64,000 bases of DNA, from contig NZ_JARUBE010000003.1 of NCBI RefSeq assembly GCF_029626035.1, positions 1,984,001-2,048,000 of the forward strand, read 5' to 3'. Shown in pieces: positions 1 to 64,000 of this stretch (position 1 is the first letter of the stretch; each line of letters starts with the position of its first letter). Source of the stretch: Micromonospora sp. WMMD980. Its GTDB lineage: Bacteria > Actinomycetota > Actinomycetes > Mycobacteriales > Micromonosporaceae. Below the pieces are notes generated by a model. That model searched no databases. It saw nothing but the letters and a program-made list of their open reading frames with translations, and was not told where the DNA came from. The translations under genes and the position numbers were made by a program.

Positions 1-421
1 GCATCCGCCGGCCCATCCGCCGCCGGGGCCCGTCGACGCAGGTCAGCACCGCGACCTGCTGGCCGGCGCGCACGGCGGCGACCATCTCGTCGAGCCGGGG
101 GAACGTGGCCCGGTCGAGGCGTTCGACGAAGACGTCGATGGTGCCGCCGCAGGTGAGCCCCACACCGGTGGCGGCCTCCTGACCGGCGCCGTAGCGCAGC
201 GCCCGGGCCAGTCCGGTCGCGCGTACCCGCTCGGCCTCGGCGTGCACGGCCGCCTCCACGCAGCCGCCCGAGACGCTGCCCAGAACCGTGCCGTCCGGCC
301 CGATGAGCATCGTGGCGCCGACCGGGCGCGGCGCGCTGCCCGCGGTGCCGGTGACGGTCGCGGCGGCCACCGGGTGGCCCGCCAGCCACCAGCGCAGCAG
401 GTCGGGCAGGTGCTCACGCAT
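1..421 (-). CDS. xdhC: XdhC-family molybdenum hydroxylase maturation factor (3' end outside window)
   Basis: The first 140 codons of an XdhC/CoxF-type protein read leftwards and run off the window. XdhC proteins bind molybdenum cofactor and insert it, sulfurated, into xanthine dehydrogenase-type enzymes. The N-terminal region has the expected layout: an early GSAPRPVGA segment, the SVSGGCVE motif with its conserved cysteine, and LTCGGTIDVF. The ATG at 421 overlaps the end of the MobA-like gene by a few bases, so the two are co-transcribed. A nearby GTG at 417 opens only a shadow frame. Three molybdenum-hydroxylase subunits are encoded elsewhere in this window, giving it an obvious client. Confidence 0.85.
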   Translation of the reverse strand, partial: MREHLPDLLRWWLAGHPVAAATVTGTAGSAPRPVGATMLIGPDGTVLGSVSGGCVEAAVHAEAERVRATGLARALRYGAGQEAATGVGLTCGGTIDVFVERLDRATFPRLDEMVAAVRAGQQVAVLTCVDGPRRRMGRRM

Positions 422-992
422 CGAGCAGCCCCGCCTGCCCGGGTCGGTCCACGTCGGCGCCGTCGGCGACGTCGGCGCAGGGCACCACCCGTAACCGGTC
501 GCGGTGCGCGCGCAGGTAGTCACGCGCGCCCCGGTCGCCGACCGCCGCCCGGGCGGCTCCCGCCCAGTGGTCGCGGCCGAGCAGCACCGGGTGCCCCTGG
601 GTGCCGTCGCGGTGGGCGGCCACGGCGAGCGAGCCGGCGGTGGCGTCCCGGGCCACCCGGCGTACCGCGGCGGGGGTCAGGCCGGGCATGTCGACCAGGG
701 TGACCACGGCCGCGACGGCGGGCGTGGTCAGCAGCGCGGCCAGCCCGGCGCGCAGCGAGGAGCCCATGCCGGTGGGCCACGCGTCGTTGCGGACCACCCG
801 GGGCAGCCGGGCCCGCGCCCGCACCTCGTCGGCGGCCGCGCCGAGCACCACCACGACCGGATCGCAGCCGGCGGACGTGAGGATTCCGGCGGCGTGCTCG
901 ACCAGCAGGCCACCCCGGTGGGTCAGGAGCGCCTTCGGCATGCCGTACCGGCGGCCGGCGCCGGCGGCGAGGAGCAGTCCAGCCGTGGCCAT
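414..992 (-). CDS. MobA/MocA-like molybdenum cofactor nucleotidyltransferase
   Basis: A 192-residue NTP-transferase of the MobA/MocA type. The signature is at the N terminus (LLLAAGAGRRYGMPKALL), followed by the metal-binding region VVTLVDMPGLT and a QGHPVLLGRDHW segment. Family members transfer CMP or GMP to molybdopterin cofactor, and CoxL/XDH-type enzymes need the cytosine form. The ATG at 992 is preferred over an upstream GTG at 1016, because a TACGCT hexamer lies exactly 6 nt upstream, as in other leaderless starts here, and because homology begins there. It is translationally coupled to the XdhC gene and probably serves the cluster's own molybdenum hydroxylase. Confidence 0.85.
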   Translation of the reverse strand: MATAGLLLAAGAGRRYGMPKALLTHRGGLLVEHAAGILTSAGCDPVVVVLGAAADEVRARARLPRVVRNDAWPTGMGSSLRAGLAALLTTPAVAAVVTLVDMPGLTPAAVRRVARDATAGSLAVAAHRDGTQGHPVLLGRDHWAGAARAAVGDRGARDYLRAHRDRLRVVPCADVADGADVDRPGQAGLLDA

Positions 993-1079
993 GGGTCGAG
1001 CGTAGGCGTACGCCACGAGATCCGGTATCCCTCGCTTGTTGGTTTCTCGCCTAGCATGTATCTCGTATTTGCTGTCGGG
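993..1079. promoter_or_regulatory. Divergent promoter region with AGATACGAG-type element
   Basis: The gap separates the maturation genes (-) from the acyl-CoA dehydrogenase/PlsX pair (+). The reverse complement of AAATACGAG lies at 1062-1070, overlapping GTATCT at 1058-1063. A leaderless -10 for the minus-strand gene is TACGCT (999-1004). For the plus strand a weaker TATTTG (1066-1071) sits 8 nt before the ATG at 1080. Confidence 0.5.
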
Positions 1080-2834
1080 ATGGCGGTGAGGTGCCGGGTG
1101 ACACCAGACGAAGCGCCCGCGTGGCGGCGGCTCTGCCCGCTGCCCCTGGACCGGTTGGCGCCGTTACCGGCCCTGACCGACCATCTCGACCGAGCCGGGA
1201 CCGGCCGGCGGCTGGCCGAGGCCGACGCGACCCGCACACCTCCCGACGACGTGCTGGCGGAGTTGCGCTCCCTCGGTGTCGCGGCGGTGTACGACCCGGC
1301 CACGGCCACCGCCGTGCACGTCAACGCGCTCAACGCCGCACTGGCGCGACACAGCGGCAGTCTGGCGATCACCCTCGGCGTCAACGCGCTGGCGTTGCTG
1401 CCGCTCTACATCGCCGGCACCCCGCCCCAGCGCGACCGGGCCGGCGCCGTGCTGCGGGCCGGTGGCTCGGCCGCCATGCTGCTCACCGAGTTGGAGCACG
1501 GCAGCAACCTCGCCCGCGTCGCGACCCGCGCGGTGCCCGACGCGGGCCGCTGGCGGCTGACCGGCGAGAAGCACCTCATCAACGGCGGCACCCGGCACGA
1601 CCTGCTGGTCACCCTGGCCCGGGTCGAGGGTGAGGACGGCCTCGGGTTGTTCCTCGCCGAACGGGACGACTCGGTCACCGCCCTGCCGGCCTGGCGCACG
1701 CTGCCCACGGCCGCCGCCGACATCTCCGGGGTACGCCTCGACGGCACGGTGGCGCAGCCGGTCGGCGTGCCCGGGGACGGCGCGGGCGTCCTGCGCCTGA
1801 CCCTCGCCCTGTCCCGGGGCGGCATCGGGTCGCTGGCCTCGGGTGTCACCAGCGGGGCGCTCGCCCAGGCGGTCGCGTACGCCCGCGAGCGGGACGTCTA
1901 CGGCGAGCCGATCGTCCACCTGGGCGCGATCGCGGAGCACCTGTTCCGGGTCGCCGCGCTCGACGTGCTGGTCGCGGCCGCCGCCGTCAAGGCCACCTTC
2001 CTGATCAACACGCTCGGACCGGCCGCCGCGCACGCCACCGCGGTGGCCAAGTACGCCTGCTGCCTGCTCGCCGAGGAGGCCGTCACCGAGGGTCGTGCCG
2101 TGCTGGGCTCCCGCGCGCTGGTCGAGGAGTTCGGCTATGCCGCCCGGGTACGGGACGTGCTGCTCTACGGGGTCTTCGACGGCACCAGCCACATCCTGCT
2201 CGACCAGTTGCAGTGGCGGCTGGAACGCTTCGCCGCCGGCCCGCCCCCGGGCGGGGACGGCTACCGCACGCTCGCCGAGGCGTACGCGGGCGTGCCGCAA
2301 CCGCTGGTCCACGTCGCCCGGTTGCGGGTGCGGCCGTTCGCGCCGAACCCGGCGGCACGCGCCGCGACGCTGGCGGCGGCCACCGGCCGGCCTGCGGTGG
2401 CCGCGCTGGCGACGCTGCTGCGGCGCCTGTTCGACCTGGTGGGCCACGCCCGGCGCGGCGGACGCTGGGCCGCCGACCAGGCCTGGCGGTTCGCCGGGGC
2501 CGCGGTCCTCGCGGAGGCGGAGACGCTGCTGGCCGCCGTCGAGCTGGTCGATCCGTACGGCCGGGGCACGGCCGGCCTGCCCGGCCGCGCCGGGGAGGTC
2601 GACGAGGCCGCGCTCGGCTACGCGCTCGGCTGGCGGGGCGCGGTCCTCGCCGCCCGGGTCGACGAGCTCGCCGCCGACCTGGCGGCCGACGATCCACCCG
2701 GGCCCGGTGCGGTGGAGCGGACCGACGACCTGCTCGCGGCGTTCGCGGGTGAACGAGCCCCGGCGCGCGCGGCGCTGCGGCGCTGGCTGACCTCGACGCC
2801 GGCCGACCCGTCGGCTGCGGGGGCGTCCCGGTGA
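1080..2834 (+). CDS. Acyl-CoA dehydrogenase-like flavoenzyme with C-terminal extension
   Basis: A 584-residue protein. Its first ~390 residues resemble acyl-CoA dehydrogenases: an LLTELEHGSNL flavin/substrate segment, a GEKHLINGG strand, and a terminal DGTSHILLDQL helix. Where typical family members carry the catalytic Glu in an EGT context, this one has Asp (FDGT). The last ~190 residues are alanine-rich helices beyond the usual ~385-residue length, as in some long FadE proteins. The start is uncertain: ATG 1080 is preferred, with ATG 1056 and GTG 1098 possible. It overlaps the PlsX gene by 4 bp, so both act together, perhaps on an ACP- or CoA-bound acyl chain. Its substrate cannot be read from sequence. 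Confidence 0.75.
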   Translation: MAVRCRVTPDEAPAWRRLCPLPLDRLAPLPALTDHLDRAGTGRRLAEADATRTPPDDVLAELRSLGVAAVYDPATATAVHVNALNAALARHSGSLAITLGVNALALLPLYIAGTPPQRDRAGAVLRAGGSAAMLLTELEHGSNLARVATRAVPDAGRWRLTGEKHLINGGTRHDLLVTLARVEGEDGLGLFLAERDDSVTALPAWRTLPTAAADISGVRLDGTVAQPVGVPGDGAGVLRLTLALSRGGIGSLASGVTSGALAQAVAYARERDVYGEPIVHLGAIAEHLFRVAALDVLVAAAAVKATFLINTLGPAAAHATAVAKYACCLLAEEAVTEGRAVLGSRALVEEFGYAARVRDVLLYGVFDGTSHILLDQLQWRLERFAAGPPPGGDGYRTLAEAYAGVPQPLVHVARLRVRPFAPNPAARAATLAAATGRPAVAALATLLRRLFDLVGHARRGGRWAADQAWRFAGAAVLAEAETLLAAVELVDPYGRGTAGLPGRAGEVDEAALGYALGWRGAVLAARVDELAADLAADDPPGPGAVERTDDLLAAFAGERAPARAALRRWLTSTPADPSAAGASR

Positions 2835-3865
2835 GCGGCCGCCGGCCGCGGGTGGCCGTCGACGTGGCCGGCGCGGATCTCGGGCCGCAACCGGTGGTCG
2901 CCGGCGCGCTCGCCGCCGCGGCGAACGCGGACGTGGTCCTGGTCGGCCCGCGCGAACGCATCCGGCCGCTGTTGCCCGACGGTGCGCCCCCACCGGGGGT
3001 ACGGCTGCTCGACGCCCCGGACGTGGTGGGCATGGCCGACGACCCGGTGGCCGCCACGTACGCCAAGCGGCGCTCGTCGCTGCTGCTCGCCGCCGCGGAG
3101 GTGGCGGCCGGGCGGGTCGACGCGATGGTGACTCCGGGCAACACCGGCGCCGCGGTGCTGGCGGCGGCGGCCCGGCTGGGTCGGGTGCCGGGGGTGACCA
3201 ACCCGGCGCTGGCGACGGTCCTGCCGGTGCCGGACGCCGGCCCGACCGTGCTGCTCGACATCGGCGCGACCGCCACCGCGCAGCCGGAGTGGCTCGTCGA
3301 GTTCGCCGTGCTCGGCGCCGAGTACGCCCGCTGCCGCCTCGGCGTCGACCGGCCCCGGATCGGGCTGCTGTCCAACGGCCACGAGTCGGTCAAGGGCGGC
3401 CCGGTGCGCCGCGACGCGCATCTGCTGCTGGCCGCGATGCCCGGCTACGTGGGCCAGATCGAGGCGTACGACGTGCTGGGTGGCCGGGTGGACGTGGCGG
3501 TGACCGACGGGTTCACCGGCGACGTGGCGTTGAAGATGTACGAGCGCACGCTGGACGCCACGGTGGGGCTGGCGCTGGCGGCGGTGCGGGCGTTCTCGCC
3601 GATCGGCGCGTTGGCGCGCGACCGGGAACGGCTGGTGACCGCGACGGTGCGCCGCGGGCTGGCGGCCGAGGCCGGCGGCGCGTTGCTCGGGGTACGCGGC
3701 GTGTGTGTGGTCTGCCACGGCGCGGCCGGCGCGGCCGACGTGGCGGCCGGCGTGGGCATCGCGGTCGAGTGCGTGCGGTCCGGGGTGGTGGCGCGCACCG
3801 GCGCGGCGTTCGCCGCCTCGTCGCGCCGCCGGCGTGGGGCGCGACGGGTCGCCGTCGACGGATGA
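2831..3865 (+). CDS. plsX: PlsX-family acyl-ACP:phosphate acyltransferase
   Basis: A 344-residue homologue of PlsX, which makes acyl-phosphate from acyl-ACP for phospholipid synthesis. Family signatures are the early VAVDVAGADLGP segment, VTPGNTGAAV, LLSNGHESVKGG and VTDGFTGDVALKMYE. The GTG start overlaps the stop of the preceding gene (GTGA). Housekeeping plsX normally lies beside fabH, acpP or rpmF. Here it is paired with an acyl-CoA dehydrogenase-like gene inside a biosynthetic cluster, so a dedicated role in releasing or supplying an acyl group is likely (inference). The C terminus is arginine-rich. Confidence 0.85.
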   Translation: MSGRRPRVAVDVAGADLGPQPVVAGALAAAANADVVLVGPRERIRPLLPDGAPPPGVRLLDAPDVVGMADDPVAATYAKRRSSLLLAAAEVAAGRVDAMVTPGNTGAAVLAAAARLGRVPGVTNPALATVLPVPDAGPTVLLDIGATATAQPEWLVEFAVLGAEYARCRLGVDRPRIGLLSNGHESVKGGPVRRDAHLLLAAMPGYVGQIEAYDVLGGRVDVAVTDGFTGDVALKMYERTLDATVGLALAAVRAFSPIGALARDRERLVTATVRRGLAAEAGGALLGVRGVCVVCHGAAGAADVAAGVGIAVECVRSGVVARTGAAFAASSRRRRGARRVAVDG

Positions 3866-3876
3866 CCGAACCCTTT

Positions 3877-3913
3877 CTTGTATCTAGTTTCCACATACGA
3901 GCGTTGATATGGT
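3877..3913 (+). promoter_or_regulatory. Promoter/operator of the ABC exporter operon
   Basis: An AT-rich island with two opposed copies of the cluster element: CTTGTATCT (3877-3885) and ACATACGAG (3893-3901). A candidate -10 TATGGT lies at 3908-3913. Unlike most starts in the cluster, this one leaves a leader of about 25-30 nt with a purine-rich ribosome-binding region (GGTGAGGGTGG) before the ATG at 3944. Confidence 0.5.
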
Positions 3914-3943
3914 GCCGGGGACTCCTGGGGTGAGGGTGGTGCG

Positions 3944-4900
3944 ATGTCAGAGCAGATGATCCAGGTCCACGAGCTGCGCCGGTCGTTCGGCGCGACGACG
4001 GCTGTCGACGGGGTCGGATTCGAGGTGGGCGCCGGGGAGGTGGTCGGCCTGCTCGGCCCGAACGGCGCCGGCAAGACCACCACTATCCACTGTCTCACCA
4101 CACTGCTCAGGCCGGATTCGGGCAGTGCCCGGGTCGCCGGGTTCGACGTGGTCGAGCAGGCCGCGCAGGTGCGCCGCAGCGTCGCCGTCACCGGGCAGTT
4201 CGCGGCGCTCGACGAGATGCTCACCGGCCGGGAGAACCTGGTGCTGTTCGGCCGCCTGCTCGGGCTCGACCGGCGGGCCGCCGCCGCCCGCGCCGACGAG
4301 CTGGTCGAGCGCTTCGACCTGGGGGAGGTGGCCGGCAAGCCGATCCGCACCTACTCCGGCGGCCTGCGCCGCCGCGCCGACCTGGCCGCGAGCCTGGTGG
4401 TCGACCGGCCGGTGCTGTTCCTCGACGAGCCGACCACCGGGCTGGACCCGCGCAGCCGGCGGGCGTTGTGGGAGATGGTCCGGCACCTGCGCGCCGACGG
4501 CACCACGGTGCTGTTGACCACGCAGTACCTGGAGGAGGCGGACCAACTGGCCGACCGGGTGCTGCTGATCGACCACGGGCGGGTCGTCGCCGAGGGCACC
4601 CCGGACGAGCTGAAGGGCCGCCTCGGCGGCACGGTCTGCGAGGTGCGGGTCGAGGATCCGCGGGCCCGGGAGACCGCCGCCGCGCGGCTGCGGGAGGCGT
4701 TCCCGGAGCTGACCGAGGCCGACGACGTGCTGCGCGTCGCCGCGGGCGCGGGCACGCTGACCGAGGTGGTGCGCCGGCTGGAGTCCGCCGGCGTCGAGGC
4801 CGACGACGTCACGGTCCGCCGGCCCACCCTGGACGAGGTGTTCCTGTCGCTCACCGGCTCGGCCGCCGGGGTGCCCGACGTGGCGGGAGCCGGGCGGTGA
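3944..4900 (+). CDS. DrrA-like ABC transporter ATP-binding protein
   Basis: A 318-residue ABC-2 type exporter ATPase of the daunorubicin-resistance (DrrA) family. Visible motifs are Walker A GPNGAGKT (residues 38-45), the YSGGLRRR signature, and Walker B LFLDEPTTGLDP. The C-terminal tail is typical of DrrA. It is followed by two permease genes, each overlapping its predecessor by 4 bp, so the three form one exporter. The likely role is export of, and self-resistance to, the cluster product. The upstream region carries the shared AGATACGAG-type element, placing transport under the same control as biosynthesis. Confidence 0.92.
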   Translation: MSEQMIQVHELRRSFGATTAVDGVGFEVGAGEVVGLLGPNGAGKTTTIHCLTTLLRPDSGSARVAGFDVVEQAAQVRRSVAVTGQFAALDEMLTGRENLVLFGRLLGLDRRAAAARADELVERFDLGEVAGKPIRTYSGGLRRRADLAASLVVDRPVLFLDEPTTGLDPRSRRALWEMVRHLRADGTTVLLTTQYLEEADQLADRVLLIDHGRVVAEGTPDELKGRLGGTVCEVRVEDPRARETAAARLREAFPELTEADDVLRVAAGAGTLTEVVRRLESAGVEADDVTVRRPTLDEVFLSLTGSAAGVPDVAGAGR

Positions 4901-5670
4901 CCGTCGCGAGCCCGCCGGCCGCCGGCCCGGCGCGGCAGTTCGCCGTGCTGGCCGGGCGCAACCTGCGGCAGGCGCGGGCCGGCCGGTCGATCGGGTTGAC
5001 GGTGGTCTTCCCGCTGACGTTCTTCGCCGGCTTCATGGTGGTGTTCCACCGGCTGATGTCCGACTACGGGATCGCCTACGAGCAGTTCCTGCCACCGGCG
5101 ATCGTCGTGCAGACCACCGCCCTGGTCGCCATGTCGGCGTGCTACATGGTCGCCGGTGACGCCCGCAGCGGGTTGATCGCCCGCTACCGCACGCTGCCGA
5201 TGGGCGCGGCCGTGGTGCCCGCCGCCCGGCTGGTGGTCGACGCGGCGCGGGCCGCCGTCGCGGTGGCGGTGATCCTGGTCGCCGCCGTCGCGGTCGGTTT
5301 CCGGTTCACCGCGGGCGCGGCCGGCGCGGTGGGCTTCGTGCTGCTGGCGGTCGGTTTCGCGGTCGTGCTGGCGGCCGGGTGCGCCGCGCTGGGCCTGGGA
5401 GCTCGTGACCCGGAGCAGGTCTACTCGGCGCTCACCCTGCCGTATCTGGTGCTGACCACCGTCTCCACCGCCTTCGTGCCGGTCGACGCGTTCCCGGGCT
5501 GGTTGCAGCCGCTGGTCCGGGTGTCGCCGTTCTCCGCCCAGGTCGACGCGTTGCGGGCGCTGTCCACCGAGGGCGCCGACCAGCGGGTGTGGCCGGCGCT
5601 GGCCTGGTTGCTGGCGCTGGGCCTGCTGTTCGGCCTCGCCGCCGCCCGTTCGTTCCGGAGGACCCGATGA
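4897..5670 (+). CDS. ABC-2 type permease (DrrB-like), subunit 1
   Basis: A 257-residue integral membrane protein with about six hydrophobic segments, including one near residues 30-50 and several in the alanine/valine-rich second half. The family pattern of a late FVPVDAFPGWLQPLVRVSPFS segment is present. GTG at 4897 overlaps the ATPase stop (GTGA). It should form the translocation pore with the next protein and be driven by the DrrA-like ATPase. Two distinct permeases, instead of one homodimerising DrrB, imply a heterodimeric channel. Confidence 0.88.
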   Translation: MTVASPPAAGPARQFAVLAGRNLRQARAGRSIGLTVVFPLTFFAGFMVVFHRLMSDYGIAYEQFLPPAIVVQTTALVAMSACYMVAGDARSGLIARYRTLPMGAAVVPAARLVVDAARAAVAVAVILVAAVAVGFRFTAGAAGAVGFVLLAVGFAVVLAAGCAALGLGARDPEQVYSALTLPYLVLTTVSTAFVPVDAFPGWLQPLVRVSPFSAQVDALRALSTEGADQRVWPALAWLLALGLLFGLAAARSFRRTR

Positions 5671-6431
5671 GCACTGTCACCCAGGCGTCGTTGTTCGCCG
5701 GGCGCAACCTGCGCCGGTTCTTCCGCGCCCCGCCGGCGCTGATCTATTCGTTCGCGTTCCCGGTGCTGCTCCTGCTCACCCAGTACGCGGTCTTCGGGCG
5801 CATCGTCGGCGACGGCGACCGCCAGCACTACCTGGAGCGGCTCGCGCCGCTTGTGGTGCTCTCGACCGCCGCGTTCGGCTCGCCGTCGAGCGCGGTGGGC
5901 TTCCTGCGCGACCTCAAGGGCGGGCTGGTCGACCGGCTGCGGGCGATGCCGGTGCGGCCGGGGGCGCTGCTGGTCGGCCGGCTCACCGGTGACGTGCTGC
6001 GCATCGTGCTCATCGGCGTGCTCACCACCGCGGTGGCGATGCTTCTCGGGTTCCGGTTCCGGCAGGGCGCCGCGGCCGTGGTGGGCTTCTTCGCGGTGGT
6101 CGCGCTGTTCGGGGCGATGTGGGCGGCGATCGCGCTGTGGCGTGGCTCGGGGCCGGGCGACGAGGAGTCGTTGCCGCCGTCGCTGACCGGCCCGGCGACG
6201 CTGCTGTTCATCTTCTCCTCGGGGTTCGTGCCGGTGTCGGCGTTCCCGTCGGTGGTGCAGCCGCTGGTGCGGGCCAACCCGTTCTCGGTGGCCACCGAGG
6301 CGCTGGTCGGGCTCTCCTCCGGCGGGCCGGTCCTGGCGCCGGTGCTGCAGACGCTCGCCTGGGTGCTCGGGTTGGGCGGGGTCTGCCTGCTGGTGGCGGT
6401 ACGCCGGTTCGCCCGCCGCACCGCCCCCTGA
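5667..6431 (+). CDS. ABC-2 type permease (DrrB-like), subunit 2
   Basis: A 254-residue membrane protein related to the preceding permease: both start with a short cytosolic stretch containing FAGRNLR and carry the late SGFVPVSAFPSVVQPLVRANPFS motif. ATG 5667 overlaps the upstream stop (ATGA). With its paralogue it completes the exporter. It ends 12 bp before the convergent thioesterase gene, with no clear hairpin between them. Confidence 0.88.
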   Translation: MSTVTQASLFAGRNLRRFFRAPPALIYSFAFPVLLLLTQYAVFGRIVGDGDRQHYLERLAPLVVLSTAAFGSPSSAVGFLRDLKGGLVDRLRAMPVRPGALLVGRLTGDVLRIVLIGVLTTAVAMLLGFRFRQGAAAVVGFFAVVALFGAMWAAIALWRGSGPGDEESLPPSLTGPATLLFIFSSGFVPVSAFPSVVQPLVRANPFSVATEALVGLSSGGPVLAPVLQTLAWVLGLGGVCLLVAVRRFARRTAP

Positions 6432-6443
6432 CCGCGCCCCGGG

Positions 6444-7283
6444 TCAGGCCGGGCTGGCCATCCGGTAGAGCATCTGCTGGCCGCCGGTGGCCAGCAGATG
6501 CCCACGGTCGGACCACACCCGGGCCCGCGCGCCCAGCGTGCCGCCGTTGGCCGAGGCGGCCTCGCCCTCGACCAGCAGCCACTCGCCGGTGTCGCCGCCG
6601 GCTTGGAAACCCACGTAGAGATCCATGCTCGGGGCCATGAAGGTGGTCCGCTCGAACGCCTGCACGATCGCCGGGAACTGCACCACGTCGACGGCGAACA
6701 CCAGCCGGGCGGCCGCCAGCCAGGCGTCGGCCTCGGCCGGCAGCGGCTCGTGCAGCCGCAGCCAGCCCCGCACCGTCGGCACGCCGTCGCGCTGCGGCGA
6801 CCAGCCGCCGGCCGGCCAGCCGGACAGCCGTACCTCGTAGCAGCGTTCCCAGATCGGCAGCACCGGCAGTCCGTCGCGGCGCATCAGGTCGACGAGCGCC
6901 GGCAGCTCGTCGGGCCCGGGCAGCTCGGGCGCCGGCATCCAGCGGCGCTCCGGGCCGACCAGGCCGCCCGCGACGGTCCACACGTGCGCGGCGAGCACCG
7001 TCCGGTTGCGCTGGCGCAGCGTGACGTGGAACGCGGCGGCGCGGCGGGTGCCGTGCGCCCGCTCCACCGTCAGCTCGGCCTCCCCGTAGCGGGCCGGGGC
7101 GAGGAACTGGCAGCTCAGGCTCACCGGGAGCAGCCCGCCCGCGGCGTCGCCCGCGGCCCGCAGGGCGACCGCCGCCAGGTAGCCGCCGTTGGGTCCCCAC
7201 ACCGACCAGTCCTCGGCGAGGTGGGCCCGGTAGCGACCCGGCCCGGTCCGCTCGACCGCGGCGTCGTCCGCGAGACTGGCCAT
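6444..7283 (-). CDS. Acyl-CoA thioesterase-like double hot-dog protein
   Basis: A 279-residue protein resembling TesB-like acyl-CoA thioesterases of actinomycetes. The first hot-dog is marked by VWGPNGGYLAAVALRAA and the CQFLAPARYGEAEL strand. The second half holds the FMAPSMDLYVGF and RARVWSDRGHLLATGGQQMLYR strands typical of the family. The ATG at 7283 has a good ribosome-binding site (GGAGG, 5 nt spacing) and was chosen over a longer frame reading through the promoter gap. It probably hydrolyses an acyl-CoA or acyl-carrier intermediate; the substrate is unknown. It is divergent from the acyl-CoA dehydrogenase pair and shares its promoter region. Confidence 0.75.
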   Translation of the reverse strand: MASLADDAAVERTGPGRYRAHLAEDWSVWGPNGGYLAAVALRAAGDAAGGLLPVSLSCQFLAPARYGEAELTVERAHGTRRAAAFHVTLRQRNRTVLAAHVWTVAGGLVGPERRWMPAPELPGPDELPALVDLMRRDGLPVLPIWERCYEVRLSGWPAGGWSPQRDGVPTVRGWLRLHEPLPAEADAWLAAARLVFAVDVVQFPAIVQAFERTTFMAPSMDLYVGFQAGGDTGEWLLVEGEAASANGGTLGARARVWSDRGHLLATGGQQMLYRMASPA

Positions 7284-7361
7284 CCGGACCTCCCCCTCCA
7301 CGCACCATCCGTCGACCCAAGATACTGCACAGAAAAGCCAGATACGAGTACGATGCGGCGC
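7284..7361. promoter_or_regulatory. Divergent promoter with exact AGATACGAG element
   Basis: AGATACGAG lies at 7340-7348, directly abutting TACGAT (7349-7354), which sits 7 nt before the ATG at 7362 and looks like a leaderless -10. On the minus strand TCGTAT is followed after 17 nt by TATCTT, a plausible -35/-10 pair for the thioesterase gene. The element would therefore overlap the minus-strand -35 and adjoin the plus-strand -10. A second partial copy, AAGATAC, is at 7319-7325. Confidence 0.6.
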
Positions 7362-8519
7362 ATGGATCTGCGTGACAGCGCCGAGGAGGCCACGTTCCGG
7401 GCCGGGCTGCGCGACTGGCTGGCCCGGTCGGTGCCGGTGACCGCCGGGGCGGACGGCGCGCCGGCGCGGGGGCGGTGGGACGACGTGGCCGCCGTCCGGT
7501 CCTTCAGCGCCGCGCTGCACGAGGCCGGCTACGCCGGGCTGACCTGGCCGGTGGAGTACGGCGGACGCGGGTTGTCCCCGGCGCACCAGGCGATCTACCT
7601 GGAGGAGAGCGCCCGCGCCGAGGCCGGTGAGCACATCGGCGTGATCGGCCTGGGCATGGTCGGCCCCACCGTCATCGCCTGCGGGTCACCCGCGCAACGG
7701 GCCTGGTACCTGCCCCGGATCCTCACCGGCGAGGTCATCTTCTGCCAGGGCTTCTCCGAACCCGAGGCGGGCAGCGACCTGTCCGCCGTGCGGACGCTGG
7801 CCCGACGCGACGGCGACGACCTGGTGGTGACCGGGCAGAAGGTGTGGTCCTCCTACGCCCACCTGGCCGACCACTGCCTGCTGCTCGCCCGCACCGATCC
7901 GGACGCCACCCGCCACCGCGGCCTGTCGTGCCTGCTGGTCGACCTGCGCACGCCTGGGGTGACGGTGCGTCCGATCCGCCAGATGACGGGCGAGGCCGAG
8001 TTCGCCGAGATCGAGCTCGACGAGGCGCGGGTGCCGCTCGACGCGGTGGTCGGCGACGTCGGTGACGGCTGGCGGGTGGCGATGACCACGCTGGCCCACG
8101 AACGCGGCACCTTCGGCTTCACGCTCACCGCCCGGCTGGAGGTGGCGTTCCGCCGGCTGGTCGCGACCGCCCGGGCCCGGGGTCGCGACACCGACCCGCT
8201 GGTCCGCGACCAGATCGCCGCCCGCTACGTCGAGCTGGAGGGGCTGCGCTGGACCAACCGGCGCGCCCTGGCCGAGCTGCGGCGCACCGGCACGCCGGGC
8301 CCGGAGACGTCGGTGGTCAAGCTGCGCTGGTCGCGGGCCCACCAGCGGCTGACGGCGCTGGCGGTGCAGCTCACCGCCGGTGGTCGACCGGACGGGTGGG
8401 ACCGCTACTGGCGGCGCGAGCTGCTGCGCAGCCGCGCCAACACCATCGAGGGCGGCACCTCCGAGGTGCTGCGCAACGTGATCGCCGAGCGGGTGCTCGG
8501 CCTGCCCAGGTCGTACTGA
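7362..8519 (+). CDS. Acyl-CoA dehydrogenase, catalytic-type subunit
   Basis: A 385-residue acyl-CoA dehydrogenase of usual length. It has a GFSEPEAGSDLSAVRT segment, GQKVWSSYAHLADH, and a terminal RANTIEGGTSEVLRN helix carrying the expected catalytic Glu position (IEGGTSE). The next gene encodes a second, divergent subunit after a 25-bp gap with an AGGAGA ribosome site. Such tandem pairs form alpha2beta2 dehydrogenases in actinobacteria, for example in steroid side-chain oxidation. It would introduce a double bond alpha,beta to a thioester. It is transcribed from a probable leaderless promoter. Confidence 0.88.
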   Translation: MDLRDSAEEATFRAGLRDWLARSVPVTAGADGAPARGRWDDVAAVRSFSAALHEAGYAGLTWPVEYGGRGLSPAHQAIYLEESARAEAGEHIGVIGLGMVGPTVIACGSPAQRAWYLPRILTGEVIFCQGFSEPEAGSDLSAVRTLARRDGDDLVVTGQKVWSSYAHLADHCLLLARTDPDATRHRGLSCLLVDLRTPGVTVRPIRQMTGEAEFAEIELDEARVPLDAVVGDVGDGWRVAMTTLAHERGTFGFTLTARLEVAFRRLVATARARGRDTDPLVRDQIAARYVELEGLRWTNRRALAELRRTGTPGPETSVVKLRWSRAHQRLTALAVQLTAGGRPDGWDRYWRRELLRSRANTIEGGTSEVLRNVIAERVLGLPRSY

Positions 8520-8544
8520 CCCGCCGTCCCGAGGAGACAGCACC

Positions 8545-9621
8545 ATGGACTTCGCACTGACCGGCGAGCAGGAGGCGTTGCGCGACACCGCGGCGAAGTA
8601 CCTCGCCGACGAGCGCGCGGGTGCCGACGCCGACCGGGTGTGGACCGACGTCACCGGGCTCGGCTGGCTGGATGCCGAGCTGGGCGCGGTCGAGCAGGCG
8701 CTGCTCGCCGAGCAGCTCGGCCACGCGCGCAGCGCGCTGCCCTGGTGGGCGACCGTGGGCCTGGCCGGGCCGGCGCTGCGGGCCGCCGGACAACCGCCGG
8801 GTCGGCCCGCCACGCTGGCCTGGGCCGAGGAGTCCGGCCCCGGCACGCTCGCCGGCCTGCTCGCCCCGTCCCGCTCCGCCCCGCCCGGCGGCTGCGTGGT
8901 AGCCGCCGACGGCGCCCTCACCGGGCGCAAGGTCGCGGTGCCGCACGTGGCGCAGGCGGTGGACCTGGTGGTGGCCGTGACCGGCCCGGAGGGCGTGGAG
9001 CTGCGCCTGGTCGACGCGTCCGCGCTGCGCCCGGCGCCGGACGACGCCGGGCCGGCGGCCCTGGACCCCACCCGGCCGTCCGCCACGGTGGACCTGTCGG
9101 GTCTGGTGTCGACGTTGCTGGTCGCGGCGTCCGCGAGCGCGGACGTGCTCGCCGAGACCCGGCGGCGCACGCTGGCGCTGCTCGCCGCGGAGGCGGTCGG
9201 CGTGGCGACGCGCGCGCTGGCCTGGGCCACCGGACACGCCGGCGCCCGCACCCAGTTCGGCCGGCCGATCGGCGCGAACCAGGCGGTGGCGCACCCGCTC
9301 GCGGAACTCTACGGCCAGGTCGAGACCGCCCGGTCACTCGCCTACCGGGCCGCCTGGTCGGTCGACGCGGAGCCGGGTCCGGTCGCGGACCGGGCGGTCG
9401 CCGCCGCCGCGGTGGCCGGGCGCGAGGCCGCGACCACCGCCTGCGAGACCGCCATCCAGACGTACGGAGGCAGCGGCTTCACCTGGGACCAGCCGCTGCA
9501 CCACTGGTATCGGCGGGCGTGGTGGCTGGCCACCTTCGACGGTACGGTGAGCGACCTGCGCGCCGAGTTGGCCGCGTCGCTGCTGGACGAGGCGCCCGGT
9601 CAGGACGCCCTGGGCCGGTAG
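8545..9621 (+). CDS. Acyl-CoA dehydrogenase, partner subunit
   Basis: A 358-residue acyl-CoA-dehydrogenase-fold protein starting MDFALTGEQEALRDTA. It has a poorly conserved middle domain, a flavin-contacting ARTQFGRPIGANQAVAH helix, and a late QTYGGSGFTWDQPLHHWYRR segment. It lacks the EGT-type catalytic glutamate region of its neighbour, as expected of the second chain in an alpha2beta2 enzyme. It probably assembles with the 7362-8519 product. Its 3' end overlaps the convergent VOC gene by 22 bp. Confidence 0.85.
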   Translation: MDFALTGEQEALRDTAAKYLADERAGADADRVWTDVTGLGWLDAELGAVEQALLAEQLGHARSALPWWATVGLAGPALRAAGQPPGRPATLAWAEESGPGTLAGLLAPSRSAPPGGCVVAADGALTGRKVAVPHVAQAVDLVVAVTGPEGVELRLVDASALRPAPDDAGPAALDPTRPSATVDLSGLVSTLLVAASASADVLAETRRRTLALLAAEAVGVATRALAWATGHAGARTQFGRPIGANQAVAHPLAELYGQVETARSLAYRAAWSVDAEPGPVADRAVAAAAVAGREAATTACETAIQTYGGSGFTWDQPLHHWYRRAWWLATFDGTVSDLRAELAASLLDEAPGQDALGR

Positions 9622-9995
9622 GAGCCGAAGCTCCAGATGTTGCCCTCGGAGTCGCGCACCGAGTAGCCCTGACCGCCGTAGTCCTCGTCTCGCAGCTTCT
9701 GCACGATCTCGGCTCCGGCCGCGACGAGCCGGTCGTGGTGCGCGGCCACGTCGTCGAGCACCACGTAGGTCGCCCCGGGGCCGGTCTCCAGCACCAGGCG
9801 CCCGTCGCCGCCGTCTGTTTCGGAGGCGAGCATGACCATGCCGTTGCCCCAGGTCAGCTGGGCGTGGCTGATGGTGCCGTCCGGACCGGGGACGACCAGG
9901 GCCTCGCGGAAGCCGACGACGTCCACCAGCCAGCGGACGGCGGCCGGCGCGTCGCGGTAGCGAAGCGTGGGGATGATTTCCGGGCCTGCGCTCAT
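9600..9995 (-). CDS. VOC-superfamily (glyoxalase/PhnB-like) protein
   Basis: A 131-residue protein with two beta-alpha-beta-beta-beta VOC modules. The early PTLRYRDAPAAVRWLVDVVGF and the late VRDSEGNIWSFGSYRP are typical of glyoxalase/bleomycin-resistance proteins. Candidate metal ligands are few, so function could be binding or catalysis. The ATG at 9995 is preceded after 7 nt by TAGACT, a leaderless-type -10. Divergent from the GMC oxidoreductase, it could act in self-resistance or a small rearrangement. No firm function can be given. Confidence 0.7.
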   Translation of the reverse strand: MSAGPEIIPTLRYRDAPAAVRWLVDVVGFREALVVPGPDGTISHAQLTWGNGMVMLASETDGGDGRLVLETGPGATYVVLDDVAAHHDRLVAAGAEIVQKLRDEDYGGQGYSVRDSEGNIWSFGSYRPRAS

Positions 9996-10073
9996 GCCGA
10001 AGAGTCTAATGAAGAATCGCGGATAGCACATGCGCTGCGCATGGCATGTCGGATCTTCGGCTACGCTGTGCCC
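9996..10073. promoter_or_regulatory. Divergent leaderless promoters around a 15-bp palindrome
   Basis: TAGACT (10003-10008, minus strand) is 7 nt from the VOC start. TACGCT (10062-10067, plus) is 6 nt from the GMC oxidoreductase start. Between them is a perfect inverted repeat, CATGCGC-T-GCGCATG (10029-10043), overlapping the expected -35 regions of both. The AGATACGAG element is absent here, so this pair may be controlled differently from the rest. Confidence 0.5.
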
Positions 10074-11600
10074 ATGCTTCGCTACGACTACGTCATCGTC
10101 GGCGCGGGAGCGGCCGGCGCGGTGCTGGCCGCGCGGTTGAGCGAGGAGCCCGGGCGTTCGGTGCTGCTGCTGGAGGCCGGGCCCGACCTGGTCGGCGACG
10201 CCGGACCGGAGGTGCTGTGCACCGGTTCGGTGGAGGCGGAGGACGGCTTCGACTGGGACCTGCGCGCCACCGTGGTCGCCGGGCGCGAGGCGCCGCTGCG
10301 ACGCGGTCGGGTGGTCGGCGGCTCGACCCGGATCAACGACCGGGGCGCGATGCGCGCGCCGGCGGCCGACTTCGCCGCCTGGGGTCGAGTCGTGCCGGAG
10401 TGGGACTGGCCGGCCGTGCTGCCCGCGTTCCGCCGGCTGGAGAGCGACGCGCAGTTCGGCGACCGTGACTACCACGGCGCCGACGGCCCGGTGCCGATCA
10501 CCCGCTGGTCGCGTGGCCAGCTGACCCCGGCGATGGACGGCTTCCTGGAGGCGGTGCTCGCGCTCGGGCACGACTACCAGGAGGACATGAACGCCCCCGA
10601 CGCGGTGGGCATCGGGATGTATCCGCAGAACCGGCGGGACCGGCTGCGCATGTCCACCGCGCAGACCCACCTCGACCCCGCCCGGTCCCGGCCCAACCTG
10701 ACGGTGCGCGGCGACGCCGAGGTCGAGCGGGTGCTGCTGGCCGACGGCCGGGCGGTGGGGGTGCGCGTCGGTGGCGAGACGATCGGCGCCGGTGAGGTCG
10801 TCCTCTGCGCGGGCAGCCCCTACAGCCCGGCGCTGCTGCTGCGCTCGGGCATCGGCCCGGCCGACGAGCTGCGGGCCGCCGGCGTCACCCCGCTGGTCGA
10901 CCTGCCCGGCGTGGGCGCCGACGTGATCGACCAGCCGGGCGCGATCATCCTGGTGGTGCCCGAGCCGGAGGCGGTCGGCGGCGACTGGCCCCGCACCCAG
11001 CTCATCGGCCGGCTCGCCGGCATCCCCGGGCACGCCGCCGACCAGGCCTTCTACCTGAGCCTGTTCACCGGGATGAGCACCACCCGCGGCGCCGGCGCGG
11101 GCCTGGACCGCCTCGTCGGCACCGATCTCATCAACACGGTCATGATCGGCGACATGGCGATGGCCTCGCGGGGCCGGGTCGGCATCAGCTCCGCCGACGC
11201 CACCGCGTCGCCCCTGGTCGACCTCGACTTCTACTCGGCCGACGGCGACCTCGCCCGGATGCGTGCCGCCTACCGGCACGCGTGGGAGATCGCCAACCAG
11301 GCGGCGTTCACCAAGACCGTGGCCCGCTTCGCGCTCGTGGACGACGCGGTGGTGGCCGACGACGAGCAACTCGACCAGATGCTGCGCACCACCACCTACA
11401 GCCGGCTCAACCTGGTCGGCGGCGCCCGGATGGGTCCCACCGACGACCCGGGTGCGGTGGTCGACGGGCACTGCCGGGTGCACGGCGTGCCCGGCCTGCG
11501 GGTGGTCGACGCCTCCGTGGTGCCGGTGCCGTTGCGGGCGCCGGCGGCGCTGACCAGCATCATGATCGGTGAGCGTGGTGCCGAGCTGATCCGGGGCTGA
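10074..11600 (+). CDS. GMC-family FAD oxidoreductase with altered active site
   Basis: A 508-residue glucose-methanol-choline oxidoreductase. It has the N-terminal dinucleotide fold VIVGAGAAGAVLAARLSEE, the GMC signature GRVVGGSTRIND, the second signature GSPYSPALLLRSGIGP, and the C-terminal region RMGPTDDPGAVVDGHCRVHG. In the usual family context HPVGTCRMG the first residue is the catalytic His. Here that position is Asn446 (NLVGGARMG), and the second His/Asn near the C terminus is also not obvious. It may be an oxidase using other residues, or a non-redox GMC protein such as a lyase. The start is fixed by homology and a TACGCT hexamer 6 nt upstream. Confidence 0.85.
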   Translation: MLRYDYVIVGAGAAGAVLAARLSEEPGRSVLLLEAGPDLVGDAGPEVLCTGSVEAEDGFDWDLRATVVAGREAPLRRGRVVGGSTRINDRGAMRAPAADFAAWGRVVPEWDWPAVLPAFRRLESDAQFGDRDYHGADGPVPITRWSRGQLTPAMDGFLEAVLALGHDYQEDMNAPDAVGIGMYPQNRRDRLRMSTAQTHLDPARSRPNLTVRGDAEVERVLLADGRAVGVRVGGETIGAGEVVLCAGSPYSPALLLRSGIGPADELRAAGVTPLVDLPGVGADVIDQPGAIILVVPEPEAVGGDWPRTQLIGRLAGIPGHAADQAFYLSLFTGMSTTRGAGAGLDRLVGTDLINTVMIGDMAMASRGRVGISSADATASPLVDLDFYSADGDLARMRAAYRHAWEIANQAAFTKTVARFALVDDAVVADDEQLDQMLRTTTYSRLNLVGGARMGPTDDPGAVVDGHCRVHGVPGLRVVDASVVPVPLRAPAALTSIMIGERGAELIRG

Positions 11601-11609
11601 GCGGGCCGG

Positions 11610-12896
11610 TCAGGTTCGCAGCAGGCTCGACAGGGGCGTGCGTGGATCGGCCACCACCGTGCGCGCGACGCTGACGTAGCCGTCGATCAGCCGCTCGGCG
11701 TCCGCGGGCGCCAGCCGGGGCGTGTGGAACAGCACCACCCGCAGGCCCGTGCCGCGCGGCGCCACCGCCAGCTCGGTGCCGAACCGGCTGCCGATCGCCT
11801 CGGGCAGGAGCAGCTCGAAGTCGGCGTCGGCGACCGAAACCCGGTGGTCGAGCGCGGCCATCATCTGGAACACCACGTCGTCGACCCGGCCACCCAGGTT
11901 GGCGCTGCCGGTGGCGACCGCCTGGTAGGGCTGCTCCTGGTTGGCGAACGCGGCGGCGGCGGTCGCGTGGGTGGCCGTCAGCAGCGCCGGGAACGTGGCG
12001 AACGGGGGCAGCCGGGTGCGCAGCACCACCATGTTGGCGCAGAAGCCCACGGTGCGCTGGCTCTCCGGACGGCTGCGGTTGGCGAACAGCGAGGCGACCG
12101 CGAGGTCACCCTGACCGGTGATCCGGTGCAGCACCGCGTAGTAGACCGCGAGCGTGACGGCGAACAGGGTGGTGCGGTGCTGCCGGGCCAGTTCCCGCAG
12201 CCCGCCGGCCACGTCGGCGTCGAGGTCGCGCCCCAGCACGCCCGGCGTCGCGCCCGGCGGTGGCTCGCGGTAGGGCAGTCGGGGCAGCCGCAGTCCGGTG
12301 AGCTGGGCCCGCCAGAAATCCCGCTGCCGGTCCAGCTCGGCGCCGGCCAGCCGGGCCTCCTGCCAGGCGACGAACTGGCCGTACTGCCACGGCACCGGGG
12401 GCAGCTCGACGGGGCGGTTCGGGCGCCGGGCGTAGAGCGCGCGCAGTTCCTCGAAGAGCAGCCCGCACGACCAGGCGTCGGTGACCAGATGGTGCATGGT
12501 GAAGCAGAGGACGATCTCGTCGTCGGCCACCTGCCAGGCGGTGGCCCGGGTGGGCCATGTGCCGACGTCCACCCGGGTGGACAGCTCGGTGGCGACGGCT
12601 GTCTCCGCCGCGGCACGTGGGTCGGGGGCGGCGCGCAGGTCGACCACCGGCAGTGGCACCGGTCGCGGGTCCCGCACGTGCTGGGTCAGGCGGGGGCCAC
12701 GGCCGGTGAAGGTGGTCCGCAGGGCCTCGTGCCGGGCGGTCAGCGCGGTCAGCGCCGCAGCGAGCGCGTCGACGTCGACAGTGCCGGTCACCCGGCACAG
12801 CAGCGGGCAGTTCAGCGCCCCGTGGTCGGCGCGGTAGTGGTCGATGATGCCGAGCAGTCGCTGACCGACGGAGGCCGGTAGTTCTCGGGGCGCCAC
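11610..12896 (-). CDS. Stand-alone NRPS condensation-type domain
   Basis: A 428-residue free-standing condensation-domain protein. The core motif reads HHLVTDAW, so the HHxxxD catalytic triplet is intact but the following Gly is Ala. Other family landmarks are an LNCPLLCRVTG start, a central YGQFVAWQEARL helix, and the GFCANMVVLRTRLPP channel region. Free C domains in NRPS clusters can form amide or ester bonds between a carrier-bound chain and a separate acceptor, so it could join the NRPS product to the acyl arm or modify a side chain (inference). GTG 12896 has TACCGT 6 nt upstream. It is divergent from the core operon. Confidence 0.85.
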   Translation of the reverse strand: MAPRELPASVGQRLLGIIDHYRADHGALNCPLLCRVTGTVDVDALAAALTALTARHEALRTTFTGRGPRLTQHVRDPRPVPLPVVDLRAAPDPRAAAETAVATELSTRVDVGTWPTRATAWQVADDEIVLCFTMHHLVTDAWSCGLLFEELRALYARRPNRPVELPPVPWQYGQFVAWQEARLAGAELDRQRDFWRAQLTGLRLPRLPYREPPPGATPGVLGRDLDADVAGGLRELARQHRTTLFAVTLAVYYAVLHRITGQGDLAVASLFANRSRPESQRTVGFCANMVVLRTRLPPFATFPALLTATHATAAAAFANQEQPYQAVATGSANLGGRVDDVVFQMMAALDHRVSVADADFELLLPEAIGSRFGTELAVAPRGTGLRVVLFHTPRLAPADAERLIDGYVSVARTVVADPRTPLSSLLRT

Positions 12897-12975
12897 GCTG
12901 CGACGGTACCCGGCCGCTCACGTATCTGTCATCAAGGGTCTGGCATCTCGTGTTATCTGTCGGTACCTTGGGCGC
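12897..12975. promoter_or_regulatory. Divergent leaderless promoters of the core NRPS operon
   Basis: Minus strand: TACCGT (12903-12908), 6 nt before the GTG, with TTGATG about 18 nt further up. Plus strand: TACCTT (12964-12969), 6 nt before the ATG at 12976. The cluster element appears as CACGTATCT (12919-12927), with related GCATCTCG (12943-12950) and GTTATCTG (12952-12959). This is the main switch for the 18.6-kb NRPS operon. Confidence 0.55.
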
Positions 12976-13944
12976 ATGTCTGGTCTGTCGGTCACCACGC
13001 CCGTGCCGGCTCGGCTGACGTGGCGGTACGAGTCCGAGATGCCTCGGGTGCTCTCCCTCTACGAGCGGGCCAAGAGCGCGCAGTGGAACGCCACCACGGA
13101 CGTGGACTGGTCGATCCCGGTGCCGTTCGGCGAGCCGTTGCCCGACGACTCGGCGTTCGCCATGGCCTCCTTCGAGGCGTCCCCGCTGGCCGCGCGCGGT
13201 CGTCCGATGTGGGACACGTTCCGCTGGGAGCTCCAGTCCTGGATGGTCAGCCAGTTCCTGCACGGCGAGCAGGGCGCGCTGGTGGTCGCCGCCCGCCTGG
13301 TCGAGGTGGTCCCCGACCTGGACAGCAAGTACTACGCGGCCAGTCAGGCCGCCGACGAGGCGCGGCACGTCGAGGCGTTCTCCCGCTACCTGCGGGAGAA
13401 GGTGCCCGAGCCGTACCCGATCAACCCGGCGCTGGCCGAACTGCTGGAGGACCTGCTCTCCGACGCCCGCTGGGACATCACCGCGCTGGGCATGCAGATC
13501 ATCGTCGAGGCGTTGGCGATGGCCGCGTTCCGGCTCGCCAACAGCACCTTCCACGACCGGCTCATCTGCGACATCACCCGGCTGGTGGCCCGCGACGAGG
13601 CCCGGCACGTGTCCTTCGGCGTGCTGTCGCTGGAGGGCATCTACGCGGAGATGACGAGCGCCGAGCGGGCCGACCGGGAGGAGATGGTGCTCGAGTCGGC
13701 CAGCCTGATGCGCCGCCGGTTCCTGCTCGAGGACGTGTGGGAGCGCATCGAGGTCGACCGCGACGAGGGCGTCGACTTCGCCGCGCACAACGAGCTGATG
13801 ATCAAGTATCGGCAGGCCATCTTCGCCCGGGTGGTCACCGCCCTGGCCAACATCGGGCTGCTGACACCCCGGGTCCGCTCGGGCCTGGAACGCCTCGACC
13901 TCATCGGCTTCGCCGACCGCTCGATCCGCCTACCTCGCGCCTGA
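12976..13944 (+). CDS. Ferritin-like diiron oxygenase (AurF/R2-like)
   Basis: A 322-residue all-helical protein with a complete carboxylate-bridged diiron set: Glu98, Glu128 with His131 (DEARH), Glu178, and Glu208 with His211 (second DEARH). The E-x29-ExxH spacing in both halves fits ferritin-like oxygenases such as AurF-type N-oxygenases and R2-like oxidases. It is the first gene of the core operon, 11 bp before the NRPS start. It probably oxidises an amine, an amino acid or the assembled product; the actual reaction cannot be predicted. It needs an electron donor, and the only ferredoxin visible is at 42851. Confidence 0.8.
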   Translation: MSGLSVTTPVPARLTWRYESEMPRVLSLYERAKSAQWNATTDVDWSIPVPFGEPLPDDSAFAMASFEASPLAARGRPMWDTFRWELQSWMVSQFLHGEQGALVVAARLVEVVPDLDSKYYAASQAADEARHVEAFSRYLREKVPEPYPINPALAELLEDLLSDARWDITALGMQIIVEALAMAAFRLANSTFHDRLICDITRLVARDEARHVSFGVLSLEGIYAEMTSAERADREEMVLESASLMRRRFLLEDVWERIEVDRDEGVDFAAHNELMIKYRQAIFARVVTALANIGLLTPRVRSGLERLDLIGFADRSIRLPRA

Positions 13945-13955
13945 CCGGAGTGGAC

Positions 13956-16900
13956 ATGCCAGTGCTGACCACGCTGACCCTGGACGGCATGTGCGGCGAC
14001 GTCGCCGCGCTGCTCGAGGAGCCGGTGTCGCCCGACGACGACCTGCTGGAGCGCGGTCTCGATTCGATCGGCCTGATGCGGCTGGCGGCGCGGTGGTCCG
14101 CGGCCGGCGGGAACCTCACGTTCGGCCAGCTCATCGAGCACCGCACGGTACGCCAGTGGCACGCCCTGGCGCGGCCGGGCGACGATCCCGCGCCCACCTC
14201 GGAGCCGGCCGACGACGAGATGGTCGACCCCGGCGCGCCGTTCCCGCTGGCCACCATGCAGCACGCCTACTGGGTCGGACGCGCCGGGGACCAGGCGCTG
14301 GGCGGTGTGGGCGCGCACTTCTACAACGAGTTCGACGGCCGGCACGTGGACGCGTCGCGGCTGGAGCGGGCGGTGCGGGCGTTGGTGCGCCGGCACGACA
14401 TGCTGCGGGCCCGGTTCCTCGACGACGGCCGCCAGCAGATCACCCCGGACGGCGCGTGGCCCGGCCTGACGGTGCACGACCTGCGCGAGCTGACACCGGC
14501 CGACCGAGACCGGCGACTCGGCGAGCTGCGCGACACGCTGTCGCACCGCAGCCTGCGGGTGGACCGGGGTGAGGTGTTCGACATCCAGCTCTCGCTGCTG
14601 CCCGCGGGCGGCACCCGGATCCACGTCGAGATCGAGATGCTGGTCGCCGACGCACACAGCTTCCGGGTTCTCCTGGCCGACCTGGCCGCCCTCTACGACC
14701 GCCCCGACGAGCCGCTGCCGCCCATCGGCTACAGCTACCCGCGCTACCTGGCCGTGCACGCCCGCCGTCGGGCGGCCGCGCGGGCGGCCGCGTCCGCCTA
14801 CTGGCGGGAGCGGCTGCCAGGCTTGCCCGGTGGGCCCGAGCTGCCGGTCGCGGTCGCGCCGGAGCGGGTCACCGGGCACCGGGTGACCCGTCACCACCAC
14901 TGGTTGTCCGGCGCCGACCGGGACCGCCTCGCCGCCCGTGCGCGGGAGCACGGCATCACCCTGCCGATGGTGTTCCTGACCGCGTTCGCCGAGGTGCTGG
15001 CCGCCTGGAGCAGCCGGCAGCGTTTCCTGCTCAACCTGCCGCTGTACGACCGCACGCCGTACCACCCGGACGTGCCGCTGCTCAGCGGCGACTTCACCAA
15101 CCTGCTGCTGCTGGAGGTGGACGCCACCGCCGAGGTGCCCTTCGTCGAGCGGGCCCGCCGGCTGCACGAGCAGTTCACCCGCGACGTCGCGCACAGCGCG
15201 TACTCCGGGGTGGACGTGCTGCGTGACCTGGCCCGCCACCGTGCGGACCGGGCGGTGCTCGCGCCGGTGGTGTTCACCAGCGCGCTCAGCCTCGGTGAGC
15301 TGTTCGGCGCGGACGTGCGGACGTGCTTCGGGGATCCGGTGTGGACCAGCTCGCAGACCCCGCAGGTGTGGCTGGACAACCAGGTCACCGAGCGCGAGGG
15401 CGGCCTGTACCTGAACTGGGACGTGGTGGCGGAGCTGTTCCCGGCCGGGGTGTCGGAGGCGATGTTCGACGCCTACGTGGGGCTGCTGCGCGCGCTGGTG
15501 GCGGGGGACTGGTCGGCGTCGGTGGGGTTGCCGGCGGCGCAGCGGGTGGTGCGGGAGCGGGTGAACGACACCGTGGCCGTGTTGCCGACCGGGTTGCTGC
15601 ACGAGGGGTTCTTCGGGTGGGCGGCGCGGGAGCCGGGCCGCCCGGCGGCGTTGGGTGACGGTGTGTCGGTGTCCTACGGGGAGTTGGCCGAGCGGTCGTT
15701 GCGGCTGGCCGGTGCGCTGCTCCGGGCCGGGGTCGGCGCTGGCGACGCCATCGGGGTGTGTCTGCCCAAGGGCGTCGAGCAGTTCGTCGCGGTGCTGGCG
15801 GTGTTGGCGGCCGGCGGTGTGTACGTGCCGGTGGGGGTGGACCAGCCGGCGGTCCGGCGGGAGCGCATTCTCGCCCGGGCGGGAGCGAAGGTGCTGATCC
15901 GGGCCGACGACGACGGTCCCGGAGCGGCAACCGGCGACGCGGCGCCGGGTGGCAGCGTCCCGGTGGTTGGTCCGGGCGGTGACGGTGGGTCCGCGTTGGA
16001 GTGGCCGGTGCAGGTCGATCCGGCCGGGCTGGCGTATGTGATCTTCACGTCGGGGTCGACGGGGGAGCCCAAGGGTGTGGAGGTGTCGCACGCGGCGGCG
16101 ATGAACACGATCGAGGCGATCCGGCGGCGTTTCGACGTCGGTGTGGGCGATCGGGTGCTGGCGGTGTCGGCGTTGGACTTCGACCTGTCGGTGTTCGACG
16201 TGTTCGGGTTGCTCGGCGCCGGCGGCGCGGTGGTCGTGGTGGGCGAGGAGCAGCGCCGTGACGCCCGGGCGTGGCTGCGCCTGGCCACCGACCACCACGT
16301 CACGATCTGGCAGTCGGTGCCGGCGTTGCTGGACATGCTGCTCACCGCCGCCGAGGCCGACGGCGCGACCACCCACCTGCGACTCGCGCTGCTCGGCGGC
16401 GACTGGGTGGGGCTGGACCTGCCGGGCCGGCTGACCGCGTTGCGCCCGCACGCCCGGCTGGTCGCCCTCGGCGGCACGACCGAGACGGCGATCCACTCCA
16501 CCGTCCTCGAGGTCGGCGAGGTGCCGGCGCACTGGCGTTCCGTCCCCTACGGTCGGCCGCTGCCCAACCAGCGCTGCCGGGTTGTCGACGGGCGGGGCCG
16601 GGACTGCCCGGACTGGGTGCCGGGTGAGCTGTGGATCGGCGGGGCCGGCGTGGCCGCCGGCTACCGGGGCGACCCGCAACGCACCGGCGAACGGTTCGTC
16701 ACCCACGAGGGGACCCGCTGGTACCGGACCGGCGACCTCGGCCGCTACTGGCCCGACGGCACCCTGGAGTTCCTCGGCCGCACCGACCACCAGGTCAAGA
16801 TCCGCGGACACCGCATCGAACTCGGCGAGATCGAGGCCGCGTTGCTGCACCACCGCGCCGTGCGTGACGCGGTCGCCGTGGCGGTCGGCGCGACCACCCG

Positions 16901-19900
16901 CCGGCTCGCCGCCGCGGTCACCGTCCACCCCGGTTACGACGTCGACGACCTGCATGCCTTCCTCGGCGACCGGCTGCCCGCCCACATGGTCCCCGAGCAC
17001 GTCGCGGTCCTGGACGACCTGCCGCTGAGCGGCAACGGCAAGATCGACCGGCGGGCGCTGGCCGAGCGGCTGGCCGACCGGGCCGACCGGGCCACCGAGG
17101 TCCGGCCGCCGATCGGGCCGGTGGAGGCGGCACTGGCCGAGGTCTGGGCCGAGCTGCTCGACGTGCCGGCCGTCGGCCGCGCGGACAGCTTCTTCGCCCT
17201 GGGCGGGGACAGCCTGCTCGCCACCCGCCTGCTCGGTCGGATGCGGGCCGCCGGGCTGGCCGGCGGGCAACTGCGGCACCTGTTCGCCCAGCCGACGCTC
17301 AGCGGGTTCGCCGCCGGCCTGCGGCTGGAGCGCGGCCCCGGCGCGACCGCCGCGCTCACCCCGGACCTCGCCCACCGGCACGACCCGTTCCCGCTCACCG
17401 ACGTGCAGCGGGCGTACTGGATCGGGCGCACCGGCGACTTCGCGCTCGGCGAGGTGGGCTCGCACTGGTACTGGGAGTTCGACGGCGCGGACGTGGACCT
17501 CGACCGGCTCACCACGGCGTGGAACCGGCTGGTGCGCCGGCACGAGATGCTGCGCGCGGTCATCGACCCCGACGGGCGGCAACGCATCCTGCCCGAGGTG
17601 CCCGAGGTCGCCATCGGCGTCACCGAGGGTGGAGCGGCGCTCGCCGCACTGCGCGACCGGCTGTCGCACCGGGTCGCCGACCCGACCCGCTGGCCGCTGG
17701 TGGCGATCGAGGCCGTCCGGTACGGCGAGAACCGGGTCCGGCTGGCGTTCAGCTTCGACTACATCGTGCTCGACGCGCTGAGCATCGTCACCGTCTTCGC
17801 CGAACTGTCCGCCCTCTACACCGACCTCGACACTCCGCTGCGCCCGATCGGGGTGTCCTTCCGCGACTACGTGCTGCACGCCCAGCCCGACGCGGCGAGC
17901 GTCGACGAGGACCGGCGCTATTGGTCGGCGCAGGTCGCCGAGCTGCCGCCCGCGCCGCAGCTCCCGCTGGCCGTCGACCCGGACCGGGTCCGCGCGCCCC
18001 GGTTCGTCCGGCACGAGGGACGCCTCGACGCCGCGCGGTGGTCGAGCCTGGTGGCCATCGCCCGTACCCACGGCGTGAGCCCGGCCGCGGTCCTCGCCAC
18101 CGCGTACGCCGAGGTGCTCTCGGCGTGGAGCGGCCGGGGCGACCTCACGCTCAACCTGACCCTGTTCGACCGCCGTGAGGTGCACCCCGACATCGACTAC
18201 GTGTTGGGCGACTTCACCTCGCTGCTGCTCGTGCCGCACCGGCCGGTCGCCGGCGACGACTTCCTGAGCCTGGTCCGCCGCTTCCAGGAGCGGATGTGGG
18301 ACGGCATGGAGCACCACGGTGTGTCCGCCATCTGGGTGCTGCGGGAGATCGCCCGCCGCAGCGGCGCGGCCGCGGCGACCATGCCCGTGGTCTTCACCAG
18401 CGCACTCGGCATCAGCGACGAGCTGGTCAGCATGGACCTGCCGTTCGGCGAGCAGATCTGGGGCGCCTCGCAGACCCCGCAGGTGTGGCTGGACAACCAG
18501 GTCATGGAGCGTGACGGCGGCCTGCTCGTCAACTGGGACCTGGTGGCGGAGCTGTTCCCGCCCGGGGTGTCGGAGGCGATGTTCGACGCCTACCTGGAGT
18601 TGCTGCGCGGCCTGGCGCGGGGGGACTGGTCGCGGGCGTTGCCTGTCGGGTTGCCGGCGGCGCAGCGGGTGGTGCGGGAGCGGGTGAACGACACCGTGGC
18701 CGTGTTGCCGACCGGGTTGCTGCACGAGGGGTTCTTCGGGTGGGCGGCGCGGGAGCCGGGCCGCCCGGCGGCGTTGGGTGACGGTGTGTCGGTGTCCTAC
18801 GGGGAGTTGGCCGAGCGGTCGTTGCGGCTGGCCGGTGCGCTGCTCCGGGCCGGGGTCGGCGCTGGCGACGCCATCGGGGTGTGTCTGCCCAAGGGCGTCG
18901 AGCAGTTCGTCGCGGTGCTGGCGGTGTTGGCGGCCGGCGGTGTGTACGTGCCGGTGGGGGTGGACCAGCCGGCGGTCCGGCGGGAGCGCATTCTCGCCCG
19001 GGCGGGAGCGAAGGTGCTGATCCGGGCCGACGACGACGGTCCCGGAGCGGCAACCGGCGACGCGGCGCCGGGTGGCAGCGTCCCGGTGGTTGGTCCGGGC
19101 GGTGACGGTGGGTCCGCGTTGGAGTGGCCGGTGCAGGTCGATCCGGCCGGGCTGGCGTATGTGATCTTCACGTCGGGGTCGACGGGGGAGCCCAAGGGTG
19201 TGGAGGTGTCGCACGCGGCGGCGGTGAACACGATCGAGGCGATCCGGCGGCGTTTCGACGTCGGTGTGGGCGATCGGGTGCTGGCGGTGTCGGCGTTGGA
19301 CTTCGACCTGTCGGTGTTCGACGTGTTCGGGTTGCTCGGCGCCGGCGGCGCGGTGGTCGTGGTGGGCGAGGAGCAGCGCCGTGACGCCCGGGCGTGGCTG
19401 CGCCTGGCCACCGACCACCACGTCACGATCTGGAACACCGTGCCCGCGCTGCTCGACATGCTGCTCACCGCCGCCGGTGACGAGCCCCTGACGGCGCTGC
19501 GGCTCGCGCTGGTCTCCGGCGACTGGGTGGGGCTCGACCTGCGGGACCGGTTGACCGCCTGCCGGCCCGACGCGCGGCTCGTCGCGCTCGGCGGGGCCAC
19601 CGAGGCGGCGATCTGGTCGAACGCGTACGAGGTGCACGAGGTGCCGGCGCACTGGCGGTCCGTGCCCTACGGGCACCCGCTGCCCAACCAGCGCTACCGG
19701 GTTGTCGACGGGCGGGGCCGGGACTGCCCGGACTGGGTGCCGGGTGAGCTGTGGATCGGCGGGGCCGGCGTGGCCGCCGGCTACCGGGGCGACCCGCAAC
19801 GCACCGCCGGACGGTTCGTCACCCACGAGGGGACCCGCTGGTACCGGACCGGCGACCTCGGCCGCTACTGGCCCGACGGCACCCTGGAGTTCCTCGGCCG

Positions 19901-20477
19901 CACCGACCACCAGGTCAAGATCCGCGGACACCGCATCGAACTCGGCGAGATCGAGGCCGCGTTGCTGCACCACCGCGCCGTGCGTGACGCGGTCGCCGTG
20001 GCGGTCGGCGCGACCACCCGCCGGCTCGCCGCCGCGGTCACCGTCCACCCCGGCCACGACGTCGACGACCTGCGCGAACACCTAGGCGACCGGCTGCCCG
20101 CCTACATGATCCCCGAGCACGTCACGGTCCTCGATCAGCTCCCACTGACCGCAAACGGCAAGGTCGACCGCAACGCGGTGGCCCGGCTGCTCGCCACCGG
20201 CGACGGCGCGCCGCCCGACGAACCGCCCCGGCCCGGGCTGGAGACCGAGCTCGGCGCGCTCTGGGCCGAACTGCTGGGCTGCCCGACGCCCGGGCGCACC
20301 CGCAACTTCTTCGGCCTGGGCGGGGACAGCCTGCTCGCCACCCGCCTGCTGGCCGTGCTGCGCGAGCGCTACGGCGTCGACCTGCCGATGCGGGGACTGT
20401 TCGACCGACCCACCATCGCGGACCTGGCCGCCGCCGTGCAGGACGCCGCCGGCGCGTACGAGGAAGGGGCGATATGA
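13956..20477 (+). CDS. NRPS: ArCP-Cy-A-PCP-Cy-A-PCP
   Basis: A 2173-residue heterocyclising NRPS. Domains: aryl carrier protein (Ser37 in GLDSIGLM), Cy1 (~95-520), A1 (~548-1035), PCP1 (Ser1086), Cy2 (~1143-1570), A2 (~1589-2070), PCP2 (Ser2125). Cy2 has the DxxxxDxxS motif intact (Asp1268-Asp1273-Ser1276). Cy1 begins with Glu227 instead of Asp (Glu227-Asp232-Ser235). Specificity residues read by eye are DLFQLGLIHK for A1 (Asp743, Gln786, His847) and DLFNLSLIWK for A2 (Asp1784, Asn1827, Trp1887). The latter is cysteine-like, the former unusual. The layout matches HMWP2/PchE-type synthetases making aryl-thiazolines. ATG 13956 has GGAG 5 nt upstream. It has near-identical internal A-domain repeats and overlaps the next NRPS by 4 bp. 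Confidence 0.93.
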   Translation: MPVLTTLTLDGMCGDVAALLEEPVSPDDDLLERGLDSIGLMRLAARWSAAGGNLTFGQLIEHRTVRQWHALARPGDDPAPTSEPADDEMVDPGAPFPLATMQHAYWVGRAGDQALGGVGAHFYNEFDGRHVDASRLERAVRALVRRHDMLRARFLDDGRQQITPDGAWPGLTVHDLRELTPADRDRRLGELRDTLSHRSLRVDRGEVFDIQLSLLPAGGTRIHVEIEMLVADAHSFRVLLADLAALYDRPDEPLPPIGYSYPRYLAVHARRRAAARAAASAYWRERLPGLPGGPELPVAVAPERVTGHRVTRHHHWLSGADRDRLAARAREHGITLPMVFLTAFAEVLAAWSSRQRFLLNLPLYDRTPYHPDVPLLSGDFTNLLLLEVDATAEVPFVERARRLHEQFTRDVAHSAYSGVDVLRDLARHRADRAVLAPVVFTSALSLGELFGADVRTCFGDPVWTSSQTPQVWLDNQVTEREGGLYLNWDVVAELFPAGVSEAMFDAYVGLLRALVAGDWSASVGLPAAQRVVRERVNDTVAVLPTGLLHEGFFGWAAREPGRPAALGDGVSVSYGELAERSLRLAGALLRAGVGAGDAIGVCLPKGVEQFVAVLAVLAAGGVYVPVGVDQPAVRRERILARAGAKVLIRADDDGPGAATGDAAPGGSVPVVGPGGDGGSALEWPVQVDPAGLAYVIFTSGSTGEPKGVEVSHAAAMNTIEAIRRRFDVGVGDRVLAVSALDFDLSVFDVFGLLGAGGAVVVVGEEQRRDARAWLRLATDHHVTIWQSVPALLDMLLTAAEADGATTHLRLALLGGDWVGLDLPGRLTALRPHARLVALGGTTETAIHSTVLEVGEVPAHWRSVPYGRPLPNQRCRVVDGRGRDCPDWVPGELWIGGAGVAAGYRGDPQRTGERFVTHEGTRWYRTGDLGRYWPDGTLEFLGRTDHQVKIRGHRIELGEIEAALLHHRAVRDAVAVAVGATTRRLAAAVTVHPGYDVDDLHAFLGDRLPAHMVPEHVAVLDDLPLSGNGKIDRRALAERLADRADRATEVRPPIGPVEAALAEVWAELLDVPAVGRADSFFALGGDSLLATRLLGRMRAAGLAGGQLRHLFAQPTLSGFAAGLRLERGPGATAALTPDLAHRHDPFPLTDVQRAYWIGRTGDFALGEVGSHWYWEFDGADVDLDRLTTAWNRLVRRHEMLRAVIDPDGRQRILPEVPEVAIGVTEGGAALAALRDRLSHRVADPTRWPLVAIEAVRYGENRVRLAFSFDYIVLDALSIVTVFAELSALYTDLDTPLRPIGVSFRDYVLHAQPDAASVDEDRRYWSAQVAELPPAPQLPLAVDPDRVRAPRFVRHEGRLDAARWSSLVAIARTHGVSPAAVLATAYAEVLSAWSGRGDLTLNLTLFDRREVHPDIDYVLGDFTSLLLVPHRPVAGDDFLSLVRRFQERMWDGMEHHGVSAIWVLREIARRSGAAAATMPVVFTSALGISDELVSMDLPFGEQIWGASQTPQVWLDNQVMERDGGLLVNWDLVAELFPPGVSEAMFDAYLELLRGLARGDWSRALPVGLPAAQRVVRERVNDTVAVLPTGLLHEGFFGWAAREPGRPAALGDGVSVSYGELAERSLRLAGALLRAGVGAGDAIGVCLPKGVEQFVAVLAVLAAGGVYVPVGVDQPAVRRERILARAGAKVLIRADDDGPGAATGDAAPGGSVPVVGPGGDGGSALEWPVQVDPAGLAYVIFTSGSTGEPKGVEVSHAAAVNTIEAIRRRFDVGVGDRVLAVSALDFDLSVFDVFGLLGAGGAVVVVGEEQRRDARAWLRLATDHHVTIWNTVPALLDMLLTAAGDEPLTALRLALVSGDWVGLDLRDRLTACRPDARLVALGGATEAAIWSNAYEVHEVPAHWRSVPYGHPLPNQRYRVVDGRGRDCPDWVPGELWIGGAGVAAGYRGDPQRTAGRFVTHEGTRWYRTGDLGRYWPDGTLEFLGRTDHQVKIRGHRIELGEIEAALLHHRAVRDAVAVAVGATTRRLAAAVTVHPGHDVDDLREHLGDRLPAYMIPEHVTVLDQLPLTANGKVDRNAVARLLATGDGAPPDEPPRPGLETELGALWAELLGCPTPGRTRNFFGLGGDSLLATRLLAVLRERYGVDLPMRGLFDRPTIADLAAAVQDAAGAYEEGAI
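15525..16933 (+). repeat. Adenylation-domain DNA repeat, copy 1
   Basis: Two near-identical blocks within A1. Block 15525-16310 (786 bp) matches 18648-19433 with one difference seen (A/G near 16101). Block 16577-16933 matches 19697-20053 with two differences seen. The ~266 bp between them, which carries the specificity pocket after motif A5, is clearly diverged. The pattern indicates duplication or gene conversion sparing the substrate-binding segment. Confidence 0.9.
18648..20053 (+). repeat. Adenylation-domain DNA repeat, copy 2
   Basis: Partner of the repeat at 15525-16933, lying in A2. Offsets are 3123 bp for the first block and 3120 bp for the second, so the diverged middle segment differs in length by one codon. 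The outer edges coincide with the end of the Cy domain on the left and the A8-A9 linker on the right. Confidence 0.9.
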
Positions 20478-23400
20478 ACGGGCAGGACCTGGTCGCCGAA
20501 CTGGCGGAACTCGGTGTTCGACTCTGGGAGGAGGACGGCCAGCTCCGCTTCCGCGCCCCGGCCGGCGTCCTGACCGACCAGCGGCGGGCCGCGCTGCGCC
20601 AGCACCGGGAGGAGGTGCTGGCCGCGGTCCGGGACGCCGCCGTCCCCACCGCCGTGCCGCACCCCGAGCAACGGTACGAGCCGTTCCCGCTCACCGACGT
20701 GCAGAGCGCCTATCTGCTCGGGCGCGGCGACACGTTCGCCTACGGCGGGATCGGCTGCCACGGCTACGGCGAGCTGGGCTTCGACGATCTCGACGTCGAC
20801 CGACTCGAAGACGCCTGGCGGGAGTTGGTGGCCCGGCACGACATGCTCCGGGCCGTGGTCGACCGCGACGGCTCCCAGCAGGTACGCCCCGACGTCCCGC
20901 CGTACCGGATCGAGGTGCGCGACGCGGACGCGGACGGCTTCGCCGACGCGGTCGCCGCCACCCGCGCGGAGCTGGACCACCGGCGCTACGACCCACGGCA
21001 GTGGCCGCTGTTCACGCTGCGGGTGACCCGGGGCCCGGAACGTCACGTGCTGCACTTCTCGATCGACTTCCTGGTCTGCGACTTCGTCAGCATCAACCTG
21101 CTCCTCGACGAGTTGGGCCGCCGCTACGCCGGTGACCCGCCCGCCGAGGACCTGGAGCTGACGTTCCGGGACCATCTGCTGGCCACCGCGCCGCTGCGCG
21201 ACGGGCCACGCCGCGACGCCGACCGGGACTGGTGGCTGGCCCGCCTCGACGACCTGCCGCCCGCGCCGGAGCTGCCGCTGCGCCCCGACGCGCTCGCCGC
21301 GCCACCCCGGTTCCGCCGCCTCGACCTGCGGCTCGACGCCACCGAGTGGGCCGGGCTGCGGCAGCGCGCCGGCCGGCACGGCATCACCCCGTCCGGTGCC
21401 GTGCTCGCCGCGTACGCCGAGGTGATCGCCGCCTGGAGCGCCCACCCGCGCTTCTGCGTCGACGTCACGCTGCTCGACCGCACGCCGACGCACCCGCAGG
21501 TCGACCGGATCGTCGGCGACTTCACCTCGGTCAGCCTGCTCGCCGTCGAGCAGGACCCGGACGCGCCCGTGCAGGAGCGGGCCAAGCGGCTACAGGCCCA
21601 GCTCTGGTCCGACCTGGACCACCGCCGATTCTCCGGCGTCGACGTGCTGCGCGAGGTGGCCCGGCGGCGGGGCGCCGACGCTGCGCTGCTGCCTGTGGTG
21701 TTCACCAGCGCGATCGGGCTCGGCGGCGACACCGGGGTGGAGGGCTTCGGCGAGCTGGGCTACGGCATCAGCCAGACACCGCAGGTCTGGATCGACTGCC
21801 AGAACATCGAACGCTCCGGCGGGCTCGCCACCAACTGGGACGTGCGCGAGGGCGTCTTCCCGGACGGTGTGGTCGACGAGATGTTCGCCGCGTACACGGC
21901 GCTGCTGCGCCGGCTGGCCGGCACCGACGAGGCGTGGGAGGAGATCGCCCCGGTCGCGCTGCCGGCGGCGAGCGCCCGCCGGCGGGCCGAGGTCAACGAC
22001 ACCGCCGCGCCGTTGCCCGACGGGCTGCTGCACGAGGGCGTGCTCGCGCAGGCGCTGCGGACCCCGGACCGGGTCGCGGTGGTGGCGCCCGACGCGAGTC
22101 TGACCTACCGGCAGCTCACCGGGCGGGCGAGCGCGGTCGCCGTCCGGCTCGTCGAGGCCGGCTGCCGCCCCGGCGACCTGGTCGCGGTGGTGGCCGACAA
22201 GGGCTGGCGGCAGGTCGTCGCGGTGTTCGGCGCGCTGCTGGCCGGCGCCGCGTACGTGCCGGTCGACACCAACCAGCCACCGGCGCGCCGCGACCTGATC
22301 CTCGCCGGCGCGAGCGTGCGGCACGTGCTCACCGAAAGCGGTCGCGCGGACGGCGACTGGCCGGCACAGGTCGAGGTGATCGCCGTGGACGGCTGCGACG
22401 GCCCCGCGCCGGCCGCGCTGTCACCGCGCCTGGCCGGCCCCGACGATCTGGCGTACGTCATCCACACATCGGGTTCCACCGGCACGCCGAAGGGCGTGAT
22501 GATCACGCACCGGGCGGCGCTGAACACGGTGGTCGACATCAACACCCGGTTCGACGTGACCGCCGACGACCGGATCCTCGGCCTGGCCAGTCTCGGTTTC
22601 GACCTGTCCGTCTACGACCTGTTCGGCCCGCCGGCGGTCGGTGCCGCCCTGGTGCTGCCCGCGCCGGGGCGGCGCGGCGACCCCACCCACTGGGCGGACC
22701 TGGTGACCGGTCACGAGGTGACGCTCTGGAACTCGGTGCCGGCGCAGATGCAGATGCTCGCCGACTATCTCGCCGCCGCGCCGATGGTGCGGACGCCGTC
22801 GCTGCGGCTGGCGCTGCTCAGCGGCGACTGGATCCCGGTCACCCTGCCCGATGCGATCCGCGCCCTGGTGCCCGGCCTGGCCGTGGTCGGCCTGGGTGGC
22901 GCTACCGAGGCGGCGATCTGGTCGATCATCCACCCGGTCGGCGCGGTCGACCCGGCGTGGCGCAGCATCCCCTACGGCGTGCCGCTGGCCAACCAGAGCT
23001 GGCACGTGCGCGACGCCGGCCTGCGCGACCGCCCGGACTGGGTCACCGGCGAGCTCTACATCGGCGGCGCCGGCCTGGCCTCGGGTTATCTCGGCGATCC
23101 CGAGCGCACCGCCGAACGGTTCGTCACCGACCCGACCACCGGACAGCGGCTCTACCGCACCGGCGACCTGGGCCGCTACCGGCCCGACGGGGTGATCGAG
23201 TTTCTCGGGCGGGAGGACCACCAGGTCAAGGTGCGCGGGCACCGGATCGAGCTGGCCGAGGTGGAGGCCGCGCTGCTCGCCCATCCGGCGATCGGTGCCG
23301 CCGTCGCCGTGGTCGACGGGGACCGCCCGTTGGAGCGCAGGTTGGCCGCCGTGGTCCAGCCGGCCGCCGTGGAACCCGGCCCGGCCACGACCGTCGAACC

Positions 23401-25501
23401 GGCCGGACCCGCCGCCGCCGGCACCGCCGTGGTCGCCGGCACCGACCTGGACGGGTACGCGGCGTACCTGCACGACCTGGACCGCCTCGGCCTGGCGGCC
23501 ATGCTGGACACGCTGCGCGCGGCCGGCCTGTTCCTCGACGACCGGCCGCACCCGCTCGCCGGGATCTACGCGGGCACCGGCGTCGCGCCACGCCACCGCC
23601 GGCTGCTGCGGCGCTGGCTGCGGGCGCTCACCGACTCGGGCGTGCTGCGGCGCGACGACGACGCGTACCGGCTGGGGCAGGCGCTGTCGCCGGCGGCGCG
23701 CGCGTGGGACGCGGCGGCCCGGCGGGCGGCGGAGGTGGGGGAGGCGCCGGAGTTGGTGCGCTACTTCCAGGGCAGCGCCGCGGCGCTGCCGGCGCTGCTG
23801 CGCGACGACGAGGACCCGCTGGCGCTGCTCTTCCCCGCCGGCGAACTGGCGGTGTCGGACAACCTCTACGCGGGCGCCCTGTTCAACAGGTGGGCCAACG
23901 CGGTCGCCGCCGCGGCGGTGCGGGCGCTCGTCGAACGGCTGCCCGCCCCGGTGCGGATCGTGGAGGTCGGCGCCGGTTCGGGCGGCACCACCGCGGCCGT
24001 GCTCGACGCGCTCGACGGTCTGGACGTCGACTACCTCTACACCGACCTGTCCGGGTTCTTCGTCGAGGCCGGCCGGCAGCGCTTCGGCGACCGGCCGGGC
24101 CTGCGCTTCGCCACGTTGGACCTCGACGCCGACCCGGCCGGGCAGGGCCTCGCCCCGAACAGCGCCGACCTGGTGATCGCCGGGGACGTGCTGCACGCCA
24201 CCCGGGACGTGCCGGCCACCCTGGACCGGCTGCGCGGCATCCTCGCCCCGGGCGGGCATCTGGTGCTGCTGGAGATGACCCGGGAGCACTACCAGATCAT
24301 GACGTCGCTGGAGCTGCTGGTGCGCCTCGACGACGAGCTGGGGGACTTCGCCGACCTGCGGCGCGGCACCGACCGGACGTTCCTCGACGCGGACGAGTGG
24401 CGGAGCCTGCTCACCGGGGCCGGCGCCGCGCCGGTGCTCGACCTGCCCGCGCCCGACGACCCGATGGCCGGGCTCGGGATGCGGATCATCGCGGCCCGGG
24501 TCAAGGCGGACCGGCGTCGGGTGGTGCCGGACGAGCTGCGGGCGCACCTGGCCGACCGGCTGCCCGACTACATGGTGCCGAGCGTGGTGCAGGTGGCCGA
24601 CGAGCTGCCCCGCACCGCGAACGGGAAGCTCGACCGCGCGGCCGTCCGCCGGCTGGTGGCGGCCGCCACGGCGGGCCCGGAGACCGGCGGCGCCGCGCCG
24701 AACGCCGGGCTGGAGGAGGAGATCGCGGCCGTCTGGGCGGACGTGCTGCGGGTGGAGCGGGTGAGCCGCGACGCCGACTTCTTCGCCCTCGGCGGGGACT
24801 CGCTGCTCGCCGCGAAGCTCGCCGGACAGCTCGCCGAGCGGGTGCCGGCGGCGTCCGGGGTCTTCTTCGACGAACTGCTGCGGACCATCCTGGAGCACCC
24901 CACCGTCGGCGCCCTCGCCGAACGACTCGCGGCCACGGCCGGACCCGCCGCACCCGACGACGAGCCGGCCGTCGGTGCGGTCGAGGTGACCCGGCTCGCC
25001 GGTGACGGCCCGCCCCGGTACCTGCTGGTGCACGACGGCAGCGGCCGGCTCGACGCGTACGCCGGCCTCCCGGCCGGGCTGGCGACCGCCGGTGCGGTGT
25101 GGGGCGTGGCCGACGGGGCGCTGCACCGTTACGCCGGCCTGGACCCGGCGCCGCTGGTGCAGCGGCTCGCCGCCGACTACGCCGCCGACCTGGCCGGGCA
25201 CCTGACGAGGGGACCGTTGACGGTGGTGGGCCGGGGCGATGCCGGCGCGCTGGCGTTGGAACTGGCCCGCCAGCTCACCGAGTCCGGGCTGGACGTGGCC
25301 GGGCTGGCGGTCGCCGACCCGGTCCCCGGCGACGCCTACGCCAGCTCGCCGTACGCCGGGGACGTGACGCTGCTCTGCCCGGGTGAGCCGGACCCGGCCG
25401 GGGTGGCCTGGTGGCGTGAGGTGTGCCTCGGCGAGCTGACCGTGGCCCGGGTGCCGGACGAGCCGGCCGGCTGGTCCGACGCGATCGTCGGGGAGGGCTG
25501 A
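20474..25501 (+). CDS. NRPS: docking domain-Cy-A(embedded MT)-PCP-degenerate TE
   Basis: A 1675-residue NRPS. The N terminus (residues 1-60, ELGVRLWEEDGQLRFRAP) is a TubC-type docking domain. Cy3 has DxxxxDxxS intact (Asp198-Asp203-Ser206). The A domain reads DLYNLSLIWK (Asp710, Asn753, Trp816), a canonical cysteine code. A methyltransferase (SAM motif VEVGAGSGG near residue 1163) is inserted between A8 and A9, as in PchF-type synthetases. PCP Ser1443 follows. The last ~180 residues look like a thioesterase, but the GxSxG site is GRGDA with Gly1588 at the serine position, and the domain is short, so it is probably inactive. The expected action is addition, cyclisation and methylation of a third cysteine. 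Confidence 0.93.
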   Translation: MNGQDLVAELAELGVRLWEEDGQLRFRAPAGVLTDQRRAALRQHREEVLAAVRDAAVPTAVPHPEQRYEPFPLTDVQSAYLLGRGDTFAYGGIGCHGYGELGFDDLDVDRLEDAWRELVARHDMLRAVVDRDGSQQVRPDVPPYRIEVRDADADGFADAVAATRAELDHRRYDPRQWPLFTLRVTRGPERHVLHFSIDFLVCDFVSINLLLDELGRRYAGDPPAEDLELTFRDHLLATAPLRDGPRRDADRDWWLARLDDLPPAPELPLRPDALAAPPRFRRLDLRLDATEWAGLRQRAGRHGITPSGAVLAAYAEVIAAWSAHPRFCVDVTLLDRTPTHPQVDRIVGDFTSVSLLAVEQDPDAPVQERAKRLQAQLWSDLDHRRFSGVDVLREVARRRGADAALLPVVFTSAIGLGGDTGVEGFGELGYGISQTPQVWIDCQNIERSGGLATNWDVREGVFPDGVVDEMFAAYTALLRRLAGTDEAWEEIAPVALPAASARRRAEVNDTAAPLPDGLLHEGVLAQALRTPDRVAVVAPDASLTYRQLTGRASAVAVRLVEAGCRPGDLVAVVADKGWRQVVAVFGALLAGAAYVPVDTNQPPARRDLILAGASVRHVLTESGRADGDWPAQVEVIAVDGCDGPAPAALSPRLAGPDDLAYVIHTSGSTGTPKGVMITHRAALNTVVDINTRFDVTADDRILGLASLGFDLSVYDLFGPPAVGAALVLPAPGRRGDPTHWADLVTGHEVTLWNSVPAQMQMLADYLAAAPMVRTPSLRLALLSGDWIPVTLPDAIRALVPGLAVVGLGGATEAAIWSIIHPVGAVDPAWRSIPYGVPLANQSWHVRDAGLRDRPDWVTGELYIGGAGLASGYLGDPERTAERFVTDPTTGQRLYRTGDLGRYRPDGVIEFLGREDHQVKVRGHRIELAEVEAALLAHPAIGAAVAVVDGDRPLERRLAAVVQPAAVEPGPATTVEPAGPAAAGTAVVAGTDLDGYAAYLHDLDRLGLAAMLDTLRAAGLFLDDRPHPLAGIYAGTGVAPRHRRLLRRWLRALTDSGVLRRDDDAYRLGQALSPAARAWDAAARRAAEVGEAPELVRYFQGSAAALPALLRDDEDPLALLFPAGELAVSDNLYAGALFNRWANAVAAAAVRALVERLPAPVRIVEVGAGSGGTTAAVLDALDGLDVDYLYTDLSGFFVEAGRQRFGDRPGLRFATLDLDADPAGQGLAPNSADLVIAGDVLHATRDVPATLDRLRGILAPGGHLVLLEMTREHYQIMTSLELLVRLDDELGDFADLRRGTDRTFLDADEWRSLLTGAGAAPVLDLPAPDDPMAGLGMRIIAARVKADRRRVVPDELRAHLADRLPDYMVPSVVQVADELPRTANGKLDRAAVRRLVAAATAGPETGGAAPNAGLEEEIAAVWADVLRVERVSRDADFFALGGDSLLAAKLAGQLAERVPAASGVFFDELLRTILEHPTVGALAERLAATAGPAAPDDEPAVGAVEVTRLAGDGPPRYLLVHDGSGRLDAYAGLPAGLATAGAVWGVADGALHRYAGLDPAPLVQRLAADYAADLAGHLTRGPLTVVGRGDAGALALELARQLTESGLDVAGLAVADPVPGDAYASSPYAGDVTLLCPGEPDPAGVAWWREVCLGELTVARVPDEPAGWSDAIVGEG

Positions 25502-25502
25502 C

Positions 25503-26606
25503 GTGCCGGGCGCGATCGCGCTGGTCGGCGCGAGCGGCGGGGTGGGCCGGCACGCGCTGGCGCACCTGCTGGCGTGGACCGTGGACACCGTCCGCGCGGG
25601 CGGCCGCCACCCGGGACGGCTGCCGGCAGGTGACGCGCGGGTCCAGGCGTACCCGGTGGACCTGACCGACCCCGACGGCCTGGACGCGTTCTGCGCGGGC
25701 TGCCACACGGTCGTCAACTGCGCCGGTCCCGCCGGCACGGTCGGTGACAGGGTGGCCCGAGCCGCGGCCCGCGCCGGCGCGGCCTACGTCGACGCCGCCG
25801 GTGACGACGGGCTGTACCGAGCCGTCGCCGCGCTGCCCGACGCCGCCGAGCGGGTCGCGGTGATCTCCGCCGGGATGATGCCAGGTCTGTCCGGGCTGCT
25901 CCCGGCGTACCTCGCCGGGCACCTGCCGGGCGCCCGGCGGCTGACCGGCTGGGTCGGCGGGCGCGACGGGTTCAGCCCGGGCGCGGCCTGGGACTTCCTC
26001 GCGGTCGGCGACAGCGGCTACGGCGAACCGCTCGCCGCCTGGCGCGACGGCGCCCGGCGCGGCCGGGCGCTGGCCGCGCACGCCGACGTGACGGTGCCGT
26101 TCTTCGACGAACCGGTGCTGCTCCAGCCGTATCTGAGCACCGAGACCGAGCGGCTGGCCGGGCGGCTCGGCCTGACCGACGTGGACTGGTGGTCGGCGTT
26201 CGCCGGCGATCGGGTTCCGGCCGCGCTCGCCGCCGGCGCGCGCCGCGCCGGCGGCGGTCCGGCGGAGCTGGCCGCCGCGGCGGACGCGCTGTGCCGGGCG
26301 GCCGAGCTGGACGCCTTCGGCCGACCCCGCTACCAGGTGTTGCTCGTGGAGCTGACCTCGCCGGCCGGCAGTCGGGTGCTGGTCTGCCGGGGCGTCGGCG
26401 CGAACGCGCTCACCGGGGCCGCGGTGGCGCTCGGCGCGGTGGCGGCCGCCGCCGGTGACCTGCCGCCGGGCGTGCACCATCTGGCCGAGGTGGTCGACCC
26501 GACGTGGGCGGTGGACCGGCTGCGGACCAGCCCGGCGGTCACCGCGCTGCACGTCGAGGACGGCCCCCTGACCCGCTACGAGACGATCGAGGAGGGGGTG
26601 GCGTGA
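25503..26606 (+). CDS. Saccharopine dehydrogenase-like NAD(P)-binding protein
   Basis: A 367-residue protein with an N-terminal Rossmann fold (ALVGASGGVGRHALAHLL) and the following HTVVNCAGPAGTVGDRVARA and AYVDAAGD segments of the saccharopine-dehydrogenase/trans-acting enoyl reductase group. It starts at GTG 25503, one base after the NRPS stop, and overlaps the imide reductase gene by 4 bp. It lies between the NRPS and a thiazoline reductase, so reduction or oxidation of a ring or thioester on the assembly line is the likely job. The exact reaction is not deducible. Confidence 0.75.
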   Translation: MPGAIALVGASGGVGRHALAHLLAWTVDTVRAGGRHPGRLPAGDARVQAYPVDLTDPDGLDAFCAGCHTVVNCAGPAGTVGDRVARAAARAGAAYVDAAGDDGLYRAVAALPDAAERVAVISAGMMPGLSGLLPAYLAGHLPGARRLTGWVGGRDGFSPGAAWDFLAVGDSGYGEPLAAWRDGARRGRALAAHADVTVPFFDEPVLLQPYLSTETERLAGRLGLTDVDWWSAFAGDRVPAALAAGARRAGGGPAELAAAADALCRAAELDAFGRPRYQVLLVELTSPAGSRVLVCRGVGANALTGAAVALGAVAAAAGDLPPGVHHLAEVVDPTWAVDRLRTSPAVTALHVEDGPLTRYETIEEGVA

Positions 26607-27766
26607 GACCGAGGGTGCTCGTCGCCGGTACCAAGTTCGGCCAGGTCTACCTGCAGGCGTTCCGGCAGCGTGACTTCCCGTTCGAGCTGGCCGGGATCCT
26701 GGCCGGCGGAAGCGCCCGCTCGGTGGCCTGCGCCCGGCACTACGGCGTGCCGCTGTTCACCGACGTGTCGCAGGTGCCCGAGGACGTGACGCTGGCCTGC
26801 GTGGTGATCCGCGGCGGCCTGCTCGGCGGGCCCGGCGGCGAGGTGGCGCGCGCGTTGATGGAGCGCGGGCTGCACGTGGTGCAGGAGCATCCGCTGCACC
26901 ACGACGAGCTGGTCGAGTGCCTGCGCACCGCCGGCCGGGCCGGCGTGGTCTACCACCTCAACTCGTTCTACGTGCACACCGCGCCGGTGCGCCGGTTCGT
27001 CGCGGCGGCCCGTGCCCTGCTGGCCCGCCGTCCGGCCCGCTACGTCGACGCGGCGTGCGGCTTCCAGGTCGCGTACGCGCTGCTGGACATCCTCGGCCAG
27101 GCGCTCGGCGGGGTCCGCCCGTGGGGCCTGGCGGCCCCGGCGGAGCTGCCCGAGCAGGTACGCCGGCTGTCCCCGGTGGACGTGCCGTTCCGCAGCGTCG
27201 ACGGGGTGCTCGCCGGGGTGCCGCTGACCCTGCGGGTGCAGAACCAGATGGACCCGGCCGACCCGGACAACTACGCGCACCTGCTGCACCGGGTCACCAT
27301 CGGCACCGAGGCCGGCAACCTGACCCTGCTCGGCACCCACGGCCCGACCGTCTGGAGCCCCCGGCCGGACTTCCCGCAGCAGGTGCAGGACCGGGGGATA
27401 GGCCGCCCACACTTCGCCGGCTCCGGTGGGGACGAGCCGGACCACCTGGACGTGCCGAGCGCGCAACCGCTGGACGAGCCGACCGCGCCCAGCTACCGCG
27501 ACGTGTTCGAGCGGGTCTGGCCGGCCGGCGTGGGACACGCGCTGGGCGAGCTGCACCGCGCGGCCCAGGCCGGCGAGAAGCCGGTCCGCCACGGCCAGTA
27601 CCACCTGACCCTGTGCCGGCTGTGGCAGGACGTCACCGCCCGGCTCGGCCCGCCCGAGCTGCTGCACTCCACGCCACCGCGGATGCTGCTGCCCGCCGAC
27701 GTGGCGGAGCTGGCCGACGCCGCCGCCCGCGCGGTCGAGCCGGAGCCGATCGGGGCGTCGCGGTGA
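26603..27766 (+). CDS. Thiazolinyl imide reductase (PchG/Irp3-YbtU family)
   Basis: A 387-residue protein matching the Gfo/Idh-like thiazolinyl imide reductases of pyochelin and yersiniabactin synthesis. Characteristic stretches are RVLVAGTKFGQVYLQAF at the N terminus, LAGGSARSVACARHYGVPLFTDV, QEHPLHHDE, and YHLNSFYVHTAPVRRF. These enzymes reduce a carrier-bound thiazoline to thiazolidine with NADPH while the chain is on the NRPS. This is strong support for a thiazoline/thiazolidine-containing product, and combined with the embedded methyltransferase it predicts one reduced, possibly N-methylated ring. GTG 26603 overlaps the preceding stop and has a strong GGAGGGG site. Confidence 0.92.
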   Translation: MRPRVLVAGTKFGQVYLQAFRQRDFPFELAGILAGGSARSVACARHYGVPLFTDVSQVPEDVTLACVVIRGGLLGGPGGEVARALMERGLHVVQEHPLHHDELVECLRTAGRAGVVYHLNSFYVHTAPVRRFVAAARALLARRPARYVDAACGFQVAYALLDILGQALGGVRPWGLAAPAELPEQVRRLSPVDVPFRSVDGVLAGVPLTLRVQNQMDPADPDNYAHLLHRVTIGTEAGNLTLLGTHGPTVWSPRPDFPQQVQDRGIGRPHFAGSGGDEPDHLDVPSAQPLDEPTAPSYRDVFERVWPAGVGHALGELHRAAQAGEKPVRHGQYHLTLCRLWQDVTARLGPPELLHSTPPRMLLPADVAELADAAARAVEPEPIGASR

Positions 27767-28536
27767 CCGCCGCCCGGACCTGGCTGCGCTGCCCCCGGCC
27801 GCTGCGCTGGCCGGCGCTGCGCCTGGTCTGCTTCCCGCACGCCGGCGGCAACGCGGCGTTCTACCGGCCCTGGGCGGCGCACCTGCCCGACGACGTGGAG
27901 CTGCACGCCGTGCAGTACCCGGGCCGGATGGACCGCACCGGGGAGCCGTTCGCCGCCGACCTGCCGAGCCTGGCCGCCGGGGTCGCGTCCGCGCTGCGCG
28001 CGCTGCCCGGCGACATCCCGCTGGTCCTGTTCGGGCACAGCCTCGGTGCGTCGGTGGCGTACGAGACGGCCCGCCGGTTGGACGGGCCGGGCGGCGGGCT
28101 GCGGGCGCTCGTGGTGTCCGGCCGCCCGGCGCCCGACCGGCTGCGCGACACGCGCGTGCACCTGGCCGACGACGACACGCTCTGGGCCGAGACCGGCCGC
28201 CTCGGCGGGACCGGCCGGGAGACGCTGGAGCACGACGGGGTGAAGGCGGTCGCCCTGCCGGTGCTGCGCGCCGACTACCGGATCGCCGAGACGTGGCGGC
28301 CGGAGCCGCCGGTGCCGTTGCGCGCGCCGGTGCTGGCCTGCGTCGGCGCGGACGACAGCGAGGTCACCGTGGACGAGGCGAACGCGTGGGCCGCCCGGAC
28401 CCGGGGCCGGTTCACCCTGCACACGTTCCCGGGCGGGCACTTCTATCTGCTCGCCCACCGGCACCACCTGGTCGAGACGATCCTGCGCGCCACGCACCGC
28501 AGCCCGGTGCCCACCTGGTCGGCGGCCGGTCCGTGA
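27763..28536 (+). CDS. Type II thioesterase (GrsT-like)
   Basis: A 257-residue alpha/beta-hydrolase of the stand-alone NRPS/PKS thioesterase family. It shows the early [15 protein letters not shown] motif, [13 protein letters not shown], the nucleophile elbow GHSLG (Ser93) and the late GGHFYLL histidine region. Usually such enzymes clear misprimed carrier domains. Since the NRPS-encoded thioesterase lacks its serine, this protein may instead perform product release (inference). It overlaps both neighbours by 4 bp. Confidence 0.9.
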
Positions 28537-29350
28537 TCCCGGCACACCTGCGCTACCACCGCGCCGCCGACCTGACCGAGGCGCTGCGGCTGCGGCGCGA
28601 GCACGGCGACCTGCTGCGACCGCTGGCCGGCGGGCAGTCCCTGCTGCCGGCGCTGAAGCTACGCCGCGACGCCGTCGACACGCTGCTGGACCTGGGCCGG
28701 CTCACCGACCTGTCGTACGTGGCGGCGCGGGGCGACCACCTCGCGGTCGGCGCGCTGACCCGCTACCACCTGCTGCTCGCCGACCCGCTCGTGGCGCGGC
28801 ACGCGCCGATCCTGGCGGCGGCTGCCGCGTCGGTCGGCGACCCGCAGGTGCGCCACGCCGGCACGGTCGGCGGGGCGCTGGCCCAGGCCGACCCGGCCGC
28901 GGACCTGCCGACCGCGCTTGTCGCGCTGACCGCCACCGCGGTCCTGACCAGCGTGGACGGTTCCCGGCTGGTGCCCGTCGACGAGCTGGCCGTGGCGCCG
29001 GGCGTCACCGTGTGCCGGCCCGACGAACTGCTCACCGAGGTGCGGGTGCCGCTGCCCGGCCCGCGCCGGTGGAGCTACCGCACGTTCGCCCGGCCGGCGC
29101 TGGAGTGGTCACTTGTCGCCGTCGCGGTGGCCGACGACCGGGTCGCGCTGGCCGGCATGGACCGGACCATCCGGCGGGCGAGCACCGTCGAGGCGGCGCT
29201 CGCCGCAGGCGCGTCGACGGCGGACGCCGCGGCGTACGCGGACCGCGACTGCGAACCGGCCGACGACGTGCGCGGCTCCGCCGACTACCGCCGGCACCTG
29301 AGCCGGGTGCTGGTGGCCCGGGCGCTTGCCGACCGCGACCAGGAGCGACG

Positions 29351-29354
<4 letters not shown>
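28533..29354 (+). CDS. Molybdenum hydroxylase FAD-binding (medium, CoxM-like) subunit
   Basis: A 273-residue FAD subunit of the xanthine dehydrogenase/CO dehydrogenase superfamily. The two flavin-binding motifs are visible: [14 protein letters not shown] near residue 35 and [18 protein letters not shown] near residue 110. It transfers electrons from the 2Fe-2S subunit, encoded next, to the final acceptor. The matching large subunit is not adjacent but lies on the other strand at 43117-45363. Tight 4-bp overlaps with the thioesterase and the iron-sulfur subunit show it belongs to the NRPS operon. Confidence 0.9.
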
Positions 29355-29854
<500 letters not shown>

Positions 29855-29882
29855 ACCGCAGAAACCGGAAGGGAGACCGACG

Positions 29883-31571
29883 ATGTCGGCACGCTACGTA
29901 CTCGGGGTGAACATCGGCTTCCACGACTCCAGCGCGGTGCTGCTGCGCGACGGCGCGCTCTGCTCGCTCGTCGAGCAGGAGCGGGTCAGCCGGCGCAAGC
30001 ACGCGGTGGGCCAGCCGCCGGCGGAGGCGGTCGCCGCGTGCCTGGCGATGGCCGGCATCGGACCGGCCGAGGTGGACACCGTGGCGATCGGCTGGGACTT
30101 CCGGCAGATCCCGCTGGGCCGCAACCGCCGGTTCACCACCGAGGGGCTGCGGACGATGCTCTTTCCCGACCAGGAAGACCTGGTCATGCCGGCGGTGCGC
30201 TGGGTGCCGCACCACGTGGCGCACGCGGCCAGCGCCGCGTTCAGTTGCGACGCCGACGAGGCCGCGGTGCTGGTGGTCGACGGCGCGGGCGAGACCCAGT
30301 CGACGTCGATCGGCCGCTTCGCCGACGGCGAGGTGGAGATCCTGCGGGAGTGGCCGGTCGAGGAGTCGCTGGGCTTCTACTACAACGCGGCCGCCGAATG
30401 GGCCGGGTTGGGTTACTGGGGCACCGGGAAGCTGATGGGCCTCGCCGCCTACGGGCGGCCCGCGCCGGGCGCGCCGGTGCGGGCGGTGCCGGGCGGATAC
30501 GAGCTGGTCCGGGCGCCCGCCGCGGAGGTGCCCGCGCGGCGGATCGCGTCGCTCGGCCCGTTGATGGCCTACTACCCGGCGGTGGCCGAGTCGCTGCGGC
30601 CGGGCTTCGGCGCGTTCTTCCCCTACGCGCCGCGCGAGGCCGAGGAGCCGATCGCGTACGCCGACTTCGCCGCCACCGTCCAGCAGGGGCTGGAGGAGGC
30701 GGTGCTGTCGCTCGCCACCGAGCTGCGCCGGCGGGTGGACACGCCGGTGCTGGCGCTGGCCGGGGGCGTGGCGATGAACTGCACCATGGTCGGGGTGCTG
30801 GTGCGCAGCGGCCTGTTCGACCGGGTCTACGTGCCGCCGGTGCCCACCGACGCCGGGGTGTCGCTGGGCGCCGCGCTGGTCTCCGCGCGCGAGTGCGGGC
30901 CGGTCACGCCGACCCGCATCGACCACGCGTACTGGGGTCGGCCGGTGACCACGGAGGCGGGGGAGGCGGCCGCCGCCCGGGCCGGCCTGGCGCGGCGTCG
31001 CCTCGGTGACGACGCGCTGGCCCGGTTCGTGGCCGGGGAGATCGCCCGGGGCCGGATCGTCGGCTGGGCCCGGGGTCGAGGGGAGATCGGGCAGCGCGCG
31101 CTGGGCGCCCGCAGCCTGCTCGCCGACCCGCGCGACCGGCGCAGCCTGGAGCGGCTCAACGTGCTCAAGGGACGGGAGATGTGGCGGCCGGTGGCGCCGA
31201 GCATGCTCGCCGAGCGCGCGCACGAGCTGATCGAGGGCCGCCTCGACGATCCGTCGAGGTTCATGCTGGCCGCCGCCTCGGTGCGCCCGGACGCCCGGCG
31301 GCGGATCCCGGCGGTCACGCACGTGGACGGCTCGGCGCGCCCGCAGACGGTGCACCGCGACACCAACCCCGGCTACTGGGCGCTGATCGAGCAGTTCCGG
31401 CAGCTCACCGGCGTGCCGGCGGTGGTCAACACGTCGTTCAACCTGGCCGGCGACCCGATCGTCGACTCGGCCGGCGACGCGGTGGACACGTTCACCCGCG
31501 CCAAGGAGATCGACCTGCTGGTGCTCGGCGACACGGTGGTGACCCGCGGCGAGGACGAGCTGCCGGCGTGA
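29883..31571 (+). CDS. O-carbamoyltransferase (NodU/CmcH family)
   Basis: A 562-residue carbamoyltransferase with the ASKHA-fold N-terminal domain (VNIGFHDSSAVLL; HHVAHAASAAF with metal-binding histidines; VVDGAGETQS) and the C-terminal YrdC-like domain (GRGEIGQRALGARSLLADP; VPAVVNTSFN). These enzymes transfer carbamoyl from carbamoyl phosphate, via carbamoyl-AMP, to a hydroxyl of an antibiotic or sugar. ATG 29883 has an AGGGAG site and follows the iron-sulfur gene by 28 bp, making it the last gene of the core operon. It predicts a carbamate in the mature product. Confidence 0.92.
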   Translation: MSARYVLGVNIGFHDSSAVLLRDGALCSLVEQERVSRRKHAVGQPPAEAVAACLAMAGIGPAEVDTVAIGWDFRQIPLGRNRRFTTEGLRTMLFPDQEDLVMPAVRWVPHHVAHAASAAFSCDADEAAVLVVDGAGETQSTSIGRFADGEVEILREWPVEESLGFYYNAAAEWAGLGYWGTGKLMGLAAYGRPAPGAPVRAVPGGYELVRAPAAEVPARRIASLGPLMAYYPAVAESLRPGFGAFFPYAPREAEEPIAYADFAATVQQGLEEAVLSLATELRRRVDTPVLALAGGVAMNCTMVGVLVRSGLFDRVYVPPVPTDAGVSLGAALVSARECGPVTPTRIDHAYWGRPVTTEAGEAAAARAGLARRRLGDDALARFVAGEIARGRIVGWARGRGEIGQRALGARSLLADPRDRRSLERLNVLKGREMWRPVAPSMLAERAHELIEGRLDDPSRFMLAAASVRPDARRRIPAVTHVDGSARPQTVHRDTNPGYWALIEQFRQLTGVPAVVNTSFNLAGDPIVDSAGDAVDTFTRAKEIDLLVLGDTVVTRGEDELPA

Positions 31572-31573
31572 CG

Positions 31574-31616
31574 CCGGGCGAGGGGCGGGCCGGGCTGCCG
31601 GTCCGCCCCTCGCCGG
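31574..31616. terminator. Bidirectional terminator hairpin
   Basis: A GC-rich inverted repeat with arms of 19-20 bases (left 31574-31593, right 31598-31616), a GCTG loop and one or two mismatches. It fills the gap between the convergent carbamoyltransferase and VOC genes. There is no T-tract, as is common in actinomycetes. Confidence 0.75.
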
Positions 31617-31623
31617 ACGCCGG

Positions 31624-32103
31624 TCAGGCGGGTGCGCGGCGGCGTTCGCGCCGCCACACCTGCCGCAGCCGGTCGACGAAGAAGTCGCGGTTGACCCAGT
31701 AGAACTCCAGCCAGATGTGGTCCGGGTCGCGCAGCCAGATCTGCGAGCCCGCCTCGTGCTTGGAGGTGGTGATTCCGGAGTGGGTCACGCCGAGGCCGTC
31801 CAGGTGGGTGACCCAGTCGTCGAGGTCGGCCCGCTCCGGCACGTGGTAGGCGAGGTGGTGCAGGCCGGGCCGGCGCTCGTCGAAGCGGTCCGGCACGCTC
31901 GGGTCGCCGGGCGGCTCGGCCCGGCCGAGCACCACCGAGGCGAACGAGCCGGGGTGCACCAGGGTGCGGAACCGGAACCCGGACTCGGGCGGGGTGACGT
32001 CGTTGACCACCACCATCTCGAAGACCGCCTGGTAGAACTCGGTGCTGCGGTCGAGGTCGACGACGGTGAGGTTGATGTGGTTGCGGCCGTCCAGGCGGGG
32101 CAT
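31624..32103 (-). CDS. VOC-superfamily metalloprotein (dioxygenase/glyoxalase-like)
   Basis: A 159-residue VOC protein. Metal ligands are well placed: His9 (NHINLTV), His82/His83 (GLHHLAYHV) and Glu133 (WLEFYWV), the 2-His-1-carboxylate arrangement of extradiol-dioxygenase-like and fosfomycin-resistance-like proteins. It lies 10 bp downstream of a methyltransferase gene with a GAGGAGG ribosome site, so the two are co-transcribed. It could cleave an aromatic ring, isomerise an intermediate or confer resistance. The sequence alone does not decide. Confidence 0.75.
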   Translation of the reverse strand: MPRLDGRNHINLTVVDLDRSTEFYQAVFEMVVVNDVTPPESGFRFRTLVHPGSFASVVLGRAEPPGDPSVPDRFDERRPGLHHLAYHVPERADLDDWVTHLDGLGVTHSGITTSKHEAGSQIWLRDPDHIWLEFYWVNRDFFVDRLRQVWRRERRRAPA

Positions 32104-32113
32104 CGGATCCTCC

Positions 32114-33184
32114 TCAGCCGGCCCGGCCGGCGGCCACGGTGGCGGTCGGCGCGTCGTCGGCGGGCGGGCCGTCCGGCACCGCCTCCAGGACGGACATCGA
32201 CGACGTCGGGGTGATCCGGGCGAGGCGGAAGCCGGCGTCGGTGAGCAGCGCGCGGAACTCGTCGGCGGTGCGGGTGTGCCCGCCGAACAGCGCCAGCGCC
32301 TTGACGTCCATCACCTTGCCGGTGTCGTCGTGGTTGCCGTGGCGGCTGACCGACTCGACGATCATCACCCGGCTGTCCGGGCGGACGGCGGCGCGTACCG
32401 CGCGCAGGATCGCCGCGGCCTGCGCGTCGGGCCAGTCGTGGATGATCGTCTTGAGCAGGTAGACGTCCGCGCCGGCGGGCAGCGGGTCGAAGAAGGACCC
32501 GCCGCGGATCTCGCACCGGTCGGCGACGCCGGCGCGGGCCAGCACGGCCGGTGCCTCGGCCACCACGTGCGGCAGGTCGACCAGGACCGCGCGCAGTTCC
32601 CGGTGCCGGGCGAGCAGCCCGGCGGCGAAGGTGCCGTGCCCGCTGCCCACGTCCACCATCGTCGCGCCGTCGGCGAGGTCGAGCACGGGCAGCACGGTAC
32701 GCAGCACGAACGGGTTGACGCTCTCCGCGGAGCGCTCGAACCGGACGCACTCGTAGGGGTGGTCGGCCATGTGGTCGTAGTAGCGGGTACCGTCGTGGAC
32801 GTGGCCGAACGCGGTCTCGCCGGTGCGGATGCTGTGGGTCAGCCGCGCCCACGAGTAGATGTCCGGTGGCATGAGCGGGAAACACTCGCGTACCGAGAAC
32901 GGGTGGTCGCTACGCAGTGGCTCGGCGAGCGGGGTGAGCCCGAAGACCTCCGGCGCGGTCTCGGTGAAGATGTCGCGCCCGGCCAGGGCGCGCAGGCCCC
33001 GGGTCAGCGCGCCGGGATCCGCGCCGACGCGCCGGGCCAGCTCGGCGACCGGCAGTGGGCCGTCGCTGAGCTGGTCGGCGACGGCGAGGTCGCAGACGAC
33101 CCGGATGGTGAACGGGACGATGTAGTCGGCCAGCTCGGTGAGCCGGGTGACCGAGGCGAGGTCGATGCGGGGCGTCACGGGCAT
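32114..33184 (-). CDS. SAM-dependent O-methyltransferase (COMT/DnrK-like)
   Basis: A 356-residue plant-COMT/DnrK-type methyltransferase. An N-terminal dimerisation domain (RLTELADYIVPFTIR) precedes the SAM site DVGSGHGTFAAG. The catalytic base is conserved as His249 in the HDW motif. Two plus-strand paralogues at 40774 and 41822 share the N-terminal block but have lost this histidine, so this copy is probably the true methyltransferase. ATG 33184 has TACCGT 6 nt upstream, a leaderless start. Likely substrates are phenolic or enolic hydroxyls of the product. Confidence 0.88.
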   Translation of the reverse strand: MPVTPRIDLASVTRLTELADYIVPFTIRVVCDLAVADQLSDGPLPVAELARRVGADPGALTRGLRALAGRDIFTETAPEVFGLTPLAEPLRSDHPFSVRECFPLMPPDIYSWARLTHSIRTGETAFGHVHDGTRYYDHMADHPYECVRFERSAESVNPFVLRTVLPVLDLADGATMVDVGSGHGTFAAGLLARHRELRAVLVDLPHVVAEAPAVLARAGVADRCEIRGGSFFDPLPAGADVYLLKTIIHDWPDAQAAAILRAVRAAVRPDSRVMIVESVSRHGNHDDTGKVMDVKALALFGGHTRTADEFRALLTDAGFRLARITPTSSMSVLEAVPDGPPADDAPTATVAAGRAG

Positions 33185-33243
33185 GACGACACGGTATCCG
33201 CTCGGCCGTTGCCATACCAGATACGATGCGAGATGCTTGATAG
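33185..33243. promoter_or_regulatory. Divergent promoter with AGATACGAT element
   Basis: The minus-strand -10 TACCGT (33191-33196) is 6 nt from the methyltransferase ATG, with TGGTAT 17 nt upstream. The plus-strand candidate -10 TACGAT (33222-33227) lies inside the cluster element AGATACGAT (33219-33227), followed by CGAGATGC, and leaves only a ~10-nt leader before GTG 33244. Confidence 0.55.
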
Positions 33244-34617
33244 GTGCATCTGAATCTGTTCACCCAGTGCTCGCCGTCACCGCAGTTCAAGGGCTTCTGG
33301 CGGCATCCCGCCGATCGCAGCGCCACCGGCTACCGGGACCTCGGCTACTGGGTGGACCTGGGCCGCAAGCTGGAGGCGGCCTGCCTGGACGCGCTCTTCT
33401 TCGCCGACGTGCACGGCGTCTACGACGTCTACCAGGGCAGTTGGCGGGCGGCGGTGCGGCACGCGGTGCAGATCCCCTCGATCGACCCGCTGCTCGTGCT
33501 GCCGGCCATCGCCGCCACCACCTCCCGCCTCGGCCTGGCGGTCACCTACTCGACCACCTACCACGCCCCGTACGAGTGCGCCCGGGTGTTCAGCTCGCTG
33601 GACCACCTCACCGGCGGCCGGGTCGCCTGGAACATCGTCACCTCGTATCTCCGGTCGGCCTCGGCGAACGGGCTGGGCGAGCACCTGGACCACGACGAGC
33701 GCTACGACCGGGCCGACGAGTACGTCGAGGTCGCCCGCCGGCTCTGGGAGGAGAGCTGGGACGACGGCGCGGTGGTGCGCGACGCCGAGACGAACGTGTT
33801 CACCGACCCGGACCGGGTGCGCCAGATCGACCACCGGGGACGGTGGTTCGACGTGCGCGGGCCGCACCAGTGCGAGCCGTCGCCGCAGCGCACACCGGTG
33901 CTCTACCAGGCCGGCGCGTCCGGGCGCGGGCTCGCCTTCGCGGCCCGGCACGCCGAGGTGGTGTTCCTGACCATGGCCGAGCCGGCCGACGGCGCGCCGC
34001 AGGTGGCGAAGCTGCGGTCGCTGGTCGCCGCGCACGGCCGCGACCCGCGCTCGGTCAAAGCGTTGCAGGGCAGCATGGTGATGGTGGCGCCGACCCGCGA
34101 GGAGGCCCGCCGCCGCGCCGAGGAGTACGTGGCGCTGTGGAGCGGGGAGGGCCAGCTGGCCAAGTGGTGCGGCTGGATGGACGTCGACCTGGGCGCGTAC
34201 CCGGACGAGACGCCGGTGGGCGAGATCGCCGGGCAGGGCAGCCACAGCTTCCTGGGTTTCCTGCGCCGGCTCGGCCCGGAGCGCGACTGGACCGTCGGGG
34301 ACGTGCGCTATCTGGTGGCGACCGCCCGCCGGCCACGCACCAACGCGCCGGTCACCCTCTTCGGCACCGTCGAGCAGGTGGCCGACCGGATGGAGCAGTG
34401 GCTGGAGGTCGCCGACGTGGACGGCTTCAACCTGATCCCCTGCCCGACCACCCAGGGCATCGCCGACATCTGTGACCTGCTGGTGCCGGAGCTGCAACGG
34501 CGCGGGCTGTTCCGCACCGCGTACGACCCGGCGGAGCGGACCCTGCGGGAGCGCTACTTCGGCGCCGGCGCGCCGGTGCCGCCCCGGGTGCCGGCGCGGG
34601 CGCCCGCGCCGGCCTGA
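33244..34617 (+). CDS. LLM-class flavin-dependent monooxygenase (NtaA/SnaA/DszA group)
   Basis: A 457-residue bacterial-luciferase-like monooxygenase of the NtaA/SnaA/DszA subgroup. It starts MHLNLFTQCSPS and shows GFWRHPADR, LFFADVHGVYDVY, VTYSTTYHAPYECARVFSSLDHLTGGRVAWNIV and PVLYQAGASGRGLAFAARHAEVVF. These enzymes use FMNH2 supplied by a separate reductase to hydroxylate or cleave C-N, C-S or aromatic substrates. GTG 33244 is the only start, since a stop codon precedes it in frame. A second LLM protein begins at 63915. An exact AGATACGAG complement within this gene (33642-33650) is probably chance. Confidence 0.9.
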   Translation: MHLNLFTQCSPSPQFKGFWRHPADRSATGYRDLGYWVDLGRKLEAACLDALFFADVHGVYDVYQGSWRAAVRHAVQIPSIDPLLVLPAIAATTSRLGLAVTYSTTYHAPYECARVFSSLDHLTGGRVAWNIVTSYLRSASANGLGEHLDHDERYDRADEYVEVARRLWEESWDDGAVVRDAETNVFTDPDRVRQIDHRGRWFDVRGPHQCEPSPQRTPVLYQAGASGRGLAFAARHAEVVFLTMAEPADGAPQVAKLRSLVAAHGRDPRSVKALQGSMVMVAPTREEARRRAEEYVALWSGEGQLAKWCGWMDVDLGAYPDETPVGEIAGQGSHSFLGFLRRLGPERDWTVGDVRYLVATARRPRTNAPVTLFGTVEQVADRMEQWLEVADVDGFNLIPCPTTQGIADICDLLVPELQRRGLFRTAYDPAERTLRERYFGAGAPVPPRVPARAPAPA

Positions 34618-34622
34618 GGCGC

Positions 34623-35774
34623 TCAGAACATCGTGGTGTCGACCGGCGCGCCGGCCAGCAGCGCGCCGACCGTGCCGTAGCTGTCGCGGCCGTTGACGAA
34701 GTGCTGGGTGGCGGTGTTGATGTCGCGCAGCCGTCGTTGCAGCGGCGAGCCGTCGAACACCGTGGACGCGCCGGCCAGCCCGTACGCCGCCTGCACGGCC
34801 TGGTGCGCGACGGCGGTGACCTGCGCGGCGGTGGCGCGCAGGCAGGCCCGCTCCAGCGGGCTGAGCACCTCGCCCCGGCGGGCGGTCTCCCAGGCGCCCT
34901 CGGCCTCGGAGTGCAGCAGCGCGCGGGCGGCGCGCAGCGCCACGTGGGCCTCGCCGAGCCGGTCGTGGAAGACCGGCGAGTCGGCCAGCGAGCGGGTGCT
35001 GAACGTGCGACGACGACCGGCGGCGGCCTGGGCGGCGGCGTCGCCCACCGCGCCCTGGGCGATGCCGAGGTCGACAGCGGCGATGAGCAGCCCGGCCTGG
35101 GCGATCCGGAACACCGTGCGGTGCACCTCGTCGCCGCCGCCGACCAGGCTGAAACCGCGGTGCTCGGGGCAGGTCCGGGCGGCTGCCCGGACGTCCAGGC
35201 TGGCGGTGCCGCGCAGGCCGAGCACCTGCCAGGTGTCGACCAGCTCCAGCTCGGCGGCGGGGAAGAGCACCATCCGGGTCAGCGGGGCGCCGTTGGGCAG
35301 CGTCTGCGGGGTGCGCCCGTCGAGCACGAGGCAGTTCAGGTAGATCCAGCTCGCCTGTGGCGCGCCGGTGACGAACGGCCACCGACCGTTGACCTGCCAG
35401 CCGCCGGCGCCGTCCGGCGCGGCCCGGCCCTTGGGCGCGACCGCGCCGGCGCCGAGCACGTCCGGGCCGGCGGCGTAGATCTCCTCCCGGGCGGCCTCGG
35501 GGAAGCAGGCGAACAGCAGGTGCGCCAGCCCGACCTGGCCGACCAGCCAGCCGGTGGACGAGTCGGCGACGGAGAGCCGCTCCACCACCCGCAACGCCTC
35601 GACCAGCGGCAGGTCGGCGCCGCCGTGTGCGGCGGGCACCAGCATGCGCAGGCAGCCGGCCGCGGCGAGACCGCTGATGACGTCGTCCGGGATCCGGCCG
35701 GTGCGGTCGATCTCCGGCGCCCGTTCCGTCAGGTCGGGGAGCAGGCTGTCGACCCGGGGCAGCGTACTGGTCAC
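34623..35774 (-). CDS. Acyl-CoA-dehydrogenase-fold flavin-dependent hydroxylase (HsaA/DszC-like)
   Basis: A 383-residue protein of the group D flavin monooxygenases. The fold is that of acyl-CoA dehydrogenase, but the C-terminal RRLRDINTATQHF segment is typical of HsaA, DszC and amino-sugar N-oxygenases, not of dehydrogenases with an EGT glutamate. The middle GGWQVNGRWPFVTGAPQASW and TWQVLGLRGTASLDV strands also fit. It would hydroxylate an aromatic ring, sulfur or nitrogen using reduced flavin. GTG 35774 is preceded by TAGAGT with 6 nt spacing. It is convergent with the LLM gene, 5 bp apart, and the two flavin enzymes may share a reductase. Confidence 0.85.
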   Translation of the reverse strand: MTSTLPRVDSLLPDLTERAPEIDRTGRIPDDVISGLAAAGCLRMLVPAAHGGADLPLVEALRVVERLSVADSSTGWLVGQVGLAHLLFACFPEAAREEIYAAGPDVLGAGAVAPKGRAAPDGAGGWQVNGRWPFVTGAPQASWIYLNCLVLDGRTPQTLPNGAPLTRMVLFPAAELELVDTWQVLGLRGTASLDVRAAARTCPEHRGFSLVGGGDEVHRTVFRIAQAGLLIAAVDLGIAQGAVGDAAAQAAAGRRRTFSTRSLADSPVFHDRLGEAHVALRAARALLHSEAEGAWETARRGEVLSPLERACLRATAAQVTAVAHQAVQAAYGLAGASTVFDGSPLQRRLRDINTATQHFVNGRDSYGTVGALLAGAPVDTTMF

Positions 35775-35865
35775 GAACGCACTCTATCGGCTCACTCGTA
35801 TCTTGTTTAGCCTTGTATCTGCTATCAATCTTAGATACATGTACTCAGGAGGAGGTGACGGGTCG
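35775..35865. promoter_or_regulatory. Divergent promoter with three AGATACGAG-type copies
   Basis: Copies of the element are CTCGTATCT (35795-35803, exact), CTTGTATCT (35812-35820, 17 bp later) and AGATACATG (35833-35841). The minus-strand -10 is TAGAGT (35781-35786), 6 nt from the GTG. On the plus strand a strong GGAGGAGG (35848-35855) precedes ATG 35866, so this transcript is not leaderless. It is the densest set of copies in the window. Confidence 0.6.
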
Positions 35866-37587
35866 ATGACCGCAGGCACCACGTCGGGCTCGCCGTTGCT
35901 GAGCTGGCTGGAGCGACCCCGTTCGGACCGGGGTGTGCACTTCGCCGCCGCCGGCGACGACTGGGACTTCCGGTCCTACGCGGAGCTCGCCGACCGCACC
36001 CGGGCGATCCTCGCCGGCCTGCGCGCCTCCGGAGTGGGCCCGGGCGACGTCGTCTCCGTGGTCGAGCCGGCCGGGCCGGACTTCGTGGCCACGCTGTTCG
36101 CCGCGATGGCCGCCGGGGCGGCCCCCTCGCCGATCGCCCCGCCGCTGACCTTCGGCGACCGTGACGTCTACCGCGAGCACGTGCTCGGGTTGCTGCGCGC
36201 CGCCGCGCCCCGGGTGCTGGTCTGCGCCGACCGGCTCACCGCGACGATCGGGCCGCTGGCCGCGACCGCCGGCGTGTCCCGGGTGCTCACCGCCGAGGAG
36301 TTGGTCGCCGCCGGCGGCGACGCCCGGGGTGCGGTGGTCGAGCCCGGACCGCTGGCCCTGCTCCAGTTCACCTCCGGCTCCAGCGGCCGCGCCCGCGGCG
36401 TCCGCGTGCCGCACGCCGCGCTCGCCGCCAACGTCGCGGCGATCCGGCGGTGGCTGGCCATGACCCCCGACGACCCGACCGCCTCGTGGCTGCCGGTGCA
36501 CCACGACATGGGCCTGATCGGCTGCCTGGTGACTCCGGTGGTCAACACCAGCGACCTGTGGCTGATGCCGTCCGAGGAGTTCGTCCGCGACCCCGCCCGC
36601 TACCTGCGCTGCTTCGGCCGGCACGGGGCGCGGCTGACCTCGATGCCGAACTTCGGGCTGGAGTACGTCGCCCGGCGGGTGCGCCCGGCCGCGCTGGACG
36701 GCATGGACTTCTCCGCCTGGCGGGCGGTGATCGTCGGCGCCGAGCGCATCGACGTCGACGCGCTGCGCCGGTTCTGCGACCTGCTCGAACCGCACGGCTT
36801 CGACCCACGGGCGCTGCTACCCGCGTACGGGCTGGCCGAGGCGACCCTCGCGGTGACCGGGCTCCCGCTGGACGAGCTGTACACCGCCGTCGACCTGCGC
36901 CCGGACCGGTTGCGCCCGGGCGCGCGGGTGGTGGCCGGCCCGGACGAGCCCGGCGGCGACGGGCCGACGCAGCCGGTGGTGGGCTGCGGCCGGCCGCTGG
37001 CCGGGGTCCAGGTGCGGATCCTGGACGGCGACGGGGCGCCGGTGCCCGACGGCGTGGTCGGCGAGATCGAGGTGCGCGGCCCGGCGGTCGCCCAGGGGTA
37101 CCTCACCGACGGCGAGTCGGCGTCGCAGACCGCGCTGGCCGACGGCGTGCTGCGCACCGCCGACGCGGGTTTCCTGCACGAGGGCCAACTGCACGTGCTC
37201 GGCCGCCTCGGCGACAGCATGAAGGTGCGCGGCCGGACGGTCTTCGCCGAGGACCTCGAGTGGGCGGTCTGCCGCCCCGGGGTGCCGGCGCAGCGGATGG
37301 CCGCCCTGCTGGGGCACCGGGCCGGCGCGGCGACCGTGGTCGCCGTCTTCGAGCAGGCGCGCCCCGAGTGGCTGGCGCAGGCGTCGCAGGAGCTGCGCCG
37401 GCGCGCCGAGGGCGCGCAGGTGGTCATCGTGGACGCCCCGCGCGGCACGATCGCCCGCACCTCCAGCGGCAAGCCCCGGCGACGCCAGATGTGGCAGGCG
37501 TTCGTCGACGACCGGTTGCCCGGCACCGTGGTCACCCCGACCGCCGGGCAGCGGCAGCAGACCACCGAACACACGACGGCGTCCTGA
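35866..37587 (+). CDS. Fatty acyl-AMP ligase (FAAL)
   Basis: A 573-residue adenylate-forming enzyme of the FAAL group. Core motifs are LLQFTSGSSGRARGV, SWLPVHHDMGLIGCL, a characteristic FAAL segment, and LPAYGLAEATLAVTG. The C-terminal domain ends in RTSSGKPRR. FAALs activate fatty or aryl acids as acyl-AMP and pass them to a carrier protein. The ACP gene immediately downstream is the obvious acceptor. ATG 35866 is chosen for its Shine-Dalgarno; an in-frame ATG at 35839 is possible. It implies that a free carboxylic acid is loaded onto the pathway. Confidence 0.92.
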   Translation: MTAGTTSGSPLLSWLERPRSDRGVHFAAAGDDWDFRSYAELADRTRAILAGLRASGVGPGDVVSVVEPAGPDFVATLFAAMAAGAAPSPIAPPLTFGDRDVYREHVLGLLRAAAPRVLVCADRLTATIGPLAATAGVSRVLTAEELVAAGGDARGAVVEPGPLALLQFTSGSSGRARGVRVPHAALAANVAAIRRWLAMTPDDPTASWLPVHHDMGLIGCLVTPVVNTSDLWLMPSEEFVRDPARYLRCFGRHGARLTSMPNFGLEYVARRVRPAALDGMDFSAWRAVIVGAERIDVDALRRFCDLLEPHGFDPRALLPAYGLAEATLAVTGLPLDELYTAVDLRPDRLRPGARVVAGPDEPGGDGPTQPVVGCGRPLAGVQVRILDGDGAPVPDGVVGEIEVRGPAVAQGYLTDGESASQTALADGVLRTADAGFLHEGQLHVLGRLGDSMKVRGRTVFAEDLEWAVCRPGVPAQRMAALLGHRAGAATVVAVFEQARPEWLAQASQELRRRAEGAQVVIVDAPRGTIARTSSGKPRRRQMWQAFVDDRLPGTVVTPTAGQRQQTTEHTTAS

Positions 37588-37611
37588 GGGATGTCCGGAC
37601 AGGAGGCGGCA

Positions 37612-37917
37612 ATGACCGAGGCGACCAGGTCGACCCCGACCGAGGTGCGTACCGAGCAGGACGTCCGCGAGTCGGTGACGGCGATCGTCACCGAACTGGC
37701 ACCGAACCCGGAGCAGATTGAGGGCGCCGGCGACTCGCGGCTGGTCGAGGATCTCGGCTTCCACTCGCTGGCCCTGTTGGAGTTGGCGTTCACGCTGGAG
37801 GACGAGTTCGAGCTGCCGCCGATCGACGAGACGACGGCCCGCAAGATCGTCACGATCGACGCGGTCGTCGAGCACGTCACCGGGATCCTGCGCGAGCGCG
37901 GCGAGATGGCCAGTTGA
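37612..37917 (+). CDS. Acyl carrier protein paired with FAAL
   Basis: A 101-residue carrier protein. The phosphopantetheine motif reads EDLGFHSLALLEL, with His in place of the usual Asp before the modified Ser. The rest, ending in the VEHVTGIL helix, is a normal ACP fold. ATG 37612 with AGGAGG upstream is preferred to ATG 37591. It overlaps the methyltransferase gene by 4 bp. It should receive the acyl group from the FAAL and present it to a ketosynthase or the stand-alone C domain. Confidence 0.88.
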   Translation: MTEATRSTPTEVRTEQDVRESVTAIVTELAPNPEQIEGAGDSRLVEDLGFHSLALLELAFTLEDEFELPPIDETTARKIVTIDAVVEHVTGILRERGEMAS

Positions 37918-39047
37918 CCACCCGCACCGGGCCCGCCCCGGGGCCGGCGGCGCCCGGTGCGCCGGCCGACGGTCCGCAGCGCCGCGCCCGGGCGTTGTCG
38001 CTGCGGTTGTTCCTCGCCATGCTGCACACCCAGGAGTTGCTCGCCGGCTATCTGGGCACCCGGCTGGGACTCTACGAGGCACTGCATCGGAGCCCGGCCT
38101 CCCCGGCCGAGCTGAGCGCGCGTGCCGGCGTCGCCCCCCGGTACGCGCGAGAGTGGCTGGAGCAGCAGGCGGTGGCCGGCTTCCTCGACGTGGACGACGT
38201 CACCGCGCCCCCCGAGCGGCGGGTCTACCGGCTGCCGGAGGGGCACGCCGAGGTGCTGCTCGCCTCGGACAGCCCGCTGTCGCTGGTGTCGCTGACCATG
38301 CTGCCGCTGGGCGGGGTGGCCGGGGCGCTGCCGGCGCTGCTGGAGGCGTACCGCACCGGGGCGGGAGTGCCGGACGAGGTGTTCGGCGACGACTGGCGCC
38401 ACGGGCACTCCGGGGCGAACCGGGCGCTGTTCACCCACGCGCTGCCGGGATGGCTGGCCGCGTTCCTGCCGGAGGTCCACGAACGGCTCACCGCCGGGCC
38501 GAGCCGGATCGCCGACGTCGGCTGCGGTGCCGGCTGGGCGGGCGTCGCGCTGGCCCGGGCGTACCCGCTCGCCGAGGTCGACGGCTTCGACCTGGACGCG
38601 GCGACGCTGGCCGCGGCGGCGGAGAACGCCACCGCGGCCGGCGTGGCCGACCGGGTCCGGTTCCACCGCCGCGACGCGGCGGAGGCGGAGCCGGCCGGCG
38701 GCTACGACCTGGTCTGTGTCTTCGACGCGCTGCACGAGATGAGCCGGCCGGTGCCGGTGCTGCGGGCCTGCCGGCGGCTGCGCGGCCCGGACGGCGCGGT
38801 GCTGGTGCTCGACGCCAAGGTGGCACACCGGTTCGTCGCGCCGGGCGACGAGGTGGAGCGGTTCCAGTACGCCACGAGCGTGCTGCACTGCCTGCCGGCG
38901 GGCCTGGCCGGGCCGGACTCGTCGGCCACCGGGACCGCGCTGCGCCCGGCCCAGGTGCGGCGGTTCGCCACCGACGCCGGGTTCACCGACATGCAGATCG
39001 TGCCGGTGGACGACCGGTTCCACCGGCTCTACCACCTGACCGGCTGA
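37914..39047 (+). CDS. Class I SAM-dependent methyltransferase
   Basis: A 377-residue methyltransferase with an N-terminal winged-helix-like domain (LGTRLGLYEALHRSPASPAELSARAGVAPRYAREWLEQQ) followed by a Rossmann methyltransferase core (SAM motif ADVGCGAGWAGVALA; DGFDLDAAT; a LVCVFDALHEM segment). The start is the TTG at 37914, in a TTGA overlap with the ACP stop, so it is translationally coupled. It is not a close paralogue of the three COMT-like proteins. The methyl acceptor may be bound to the preceding ACP, but this is inferred only from gene order. Confidence 0.85.
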   Translation: MTTRTGPAPGPAAPGAPADGPQRRARALSLRLFLAMLHTQELLAGYLGTRLGLYEALHRSPASPAELSARAGVAPRYAREWLEQQAVAGFLDVDDVTAPPERRVYRLPEGHAEVLLASDSPLSLVSLTMLPLGGVAGALPALLEAYRTGAGVPDEVFGDDWRHGHSGANRALFTHALPGWLAAFLPEVHERLTAGPSRIADVGCGAGWAGVALARAYPLAEVDGFDLDAATLAAAAENATAAGVADRVRFHRRDAAEAEPAGGYDLVCVFDALHEMSRPVPVLRACRRLRGPDGAVLVLDAKVAHRFVAPGDEVERFQYATSVLHCLPAGLAGPDSSATGTALRPAQVRRFATDAGFTDMQIVPVDDRFHRLYHLTG

Positions 39048-39049
39048 CC

Positions 39050-39085
39050 GGGCGGGGCCGCCGGACGCGTCCGGCGGCCCCGCCC
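39050..39085. terminator. Perfect 36-bp palindrome, bidirectional terminator
   Basis: A fully self-complementary inverted repeat with two 18-bp arms meeting at 39067/39068 and no loop or mismatch. It fills the gap between the convergent methyltransferase and aryl-AMP ligase genes and should terminate both transcripts. No T-tract follows on either side. Confidence 0.85.
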
Positions 39086-39088
39086 GTC

Positions 39089-40681
39089 TCACGGCGTCAG
39101 CTCGGCGCCCAGCGCCCGCTTGTCCACCTTGCCCACCCCGGTGTACGGCAGCGCCGCGCGCACCTGGAGCCGGTCGGGCAGCTTGAAGCCGGCCAGCCCG
39201 CGTCCGGTGAGGAACTCGCGCAGCTCGGTGAGCGTGGGCGCCTGCCCGTGCGGCACCACCACCGCGCAGGTCTTCTCGCCGAGCACCCGGTCGGGCACCG
39301 CGAGCACCGCCACCTCGCGCACGCCCGGGTGGGCGAGCAGGTGCTCCTCCACCTCGCCGGCCGGGACCTTCTCGCCGCCCCGGTTCACCACCTCCTTGAT
39401 CCGGCCGACCACGACCAGCTCGCCGGCCGGGGTCCACCGGACCAGGTCGCCGGTGCGCAGCAACCCGTCCGGGGTGAACGCGTGGGCGTTGTAGTCGGCG
39501 GCCCGGTAGTAGCCGCGCAGCGTGGTGGGTCCGCCGACGACCAGCTCGCCCACCTCGCCGGCGGCCACCGGCGCGCCGCTGTCGTCGACCACCCGGAACT
39601 CGTCGGCGGCCGACAGCGGCCGGCCCTGGGTGTGCGCGGCCCGCTCCGGCGGGTCGTCGGGTCGGGTGCAGGCGATCGGCCCTTCGGCCATCCCGAAGAA
39701 GTGGGTCAGCCGGATGCCCAGCTCGGCCACCGCGCGGGCGGCCACCTCCGGGCTGAGGTTGGCGCCGCCGACCTCGACCACCATTCCGGACAGGTCCGCG
39801 CCCAGCAGCGGCGCGAGGTCGGTCCACAGCGGCAGGAACGCCGGCATCAGCGTGGTCAGCGTGACCTTCTCGCGGGTGATCAGCCGGAACGCCTCGTCGG
39901 GGCTGGGGCTGCCGGCGAGCACCGCGGTGCCGCCGGCACGCAACGCGCCGAGCACGCCCGGGCAGCCGAGCGCCGCGTTGTGCGCGGCCGGCAGCGCCGC
40001 CAGGTAGACGCCGTCGGCGCCGAAGCCCATCGCCGCCGCGGTCGCCCGCAACTGGTACGCGTAGTCGTCGTGGGTGCGCGGGATCAGCTTCGGTACGCCG
40101 GTCGAACCGCCGGAGAGCAGGAAGAACGCCACGTCGGCCGGATCCGGACGGGGTAGCGGCACCGGGTCGGCGTCGACCTGCGCCAGGGCGGTGAACTCGC
40201 CGGGGTCGCCGACGACGAACACCTCCCGCAGCGACGGCGTCTCGGCGCGCACCTCGGCGGCGAGCTTGCGCAGGTCGAAGCCCTGGCTCTGGTCGACGGT
40301 CAGGTAGGCGACCGCCTCGGTGTGCGCGCACAGGTGGCCGATCTCGGCGCGCCGGTGCGCGGGCAGCGCCAGCACCGGCAGCGCGCCGAGGCGGAACAGC
40401 GCCAGGCACACCACCACGAACTCCACCGAGTTCGGCAGTTGGACGACGACCCGGTCGTACCGGCCGATGCCGCGCTCGCGCAGGCCGGCGGCGAGCCGGT
40501 CGGCGCGGCGGTCCAGCTCGCCGTAGCCGATCCGCTGCTCGCCGGCGACCAGCGCGGTCCGCCGCGGATCGGTGCGGGCCAACTCCCGGCCCAGGTCGCC
40601 GAGCACCTCGCCGCGCCAGTAGCCCTCGGCGCGGTAGCGCGTGGCGAGGTGCTCGGGCCAGCCCACACAACCGTCGAGCAT
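39089..40681 (-). CDS. Aryl-AMP ligase (DhbE/EntE/YbtE family)
   Basis: A 530-residue stand-alone aryl-acid-activating enzyme, colinear with DhbE. Core motifs are LLSGGSTGVPKLIPRTHDDY, the HN pair (His234-Asn235) and FFGMAEG. Where DHB-activating enzymes have Ser240 this one has Cys240, the residue reported for salicylate-activating members. The position equivalent to Val337 appears to be Ile336. It should adenylate salicylate or another non-catechol aryl acid and load the aryl carrier domain of the NRPS at 13956. ATG 40681 with GGGAGG is preferred. No isochorismate-derived acid synthase lies in the window, so the acid's source is open. Confidence 0.92.
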   Translation of the reverse strand: MLDGCVGWPEHLATRYRAEGYWRGEVLGDLGRELARTDPRRTALVAGEQRIGYGELDRRADRLAAGLRERGIGRYDRVVVQLPNSVEFVVVCLALFRLGALPVLALPAHRRAEIGHLCAHTEAVAYLTVDQSQGFDLRKLAAEVRAETPSLREVFVVGDPGEFTALAQVDADPVPLPRPDPADVAFFLLSGGSTGVPKLIPRTHDDYAYQLRATAAAMGFGADGVYLAALPAAHNAALGCPGVLGALRAGGTAVLAGSPSPDEAFRLITREKVTLTTLMPAFLPLWTDLAPLLGADLSGMVVEVGGANLSPEVAARAVAELGIRLTHFFGMAEGPIACTRPDDPPERAAHTQGRPLSAADEFRVVDDSGAPVAAGEVGELVVGGPTTLRGYYRAADYNAHAFTPDGLLRTGDLVRWTPAGELVVVGRIKEVVNRGGEKVPAGEVEEHLLAHPGVREVAVLAVPDRVLGEKTCAVVVPHGQAPTLTELREFLTGRGLAGFKLPDRLQVRAALPYTGVGKVDKRALGAELTP

Positions 40682-40773
40682 CGAAGCCTCCCGGGACGAC
40701 GGTGACAGCGATCCCCACACAAGCTAGTGTGCACATACACGAGATACAAGACACGCGATAGGGGAGGCGGTTG
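40682..40773. promoter_or_regulatory. Divergent promoter with AGATACAAG element
   Basis: The element AGATACAAG lies at 40742-40750. Read on the minus strand, its TTGTAT is followed after 17 nt by TAGCTT, a good -35/-10 pair for the aryl-AMP ligase, so a bound regulator would sit directly on the -35. The plus-strand gene has a GGGGAGG ribosome site before ATG 40774. Confidence 0.6.
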
Positions 40774-41811
40774 ATGGTGCTGGCCCGGCCCCGCGCCGAT
40801 CTCGGGGCCCTCACCCGGCTCACCGAACTGGCCGACTACATCGTGCCGTTCACCGTGCGCGTCGTGGCCGACCTCGGCGTCGCCGACCAGCTCGCCGACG
40901 GCCCCCGCCCGGTGACCGAGCTGGCCGAGGCCACCGGCGCGCACGCGCCGTCGCTGCTGCGGGCCCTGCGCGCGCTGGCCGGTCGGGGCATCTTCACCGA
41001 GGTCGAGCCGGAGGTGTTCGCGCTCACCCCGCTCGCCGAACCGCTGCGCGCCGACCACCCGCTGTCGCTGCGCGACGCCTACCCGCTGCTCGCCGCCGAC
41101 GTGCGCGCCTGGGCCGGGTTGGCACGCTGCCTGCGCACCGGCGAGGCCGCGTTCCCGCGCGTGCACGACGCCGACTACTGGTCGCACCTGGAGCGACACC
41201 CCGCCGACAGCCTGGCCGTGGACCGGTGGATGTCCAGCCTGACCCGGCTGCACCTGCGCACCGTGCTGCCGGCCTGGCCGTGGGGCCGGGCGCGCGAGGT
41301 GGTCGACGTCGGCGGCGGTGACGGCGCGTTCCTCGCCGGGCTGCTGACCCGCTACCGGCACCTACGCGGCGTCCTGCTCGACCTGCCGCACGTGGTGGCC
41401 GCCGCACCCGCGCTGCTCGGGCGCGCGGCGGTGGCCGACCGCTGCCGGATCGTGCCCGGAAGCTTCTTCGACAGGGTCCCGACCGGCGCCGACCTCTACG
41501 TGCTCAAGACGATCCTGCCCGGCTGGGACGACGCCCAGGCCACCGCGATCCTGCGCCGTGTCGCCGAGGCGATGCGGCCGGAGAGCCGGCTGCTGCTGCT
41601 GGAGGCGATCATCCCGACCGGCGACGCGTTCGACGTGGCGAAGCTCGTCGACGTGCACACCCTGGTCCTCACCGCCGGCCGGCACCGCACCCAGGCGGAG
41701 CTGGTCGGCCTGCTCTCCGACGCCGGCCTGTGCCGCGACCGCGTCGTCGGCACCCCCACGCTCACCGTGATCGCCGCCGGTCCCGCCGGGGCGCGGCCGA
41801 CCACCCCCTAG
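40774..41811 (+). CDS. COMT-fold protein lacking the catalytic histidine (paralogue 1)
   Basis: A 345-residue protein of the COMT/DnrK fold with RLTELADYIVPFTVR at the N terminus and the SAM-site motif VDVGGGDGAFLAG intact. The general-base position, His249 in the paralogue at 32114, is Pro249 here (LPGW in place of LHDW). It may therefore not methylate conventionally; some relatives such as RdmB hydroxylate, and others catalyse pericyclic steps using SAM as a structural cofactor. It is tandem with the next gene, 10 bp apart, with long near-identical N-terminal stretches, indicating recent duplication. ATG 40774 is chosen over the TTG just before it. Confidence 0.85.
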   Translation: MVLARPRADLGALTRLTELADYIVPFTVRVVADLGVADQLADGPRPVTELAEATGAHAPSLLRALRALAGRGIFTEVEPEVFALTPLAEPLRADHPLSLRDAYPLLAADVRAWAGLARCLRTGEAAFPRVHDADYWSHLERHPADSLAVDRWMSSLTRLHLRTVLPAWPWGRAREVVDVGGGDGAFLAGLLTRYRHLRGVLLDLPHVVAAAPALLGRAAVADRCRIVPGSFFDRVPTGADLYVLKTILPGWDDAQATAILRRVAEAMRPESRLLLLEAIIPTGDAFDVAKLVDVHTLVLTAGRHRTQAELVGLLSDAGLCRDRVVGTPTLTVIAAGPAGARPTTP

Positions 41812-41821
41812 GAGGTTCTCG

Positions 41822-42847
41822 ATGGCCCCGAGCCGACCCCGGATCGACATCCAGTCGGTGTTCCGACTGACCGAACTGGCCGACTACATCGTGCCGTTCA
41901 CCGTGCGCGCCGTCGCCGACCTCGGCGTCGCCGACCACCTCGTCGACGGTCCCCGGCCGGTCGACCAGCTCGCCGAGGCCACCGGCGCGCACGCGCCGTC
42001 GCTGCTGCGGGCCCTGCGCGCGCTGGCCGGCAAGGGCATCTTCACCGAGGTCGAACCCGAGGTGTTCGGCCTCACCCCACTCGCCGAGCCGCTGCGCACC
42101 GACCACCCGCTGTCCCTGCGCGACGCCTATCCGCTGCTGGAACCGGACATCGAGGCGTGGGCGCACTTCGACCACAGCATCCGCACCGGCCAGGCCGCCT
42201 TCGACCAGGTGCACCCGGAGGGCTACTGGTCCTACATGGCCGCGCACCCGCGCGACAGCGCCCGCTTCGACGCCTCCCAGCAGGCCGCCACCCGGCTGGA
42301 GCTGCGCGCCGCGCTGCCGGCGTACCCGTGGGGTGAGTTGTCCACGATGGTCGACGTGGGCGGCGGCAACGGCGCCTTCCTCGGCGGCATCATGGCCCGG
42401 TTCCCGAACCTGCGCGGCACCCTGTTCGACCTGCCGCACGTGGTCGCCGAGGCCGAGCCGGTGCTGCAGAAGCTCGACGTGGCCCAGCGCTGCACGGTGA
42501 CCGGCGGTAGCTTCTTCGAGACGGTCCCGGCCGGCGCGGACGCCTACATGCTCAAGCGCATCCTCTACGGCTGGGACGACGACGACGCGGTCCGGCTGCT
42601 GCGCGCGGTGCGGGCGGCGATGCGGCCGGACAGCCGGCTGCTGGTGCTGGAGCCGGTGGTCGAGGCCGGCGACCGGTTCGATGTCGGTCGCCTCTACGAC
42701 CTGCTGCTGCTGGCCATGGTCGGCGGCGGCGCCCGGTCCCGCGAGCACATCGAACGGCTGCTGGACGTCGCGGACCTGAAGCTGGCCCGCAGCCTGCCCA
42801 CCATGATGTTCCCCATCCTCGAAATCGTGCCGAAGACGGAGGCGTGA
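41822..42847 (+). CDS. COMT-fold protein lacking the catalytic histidine (paralogue 2)
   Basis: A 341-residue tandem paralogue of the preceding protein. SAM-site motif VDVGGGNGAFLGG is intact; the catalytic His is Tyr249 (LYGW). Both copies keep the dimerisation domain and most of the fold, so they are under selection and not decaying. They may form a heterodimer or catalyse successive unusual steps. The AGGAGG site lies just upstream of the ATG. A ferredoxin gene follows after only 3 bp, suggesting a redox partner for this or another enzyme. Confidence 0.85.
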   Translation: MAPSRPRIDIQSVFRLTELADYIVPFTVRAVADLGVADHLVDGPRPVDQLAEATGAHAPSLLRALRALAGKGIFTEVEPEVFGLTPLAEPLRTDHPLSLRDAYPLLEPDIEAWAHFDHSIRTGQAAFDQVHPEGYWSYMAAHPRDSARFDASQQAATRLELRAALPAYPWGELSTMVDVGGGNGAFLGGIMARFPNLRGTLFDLPHVVAEAEPVLQKLDVAQRCTVTGGSFFETVPAGADAYMLKRILYGWDDDDAVRLLRAVRAAMRPDSRLLVLEPVVEAGDRFDVGRLYDLLLLAMVGGGARSREHIERLLDVADLKLARSLPTMMFPILEIVPKTEA

Positions 42848-42850
42848 GCG

Positions 42851-43045
42851 ATGCGACTGGTCGTGGACTACTCCCGCTGCGAGAGCAACGCCGTGTGCGT
42901 GGGGCAGGCTCCCGAGGTGTTCGACGTCGGTGAGGACGACCTGCTGCACGTCACCGAGCAGCCGCTGGAGGGCGCCCTGGGCAGGCGGGTGCGCGAGGCG
43001 GCGCGCCGGTGCCCGAAGCAGGCCCTCTCCGTCGTCGACGACTGA
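42851..43045 (+). CDS. [3Fe-4S]-type ferredoxin
   Basis: A 64-residue ferredoxin of the kind that serves actinomycete P450s. Ligands are Cys10, Cys16 and Cys54 (RRCPKQAL). The central position of the first motif is Asn13, not Cys, so a 3Fe-4S cluster is expected. It is the only ferredoxin in the window and could supply the four P450 units and perhaps the diiron oxygenase. It ends its operon just before a terminator-like hairpin. Confidence 0.9.
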   Translation: MRLVVDYSRCESNAVCVGQAPEVFDVGEDDLLHVTEQPLEGALGRRVREAARRCPKQALSVVDD

Positions 43046-43050
43046 GCCCG

Positions 43051-43093
43051 ACCGCGTCGCCACGGCCGGGCTCCCCGGTCGTGGCGACGCGGT
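43051..43093. terminator. Bidirectional terminator hairpin
   Basis: An inverted repeat with 20-bp arms (43051-43070 and 43074-43093), one mismatch and a 3-nt loop. It lies between the convergent ferredoxin and molybdenum-hydroxylase large-subunit genes. Confidence 0.8.
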
Positions 43094-43116
43094 GCGCGTG
43101 TCGGGACGCCCGTGGC

Positions 43117-45363
43117 TCAGGACTCGGCGGCGGCCCGGATCGCCGACCAGACCCGCTCCGCGGTCAGCGGCATGTCGACGTGCCGCACGCCCAGGTGGCG
43201 GACGGCGTCGACCACCGCGTTCTGCACCGCCGGCGGCAGCCCCACCGCGCCCGACTCACCCAGGCCCTTGACGCCGAGCGGGTTCACCGGGGTGGGGGTC
43301 TGCATCGCCACCGTGTCGAACGAGGGCAGCTCCGCCGCGCCGACCACCGCGTAGCGGTGCAGGTCGCCGTGCAGCGGCGTGCCGTCCGGGGCGAACCGGA
43401 CCTCCTCCACCAGCGCCTGCCCGGCGCCCTGCGCCAGCCCGCCGTGCACCTGGCCCTCGGCCAGCAGCGGGTTGAGCAGGACACCCGCGTCGTCGACCGC
43501 CACCACCCGCAGCAGGGTCACCCGGCCGGTCTCCACGTCCACCTCGACCACCGCCAGGTGCGCCCCGTACGGGCAGGTGGCCGCCGACGGCTGGAACGTC
43601 GCCTCGGCGGACAGGGCGTCGCCGGCGGCCAGGTCGGCCCAGCCGACGTCACCCCCGGACGCGCACCGGAACCGGCCCTCGACGAACTCGATCGCCTCGC
43701 CGGGCGCGCCGAAGTGGGCGGCGGCCGCGTCCCGGCCCCGCTCCACCAGTGCCAGCGCCGCCTCGCGGACCGCCATCCCGCCGGTCTGCAACGACCGGGA
43801 GCCGCCGGTGCCGCCGCCGGCCGGGACCGCACCGGTGTCGGAGAACACCACGTCGACCCGCTCCACCGGCACGCCGAGCACGTCCGCGGCGAGCATCGCC
43901 CAGGCGGTGCCGTGGCCCTGGCCGTGCGGGCAGGTGCCGGAGCGGACCGTCACCCGGCCGTCCTTCCCGACCCGGGCCGAGGCGTACTCGCTGCGGGTGT
44001 CCGCGCCGGTGAGTTCCACGAACGTGGACAGTCCGACGCCGAGCTGGCACACGTCGCCGCGGGCCCGGCGGGCCGACTGCTCGGCGCGCAGCGCCGGGTA
44101 GTCGGCCTCGGCGAGCACCCGGTTCAGCGCGGCCAGGTAGTCGCCGTTGTCGTAGCGGGCGCGGGTGACGGTGGTGACCGGGAAGCTCTCCGGCGGCAGC
44201 AGGTTGCGCCGGCGCACCTCGGCCGGGTCCAGCCCGATCTCGGCGGCGTACCTGTCGATCATGCGCTCCAGCGCGGCCACCGCCTCCGGCTGCCCGGCGC
44301 CCCGGTAGGAGACCACCGGCGTGGTGGTCGTGGTGACGCTGGCCGAGGAGAACCGGGCCCGGCCGATCCGGTACGGGCCGGTCAGCATGGTCCGGGTCCA
44401 GAACGGCAGGATCGACCCGATGCGCGGGTACGCGCCGGCGTCCTGCACCACGTCCAGCGCGTACGACACGATCCGCCCGTCGCGGGTGCCGCCCAGCTCG
44501 GCGCTCTGCCGCTGCGCCCGGCCGTGCCCGGCGGCGACCATGCTCTCGCTGCGGGTCTCCGCCCAGCGCACCGGCCGGTCCAGCCGCCGGGCCGCCCAGG
44601 CGAGCAGCACGTCTTCGCGGCTGGCGAACGCCTTGGAGCCGAACGCGCCGCCGACGTCGCCGTTGACCACCCGCACCCGGTCCTCCGGCTCGCCCAGCGC
44701 CGCCGCCAGCTGCGCCCGCCACAGGTGCACCGCCTGGCTGCCGGCCCGGTAGCGCAGCCCGTCCGGGCCCCACTCGGCCTGCCCGGCCCGCGCCTCCAGC
44801 GGACACGGCGCGACCCGCTGGTTGGTCATCCGTTGCCGGATCACCACCTCGGCGCCCTCGTGCAGTTCGGCCCGGCCGGCCGGGCGGCGGAAACCGAGCT
44901 TGAGCACCAGGTTGGTACCGGCCTCCGGGTGCAGCACCAGCGCGTCGGTGAGCGCCTCGTCCGGGTCGACCAGCGGCGGCAACGCCTCGACGGCGACCTC
45001 GACCAGCGCGGCGGCGTCGACCGCCTCGGCCCGGCCGGTGGCCACCACCGCGGCGACCGGCTCGCCGACGAACCGGACCACGCCCTCGGCGAGCAGCGGC
45101 GTGGTCATCTTCTGGTTGAGCACGCCGGCCTCGGGCGGCAGCGGCGGCAGGTCGACGTCGGCGGCGGTGAACACGGCGACCACGCCCGGCGCCCGGAGGG
45201 CGGCCTCGGTGTCGACGCCGCGCAGCCGGCCGTGCGCCGCCGCGGACCGGACGAAGACCAGTTCCAGGGCACCGGGCGCGACGGCGTCGTCGACGTACGT
45301 CCCGCCGGTGGTGAGCAGGACACGGTCCTCGGTGCGCCGGACCGGACGGCCGATCAGGGACAT
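43117..45363 (-). CDS. Molybdenum hydroxylase large (CoxL/XdhB-like) subunit
   Basis: A 748-residue molybdopterin-binding subunit. Landmarks are the RRTEDRVLLTTGGTYVDD start, GDVGGAFGSK, the active-site loop SYRGAGQPE and the catalytic-glutamate motif GVKGLGESG near the C terminus. The loop lacks the Cys-containing AYRCSFR of true CO dehydrogenases, so it is a form-II-like hydroxylase acting on another substrate. Its FAD and iron-sulfur partners are 14 kb away in the NRPS operon, on the opposite strand. It is last in an operon with two P450s, with a 24-bp gap and a GAGGAG site. Confidence 0.92.
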   Translation of the reverse strand: MSLIGRPVRRTEDRVLLTTGGTYVDDAVAPGALELVFVRSAAAHGRLRGVDTEAALRAPGVVAVFTAADVDLPPLPPEAGVLNQKMTTPLLAEGVVRFVGEPVAAVVATGRAEAVDAAALVEVAVEALPPLVDPDEALTDALVLHPEAGTNLVLKLGFRRPAGRAELHEGAEVVIRQRMTNQRVAPCPLEARAGQAEWGPDGLRYRAGSQAVHLWRAQLAAALGEPEDRVRVVNGDVGGAFGSKAFASREDVLLAWAARRLDRPVRWAETRSESMVAAGHGRAQRQSAELGGTRDGRIVSYALDVVQDAGAYPRIGSILPFWTRTMLTGPYRIGRARFSSASVTTTTTPVVSYRGAGQPEAVAALERMIDRYAAEIGLDPAEVRRRNLLPPESFPVTTVTRARYDNGDYLAALNRVLAEADYPALRAEQSARRARGDVCQLGVGLSTFVELTGADTRSEYASARVGKDGRVTVRSGTCPHGQGHGTAWAMLAADVLGVPVERVDVVFSDTGAVPAGGGTGGSRSLQTGGMAVREAALALVERGRDAAAAHFGAPGEAIEFVEGRFRCASGGDVGWADLAAGDALSAEATFQPSAATCPYGAHLAVVEVDVETGRVTLLRVVAVDDAGVLLNPLLAEGQVHGGLAQGAGQALVEEVRFAPDGTPLHGDLHRYAVVGAAELPSFDTVAMQTPTPVNPLGVKGLGESGAVGLPPAVQNAVVDAVRHLGVRHVDMPLTAERVWSAIRAAAES

Positions 45364-45387
45364 GCGGCGACTCCTCGCGCTGCCGGC

Positions 45388-46596
45388 TCAGGCCGGGATG
45401 ACGGCGAGCGGGATCGACGCGTACGACCGGAACAGGGCGCTGGGCTCCCGCTCCGGCGTCGCGGCCAGCTCCAGGCCGGCGAGCCGCCGGGCGAGCCGGT
45501 CGAAGATCACCGCTCCTTCGATGCGGGCCAGCGCCGCGCCGAGACAGCCCCGGACGCCGCCGCCGAACCCGACGTGCGGGTTGGGCCGCCGACCGATGTC
45601 GACCCGGCCCGGGTCGGCGAACACCTCCTCGTCGTGGTTGGCGCAGCCGAGCAGCAGGAACACCGAGCGGCCGGGGCGGATCACCCGGTCGCCGACCGGG
45701 ATCGGCTCCAGGGCCAGCCGGGCGGTGTACTGGATCGGCGCGTCGAACCGGACGAACTCCTCGGCGGCGGTGCCGGCAAGTGACGGGTCGGCGCGCAGCC
45801 GCCGCCACTCGTCCGGCTGCCGGGCCAGCGCCACGGTGCCGGTGCACACCATGTTCATGGTGGTCTCGTAGCCGGTGAAGCAGAGGAAGACGATGTTGTC
45901 GACGACCTCCTCGACGCCCTCGGCCGGGTCGGCCACGGCGAGCATCCGGTCGAGCAGGTCGCCCTCGGAGTCGGCGCGCCGCTCGGCGAGCAGGTCGCGG
46001 ACGTAGCCGCGCAGCCAGCTCAGCGCGGCGTCGGCGGCCGGCCGGTCGGCGGCGGGCAGGAACGGGGTGAACGCCCGGCCGAGCGCGGCGGCGCGCGGCC
46101 ACACCTCCGCCCGGGTACGCGCGACCGGCAGCCCGATCAGCTCGCAGACCACGCTCGCGGCCACCGGGAACGCCAGGTCGGCCACCGCGTCGAGGCGTCC
46201 GGTGTCGCATCCGGGCGCCAGCAGCTCGTCCACCATCGCGCCGATGCGCGGCGCGCTGCGCCGGGCGACGCCGGGGCTGAACGCGCGCACCATCTGCTGG
46301 TGCAGCCGGCTGTGGTCGTCCGGGTCGCGGGTCGGGATGATCCGCCGGAACACGTCGCGGGACAGGTCCGGGGCCATCCGGAACTGCGGGTCCTCCTCCG
46401 GGAAGGTGTTGCTCAACCGGCGGTCGCGCAGCAGGGCGGCCACGTCGCGGTGGCGGGTCACGCCCCAGCTCGCCGGCCCGAAGCGGCACAGCGGTCCGGC
46501 GGCGCGCACCCGCGCGTACGTGGGGTAGGGGTCGGCGACGACCTCCGGGGAGAGCGGGTCCATCCGCGCCGGCAGGAGCCGGCCGGCGGGCGTCAC
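45388..46596 (-). CDS. Cytochrome P450 (CYP107-like)
   Basis: A 402-residue bacterial P450. The I-helix motif is TGYETT, the ExxR region precedes FDAPIQY, and the heme loop GFGGGVRGCLG has the cysteine ligand with Arg replacing the usual His. GTG 46596 overlaps the stop of the upstream P450 (GTGA), so the two are expressed together. The paired P450s share an N-terminal layout (PLSPEVVADPYPTYA against DARDPAVVADPYPTYA), indicating duplication. It is a probable hydroxylase or epoxidase of the product. Confidence 0.9.
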   Translation of the reverse strand: MTPAGRLLPARMDPLSPEVVADPYPTYARVRAAGPLCRFGPASWGVTRHRDVAALLRDRRLSNTFPEEDPQFRMAPDLSRDVFRRIIPTRDPDDHSRLHQQMVRAFSPGVARRSAPRIGAMVDELLAPGCDTGRLDAVADLAFPVAASVVCELIGLPVARTRAEVWPRAAALGRAFTPFLPAADRPAADAALSWLRGYVRDLLAERRADSEGDLLDRMLAVADPAEGVEEVVDNIVFLCFTGYETTMNMVCTGTVALARQPDEWRRLRADPSLAGTAAEEFVRFDAPIQYTARLALEPIPVGDRVIRPGRSVFLLLGCANHDEEVFADPGRVDIGRRPNPHVGFGGGVRGCLGAALARIEGAVIFDRLARRLAGLELAATPEREPSALFRSYASIPLAVIPA

Positions 46597-47804
46597 GGTC
46601 CGACCGCCACGGGCACGCTCGCGTACGAGCGCAGCGTCCCGTCGGTCTGCCGGCGCGCCGGGCCGGCGGCGGTGAGCGTGGGGAACCGGCGCAGCAGCGT
46701 CTCGAACGTCACCTGCGCCTCGACGCGGGCCAGGTAGCCGCCGAGGCAGTGGTGGATGCCGCCGCCGAAGGACAGGTGCGGGTTGTCCTCGCGGGTGACG
46801 TCCAGCCGGTCCGGGTCGGCGAACTGCTCGGGGTCGCGGTTGGCGCTGCCCAGCAGCAGGATGAGCACCCGTCCGGCCCGGATGGTCCGGTCACCGATCA
46901 CGACGTCCTCGCGGGCCAGGCGGGCGACGCCCTGGATGGGTCCGTCGTAGCGGAGGAACTCCTCCACGGCCCGGGGGACCAGCGTCGGGTCGGCCCGCAG
47001 CAGGCGCTGCTGGTCGGGGTGCTCCAGCAGCGCGGCGACCCCGGTGGCGATGAGGTTGGTGGTGGTCTCGAAGCCGGCGAAGAACGCGAACACCGCGTTG
47101 TCCACGATCTCGTCGGCGGCGAGCACCGCGCCGTCGTCGTCGGTGGCCGCGAGCATCCGGGACAGCAGGTCGTCGCCGGGTTCGGCGCGGCGCCGGTCGA
47201 GGATCTCGCCGAGGTAGCCACGCAGCCATTCCACGGCCCGGTCGGCGGCCGGCCGGTCGGACTCGGGCACGATCGCGGCGAACGCCTTGCTGAGATCGAG
47301 CGCGTGCGGCCGGATCCTCTCGTGGTCGGCGGGCGGGATGCCCATCAGCGCGCAGACCACCATCACCGGCAGCGGAAAGGCGAGATCCGAGACCGCGTCG
47401 AACCGGCCGGCGCGCTCCGCCGGGTCGAGCAGCTCGGTCACCATCGCGGCGATCCGGGGGCGCAGCCGGCGCACCAGGGCGGGGCTGAACGCCCGGGCCA
47501 TGAGCCGGCGCAGCCGGCCGTGCTCGGGCGGGTCGCGGTAGAGGATGATGCTGCCGAAGAACGACCCGGCGGGGCCGTCGCCGGCCGACATCCGGTGGTA
47601 GTCGGCCGGGAACTCGCTGCCCAGGCGGGGGTCGCGGACCAACCGGGCGACATCGGCGTAGCGGGTGACGCCCCAGCTTCCCGGCCCCATCCGGCACAGT
47701 GGCCCGGCCGCGCGCAGGGCGGCGTAGGTGGGGTAGGGGTCGGCGACCACGGCTGGGTCGCGCGCGTCGAATCTCGGCGGCATGCGGGTACGGGCCGTCG
47801 TCAT
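46593..47804 (-). CDS. Cytochrome P450 (CYP107-like)
   Basis: A 403-residue P450 with an AGFETT I-helix and heme loop FGGGIHHCLGGYLAR. It is the first gene of a minus-strand operon followed by a second P450 and the molybdenum-hydroxylase large subunit. ATG 47804 is chosen, with CATACT about 9 nt upstream; a further in-frame ATG lies at 47822. It is divergent from another P450 across a promoter carrying two AGATACGAG-type repeats. Probable tailoring oxygenase. Confidence 0.9.
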   Translation of the reverse strand: MTTARTRMPPRFDARDPAVVADPYPTYAALRAAGPLCRMGPGSWGVTRYADVARLVRDPRLGSEFPADYHRMSAGDGPAGSFFGSIILYRDPPEHGRLRRLMARAFSPALVRRLRPRIAAMVTELLDPAERAGRFDAVSDLAFPLPVMVVCALMGIPPADHERIRPHALDLSKAFAAIVPESDRPAADRAVEWLRGYLGEILDRRRAEPGDDLLSRMLAATDDDGAVLAADEIVDNAVFAFFAGFETTTNLIATGVAALLEHPDQQRLLRADPTLVPRAVEEFLRYDGPIQGVARLAREDVVIGDRTIRAGRVLILLLGSANRDPEQFADPDRLDVTREDNPHLSFGGGIHHCLGGYLARVEAQVTFETLLRRFPTLTAAGPARRQTDGTLRSYASVPVAVGP

Positions 47805-47882
47805 GCCCGCCAGTATGCGCAACCAAAGATACGAGAAACAAGTGCTTCCGAGATACGGGAAACGCGATTAGGCTTCGGTGTC
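47805..47882. promoter_or_regulatory. Divergent promoter with tandem AGATACGAG repeats
   Basis: Two direct copies extend to 13 bp: AGATACGAGAAAC (47827-47839) and AGATACGGGAAAC (47851-47863), with a 24-bp period and one difference. The plus-strand -10 TAGGCT (47869-47874) is 8 nt from ATG 47883, and TTCCGA (47846-47851) is at -35 spacing. The second copy fills the -35/-10 spacer of the promoter driving the polyketide-type operon. Confidence 0.65.
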
Positions 47883-49157
47883 ATGACCGAGACCGTGGCG
47901 AGCGCTGATCCCCGGATCATCGCGATGGAGTTGCTGATGAAGGCCCCGGCCACCGTCAGCAGCCCCTACCCGCACTACCACGCGCTGCGTGCCGCGGCGT
48001 CGAAGTACCGGATGGAGCAGCCCGGCCAGGGAGTCGGCTGGGTGCTCACCGGCTACGACGAATGCCGCGCCCAACTGCGCAACCCGGCGCTGGACAAGTC
48101 GGCGCAACGCCCCCGGATGGGCGACTCCCGTGGCCGGCAGGGCGCCCGCACGCTGCTCTTCCTCGACGGGCCGGAACACACCCGGCTGCGCGGGCTGGTC
48201 AGCCGGGTGTTCACCCCCCGGCGGGTGGAGACGCTGCGCCCCCGCCTCGCCGGCTTCGTCGACGGGCTGCTCGACGACGTCGCCCGGCAGGTCGGCCCGG
48301 CCGGCGGCGAGGTCGACATCGTCGGCTCGTTCGGCTTCCCGCTGCCGGTGATGGTGATCGGCGAGCTGGTCGGCGTGCCGCCGGAGGACTGGCCGCTGCT
48401 GCGCCGGCTCACCCGCGCCGCCTCCGCCGGGCTGGAGATCTTCGCTCCCGAGGAGGTGCTCAAGGCCTCCGACCAGGCGCTCGGTGAGATGGAGGAATAC
48501 TTCACCGACCTGGTCCGCAAGCGCCGCGAGAACCCCCGCGACGACCTCGCCTCCGCGCTGGGACAGGTCGAGATCGACGGCGACCGGCTCGGCCTGGACG
48601 AGCTGATCCAGGTCATCGTGCTGCTCTTCGGCGCCGGGTTCCAGACCATGACCGACCTGATCGGCCTCGGCACCCACGCCCTGTGCCGCAACCCCGACCA
48701 GCTCGACCGCCTGCGCGCCGAGCCGGACCTGACCCGCTCGGCGATCGAGGAGCTGCTCCGCTACGACTCCCCGGTGCACGTGCTGGGCCGGGCCGCGGTC
48801 GAGGACACCACGTTCCTCGACGGCACTGCGCTGCACGCCGGCGAACACGTGATCACGCTGATCGGCGCGGCGAACCGGGACCCGGCCCGCTACGCCGACC
48901 CGGACACCCTCGACATCGCCCGTTTCGCCGGCGCCGAACCGCCGGAGACGCCGCTGTCGTTCGCCTGGGGCCCGCACCACTGCCTCGGCGCCCAGCTCGC
49001 CCGCGCCGAGGGCCAGATCGCGTTCCGCCGCCTGGTCGACCGGTTCGCGGTGGTCGAACTGGCCGACCCGGACATCGACGAGATCGACCTGGAGTGGCGG
49101 CACAGCAGCACGTTCCGCGGGCTGGAGGAGCTGCGGGTGCGGCTCGTGCCCGCCTGA
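47883..49157 (+). CDS. Cytochrome P450 with atypical I-helix (AGFQT)
   Basis: A 424-residue P450 opening the polyketide-type operon. The heme loop is FAWGPHHCLG. In the I-helix the acid of the usual acid-alcohol pair is replaced: AGFQT, with Gln254 where Asp/Glu is expected. Such replacement can alter oxygen activation and occurs in P450s doing unusual chemistry or binding carrier-linked substrates. It begins at a probable leaderless promoter. A 43-bp gap with a GGGGGG stretch separates it from the thiolase. Confidence 0.9.
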   Translation: MTETVASADPRIIAMELLMKAPATVSSPYPHYHALRAAASKYRMEQPGQGVGWVLTGYDECRAQLRNPALDKSAQRPRMGDSRGRQGARTLLFLDGPEHTRLRGLVSRVFTPRRVETLRPRLAGFVDGLLDDVARQVGPAGGEVDIVGSFGFPLPVMVIGELVGVPPEDWPLLRRLTRAASAGLEIFAPEEVLKASDQALGEMEEYFTDLVRKRRENPRDDLASALGQVEIDGDRLGLDELIQVIVLLFGAGFQTMTDLIGLGTHALCRNPDQLDRLRAEPDLTRSAIEELLRYDSPVHVLGRAAVEDTTFLDGTALHAGEHVITLIGAANRDPARYADPDTLDIARFAGAEPPETPLSFAWGPHHCLGAQLARAEGQIAFRRLVDRFAVVELADPDIDEIDLEWRHSSTFRGLEELRVRLVPA

Positions 49158-49200
49158 GCAGCCACACCACCACACGCCGACAGCCGAGAAGGGGGGACCG

Positions 49201-50340
49201 ATGCCGGAGGCGGTGATCGTCGAGGCGGTCCGCACCCCGATCGGCAGACGCGACGGGGCGTTGTCCGGCCTGAAGGCCGTGGAGCTGCTGCGGCACGTGC
49301 AGGTCGAGGTGCTGCGCCGGGCCGGGGTGGAGCCGGGCGACGTCGACCAGATCATCGGCGGCTGCGTCACCCAGGTCGGTGAGCAGAGCCTGAACGTCAC
49401 CCGCAACGCGTGGCTCAACAGCGGCCTCGACCACGAGGTGGCGGCGAGCACCGTGGACACCTCGTGCGGCTCGGCCCAGCAGGCCAACCACCTCATCGCC
49501 GCGCTGGTCACGGCCGGCGCGATCGACGTCGGCATCGCCTGCGGCGTGGAGTCGATGAGCCGGGTCCCGGTCGGCACCAACCTCTACCAGGGGCCCGGCC
49601 ACTACAAGACGCCCGACTACCCGTACGACGATCCGCCGCGCGCGCAGTTCGGCGGCGCCGAACGCATCGCCGCCCGGCAGGGGCTGACCCGCGCCGACCT
49701 GGACGCCTACGGCCTGCGCTCGCAGCGCCTCGCCGCCCGGGCCCGCGACGAGGGCCGCTTCGACCGGGAGACCAGCCCGGTGCCGCTGCCCGACGGCACG
49801 CTCGTCAGCACCGACGAGGGCATCCGCGACAGCACCGCCGAGGGCCTGGCCGCGCTGCGACCGGTGGTCCCCGACGGCCGGCACACCGCCGCGACCATCT
49901 CGCAGATCTCCGACGGCGCGGCGGCGATCCTGTGGATGTCGCGGGAGCGGGCCACCGTGCTCGGGCTGCGGCCCCGGGCCCGGCTGGCGCACCAGGTGGT
50001 CACCGGCGCGGACCCCTACTACCTGCTCGACGGACCCGTCGTCGCCACCCGCAAGCTGCTCAAACGAGCCGGGATGAGCCTGGCCGACATCGACCTGGTC
50101 GAGGTGAACGAGGCGTTCGCGTCGGTGGTGCTGTCCTGGGCCGCGCACCACGACGCCGACCTGGACCGGGTCAACGTCAACGGCGGCGCGATCTCGCTCG
50201 GGCACCCGCTGGGCAGCAGCGGCACCCGGCTGCTGGTCACCGCGCTGCACGAGCTGGAACGCCGCGACCGGCACAGCGCCCTGGTCACCATGTGCTGCGG
50301 CGGCTCGCTCGGCACCGCCTCGCTGCTGGTACGGGAGTAG
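49201..50340 (+). CDS. Thiolase (acetyl-CoA acetyltransferase-like)
   Basis: A 379-residue thiolase with acylating cysteine Cys89 (DTSCGSAQQA), the NEAFA motif, GGAISLGHPLGSSG and the C-terminal CCGGSLG cysteine loop, all intact. It can condense two acyl-CoAs or shorten a beta-ketoacyl-CoA. With the following CoA transferase and FabG it forms a CoA-based module next to the ketosynthases, so it may provide the starter or trim the chain. ATG 49201 follows the P450 by 43 bp. Confidence 0.9.
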   Translation: MPEAVIVEAVRTPIGRRDGALSGLKAVELLRHVQVEVLRRAGVEPGDVDQIIGGCVTQVGEQSLNVTRNAWLNSGLDHEVAASTVDTSCGSAQQANHLIAALVTAGAIDVGIACGVESMSRVPVGTNLYQGPGHYKTPDYPYDDPPRAQFGGAERIAARQGLTRADLDAYGLRSQRLAARARDEGRFDRETSPVPLPDGTLVSTDEGIRDSTAEGLAALRPVVPDGRHTAATISQISDGAAAILWMSRERATVLGLRPRARLAHQVVTGADPYYLLDGPVVATRKLLKRAGMSLADIDLVEVNEAFASVVLSWAAHHDADLDRVNVNGGAISLGHPLGSSGTRLLVTALHELERRDRHSALVTMCCGGSLGTASLLVRE

Positions 50341-50346
50341 GCGGCC

Positions 50347-51594
50347 ATGGACACCGACCTGACCGCCACCAGCGACGCGGCCGCGTTCTACGCCGACGCC
50401 CGCACCGACCTGCCCGGGCCGCTGCACGGCGTGCGCGTGCTCGACGTGACGAAGGTCTGGTCCGGCCCGGTCGCCAGCTGCGTCCTGGCCGACCTCGGCG
50501 CCGACGTGCTGCGGGTCGAGATGCCCGGCAACCGGGAAGGGCTGATGCCGCCGCACATCCCCGGCACCGGCCTGTCCTGGTTCCGGCAGAGCGCGCACCG
50601 CAACAAGCGCAGCATCGGGCTGGACCTGCGGCGCCCCGGCGCGGCCGAGGTGTTCCTGCGGCTCGTCGCCACCGCCGACATCGTGGTGGAGAACTACAAG
50701 CCCGGCACCCTGGACGCCTGGGGGGTCGGCTACCGGGCCTGCCGCGAGGTGCGGCCGGACGTCGTGCTGGTCTCCATCTCCGGCTACGGGCAGTACGGTC
50801 CGGACGCCGGACGCCCCGGCTACGACCCGACCACCCAGGCGGCCGCCGGCTGGATGTCGCTCAACGGCGAACCCGACGGCGCCCCGCTCAAGGCGCCCAC
50901 GTTCCTCGCCGACGACATCGCCGGCCTGCACGCGGTGATCGGCGCGCTGGCCGCCCTGCGCCACCGCGACCGCACCGGCGAGGGCCAGCACGTCGACGTG
51001 AGCATGCTGGACGCGCTGCTGTTCTCCAGCAACGGCTACCTGACCCTCGGCGCGACCGGGGTGCCGCTGCGCCGCTGGGGCGACCAGGCCGACTTCGTGG
51101 TGCCGGCCGGCTGCTTCCGCTGCGCCGACGGGCACGTCTACGTCGCCGTCGCGCTGGACCGCTCCTGGCGGCGCCTCGCCGAGGTGATCGGCCGGCCGGA
51201 GCTGGCCCGGGCGCCCGGCTACGCCACCAACGAGGAACGCCGGGACAACCGCGCCGAGGTCAACGCCCTGCTCGCCGGCTGGTGCGCCGGGCGGAGCTGC
51301 GCCGACGTGGTCGCCGCGCTCGACGACGCCGGGATCACCGCCGAACGGGTCCGCACCTTCGCCGACGCGGCGGCCGACCCGCACGTGCGGGCCCGCGCCA
51401 TGGTGCAGCAGACCGTGCTCGCCAACGGCAGCACCGCGCCGCTGACCGGGCCCGCGGTCAAGTTCTCCCGCACGCCGACGGCGGTACGCGCCGGCGCCCC
51501 CGAACCGGGCGCCGACACCGAGCAGGTCCTCGACGAGCTGACGGTGGACGCGGCCACCCGGGCGCGGCTGCGGGCGGAACGGGCGATCGGATGA
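50347..51594 (+). CDS. CaiB/BaiF-type (class III) CoA transferase
   Basis: A 415-residue family III CoA transferase. Signatures are LHGVRVLDVTKVWSGPVASCVLADLGADVLRVE, VENYKPGTLDAWG, SISGYGQYGP and APTFLADDIAGLHAV with the likely catalytic aspartate. It moves CoA between carboxylic acids, for example from succinyl- or acetyl-CoA to a pathway acid. It lies 6 bp after the thiolase and overlaps the FabG region. Placement suggests activation of a free acid intermediate for the thiolase/ketosynthase module. Confidence 0.88.
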   Translation: MDTDLTATSDAAAFYADARTDLPGPLHGVRVLDVTKVWSGPVASCVLADLGADVLRVEMPGNREGLMPPHIPGTGLSWFRQSAHRNKRSIGLDLRRPGAAEVFLRLVATADIVVENYKPGTLDAWGVGYRACREVRPDVVLVSISGYGQYGPDAGRPGYDPTTQAAAGWMSLNGEPDGAPLKAPTFLADDIAGLHAVIGALAALRHRDRTGEGQHVDVSMLDALLFSSNGYLTLGATGVPLRRWGDQADFVVPAGCFRCADGHVYVAVALDRSWRRLAEVIGRPELARAPGYATNEERRDNRAEVNALLAGWCAGRSCADVVAALDDAGITAERVRTFADAAADPHVRARAMVQQTVLANGSTAPLTGPAVKFSRTPTAVRAGAPEPGADTEQVLDELTVDAATRARLRAERAIG

Positions 51595-51605
51595 CCGGAG
51601 GTGGC

Positions 51606-52358
51606 ATGGACACGGCGGGTGACACGTCGCGCTGCGCGCTGGTGACCGGCGCGTCGCGCGGCATCGGGCGGGCGGTCGCGCTGCGGCTGGCGGCCGAGGG
51701 CTACGCGGTCGCCGGGTGCTTCGGCACGGGCGGCGAGGCCGCGGAGAAGACCCGGGCGGAGGTCGAGGCGTACGGGGTGCCGAGCTGGTTCGCCCCCTGC
51801 GACGTCACCGACCGCGCGGCGGTCGACGAGTTCGTCGCCACCGCCGAGAAGCGCCTCGGCCCGCTCACCGCGCTGGTCAACAACGCCGGCATCACCCGGG
51901 ACCGGCCGCTGGTGCTGATGGGCCCGGACGACTGGCACGACGTCATCGACACGAACCTGACCGGCACCTGGAACGTCTGCCGCACGGTGGCGTTCCGCTT
52001 CCTCAAACGCCGGCGGGGCGCGGTGGTCAACCTCTCCTCGGTCGCCGGGGTCACCGGCAACACCGGGCAGACCAACTACGCCGCCAGCAAGGCCGGCATC
52101 ATCGGGCTCAGCCGTTCGCTGGCCAAGGAGGTCGCCGGGTACGGCGTCCGGGTCAACGTGGTGGCGCCCGGCTTCATCGAGACCGACATGACCGCGGCGC
52201 TGGCCGGCAAGCTGCGCGAACAGGCGCTCACGCAGATCCCGATGGGCCGCTTCGGCACCCCGGAGGACGTCGCCGAGCTGGTCGAGTTCCTGCTCTCCGA
52301 CCGGGCCGCGTACCTCACCGGTCAGGTCGTGCGGGTCGACGGGGGGATCGTGCTGTGA
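51606..52358 (+). CDS. fabG: FabG-type 3-oxoacyl-ACP/CoA reductase
   Basis: A 250-residue classical SDR: TGASRGIG cofactor motif, NNAG, catalytic Ser with YAASK, and a terminal GQVVRVDGG. It resembles FabG throughout. ATG 51606 with GGAGG upstream is preferred; an in-frame ATG at 51591 overlapping the preceding stop is the alternative. It overlaps the FabZ-like gene by 4 bp and would reduce beta-ketoacyl intermediates from the ketosynthases. Confidence 0.92.
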   Translation: MDTAGDTSRCALVTGASRGIGRAVALRLAAEGYAVAGCFGTGGEAAEKTRAEVEAYGVPSWFAPCDVTDRAAVDEFVATAEKRLGPLTALVNNAGITRDRPLVLMGPDDWHDVIDTNLTGTWNVCRTVAFRFLKRRRGAVVNLSSVAGVTGNTGQTNYAASKAGIIGLSRSLAKEVAGYGVRVNVVAPGFIETDMTAALAGKLREQALTQIPMGRFGTPEDVAELVEFLLSDRAAYLTGQVVRVDGGIVL

Positions 52359-52831
52359 CCACCGCCGCGCCCGCCTTCGCCCCGGACCGCACCCCCGCCC
52401 AGACGTACGCCGAGGCGGCCGCGCCGCTGCCGGCCGTCGCGTGGGTCGAGGTCGCCGCCGGCCCGCGCGGCGGGATCACCCTGCGCGCCGGCACCACCGT
52501 CGACCCGGACGACGTCTACCTGACCGGGCACTTCCCCGAGCTGACCGTCTACCCGGGGGTGTTCACCCTGGAGACGCTGCGGCAGGCGGTCAGCGCGGCG
52601 GTCGGCCACTGCGCCGGCCGGCCGCCGGAGATGCACCGGCTGCGCTCGGCGCGGTTCCTCGCCCCGCTGCTGGCCGGCGACACGCTCACCGTCGAGGCGT
52701 CCGTCGGCCCGGTCGCCCAGGACCAGTCCTTCGAGGTCACCGCCCGTTGCGTACGCGGCGACGGGGTGCGGGCCGCGACCGTGCGGGCGGCGTTCCGCTG
52801 GCCGCTCGACGACGGGGACGACGACCGATGA
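52355..52831 (+). CDS. FabZ-like hot-dog dehydratase (catalytic residues present)
   Basis: A 158-residue hot-dog protein. It keeps the FabZ catalytic pair at the right spacing: His59 in TGHFPE and Glu73 in PGVFTLETL. It is therefore probably a working 3-hydroxyacyl-ACP dehydratase. GTG 52355 overlaps the FabG stop, and its own end overlaps the next FabZ-like gene, so the two may form a heterodimer, one active and one inactive. Confidence 0.82.
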   Translation: MTTAAPAFAPDRTPAQTYAEAAAPLPAVAWVEVAAGPRGGITLRAGTTVDPDDVYLTGHFPELTVYPGVFTLETLRQAVSAAVGHCAGRPPEMHRLRSARFLAPLLAGDTLTVEASVGPVAQDQSFEVTARCVRGDGVRAATVRAAFRWPLDDGDDDR

Positions 52832-53319
52832 GGCTGGAGCACGCCGCGCTGCGCGCCCTGCTGCCGCACCGTCACCCGATGCTGCTGCTCGACCGGGTCG
52901 AGGACGTGACGCCGGGCGAGAGCCTGACCGGCGTCAAGGCGGTGAGCGGCTGCGAGCCCTGCTACCGGGGGATCAGCGAGGGACAGCCCGCCGACCGGTA
53001 CGCCTATCCGGCGTCGCTGCTGATCGAGTCGTTCGGCCAGGGCGCGGCGGTGCTCTGGCTGCTGTCCCGACGGCCCGGCACGGCGGGGCTGCCGATGTTC
53101 ACCGCGGCCCGCGACGTCGCCCTGCTGCGGCCGGTGCACCCGGGCGACGTGATCCGCCACCGGGTCCGGCTGGAGCAGGTCGTCGACGGCGCCGCGTTCG
53201 CCTCCGGGTCCAGTTGGGTCGGGGAGCGACGGGTGGCCGAGTTCGACTCGATGATGGCCGTCGTCCGGACGGCCGACGCCATCGTCGAGCCGCGAGATGA
53301 GAGGGAGGAACCGCGATGA
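52828..53319 (+). CDS. FabZ-like hot-dog protein lacking the catalytic histidine
   Basis: A 163-residue protein whose N terminus, ALLPHRHPMLLLDRVEDVTPG, is strikingly FabZ-like. In the active-site strand the expected His is Gln53 (EGQPADRYAYP), while the Glu67 position (LLIESFGQ) is kept. It is thus probably not an independent dehydratase but a partner subunit or double-bond isomerase. Heterodimeric FabZ-like dehydratases are known from highly reducing type II PKS systems. ATG overlaps the previous stop; the ACP gene overlaps its end. Confidence 0.82.
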   Translation: MRLEHAALRALLPHRHPMLLLDRVEDVTPGESLTGVKAVSGCEPCYRGISEGQPADRYAYPASLLIESFGQGAAVLWLLSRRPGTAGLPMFTAARDVALLRPVHPGDVIRHRVRLEQVVDGAAFASGSSWVGERRVAEFDSMMAVVRTADAIVEPRDEREEPR

Positions 53320-53570
53320 GTGAACGCGACCAGCACCTGGAGCAACTGCGGGAGATCGTCGCCGAGGTGCTCGAGATGGAGCCGGAGGAGGTCGCCGACA
53401 CGGCCGACTTCGTCGAGGAGTACGAGGCGGACTCGCTGCGGGCGATCGAGATCCTGGCCCGGATCGAGAAGACGTACAAGGTGGAGATCCCGCAGGCCGA
53501 GCTGAACGAGATGCGCAGCCTCAAGGCCGTGCACGAGGTGGTGGCGCGGTACGCCGGTTGGCAGGACTGA
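53316..53570 (+). CDS. Acyl carrier protein of the ketosynthase system
   Basis: An 84-residue acidic carrier protein with phosphopantetheine site Ser40 (EADSLRAIEIL). It overlaps the preceding gene by 4 bp and is followed after 3 bp by a ketosynthase, so it is the natural carrier for the KS/CLF pairs. Its sequence differs clearly from the FAAL-linked ACP at 37612, implying separate partners. Confidence 0.93.
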   Translation: MSERDQHLEQLREIVAEVLEMEPEEVADTADFVEEYEADSLRAIEILARIEKTYKVEIPQAELNEMRSLKAVHEVVARYAGWQD

Positions 53571-53573
53571 GGC

Positions 53574-54779
53574 GTGCACCGGGTAGTCGTCACCGGCCTC
53601 GGCCCGGTGTCGGGCATCGGCATCGGCGTCGAGGAGTTCACCGACGGGCTGCGCCGGGGCCGCTCCGCCGCCGCGCCCATCACCAGCTTCGACGCGTCCG
53701 GCTTCCCGCACCGGTACGCGGGCGAGGTGCCCGCCTTCCGGCCGGCGGAGGTGCTGGGCCGGGTGCGGGTCGAGGAGTGGGGCCGTTCGGCGCTGCTGGC
53801 CGCGGCGGCCGCCCGGCTGGCCGCTACCGACGCGGGACTGCCGCTGCCGCTGGCCGACCCGGGGCGCGCGGGTGCGGTCATCGGCACCACCAGCGGCGAG
53901 TCGACCGTGGTGGAGCAGCTCGTCGCGGACCTCGTCGCCGGCGGCTACCCGAGCATGTCGGCGGGCGCGCTGCGCCAGGCGCCCGCGGAGCGACTGGCCT
54001 ACGCGGTCAGCGCCGAGCTGGGCCTGGCCGGCGAGTCGGTCACGCTCACCACCGCCTGCTCGGCCAGCAACTACGCCATCGGCTACGCCTACGACCTGCT
54101 GCACACCGGCGAGGCGGACGTGATGGTCGCCGGCGGGGCGGACTCGGTGTGCCGGTGGGCGCACGCCGGCTTCTTCCGGCTGGGCGCGCTGACCGAGCGG
54201 CAGTGCCGCCCGTTCGACCGGGACCGCTCCGGCATCCTCACCGGTGAGGGCGGCGCGGCGCTGGTGCTGGAGACGCTGGAGCACGCCCGCGCCCGGGGCG
54301 CCCGGATCTACGCCGAGGTGCTCGGCCACGGCCTGAACTGCGACGCCCACCACATGGTCGCGCCGAACGAGGACAGCGTCGCGGCCTGCATGCGGCTGGC
54401 CCTGGACAACGCCGGGATCAAACCGGTGGACGTCGACTACGTGAGCACCCACGGCACCGGGACGCCGGCGAACGACCTGTGCGAGGCGCGGGCGATCCGG
54501 GCCGTCTTCGGCGACCGGGTGCCGCCGGTCAGCTCGATCAAGTCGATGCTCGGGCACACCATGGGCGCGGCCAGCGGCTTCGGTGCGATCGCCACCACCC
54601 TGGCCATCCGGCACGGGTTCCTGCCGCCGACGATCAACTGGGCGAATCCGGACCCAGAGTTGCCGTGGATCGACCCGGTGCCGAACGTCGCCCGGCCGGC
54701 GACGGTCCGGGTGGCGCAGAACAACGGGTTCGCCTTCGGCGGCAACAACGCCATCACGATCTTCGGAGCGATCCGGTGA
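53574..54779 (+). CDS. Ketosynthase (KS-alpha 1), active
   Basis: A 401-residue FabF-type ketosynthase with the full catalytic set: Cys162 (TTACSASN), His293 (STHGTGT), Lys323 and His328 (SSIKSMLGH). GTG 53574 follows the ACP. The gene overlaps the next, which encodes a KS homologue without the cysteine, so the two form a KS/CLF heterodimer. With one KR, FabZ-like proteins and a discrete ACP, the system resembles highly reducing type II PKSs that make polyene chains. Confidence 0.92.
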   Translation: MHRVVVTGLGPVSGIGIGVEEFTDGLRRGRSAAAPITSFDASGFPHRYAGEVPAFRPAEVLGRVRVEEWGRSALLAAAAARLAATDAGLPLPLADPGRAGAVIGTTSGESTVVEQLVADLVAGGYPSMSAGALRQAPAERLAYAVSAELGLAGESVTLTTACSASNYAIGYAYDLLHTGEADVMVAGGADSVCRWAHAGFFRLGALTERQCRPFDRDRSGILTGEGGAALVLETLEHARARGARIYAEVLGHGLNCDAHHMVAPNEDSVAACMRLALDNAGIKPVDVDYVSTHGTGTPANDLCEARAIRAVFGDRVPPVSSIKSMLGHTMGAASGFGAIATTLAIRHGFLPPTINWANPDPELPWIDPVPNVARPATVRVAQNNGFAFGGNNAITIFGAIR

Positions 54780-55828
54780 GCGCCGTGGTGACCGGCAGCG
54801 GCGTCGTGTCCGCCGCCGGCGGCTCCGTCACCGACGTGCTCGCCGCGATCCGCGCCGGCGCGGCCATCCGCACCGACGTGCGCGACCGGTTCCCCGAGCC
54901 GCTGCCGGAGGCCGAGGCGCCGGCGGTCGCCGGGTTCGACGTACGCGGCCTGCTCGGCCGCAAGGGCACCAGCTTCCTGGACCGGGCCACCGCGCTGGCG
55001 ATGGTGGCCTGCGGGCGCGCGCTCACCGACGGGGAGCTGACCCTCGACGACGACAACCGGCACCGCGTCGGGGTGGTGCTGGGCACCACGACCGGCAGCC
55101 TGAAGTCCACCATGGACTTTTCCCGTGAGACGCTCGTGCAGGACAAGCCCTACCTGGTCAACCCGGTGCTGTTTCCCAACACGGTGATGAACTGCGCCGC
55201 CGGCCAGGCGGCCATCCGGTACGGCCTGCGCGGCGTCAACGCCACCGTGGCCGGCGGCCCGCTGGCCTTCCTCTACGCGCTGCGCTACGCGCTCAACGCC
55301 ATCCGGCGTGGCTACGCGGACGCGCTGCTGGTGGGCGGCGTGGAGGAGTACACGCCGAACACGGCGTGGGCGGCGCGACTGACCGACGCCGGACCGGCCG
55401 GCGAGGCGTCCGCCGTCTACCTGCTGCGCCGGCGCCGCGCCGAGGCGGCAGGCGCCCGCGCCGAGGTGCTCTCGGTGGCCACCGGCTTCGCGCCCGACGA
55501 CACCGCCGCCGGGCTGGCGGGCTGCGCCCGCCGGGCGCTGGCCGCGGCCGACGTCCGCGCCTCGGACGTCTGGGCGCTGGCCGGCGACGACCCCGACGGC
55601 CTGGCGGGCGGGGTGCCGGCCGCGGTGGAGCGGCTGTCGGTGCGCCCGACGCTCGGCGACTGCCAGGCCGCCGCCGGCGCCCTGGCCTTCGGCGCGCTGC
55701 TGGCCCGCTACGCCGAGGAGCCCGGGCCGAGCGGACGCCCGGCGCTGCTGACCGGCCGTTCCCGCGACGGCGGGGTGGCCGCGGCCGTGGTGAGGGGGTG
55801 GGCCGGTGCCGGCGACGATCACCGCTAG
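54776..55828 (+). CDS. Chain-length-factor-like ketosynthase homologue (CLF 1)
   Basis: A 350-residue KS-fold protein. It retains the FPNTVMNCAAGQ segment seen in CLF-type partners, but the active-site stretch reads TVAGGPLAF, with Gly where Cys should be, and the HGTGT and KxxxGH histidines are absent. It therefore cannot condense and most likely forms the non-catalytic half of a KS/CLF dimer with the 53574 product. GTG 54776 overlaps its partner by 4 bp. Its end overlaps the next KS by 23 bp. Confidence 0.85.
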   Translation: MSAVVTGSGVVSAAGGSVTDVLAAIRAGAAIRTDVRDRFPEPLPEAEAPAVAGFDVRGLLGRKGTSFLDRATALAMVACGRALTDGELTLDDDNRHRVGVVLGTTTGSLKSTMDFSRETLVQDKPYLVNPVLFPNTVMNCAAGQAAIRYGLRGVNATVAGGPLAFLYALRYALNAIRRGYADALLVGGVEEYTPNTAWAARLTDAGPAGEASAVYLLRRRRAEAAGARAEVLSVATGFAPDDTAAGLAGCARRALAAADVRASDVWALAGDDPDGLAGGVPAAVERLSVRPTLGDCQAAAGALAFGALLARYAEEPGPSGRPALLTGRSRDGGVAAAVVRGWAGAGDDHR

Positions 55829-56918
55829 CGCGGTCCGCACCTGCTTCGGCGACGGGTCGGCCACCTGGGACGCGCTGCTGCGCGGCGACTGCGGCGTCGC
55901 CCCGCTGCGGCGGGTGGACCCGCGACGCGTCGCTGTGGGGCACGGCTATCCGATCGCCGACGACCGGCCGTTCGGCCCCGGCCGGTGGCTCGCGGACTGC
56001 GTCACCGAGGCGCTGGCCGCCGCCGGCGTGGATCCGCGGCGCCGCCGGGTGGTCAGCCTGGTCGGCACCGGCCTGCGCGAGTCCGCCGAGGTGGAACGCG
56101 CCGCGCTGGCCGGCGCGGTCGACTTTCCCGCCGAGCGGCTGCACTTCGGCCCGGCAGTCGCCGGCGCGGCGCCCGGCGTGGGCCGGGTGGTCACGCTCGC
56201 CAACGCGTGCAGCGCCGGCGGGCACGCCCTCGCGCTGGCTCAGGACCTGGTGGAGACCGGCGAGGCGGACGCGGTGCTGGTCGGCGGCACCGACGGCAGC
56301 AGCGCGTCGATGCTGGCCATGATCGGTCGGGTGGCCGCCCGACCGACCGGCCGGGTGCGGCCGTTCGACGCCGATCGCACCGGGGTGCTGCTCGGCGACG
56401 GCGCGGTCGTGCTGGTCGTCGAGGCGGACCGGCCGGGCACGGGCCTGGCCCGCCTGCTGGGCACCGGGCTGTCCTGCGACGCCGGGCACGAGACGGCCCC
56501 CGACCGCGACGGCATCCTGCGCGCCGTGCGCGACGCCCACCGCCGGGCCGGCCGCCGACCCGGGCAGGTCGACCTGGTGGTGGCGCACGGCACCGGCACC
56601 GCGCTCAACGACGAGACCGAGGCCGGGGTGATCGCCGAGGTCTTCGCCGGCTGCCAGCCCGGACCGCTGGTGACCGCGCTCAAGGGCGCGGTGGGGCACA
56701 CCTCGGGCGGGTCGGCGCTGCTCGGCGTCGCCGTCGCGATCGAGGCGCTGCGCACCGGGCGGGTCCCGCCGATGGTGGGGCTGAGTCGGCCCACGCCGGA
56801 GGCGGCGGGGCTGCGACTCGTCCGTGACCGCGCGGTCACGGCGGCGCCGCGCGTCGCCCAGGTCGACGCCTTCGGCTTCGGCGGCCTCAACGCGGTCACC
56901 CTCCTGGAGGCGTCGTGA
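55806..56918 (+). CDS. Ketosynthase (KS-alpha 2), active
   Basis: A 370-residue ketosynthase with Cys135 (LANACSAGG), His261 (VAHGTGT), Lys293 and His298 (LKGAVGH), so catalytically complete. It is more divergent and shorter than KS 1. Together with the following KS-like gene it makes a second KS/CLF-type pair. Two pairs in one operon suggest either two chains, or initiation and elongation divided between dimers. Confidence 0.9.
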   Translation: MPATITASAVRTCFGDGSATWDALLRGDCGVAPLRRVDPRRVAVGHGYPIADDRPFGPGRWLADCVTEALAAAGVDPRRRRVVSLVGTGLRESAEVERAALAGAVDFPAERLHFGPAVAGAAPGVGRVVTLANACSAGGHALALAQDLVETGEADAVLVGGTDGSSASMLAMIGRVAARPTGRVRPFDADRTGVLLGDGAVVLVVEADRPGTGLARLLGTGLSCDAGHETAPDRDGILRAVRDAHRRAGRRPGQVDLVVAHGTGTALNDETEAGVIAEVFAGCQPGPLVTALKGAVGHTSGGSALLGVAVAIEALRTGRVPPMVGLSRPTPEAAGLRLVRDRAVTAAPRVAQVDAFGFGGLNAVTLLEAS

Positions 56919-57955
56919 CGACCGTCCACACGGGTGCGGCGCGTCCACCGGCCCCGCCGACGAACGACGTCCCGCCGATGGCCGCGGTGCTGGGCGCGGC
57001 GCTGAACCTGCCGGGGACCGACGTGCCCGGCTTACTCGCCGCTACCGGCCCGCACGCGCCCGGACCGGGCCTCGGCGCGCGTGCCGGCGCGGAACCCGGC
57101 ATCGCCGCCGAGGCGCCGGGCTGGCCGGCGGAGCGGGCCGCCGAGCTGCTCGGCCGCAAGGGCCTGCTGGCCAAGGAGCCCGCGACCCGGCTCGCGCTGT
57201 GCGCCGTGCACCTGGCGCTGGGACTGCCGCCGAAGGCGCCCCGGCGCACCGGGCCGGCCGACCCGGGTACCGCCGTGGTGGTCAGCTCCAACCTGGGCAA
57301 CGTCGCCACGGTGGGCGACATCGCCGGACGGCTGCGCGACGGCGGGCCGCGGGAGGTCGGGCCGCTGGAGGCCCCGAACGCGTCCAGCAACGTCGTGGCC
57401 GGGGCGATCGCGATCTGGTTCCGGTTCGGCGGACCCAACCTCACCGTCTGCTCCGGGGCCACCTCGGGCCTGGACGCGATCTGGCTCGCCGGCCTGCTGC
57501 TGCGCACCGGCCGCGCCGAACGGGTGGTGGTGGTCGGCACCGAACCGGACGACCCGCAGGCCCGGGCCCTGCACGCCGCCCGGCGCGGCGCCACGCCCGG
57601 CCGGCCGTTGCGCGCCGGCGCCGCCTGCCTCCTGCTCGGCCCGGCCGCGATCCCGCAGCGGCCGGTGGCGCCACGCCACCCGGGCGGCGCGCCGGGGGAG
57701 CCACCGGCGTCGCTCGACCCCGCCGGGACGCCGGAGCGGCCGCTGGCGCTGCTCGGGCCGGTGCGCGACGGCGCATCCGACACCGGCCCCCTGGTCGACG
57801 AGGCGCGGCTGGACGGCGACCACTACGGCGCCGCCGGGATCGTGCACACCGCGCTCGCCGTCCGGCTGGCCGCCGGCGTGCCCGCCGTCACCGTGCGCTG
57901 CGGCGACCCGGTCGACGGTGTCCGCGAGCTGACGGTGCGGGCGGTGCCGCGATGA
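56915..57955 (+). CDS. Degenerate ketosynthase homologue (CLF 2-like)
   Basis: A 346-residue protein with a weak KS fold: the central NLTVCSGATSGLDAIWLAG stretch corresponds to the nucleophile loop, but Ala falls at the cysteine position, and both catalytic histidines are missing. The second half has a proline-rich insertion and a short C-terminal half. GTG 56915 overlaps KS 2 by 4 bp, pointing to a non-catalytic partner. Most of the fold is divergent, so a structural prediction would help confirm it. Confidence 0.72.
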   Translation: MTTVHTGAARPPAPPTNDVPPMAAVLGAALNLPGTDVPGLLAATGPHAPGPGLGARAGAEPGIAAEAPGWPAERAAELLGRKGLLAKEPATRLALCAVHLALGLPPKAPRRTGPADPGTAVVVSSNLGNVATVGDIAGRLRDGGPREVGPLEAPNASSNVVAGAIAIWFRFGGPNLTVCSGATSGLDAIWLAGLLLRTGRAERVVVVGTEPDDPQARALHAARRGATPGRPLRAGAACLLLGPAAIPQRPVAPRHPGGAPGEPPASLDPAGTPERPLALLGPVRDGASDTGPLVDEARLDGDHYGAAGIVHTALAVRLAAGVPAVTVRCGDPVDGVRELTVRAVPR

Positions 57956-58761
57956 CCCGGACCGTGCCCGCCGCGCCCGTGCACCCGGTCGCGGGACCCG
58001 ACTCCGGGGCGCCGACGGTGCTGCTGGTGCACGGCATGTCCGACTCCTGGCAGAGTTGGCGGCACCTCGCGGCGCGGCTGCCGGACACCTGGCGGTTGCT
58101 CGCCGCCGAGCTGCCGTGGAAGGCCGGCACCGACCACCACTGGCGGCGGCAGGGCACCCCCGGAACCTGGCTCGCCGCGACGGTCGAGGCCATGGCCGCG
58201 CCGCCCGACATCGTGGTCGGCCACTCGCTCGGCGCCAACGCGGTGCTGGAGATGCTGGCCACCGAGACGGCGGTGACGCCGCGCGGCGCGATGCTCATCG
58301 CACCCTTCTACTGCCCGCCGGACCTGCCGATCACCTGGGCGGTGCACGAGCGGGCCCAGGCCAACTTCGTCCGGATCATCGACGAGGGACTGCGCAACCG
58401 GCTCGGCCCCCGGCTGGCCACGCTGGACGCGGCCACGCTGGCGTCGATGCGCGACATCATGGTGGACCGGATCGGCCCGGTCGGGTTCACCGCGCTGTTC
58501 GACCACTTCACCGCGACGGCGCTCCTGCCGCTGCACACGGTGACCGTGCCGACCAAGGTGCTCACCGGCGGGCGGGACCCCAGCCTCGACGGCCCCCGCG
58601 CGAGCGCCCTGCGGGCCCGGCTGCCCGACGCCGAGGTCGTCGTCGAGCCGGAGTTCCACCACTTCTGCCACCTCGACCGCACGGCCGAGGTGGCCCGGCA
58701 CCTCGCGGTCTTCGCCGAGCAGGTGTGCCCCGACCCCGCGATCCGAGGAGGTACGCCGTGA
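57952..58761 (+). CDS. Alpha/beta-hydrolase
   Basis: A 269-residue alpha/beta-hydrolase: LLVHGMSDSWQSW oxyanion-hole strand, nucleophile elbow GHSLG, and a His in the late FHHFCHLD region. It lacks the length and insert of polyketide release thioesterases. ATG overlaps the preceding stop and it overlaps the next gene by 4 bp. It could release or trim the acyl chain from ACP, or hydrolyse a CoA ester. Confidence 0.82.
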   Translation: MTRTVPAAPVHPVAGPDSGAPTVLLVHGMSDSWQSWRHLAARLPDTWRLLAAELPWKAGTDHHWRRQGTPGTWLAATVEAMAAPPDIVVGHSLGANAVLEMLATETAVTPRGAMLIAPFYCPPDLPITWAVHERAQANFVRIIDEGLRNRLGPRLATLDAATLASMRDIMVDRIGPVGFTALFDHFTATALLPLHTVTVPTKVLTGGRDPSLDGPRASALRARLPDAEVVVEPEFHHFCHLDRTAEVARHLAVFAEQVCPDPAIRGGTP

Positions 58762-59678
58762 CCACGGCGGTCCAGCACGAGCCCGTGACCCTGCCCGCCC
58801 GGCCCGGGTTCGAGGGCGCCAACATCCGCACCTGGATCGGGTTCAAGCACTTCGCGTACCTGGTGGAGCAGGGTGTCCTGCAGTGGTTCCGCGAGCGCGA
58901 CCACGGCCCGGGCCGGCTCTACCTGGAGCACGGCGTGGGGCTGTCGGTGCGGGAGTGCTCGCTGCTGCTGCCGGCCGTCCTGGAGGTCGACGACGAGGTG
59001 AGCGTGACCGCCACCCCGGGCGCGGCCGGCCGGTTCGCGGTGCGCGTCACCCGCGTGGGCGGCGCGGCCGGGGCCGAGCCGGTCACCGCCTGCCGGGCCC
59101 GGGTCCGGGTCGCGCTGGTCCGCGAGCCGGACGCGCCGGCCTCGGCGCCGCTGCCGGCGGACCTGGCCGGCCTGCTCGAGGAGCCGGGCGCCGGGGAGCC
59201 CGGCCCGGCCGCCGGCGCCGACCCGGCCGCCACCCTGCGCGCCGCCGGCGCGGGCTTCGTGTGGGCCTGGCGGGTGCCCTACTTCTACTGCCAGTACTCA
59301 CAGCGCATGCAGCACGCCGGCTACGTCCGGCTGCTGGAGGAGGTGGTGGACCGCTACCTCGCCGACCGGGGCCTGTCGGTCGGGCGGATGCTGCGCGAGC
59401 GGGGCTGGATCCCGGTGGTCTCCCGGGCTCGTGTCGAGGTGGTCGGCGACGCGCGTGTCGAGGAGCCGATGTGGGTCACCTTCACCGTCACCGACGTGCT
59501 CAAGGACGTCACCTACGACGCCCGGATGACCTGTCACGTGCTGCGCGACGGCCGGTTGACGCAGGTGGCCTCCGCCACCATCCTGCACGGCTACGCGGCC
59601 AGCCGGGGGCCGGACGCGGGTAGCCTGGCCACCCTCGACCCGGAGACCGTGGCCGCGCTGACCGCGGGTTGCCGGTGA
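58758..59678 (+). CDS. Double hot-dog thioesterase-like protein
   Basis: A 306-residue protein with two hot-dog halves: GFKHFAYLVEQGVLQWFRE with GLSVRECSLLLPAVLEVDDEV, and a second half including PYFYCQYSQRMQHAGYVRLLEEVVDRYLADRG, resembling 4-hydroxybenzoyl-CoA-thioesterase-like folds. GTG 58758 has GAGGAGG upstream. It may be a thioesterase, dehydratase or aromatase-like factor for the polyketide arm. Similar double hot-dog proteins occur beside ketosynthases, but the function is open. Confidence 0.7.
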   Translation: MTTAVQHEPVTLPARPGFEGANIRTWIGFKHFAYLVEQGVLQWFRERDHGPGRLYLEHGVGLSVRECSLLLPAVLEVDDEVSVTATPGAAGRFAVRVTRVGGAAGAEPVTACRARVRVALVREPDAPASAPLPADLAGLLEEPGAGEPGPAAGADPAATLRAAGAGFVWAWRVPYFYCQYSQRMQHAGYVRLLEEVVDRYLADRGLSVGRMLRERGWIPVVSRARVEVVGDARVEEPMWVTFTVTDVLKDVTYDARMTCHVLRDGRLTQVASATILHGYAASRGPDAGSLATLDPETVAALTAGCR

Positions 59679-60373
59679 TGGCGCCCCGGCCGCCCCGGTT
59701 GTACTTCTCCTTCCGCAGCCCGTACAGCTGGCTGGCGGTGGAGCGGCTGACCCGGGCGCTGCACCGCCCGCAGGAGGCGCTGGAGTTCATCCCCTACTGG
59801 GACCCGGACTCGCGGACCGAGGCGGCGCTGACCGCGGCCGGCGGCGCGTTCCACTACGTGCAGATGAGCAAGCCGAAGCACCTCTACCTGCTGCAGGACG
59901 CCAAGCGCCTGGCCCGGCGGCTGGATCTGCCGATGCGCTGGCCGATCGACGTCGACCCGTGGTGGGAGCTGCCGCACCTGGGCTTCCTCGCGGCCCGGGA
60001 ACGGGGAGCGGGGGAGGCGTTCTACCGGGAGGTGATCGCGGCGCGCTGGCACCGCGGCGAGGACGTCTGCACGCCCGAGGTCCTCGCCGGGGTCGCCGAG
60101 CGGGCCGGCGTCGACCCGGCGGTGGTGCTCGGCGCCGTCGACGACGACGGGGTGCGGGCCGCCGGCGTGGACTGCCTGATGCGCGCCTACGACGACGACA
60201 TCTTCGGCATCCCCTATCTGCGCATCGGCCCGCACCGGTTCTGGGGTTACGACCGGGTCGACGACTTCCTCGCCGCCTACGCCGACCGTTCCGGCGTCCC
60301 GGCCCGCCCGGCGGAGCCCGTGCCGGCCGGCGCCGGCGGCTACGACACCGACACCGGAGGCGGCTGTGGCTGA
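59678..60373 (+). CDS. DsbA-family HCCA isomerase-like protein
   Basis: A 231-residue thioredoxin-fold protein of the 2-hydroxychromene-2-carboxylate isomerase/kappa-GST group. The N-terminal RLYFSFRSPYSWLAVERL carries the serine-type SPYS active site in place of a CxxC pair, and FGIPYLRIGPHRFWGYDRVDDF near the C terminus is typical. These enzymes use glutathione or a similar thiol to isomerise double bonds or ring systems. The ATG shares bases with the preceding stop (TGATG). In this operon it could isomerise a polyene or dienone intermediate. Confidence 0.82.
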   Translation: MAPRPPRLYFSFRSPYSWLAVERLTRALHRPQEALEFIPYWDPDSRTEAALTAAGGAFHYVQMSKPKHLYLLQDAKRLARRLDLPMRWPIDVDPWWELPHLGFLAARERGAGEAFYREVIAARWHRGEDVCTPEVLAGVAERAGVDPAVVLGAVDDDGVRAAGVDCLMRAYDDDIFGIPYLRIGPHRFWGYDRVDDFLAAYADRSGVPARPAEPVPAGAGGYDTDTGGGCG

Positions 60374-61103
60374 GCGACGCACCCCCGAGCAGGAACGGGC
60401 CCACCGGCGTCGGCAGCTGGTGCTGACCGTGCGCGCGTTCGCGCTGGCCGGCTTCGACGAGGGCGCCGGCGGGCACGTGACCGCCCGGGACCCGATCGAG
60501 CCGGACACCTTCTGGATCAACCCGTTCGGCCGGCACTTCGGCCACGTCCGCGACGACGACCTGCTGCGGGTCGACCACGCCGGCGAGGTGGTCGACGGCA
60601 CGGGCCGGGTCAACCCCGCCGGGTACGCCATCCACTCCGCGATCCACAAGGCCCGGCCGGACGTGGCGGCCGCCGCGCACACCCACTCGATCCACGGCCG
60701 GGCGTTCTCCGCGCTGGGCCGGTCGCTCGCGCCGATCACCCAGGACGCCTGCGCGTTCTTCGAGGACCACGAGGTCCACGACGAGTACGGCGGGGTGGTG
60801 CTCGACGGCGCGGAGGGCGACCGGATCGCCGCGACGCTGGGCGCCGGCAAGGCGGTCGTGCTGCGCAACCACGGCCTGCTCACGGTCGGTGGCTCGGTCG
60901 CCGAAGCGGCCTGGTGGTTCCTCGCCATGGACCGCTGCTGCCAGGTGCAGCTGCTCGCCCAGGCCGCGGGCGAGCTGGTCCTGATCCCCGACGAGGCGGC
61001 CCGGGCGGCGCGCGCGGACATCGGCACCCCCGGGATCGCCCGGCTCAACTTCCGGCCGGTGGCCGAGCACGTCCTGGCGGTCAGCCCGGACCTGACGGCC
61101 TGA
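60366..61103 (+). CDS. Class II aldolase/adducin-family protein
   Basis: A 245-residue class II aldolase-type protein with zinc-binding histidines in AAAHTHSIHG and the LRNHGLLTVG segment, and a GGHVTARDP start region. Relatives cleave or form C-C bonds in sugar phosphates, or act as decarboxylases on hydroxy- or aromatic acids. GTG 60366 overlaps the isomerase gene by 8 bp. It may perform a retro-aldol or decarboxylation step in building the acyl or aryl unit. Confidence 0.85.
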   Translation: MAERRTPEQERAHRRRQLVLTVRAFALAGFDEGAGGHVTARDPIEPDTFWINPFGRHFGHVRDDDLLRVDHAGEVVDGTGRVNPAGYAIHSAIHKARPDVAAAAHTHSIHGRAFSALGRSLAPITQDACAFFEDHEVHDEYGGVVLDGAEGDRIAATLGAGKAVVLRNHGLLTVGGSVAEAAWWFLAMDRCCQVQLLAQAAGELVLIPDEAARAARADIGTPGIARLNFRPVAEHVLAVSPDLTA

Positions 61104-61129
61104 ACCACACGCACAGACAGGAGGTCCGG

Positions 61130-63910
61130 ATGGCCGAGCTGCTGGAGAACATGGTGCGCGACGCCGGTGGCGACACCGCGCTGGTCGACGAGGACGGCAC
61201 CCGCACGTGGGCGGAGCTGGACCGCGCGGTCGACAGGTGGATCGGGGTGCTGCGCGGCGCCGGCCTCACCGTCGGCGACCGGGTGGCGTTCGTGCTCGGC
61301 AACCGGCACGAGACCTTCGAGGCGCTGCTCGCCTGCGTGCACACCGGGCTGGTCGCGGTGCCGGTCAACTGGCACCTGACCGCGCCGGAGATCGCACACA
61401 TCCTGGCCGACTCCGGTGCCCGCGCGGTGCTCACCGAGGCGGCGTACGCCCCGACCGTGCGGTCCGCCGTGGACCGGGTGCCGGACGCGCCCGGCGTCCT
61501 GGTCACCGTGGACGGCGGGGACGGCTTCACCCCGGTCGCCGAGCTGCCCGTCGGGGACGCGGCCCCGACGGTCTCCGGCGGCGTCCTGCTCTACACCTCG
61601 GGCACCAGCGGCCGCCCCAAGGGCGTGGTCAACCCGCTGCTCACGGTCGGCGCGCCGATCGGGCGGGTGGCCGCCACCACGGCCGCGCTCGGCGCCGGGC
61701 TCGGCATCCCGACCAGCGGACGGGCCCTGCTGGTGGGCCCCTGGTACCACTCGGCCCAGCTGTTCTTCGCCCAGTTCCCGCTGCTGCGGGGTTGCGCCCT
61801 GGTGATGCGTCGGCGGTTCGACCCGGTCGACGTGCTGCGCGTGATCGACGACGAGAAGATCACCATCAGTCACCTGGTGCCGACGCAGTTCATCCGCCTG
61901 CTGCGGGTCGACGACGCCACCCGGGCCGGGTTCTCCGGCGCCGGCCTCGCTCGCATCTGGCACGGCGGCGGCCCGTGCCCACCGGAGACCAAGCGCGCGA
62001 TGATCGACTGGTGGGGCCCGGTGTTCGTCGAGTACTACGCCGCCACCGAGGCCGGCATCGTCACCCTCGCCGACTCGCACACCTGGCTGGCCCGGCCCGG
62101 CACGGTGGGTCGGCCGGCGCCGCCGACCGAGGTCCTGGTGGTCGACGACGCGGGCCGCCCGGTCCCCGCCGGGCGCGAGGGCCGGGTCGCCGTCCGCCGT
62201 CCCCCGGGCCGTGGTTTCCACTACCACAACGCCCCGGCGCAGACCGAGCAGGCGCACGTCGCCCCGCACACGTTCACCCTCGGCGACCTCGGCCACCTCG
62301 ACGACGACGGCTACCTCTACCTGACCGGGCGCTCGGCGGAACTGATCGTCACCGGCGGGGTCAACGTGTATCCGGCGGAGGTGGAGGCGGTCCTGCTGAC
62401 CCATCCGGCGGTGGCCGACGGGGTGGTCGTCGGCGTGCCGGACGCCGAGTTCGGCGAACAGGTCCGGGCGCTGGTGCAGCTCGACCCCGGGTGGCCGGCC
62501 GAGGGTGTCGAAGCGGTCCTGGACGCGCACTGCCGGGCCGGGTTGGCCGGCTTCAAGGTGCCGCGTTCCTACGAGCTGGTCGACCGGATCCCCCGGGAGC
62601 CCACCGGCAAGGTGCCCCGCGCGGCGCTGCGCGACCGGCACCGGCACGCGCCGGCCCCGCCGGACCTGCTCGCCGACCCGCGCACCTACCTCGCCGGGGT
62701 GCCGCACGCCGAGTTCGCCCGACGACGTCGGGATGCGCCCGTCGCCTGGGTCGACGAGGTCGCGCTGACCCGCACCGACCAGGACGGCGAGACGACCTCC
62801 CGGGGACGGGGCTTCTGGGCGGTCACCCGGTACGCCGCCGTGTCGGCGGTCTCGCGGGACCCGGCGCTGTTCTCCTCGGCCGCCGGCGGCGCCTTCCTCA
62901 CCGACCCGCGCACCCCTGCCGACCTGGAGCGCAACCGGCAACTTCTGATCAACATGGACGCTCCCGAGCACACCTGGGTACGCCGGCTGGTGGCCGGCGC
63001 CTTCACCCCGCGCGCCGTGGGGCGCCTGCGCGAGCTGGTCACCCGGCACGCCGAGGAGGTGGTGTCCCGGGCGGTGGCCGCCGGGGACGTCGACGTGGTG
63101 GCCGACCTGGCGGCCGAGCTGCCGCTGCTGGTCCTCACCGACCTGCTGGGCATGCCGGCCGCCGACCGTAAGCTGCTGTTCGAGTGGAGCAACAACCTGG
63201 TCGGCTTCGACGACCCGGAGCACGGCGGCGGCAGCGTCCCGCGCTACCGGGACACCTTCGCCGCCGCCTTCGCCTACGTCCGGCAGCTCGCCGAGCAGCG
63301 GCGGGCCCACCCGACCGATGACCTGATGAGCCTGCTGGTGCACGCCGAGTCCGACGGTCGGGGGCTGACCGACGCACAGCTGTGCCAGCTCTGGCTGCTG
63401 CTGGTCATCGCCGGTAACGAGACCACCCGGCACCTGATCTCCGGCGGCGTGCAGGCCCTGGCGGAGCACCCGGAGCAGCGCGACCGCCTGATCGCCGAGC
63501 CGGACCTGACCGGGGCGGCGGTGGAGGAGCTGCTGCGCTGGGTCACCCCGATCATGCAGTTTCGGCGGACCGCCACCCGCGACACCGTGCTCGACGGCGC
63601 CCGGATCGTCGCCGGCGACAAGGTCGTCGTCTACTACAGCTCGGCCAACCGCGACCCGGGGGCGTTCACCGACCCGGACCGGCTGGACCTCGGCCGTGAC
63701 CCGAACCCGCATCTGGCGTTCGGCATCGGACCGCACTTCTGCCTCGGCGCGCACCTGGCCCGGCTGGAGATGGCGGCCTTCCTCACCGCGGTCCGCCCGC
63801 ACCTGGCCGGCCTGCGGCTGACCGGACCGGTCCGCCGGATGCGGACCAACTTCATGAACGCCATCACCGCGATGCCCGCGCGCTTCGACACCGCGCCGAG
63901 AGGGGAGTGA
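61130..63910 (+). CDS. Acyl-CoA ligase-cytochrome P450 fusion protein
   Basis: A single 926-residue open frame. Residues 1 to about 515 are an acyl-CoA/AMP ligase (LLYTSGTSGRPKG, EYYAATEAG, TGRSAELIVTGGVNVYPAEVE, PREPTGKVPR). Residues from about 530 to 926 are a complete P450 (INMDAPEHTWVRRLV, AGNETT I-helix, FGIGPHFCLG with heme ligand Cys871). No stop or frameshift separates them and the linker is short. ATG 61130 has AGGAGGT upstream. A ligase fused to a P450 is unusual and suggests that an acid is activated and hydroxylated by one chain, or the reverse. It lies in the polyketide-type operon. Confidence 0.9.
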   Translation: MAELLENMVRDAGGDTALVDEDGTRTWAELDRAVDRWIGVLRGAGLTVGDRVAFVLGNRHETFEALLACVHTGLVAVPVNWHLTAPEIAHILADSGARAVLTEAAYAPTVRSAVDRVPDAPGVLVTVDGGDGFTPVAELPVGDAAPTVSGGVLLYTSGTSGRPKGVVNPLLTVGAPIGRVAATTAALGAGLGIPTSGRALLVGPWYHSAQLFFAQFPLLRGCALVMRRRFDPVDVLRVIDDEKITISHLVPTQFIRLLRVDDATRAGFSGAGLARIWHGGGPCPPETKRAMIDWWGPVFVEYYAATEAGIVTLADSHTWLARPGTVGRPAPPTEVLVVDDAGRPVPAGREGRVAVRRPPGRGFHYHNAPAQTEQAHVAPHTFTLGDLGHLDDDGYLYLTGRSAELIVTGGVNVYPAEVEAVLLTHPAVADGVVVGVPDAEFGEQVRALVQLDPGWPAEGVEAVLDAHCRAGLAGFKVPRSYELVDRIPREPTGKVPRAALRDRHRHAPAPPDLLADPRTYLAGVPHAEFARRRRDAPVAWVDEVALTRTDQDGETTSRGRGFWAVTRYAAVSAVSRDPALFSSAAGGAFLTDPRTPADLERNRQLLINMDAPEHTWVRRLVAGAFTPRAVGRLRELVTRHAEEVVSRAVAAGDVDVVADLAAELPLLVLTDLLGMPAADRKLLFEWSNNLVGFDDPEHGGGSVPRYRDTFAAAFAYVRQLAEQRRAHPTDDLMSLLVHAESDGRGLTDAQLCQLWLLLVIAGNETTRHLISGGVQALAEHPEQRDRLIAEPDLTGAAVEELLRWVTPIMQFRRTATRDTVLDGARIVAGDKVVVYYSSANRDPGAFTDPDRLDLGRDPNPHLAFGIGPHFCLGAHLARLEMAAFLTAVRPHLAGLRLTGPVRRMRTNFMNAITAMPARFDTAPRGE

Positions 63911-63914
63911 CCCG

Positions 63915-64000
63915 ATGCCACTGGACCTGCACTGGTTCCTGCCCTCGCACGGCGACGGCCGGGACCTGGCCGAGCCGACGCGGGGCGGCGACCGACCGGC
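63915..64000 (+). CDS. LLM-class (SsuD-like) flavin monooxygenase, N-terminal fragment
   Basis: Only the first 28 codons lie in the window, cut by its right edge. The start, MPLDLHWFLPSHGDGRDL, closely matches the N terminus of alkanesulfonate monooxygenase SsuD and relatives. ATG 63915 has a GGGGAG site and follows the fusion gene by 4 bp, so the operon continues beyond the window. It would be the second LLM-type enzyme of the cluster. Confidence 0.75.
   Translation, partial: MPLDLHWFLPSHGDGRDLAEPTRGGDRP

Follow-up and report, generated by a model that had tools for sequence, protein, structure and literature searches.

As judged from sequence, a coelibactin/sorangibactin-type assembly line with three Cy modules and a polyene-type type II polyketide synthase (PKS) share a conserved gene cluster, which in Micromonospora measures about 65-70 kb. 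We consider it likely that this is one cluster devoted to a single hybrid aryl-azoline/polyketide product, whichever end of the molecule holds the polyketide. The original prediction of one hybrid pathway, and not a siderophore cluster, is supported in its core by gene order, by genus-wide co-location of the two arms, by the splitting of molybdenum (Mo) hydroxylase subunits between the NRPS operon and the P450 block and by loss of the thioesterase (TE) nucleophile; two of its parts, promoters common to both arms and an all-thiazoline chain, were not supported. The stretch of Micromonospora sp. WMMD980 analysed here (64,000 nucleotides, the window) yielded 52 gene calls, of which 50 were covered by the Pfam scans and the remaining left-edge genes were scanned separately. 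Its features are as follows.

1..421 (-): XdhC, running to -712 outside the window (PF13478, PF02625); Mo cofactor insertion for Mo hydroxylase
414..941 (-): MobA-like nucleotidyltransferase, probably Mo-cofactor maturation (PF12804)
1080..2834 (+): acyl-CoA dehydrogenase A, 584 aa (PF00441)
2831..3865 (+): PlsX-like acyl phosphate enzyme (PF02504)
3944..6431 (+): DrrA-type ABC exporter, ATPase and two ABC-2 membrane proteins (PF00005, DrrA1-3_C, PF01061)
6444..7283 (-): acyl-CoA thioesterase, 4HBT type (PF13622)
7353..9621 (+): acyl-CoA dehydrogenases B and C
9600..9995 (-): VOC protein 1 (PF00903)
10074..11600 (+): GMC oxidoreductase, MftG-like, scoring below the curated cut-off
11610..12896 (-): solo condensation (C) domain, motif HHLVTDAWS (PF00668)
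13003..13944 (+): AurF-like diiron oxygenase, two ExxH motifs (PF11583, 36 bits)
13962..20477 (+): NRPS1, ArCP-Cy1-A1-PCP-Cy2-A2-PCP by domain and motif analysis
20474..25501 (+): NRPS2, docking-Cy-A3(MT)-PCP-decayed TE by domain and motif analysis
25503..26606 (+): saccharopine-dehydrogenase-like oxidoreductase, SrbE-like by domain (PF03435)
26603..27766 (+): thiazolinyl imine reductase (TIGR01761)
27763..28536 (+): type II thioesterase, GHSLGA (PF00975)
28533..29354 (+): Mo-hydroxylase FAD (M) subunit
29351..29854 (+): Mo-hydroxylase 2Fe-2S (S) subunit
29883..31571 (+): carbamoyltransferase
31624..32103 (-): VOC protein 2
32114..33184 (-): O-methyltransferase 1
33244..34617 (+): LLM monooxygenase 1, NtaA/DmoA family (TIGR03860, 505.9 bits)
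34623..35774 (-): acyl-CoA dehydrogenase-like flavoenzyme D (PF08028)
35866..37587 (+): FAAL (fatty acyl-AMP ligase); best NCBIfam match is a FAAL model, below its cut-off
37612..37917 (+): acyl carrier protein 1 (ACP1), adjoining FAAL
37995..39047 (+): methyltransferase
39089..40681 (-): aryl-acid AMP ligase, DhbE-type
40774..42847 (+): O-methyltransferases 2 and 3
42851..43045 (+): ferredoxin
43117..45363 (-): Mo-hydroxylase large (L) subunit
45388..47783 (-): cytochromes P450 a and b
47883..49157 (+): cytochrome P450 c
49201..51594 (+): thiolase and family III CoA-transferase
51606..53570 (+): KR, two FabA-like DH and ACP2 of the type II PKS
53574..57955 (+): two KS/CLF pairs
57952..61103 (+): alpha/beta hydrolase, 4HBT thioesterase, DsbA-like protein (a possible isomerase, by analogy with HCCA isomerases) and class II aldolase
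61130..63910 (+): acyl ligase-P450 fusion
63915..64000 (+): start of LLM 2, whose gene runs to 65039; an FMN reductase (65066-65599) follows outside the window

The predicted neighbours of the NRPS are all present (two KS/CLF pairs, FAAL, ACP, the S, M and L subunits of the Mo hydroxylase, carbamoyltransferase and LLM enzymes), the four P450 units being three genes and one fused to a ligase. Because nine genes of the NRPS arm (13003-31571) and 18 of the PKS arm (47883-65599) form different co-directional runs, common promoters are unsupported and were rejected. The Mo hydroxylase, of which one L and one M subunit were found in the whole genome, has M and S in the NRPS operon and L in the P450 block, with L and M 13.8 kb apart and in different runs; among the loci read it is present only in this clade. 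XdhC is present in three of five clade relatives and the MobA-like gene in all five. The idea that G021 lost XdhC after losing the Mo hydroxylase was dropped, as G053 and G054 keep the hydroxylase without XdhC there.

Gene order and strand are kept for 56/56 genes (414 to 70312) in all five other clade species whose sequence was followed through the block, which in them contains 0, 1, 4, 0 and 0 additional gene calls; a sixth clade genome, G123, starts mid-cluster and agrees from there on. Among 160 Micromonospora genomes, which are related and so not independent, 26 of the 31 reductases that reach 53% identity have a KS of at least 65% within 35 kb, as against 0/10 for reductases below that value. 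Scored per genome (reductase at least 53%, KS at least 60%), 28 have both, three the reductase only, five the KS only and 124 neither. Beyond this genus, 18-28 kb separate reductase and KS in Sphaerimonospora, Planotetraspora, Catelliglobosispora and one Streptomyces, and the two are co-located in four of five records with a reductase of at least 60%; in the MAG record L102 they occupy different contigs. KS1 is present in 7/7 distant hybrid loci read and in 0/3 metallophore-type loci. Among plasmid records (tblastn), KS relatives reach at most 60.9% (Streptomyces sp. NBC_01296) and reductase relatives at most 47.9%. A reductase tree of 38 rows recovers the main hybrid clade with support of 100/95, G144 not being recovered; because G030 and G138 fall beside metallophores, with weak support, NRPS and PKS may have merged on two occasions. 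The flanks are partly different, some right-flank genes being common to G000, G087 and G047 and others to G053, G054, G123 and G021; since flank genes are thus partly common to several genomes, the differing flanks were dropped as proof of mobility.

For the NRPS line itself, most of what had been predicted was recovered. NRPS1 starts within 6 bp of the predicted position and carries three carrier, two Condensation/Cy and two AMP-binding domains (Pfam), and NRPS2 comprises a TubC_N docking region, Cy, an A domain with embedded methyltransferase and a PCP, followed by a C-terminal TE remnant that scores just under its Pfam cut-off. The imine reductase (346 bits against a cut-off of 188.8; related to YbtU/Irp3, 168 bits), the type II TE and the DhbE-type ligase, whose best solved relative is a salicylate-AMP ligase (601.6 bits), were also confirmed. 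All three Cy regions of NRPS1 and NRPS2 have D/E-x4-D, with no ordinary HHxxxDG condensation motif there. The motif is D-x4-D in Cy2 and Cy3 and E-x4-D in Cy1, and because the latter recurs in 11/12 hybrids aligned, ring 1 may be absent altogether. The predicted A codes are DLFQLGLIH (A1), DLFNLSLIW (A2) and DLYNLSLIW (A3); set against what we take to be the Cys reference codes, A2 and A3 are Cys-like and A1 differs. Module 1 is probably not Cys-specific, contrary to the all-thiazoline chain, and because only A2 and A3 are Cys-like, thiazoline probably accounts for no more than two of the three rings.

Two residue changes set the hybrid loci apart. The NRPS2 TE reads GRGDAG where GYCxGG is expected, so that the Cys nucleophile is lost, as it is in all 22 readable hybrids (Gly in 20, Asp in two), these being the 26 co-located hybrids minus G123, whose NRPS2 lies beyond the contig, and G118, G124 and G144, where the frame is broken or not alignable; G026, whose reductase and KS are on separate contigs, was left out of both groups and has Gly. 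The Cys is kept in 12 of 14 PKS-free loci (lost in G055 and G112), a set made up of every remaining locus with no KS on its contig within 35 kb, short contigs included (G036, 14.0 kb; G112, 40.9 kb). In the sorangibactin TE, production was abolished when this Cys was replaced by Ala or Ser (PMC10127202). The aryl ligase has Ala at the position of DhbE Tyr236 and Cys at that of Ser240. Position 236 is Ala in 12/12 hybrids read, and Phe or Tyr in 4/4 non-hybrids and both solved relatives compared; the 12 come from the 14 of the 26 co-located hybrids that were read there, the remaining two, G116 and G030, having shown no aryl ligase above 40% identity over stretches of 40 and 80 kb.

In the PKS arm, KS1 and KS2 have C-H-H, which is absent from CLF1 and CLF2, and the KR, DH and ACP share one operon with the KS/CLF pairs. 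The closest solved structure to KS1 is 6kxd (405 bits; next 338; best FabF-type 271), which we take to be the ishigamide KS. On these sequence features the arm is a highly reducing (polyene) type II PKS. The acyl ligase and P450 are separate neighbouring genes in 7/8 loci outside the clade in which both were read, and are fused in G006. Tested genes of both arms gave dN/dS of 0.14-0.31 (G000 versus G041 or G053).

We propose that the polyene is cyclised or trimmed, by the thiolase, CoA-transferase, acyl-CoA dehydrogenases, aldolase and ligase-P450, into an aryl acid of greater bulk than salicylate, to be loaded on the ArCP by the aryl ligase. This use of the polyketide as aryl starter is the most likely route in our estimation, at a confidence somewhat short of even. 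Module 1 would then add Ser or Thr and modules 2-3 Cys, giving a chain of aryl-oxazoline-thiazoline-methylated azoline with one ring reduced. Because the terminal TE has no nucleophile, release of the finished chain from the final PCP would need a different enzyme; by analogy the likeliest is the solo C domain, a candidate offloading and coupling enzyme that would join the chain to the group that FAAL loads on ACP1. Tailoring would fall to the P450s, O-methyltransferases, AurF-like oxygenase (68-72% identical in 6/7 distant hybrids), LLM enzymes, carbamoyltransferase and Mo hydroxylase, and export to the Drr-type ABC transporter. More tentatively, the combination of a PKS-made aryl starter, shaped by a beta-oxidation-like trimming set and replacing salicylate, with a decayed Cys TE and handover to a C domain in trans could mark a metallophore line repurposed into a new class, and just as tentatively that class might extend across Micromonospora, Salinispora, Catelliglobosispora, Sphaerimonospora, Planotetraspora and Streptomyces.

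The polyketide could also sit at the other end of the same single product, a rival to the starter route that forms part of the one-product reading and that we find possible but rather doubtful. A salicylate-like starter would then be used, and the solo C domain would join a polyketide delivered through FAAL and ACP1 to the PCP-bound azoline chain. FAAL (47-56% identity) and ACP1 (50-62%) both occur in 7/7 distant hybrids, a solo C relative of 350-500 aa with HHxxxD in 12/12 hybrid loci examined that reach the gene (none in four PKS-free loci examined), and the TE loss throughout the readable hybrids fits as well; however, what FAAL puts on ACP1 could be an unrelated fatty acid, and the ligase pocket change in all 12 hybrids is left unexplained. 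So are the missing starter synthases: with the curated models TIGR03494/TIGR00543, salicylate synthase exceeded the cut-off in 11/160 genomes and isochorismate synthase in 4/160, and 23 of the 26 hybrid genomes, the window's included, had neither. As proof of a PKS-made starter this absence was itself weakened and is not diagnostic, because the same genome holds a PKS-free metallophore paralogue, likewise with no recognised salicylate synthase in the genome.

That a metallophore pathway and an unrelated type II polyketide pathway are simply neighbours seems unlikely. The separate co-directional runs would suit it, as would PKS modules found without this NRPS. G021 retains the PKS arm (KS1 89%) without the block from 11.6 to 48.9 kb, and because selection on its PKS genes is not clearly relaxed (dN/dS 0.13-0.29) the arm may be able to function alone; in G006 the module accompanies another line, ACP-Cy-A-PCP plus type I KS-AT-KR-ACP-Cy-TE, with a ligase-like protein that does not have the Ala motif; and over the 40 kb examined for a second PKS copy in G111, no NRPS was recognised. 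Acyl-CoA dehydrogenases B and C accompany the PKS operon in G006 and G111 too. Against mere adjacency stand the co-location in 26 Micromonospora genomes and four of the five other records, the near confinement of TE decay and ligase change to PKS-bearing loci, the split Mo hydroxylase and the unbroken gene order in five of five clade species. Less likely still is a siderophore or zincophore that the extra genes merely decorate. Its NRPS, reductase and saccharopine-dehydrogenase-like genes are the coelibactin/sorangibactin set, but the TE has lost its nucleophile, Pfam scans of the window genes turned up no siderophore uptake gene, as the original prediction had it, the sole transporter in the window being the DrrA-type exporter, and a separate zinc-linked, coelibactin-like paralogue with ZnuA/ABC-3 zinc-uptake genes beside it lies 0.95 Mb away in the same genome. 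Because G025 and G149 carry near the cluster edge a YbtPQ/IrtAB-like transporter pair, most closely related among solved bacterial structures to YbtP/IrtA-type importers, metallophore function may persist in the wider family; G142 has another half-transporter pair.

If the repurposing holds, the cluster would exemplify a siderophore-type NRPS turned into the scaffold of another kind of natural product. Three marks, the lost TE nucleophile, the altered aryl-ligase pocket and the linked type II PKS, could find further clusters perhaps labelled siderophores, and the occurrence of the family in several culturable strains makes it a practical discovery target. A search of open-licence PMC full texts linked no known compound to this architecture. 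Cluster 6 of M. lupini Lupac 08, an orphan 'NRPS+PKS' of 2014, is by its reductase (MiLup_43551 within Milup08_43546-43581) the same locus in a sister species; the available part of PMC4182475 assigns that reductase to siderophore synthesis and does not discuss the two-arm architecture.

Sorangibactin (srb) and coelibactin likewise have a seven-domain and five-domain NRPS pair with Cy domains and methyltransferase, together with aryl-AMP ligase, saccharopine-dehydrogenase-like, thiazolinyl imine reductase, P450 and VOC genes, as far as the consulted text of PMC10127202 describes them; in sorangibactin the starter is salicylate from a salicylate synthase, and its first A domain, Cys-like to software, proved by feeding to use Ser. 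The hybrid locus differs in its changed ligase pocket, in lacking a recognised salicylate synthase, the TE nucleophile and uptake genes, and in over 40 additional genes, the type II PKS among them. With yersiniabactin and pyochelin it shares the ArCP-Cy logic and a YbtU/Irp3-related imine reductase, but A1 is predicted not to be Cys-type and the cluster has neither a type I PKS module nor Ybt-type uptake. Like the highly reducing PKS systems of ishigamide and of the cinnamoyl nonribosomal peptides kitacinnamycin (PMC6510318) and epoxinnamide (PMC9321520), this locus has KR, DH, ACP and two KS/CLF pairs and combines type II PKS and NRPS in one cluster. In contrast to those peptides, the NRPS here has heterocyclisation-type domains and an aryl starter, with HHxxxD in the solo domain alone, and in contrast to the ishigamide and cinnamoyl PKSs its PKS operon has an additional thiolase, CoA-transferase, aldolase and ligase-P450.

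The window belongs to a genome of Micromonospora (G000:C3:1984001-2048000). Gene calling with a codon-position gene finder yielded 52 genes in it, and Pfam scans of 50 of them and of the left-edge genes, together with NCBIfam scans of 20, bore out the gene list of the original prediction, which had placed an aryl-thiazoline NRPS line in one cluster with KS/CLF pairs. The main features are as follows:

13003-31571, NRPS arm, a single co-directional run of 9 genes
13962-25501, NRPS pair: NRPS1 (13962-20477) and NRPS2 (20474-25501)
39089-40681, DhbE-type aryl-acid AMP ligase
47883-65599, PKS arm, a separate co-directional run of 18 genes
53574-57955, two KS/CLF pairs (KS1/CLF1 and KS2/CLF2)
61130-63910, acyl ligase fused to a P450

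Close downstream of the NRPS pair lie a saccharopine-dehydrogenase-like gene, a thiazolinyl imine reductase (346 bits against a cut-off of 188.8) and a type II thioesterase, then two molybdenum hydroxylase subunits (M and S) and a carbamoyltransferase. Besides KS/CLF, the PKS operon encodes a thiolase, a CoA-transferase, an aldolase and the ligase-P450 fusion. In most relatives beyond the clade the two partners are encoded separately, and the fusion suggests that ligase and P450 work on one shared intermediate.

All 56 genes between 414 and 70312 (window numbering) retain their order and orientation in five other species (G087, G047, G041, G053 and G054), at about 67% identity or higher and with 0, 1, 4, 0 and 0 extra called genes, respectively, inside the block; XdhC, immediately outside it, is found in three of the five. 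The contig of another relative, G123, starts at the saccharopine-dehydrogenase gene, and from that gene onward its cluster agrees with the window. Across 160 genomes of the genus, 26 of the 31 reductase loci at or above 53% identity have a KS (at least 65% identical) no more than 35 kb away on their contig, versus none of 10 less similar loci. Counted per genome (reductase at least 53%, KS at least 60%), 28 carry both, 3 the reductase alone, 5 the KS alone and 124 neither; these counts are not a test of independent events because the genomes are related to each other. Outside the genus, a single contig carries reductase and KS, separated by 18-28 kb, in Sphaerimonospora mesophila, a Planotetraspora, Catelliglobosispora koreensis and Streptomyces sp. 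MspMP-M5; in one MAG they lie on separate contigs.

The large and FAD subunits of the molybdenum hydroxylase are each single copy in a whole-genome search with both. The FAD and Fe-S subunits belong to the NRPS operon. The large subunit is encoded 13.8 kb from them in the P450 block, on the opposite strand, and the enzyme, if functional, thus connects the two parts. At the left window edge, the XdhC and MobA-like genes fit a role in its maturation. The hydroxylase looks like an acquisition of this clade, since it is absent from all seven more distant hybrid loci read (hybrid meaning reductase and NRPS with a related KS close by). This enzyme by itself does not link the PKS operon to the rest of the cluster; conservation and co-location do.

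Loci in three genomes speak against a single pathway and show that the PKS module is portable. G021 (L105-L109) has the same cluster minus the 11.6-48.9 kb NRPS/tailoring block and the 584-residue acyl-CoA dehydrogenase, and with a shortened GMC gene; its PKS genes are still under purifying selection (dN/dS 0.13-0.29). In G006 (L125-L128, L136) the same module, including the ligase-P450 fusion, accompanies another Cy-containing line, a yersiniabactin-like ACP-Cy-A-PCP plus a type I KS-AT-KR-ACP-Cy-TE, with an aryl-ligase-like gene of 44% identity without the Ala motif described below; a search for an imine reductase at E 1e-30 found none. Near a second PKS module in G111, no NRPS was recognised within the 40 kb read. 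Such portability suits a supplier of building blocks, yet it also permits independent use.

The aryl ligase best matches salicylate-AMP ligase 5wm2 (601.6 bits) among solved structures. At the position of DhbE Tyr236 it carries Ala in 12 of 12 hybrids read, and Phe or Tyr occupies this position in 4 of 4 PKS-free loci. Of 160 genomes, 11 have a salicylate synthase and 4 an isochorismate synthase at the curated cut-offs; both are absent from 23 of 26 hybrid genomes, the window's included. G003 and G117, two hybrid genomes in which salicylate synthase was found, have a second reductase locus as well, one free of the PKS. With trimming enzymes in the PKS operon, an aryl acid is a chemically plausible end point of that arm, to which these enzymes would convert the chain.

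A2 and A3 have Cys-like codes. The A1 code, DLFQLGLIH, is shared by the six clade members aligned, and Q stands at the fourth position in five of six distant hybrids; the Cy1 motif is E-x4-D in 11 of 12 aligned hybrids, and D-x4-D in G030 and two metallophore lines. At the DNA level, A1 and A2 of the window strain share 92.4% identity; the first eight 90-base bins (about 720 bp) reach 99-100%, whereas the figure is 77-81% over the three bins that contain most of the specificity pocket. This pattern, weaker in five clade relatives, looks from the sequences like intragenic gene conversion with selection holding the two specificities apart. The first A domain of sorangibactin, according to passages of its report, was predicted to take Cys, and feeding showed Ser (PMC10127202); we accordingly predict Ser or Thr as the substrate of module 1.

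The same genome encodes a paralogous line (C3:1.04-1.06 Mb; 57% identity over NRPS1) beside ZnuA, ABC-3 and ABC genes and ABC half-transporters, one of which has YbtQ and IrtB as its closest bacterial relatives among solved structures. This coelibactin-like locus (L013-L015, G000:C3:1022001-1076000) also contains a DegT aminotransferase, an LLM enzyme and a DAO-type oxidase. No salicylate synthase was recognised genome-wide at the curated cut-off; the sorangibactin starter is salicylate produced by SrbB, as described in the section concerned (PMC10127202). A YbtP/IrtA-like ABC pair (84-85% mutual identity) lies near the cluster edge in the hybrids of G025 (L074, L113) and G149 (L075, L076, L115), a further observation against the single-pathway reading. 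Both hybrids additionally encode a Cy-A-PCP-TE NRPS of roughly 1318 aa, and G025 has two DAO-type oxidases besides; Pfam and structure searches cover the G025 genes.

The locus has been met before. The M. lupini genome paper, in its relevant sections, lists it as cluster 6, 'NRPS+PKS' (Milup08_43546-43581), and treats the reductase MiLup_43551 under siderophores (PMC4182475). The adjacent orphan clusters sid3 and sid4 of Salinispora tropica CNB-440, for which the passage concerned gives no product (PMC7888443), may be the same kind of locus, that of G149. We propose that the cluster is probably one pathway merging two known kinds, a metallophore-type azoline NRPS and a highly reducing type II PKS. 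The TE of the paralogue has its nucleophile Cys in GYCLGG, and PKS-free loci retain this Cys in 12 of 14 cases, the exceptions being G055 and G112. On those two contigs (G055 C33, L154; G112 C300, L133-L134) no KS was found, and the His region is retained. The TE Cys is likewise present in Kitasatospora and Frateuria loci, in whose genomes a search at E 1e-60 found no KS above 41% identity. Whereas the TE Cys is essential in sorangibactin, a characterised coelibactin-like product (PMC10127202), the nucleophile position in hybrids holds Gly (20 of 22 readable cases) or Asp (2 of 22); outside the genus it is Gly in all four co-located loci and Ala in the MAG. In the PKS arm, Cys-His-His is intact in KS1 and KS2 and missing in CLF1 and CLF2, and KS1 is nearest to 6kxd (the ishigamide KS; 405 bits, against 271 for the best FabF-type enzyme). 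The type II PKSs of kitacinnamycin and epoxinnamide, as described in the sections concerned, contain KR and DH, in some cases with a second or further KS/CLF pair, and make polyenes with a proposed ring closure to benzene (PMC6510318, PMC9321520); the window arm resembles them in having KR, DH and multiple KS/CLF pairs.
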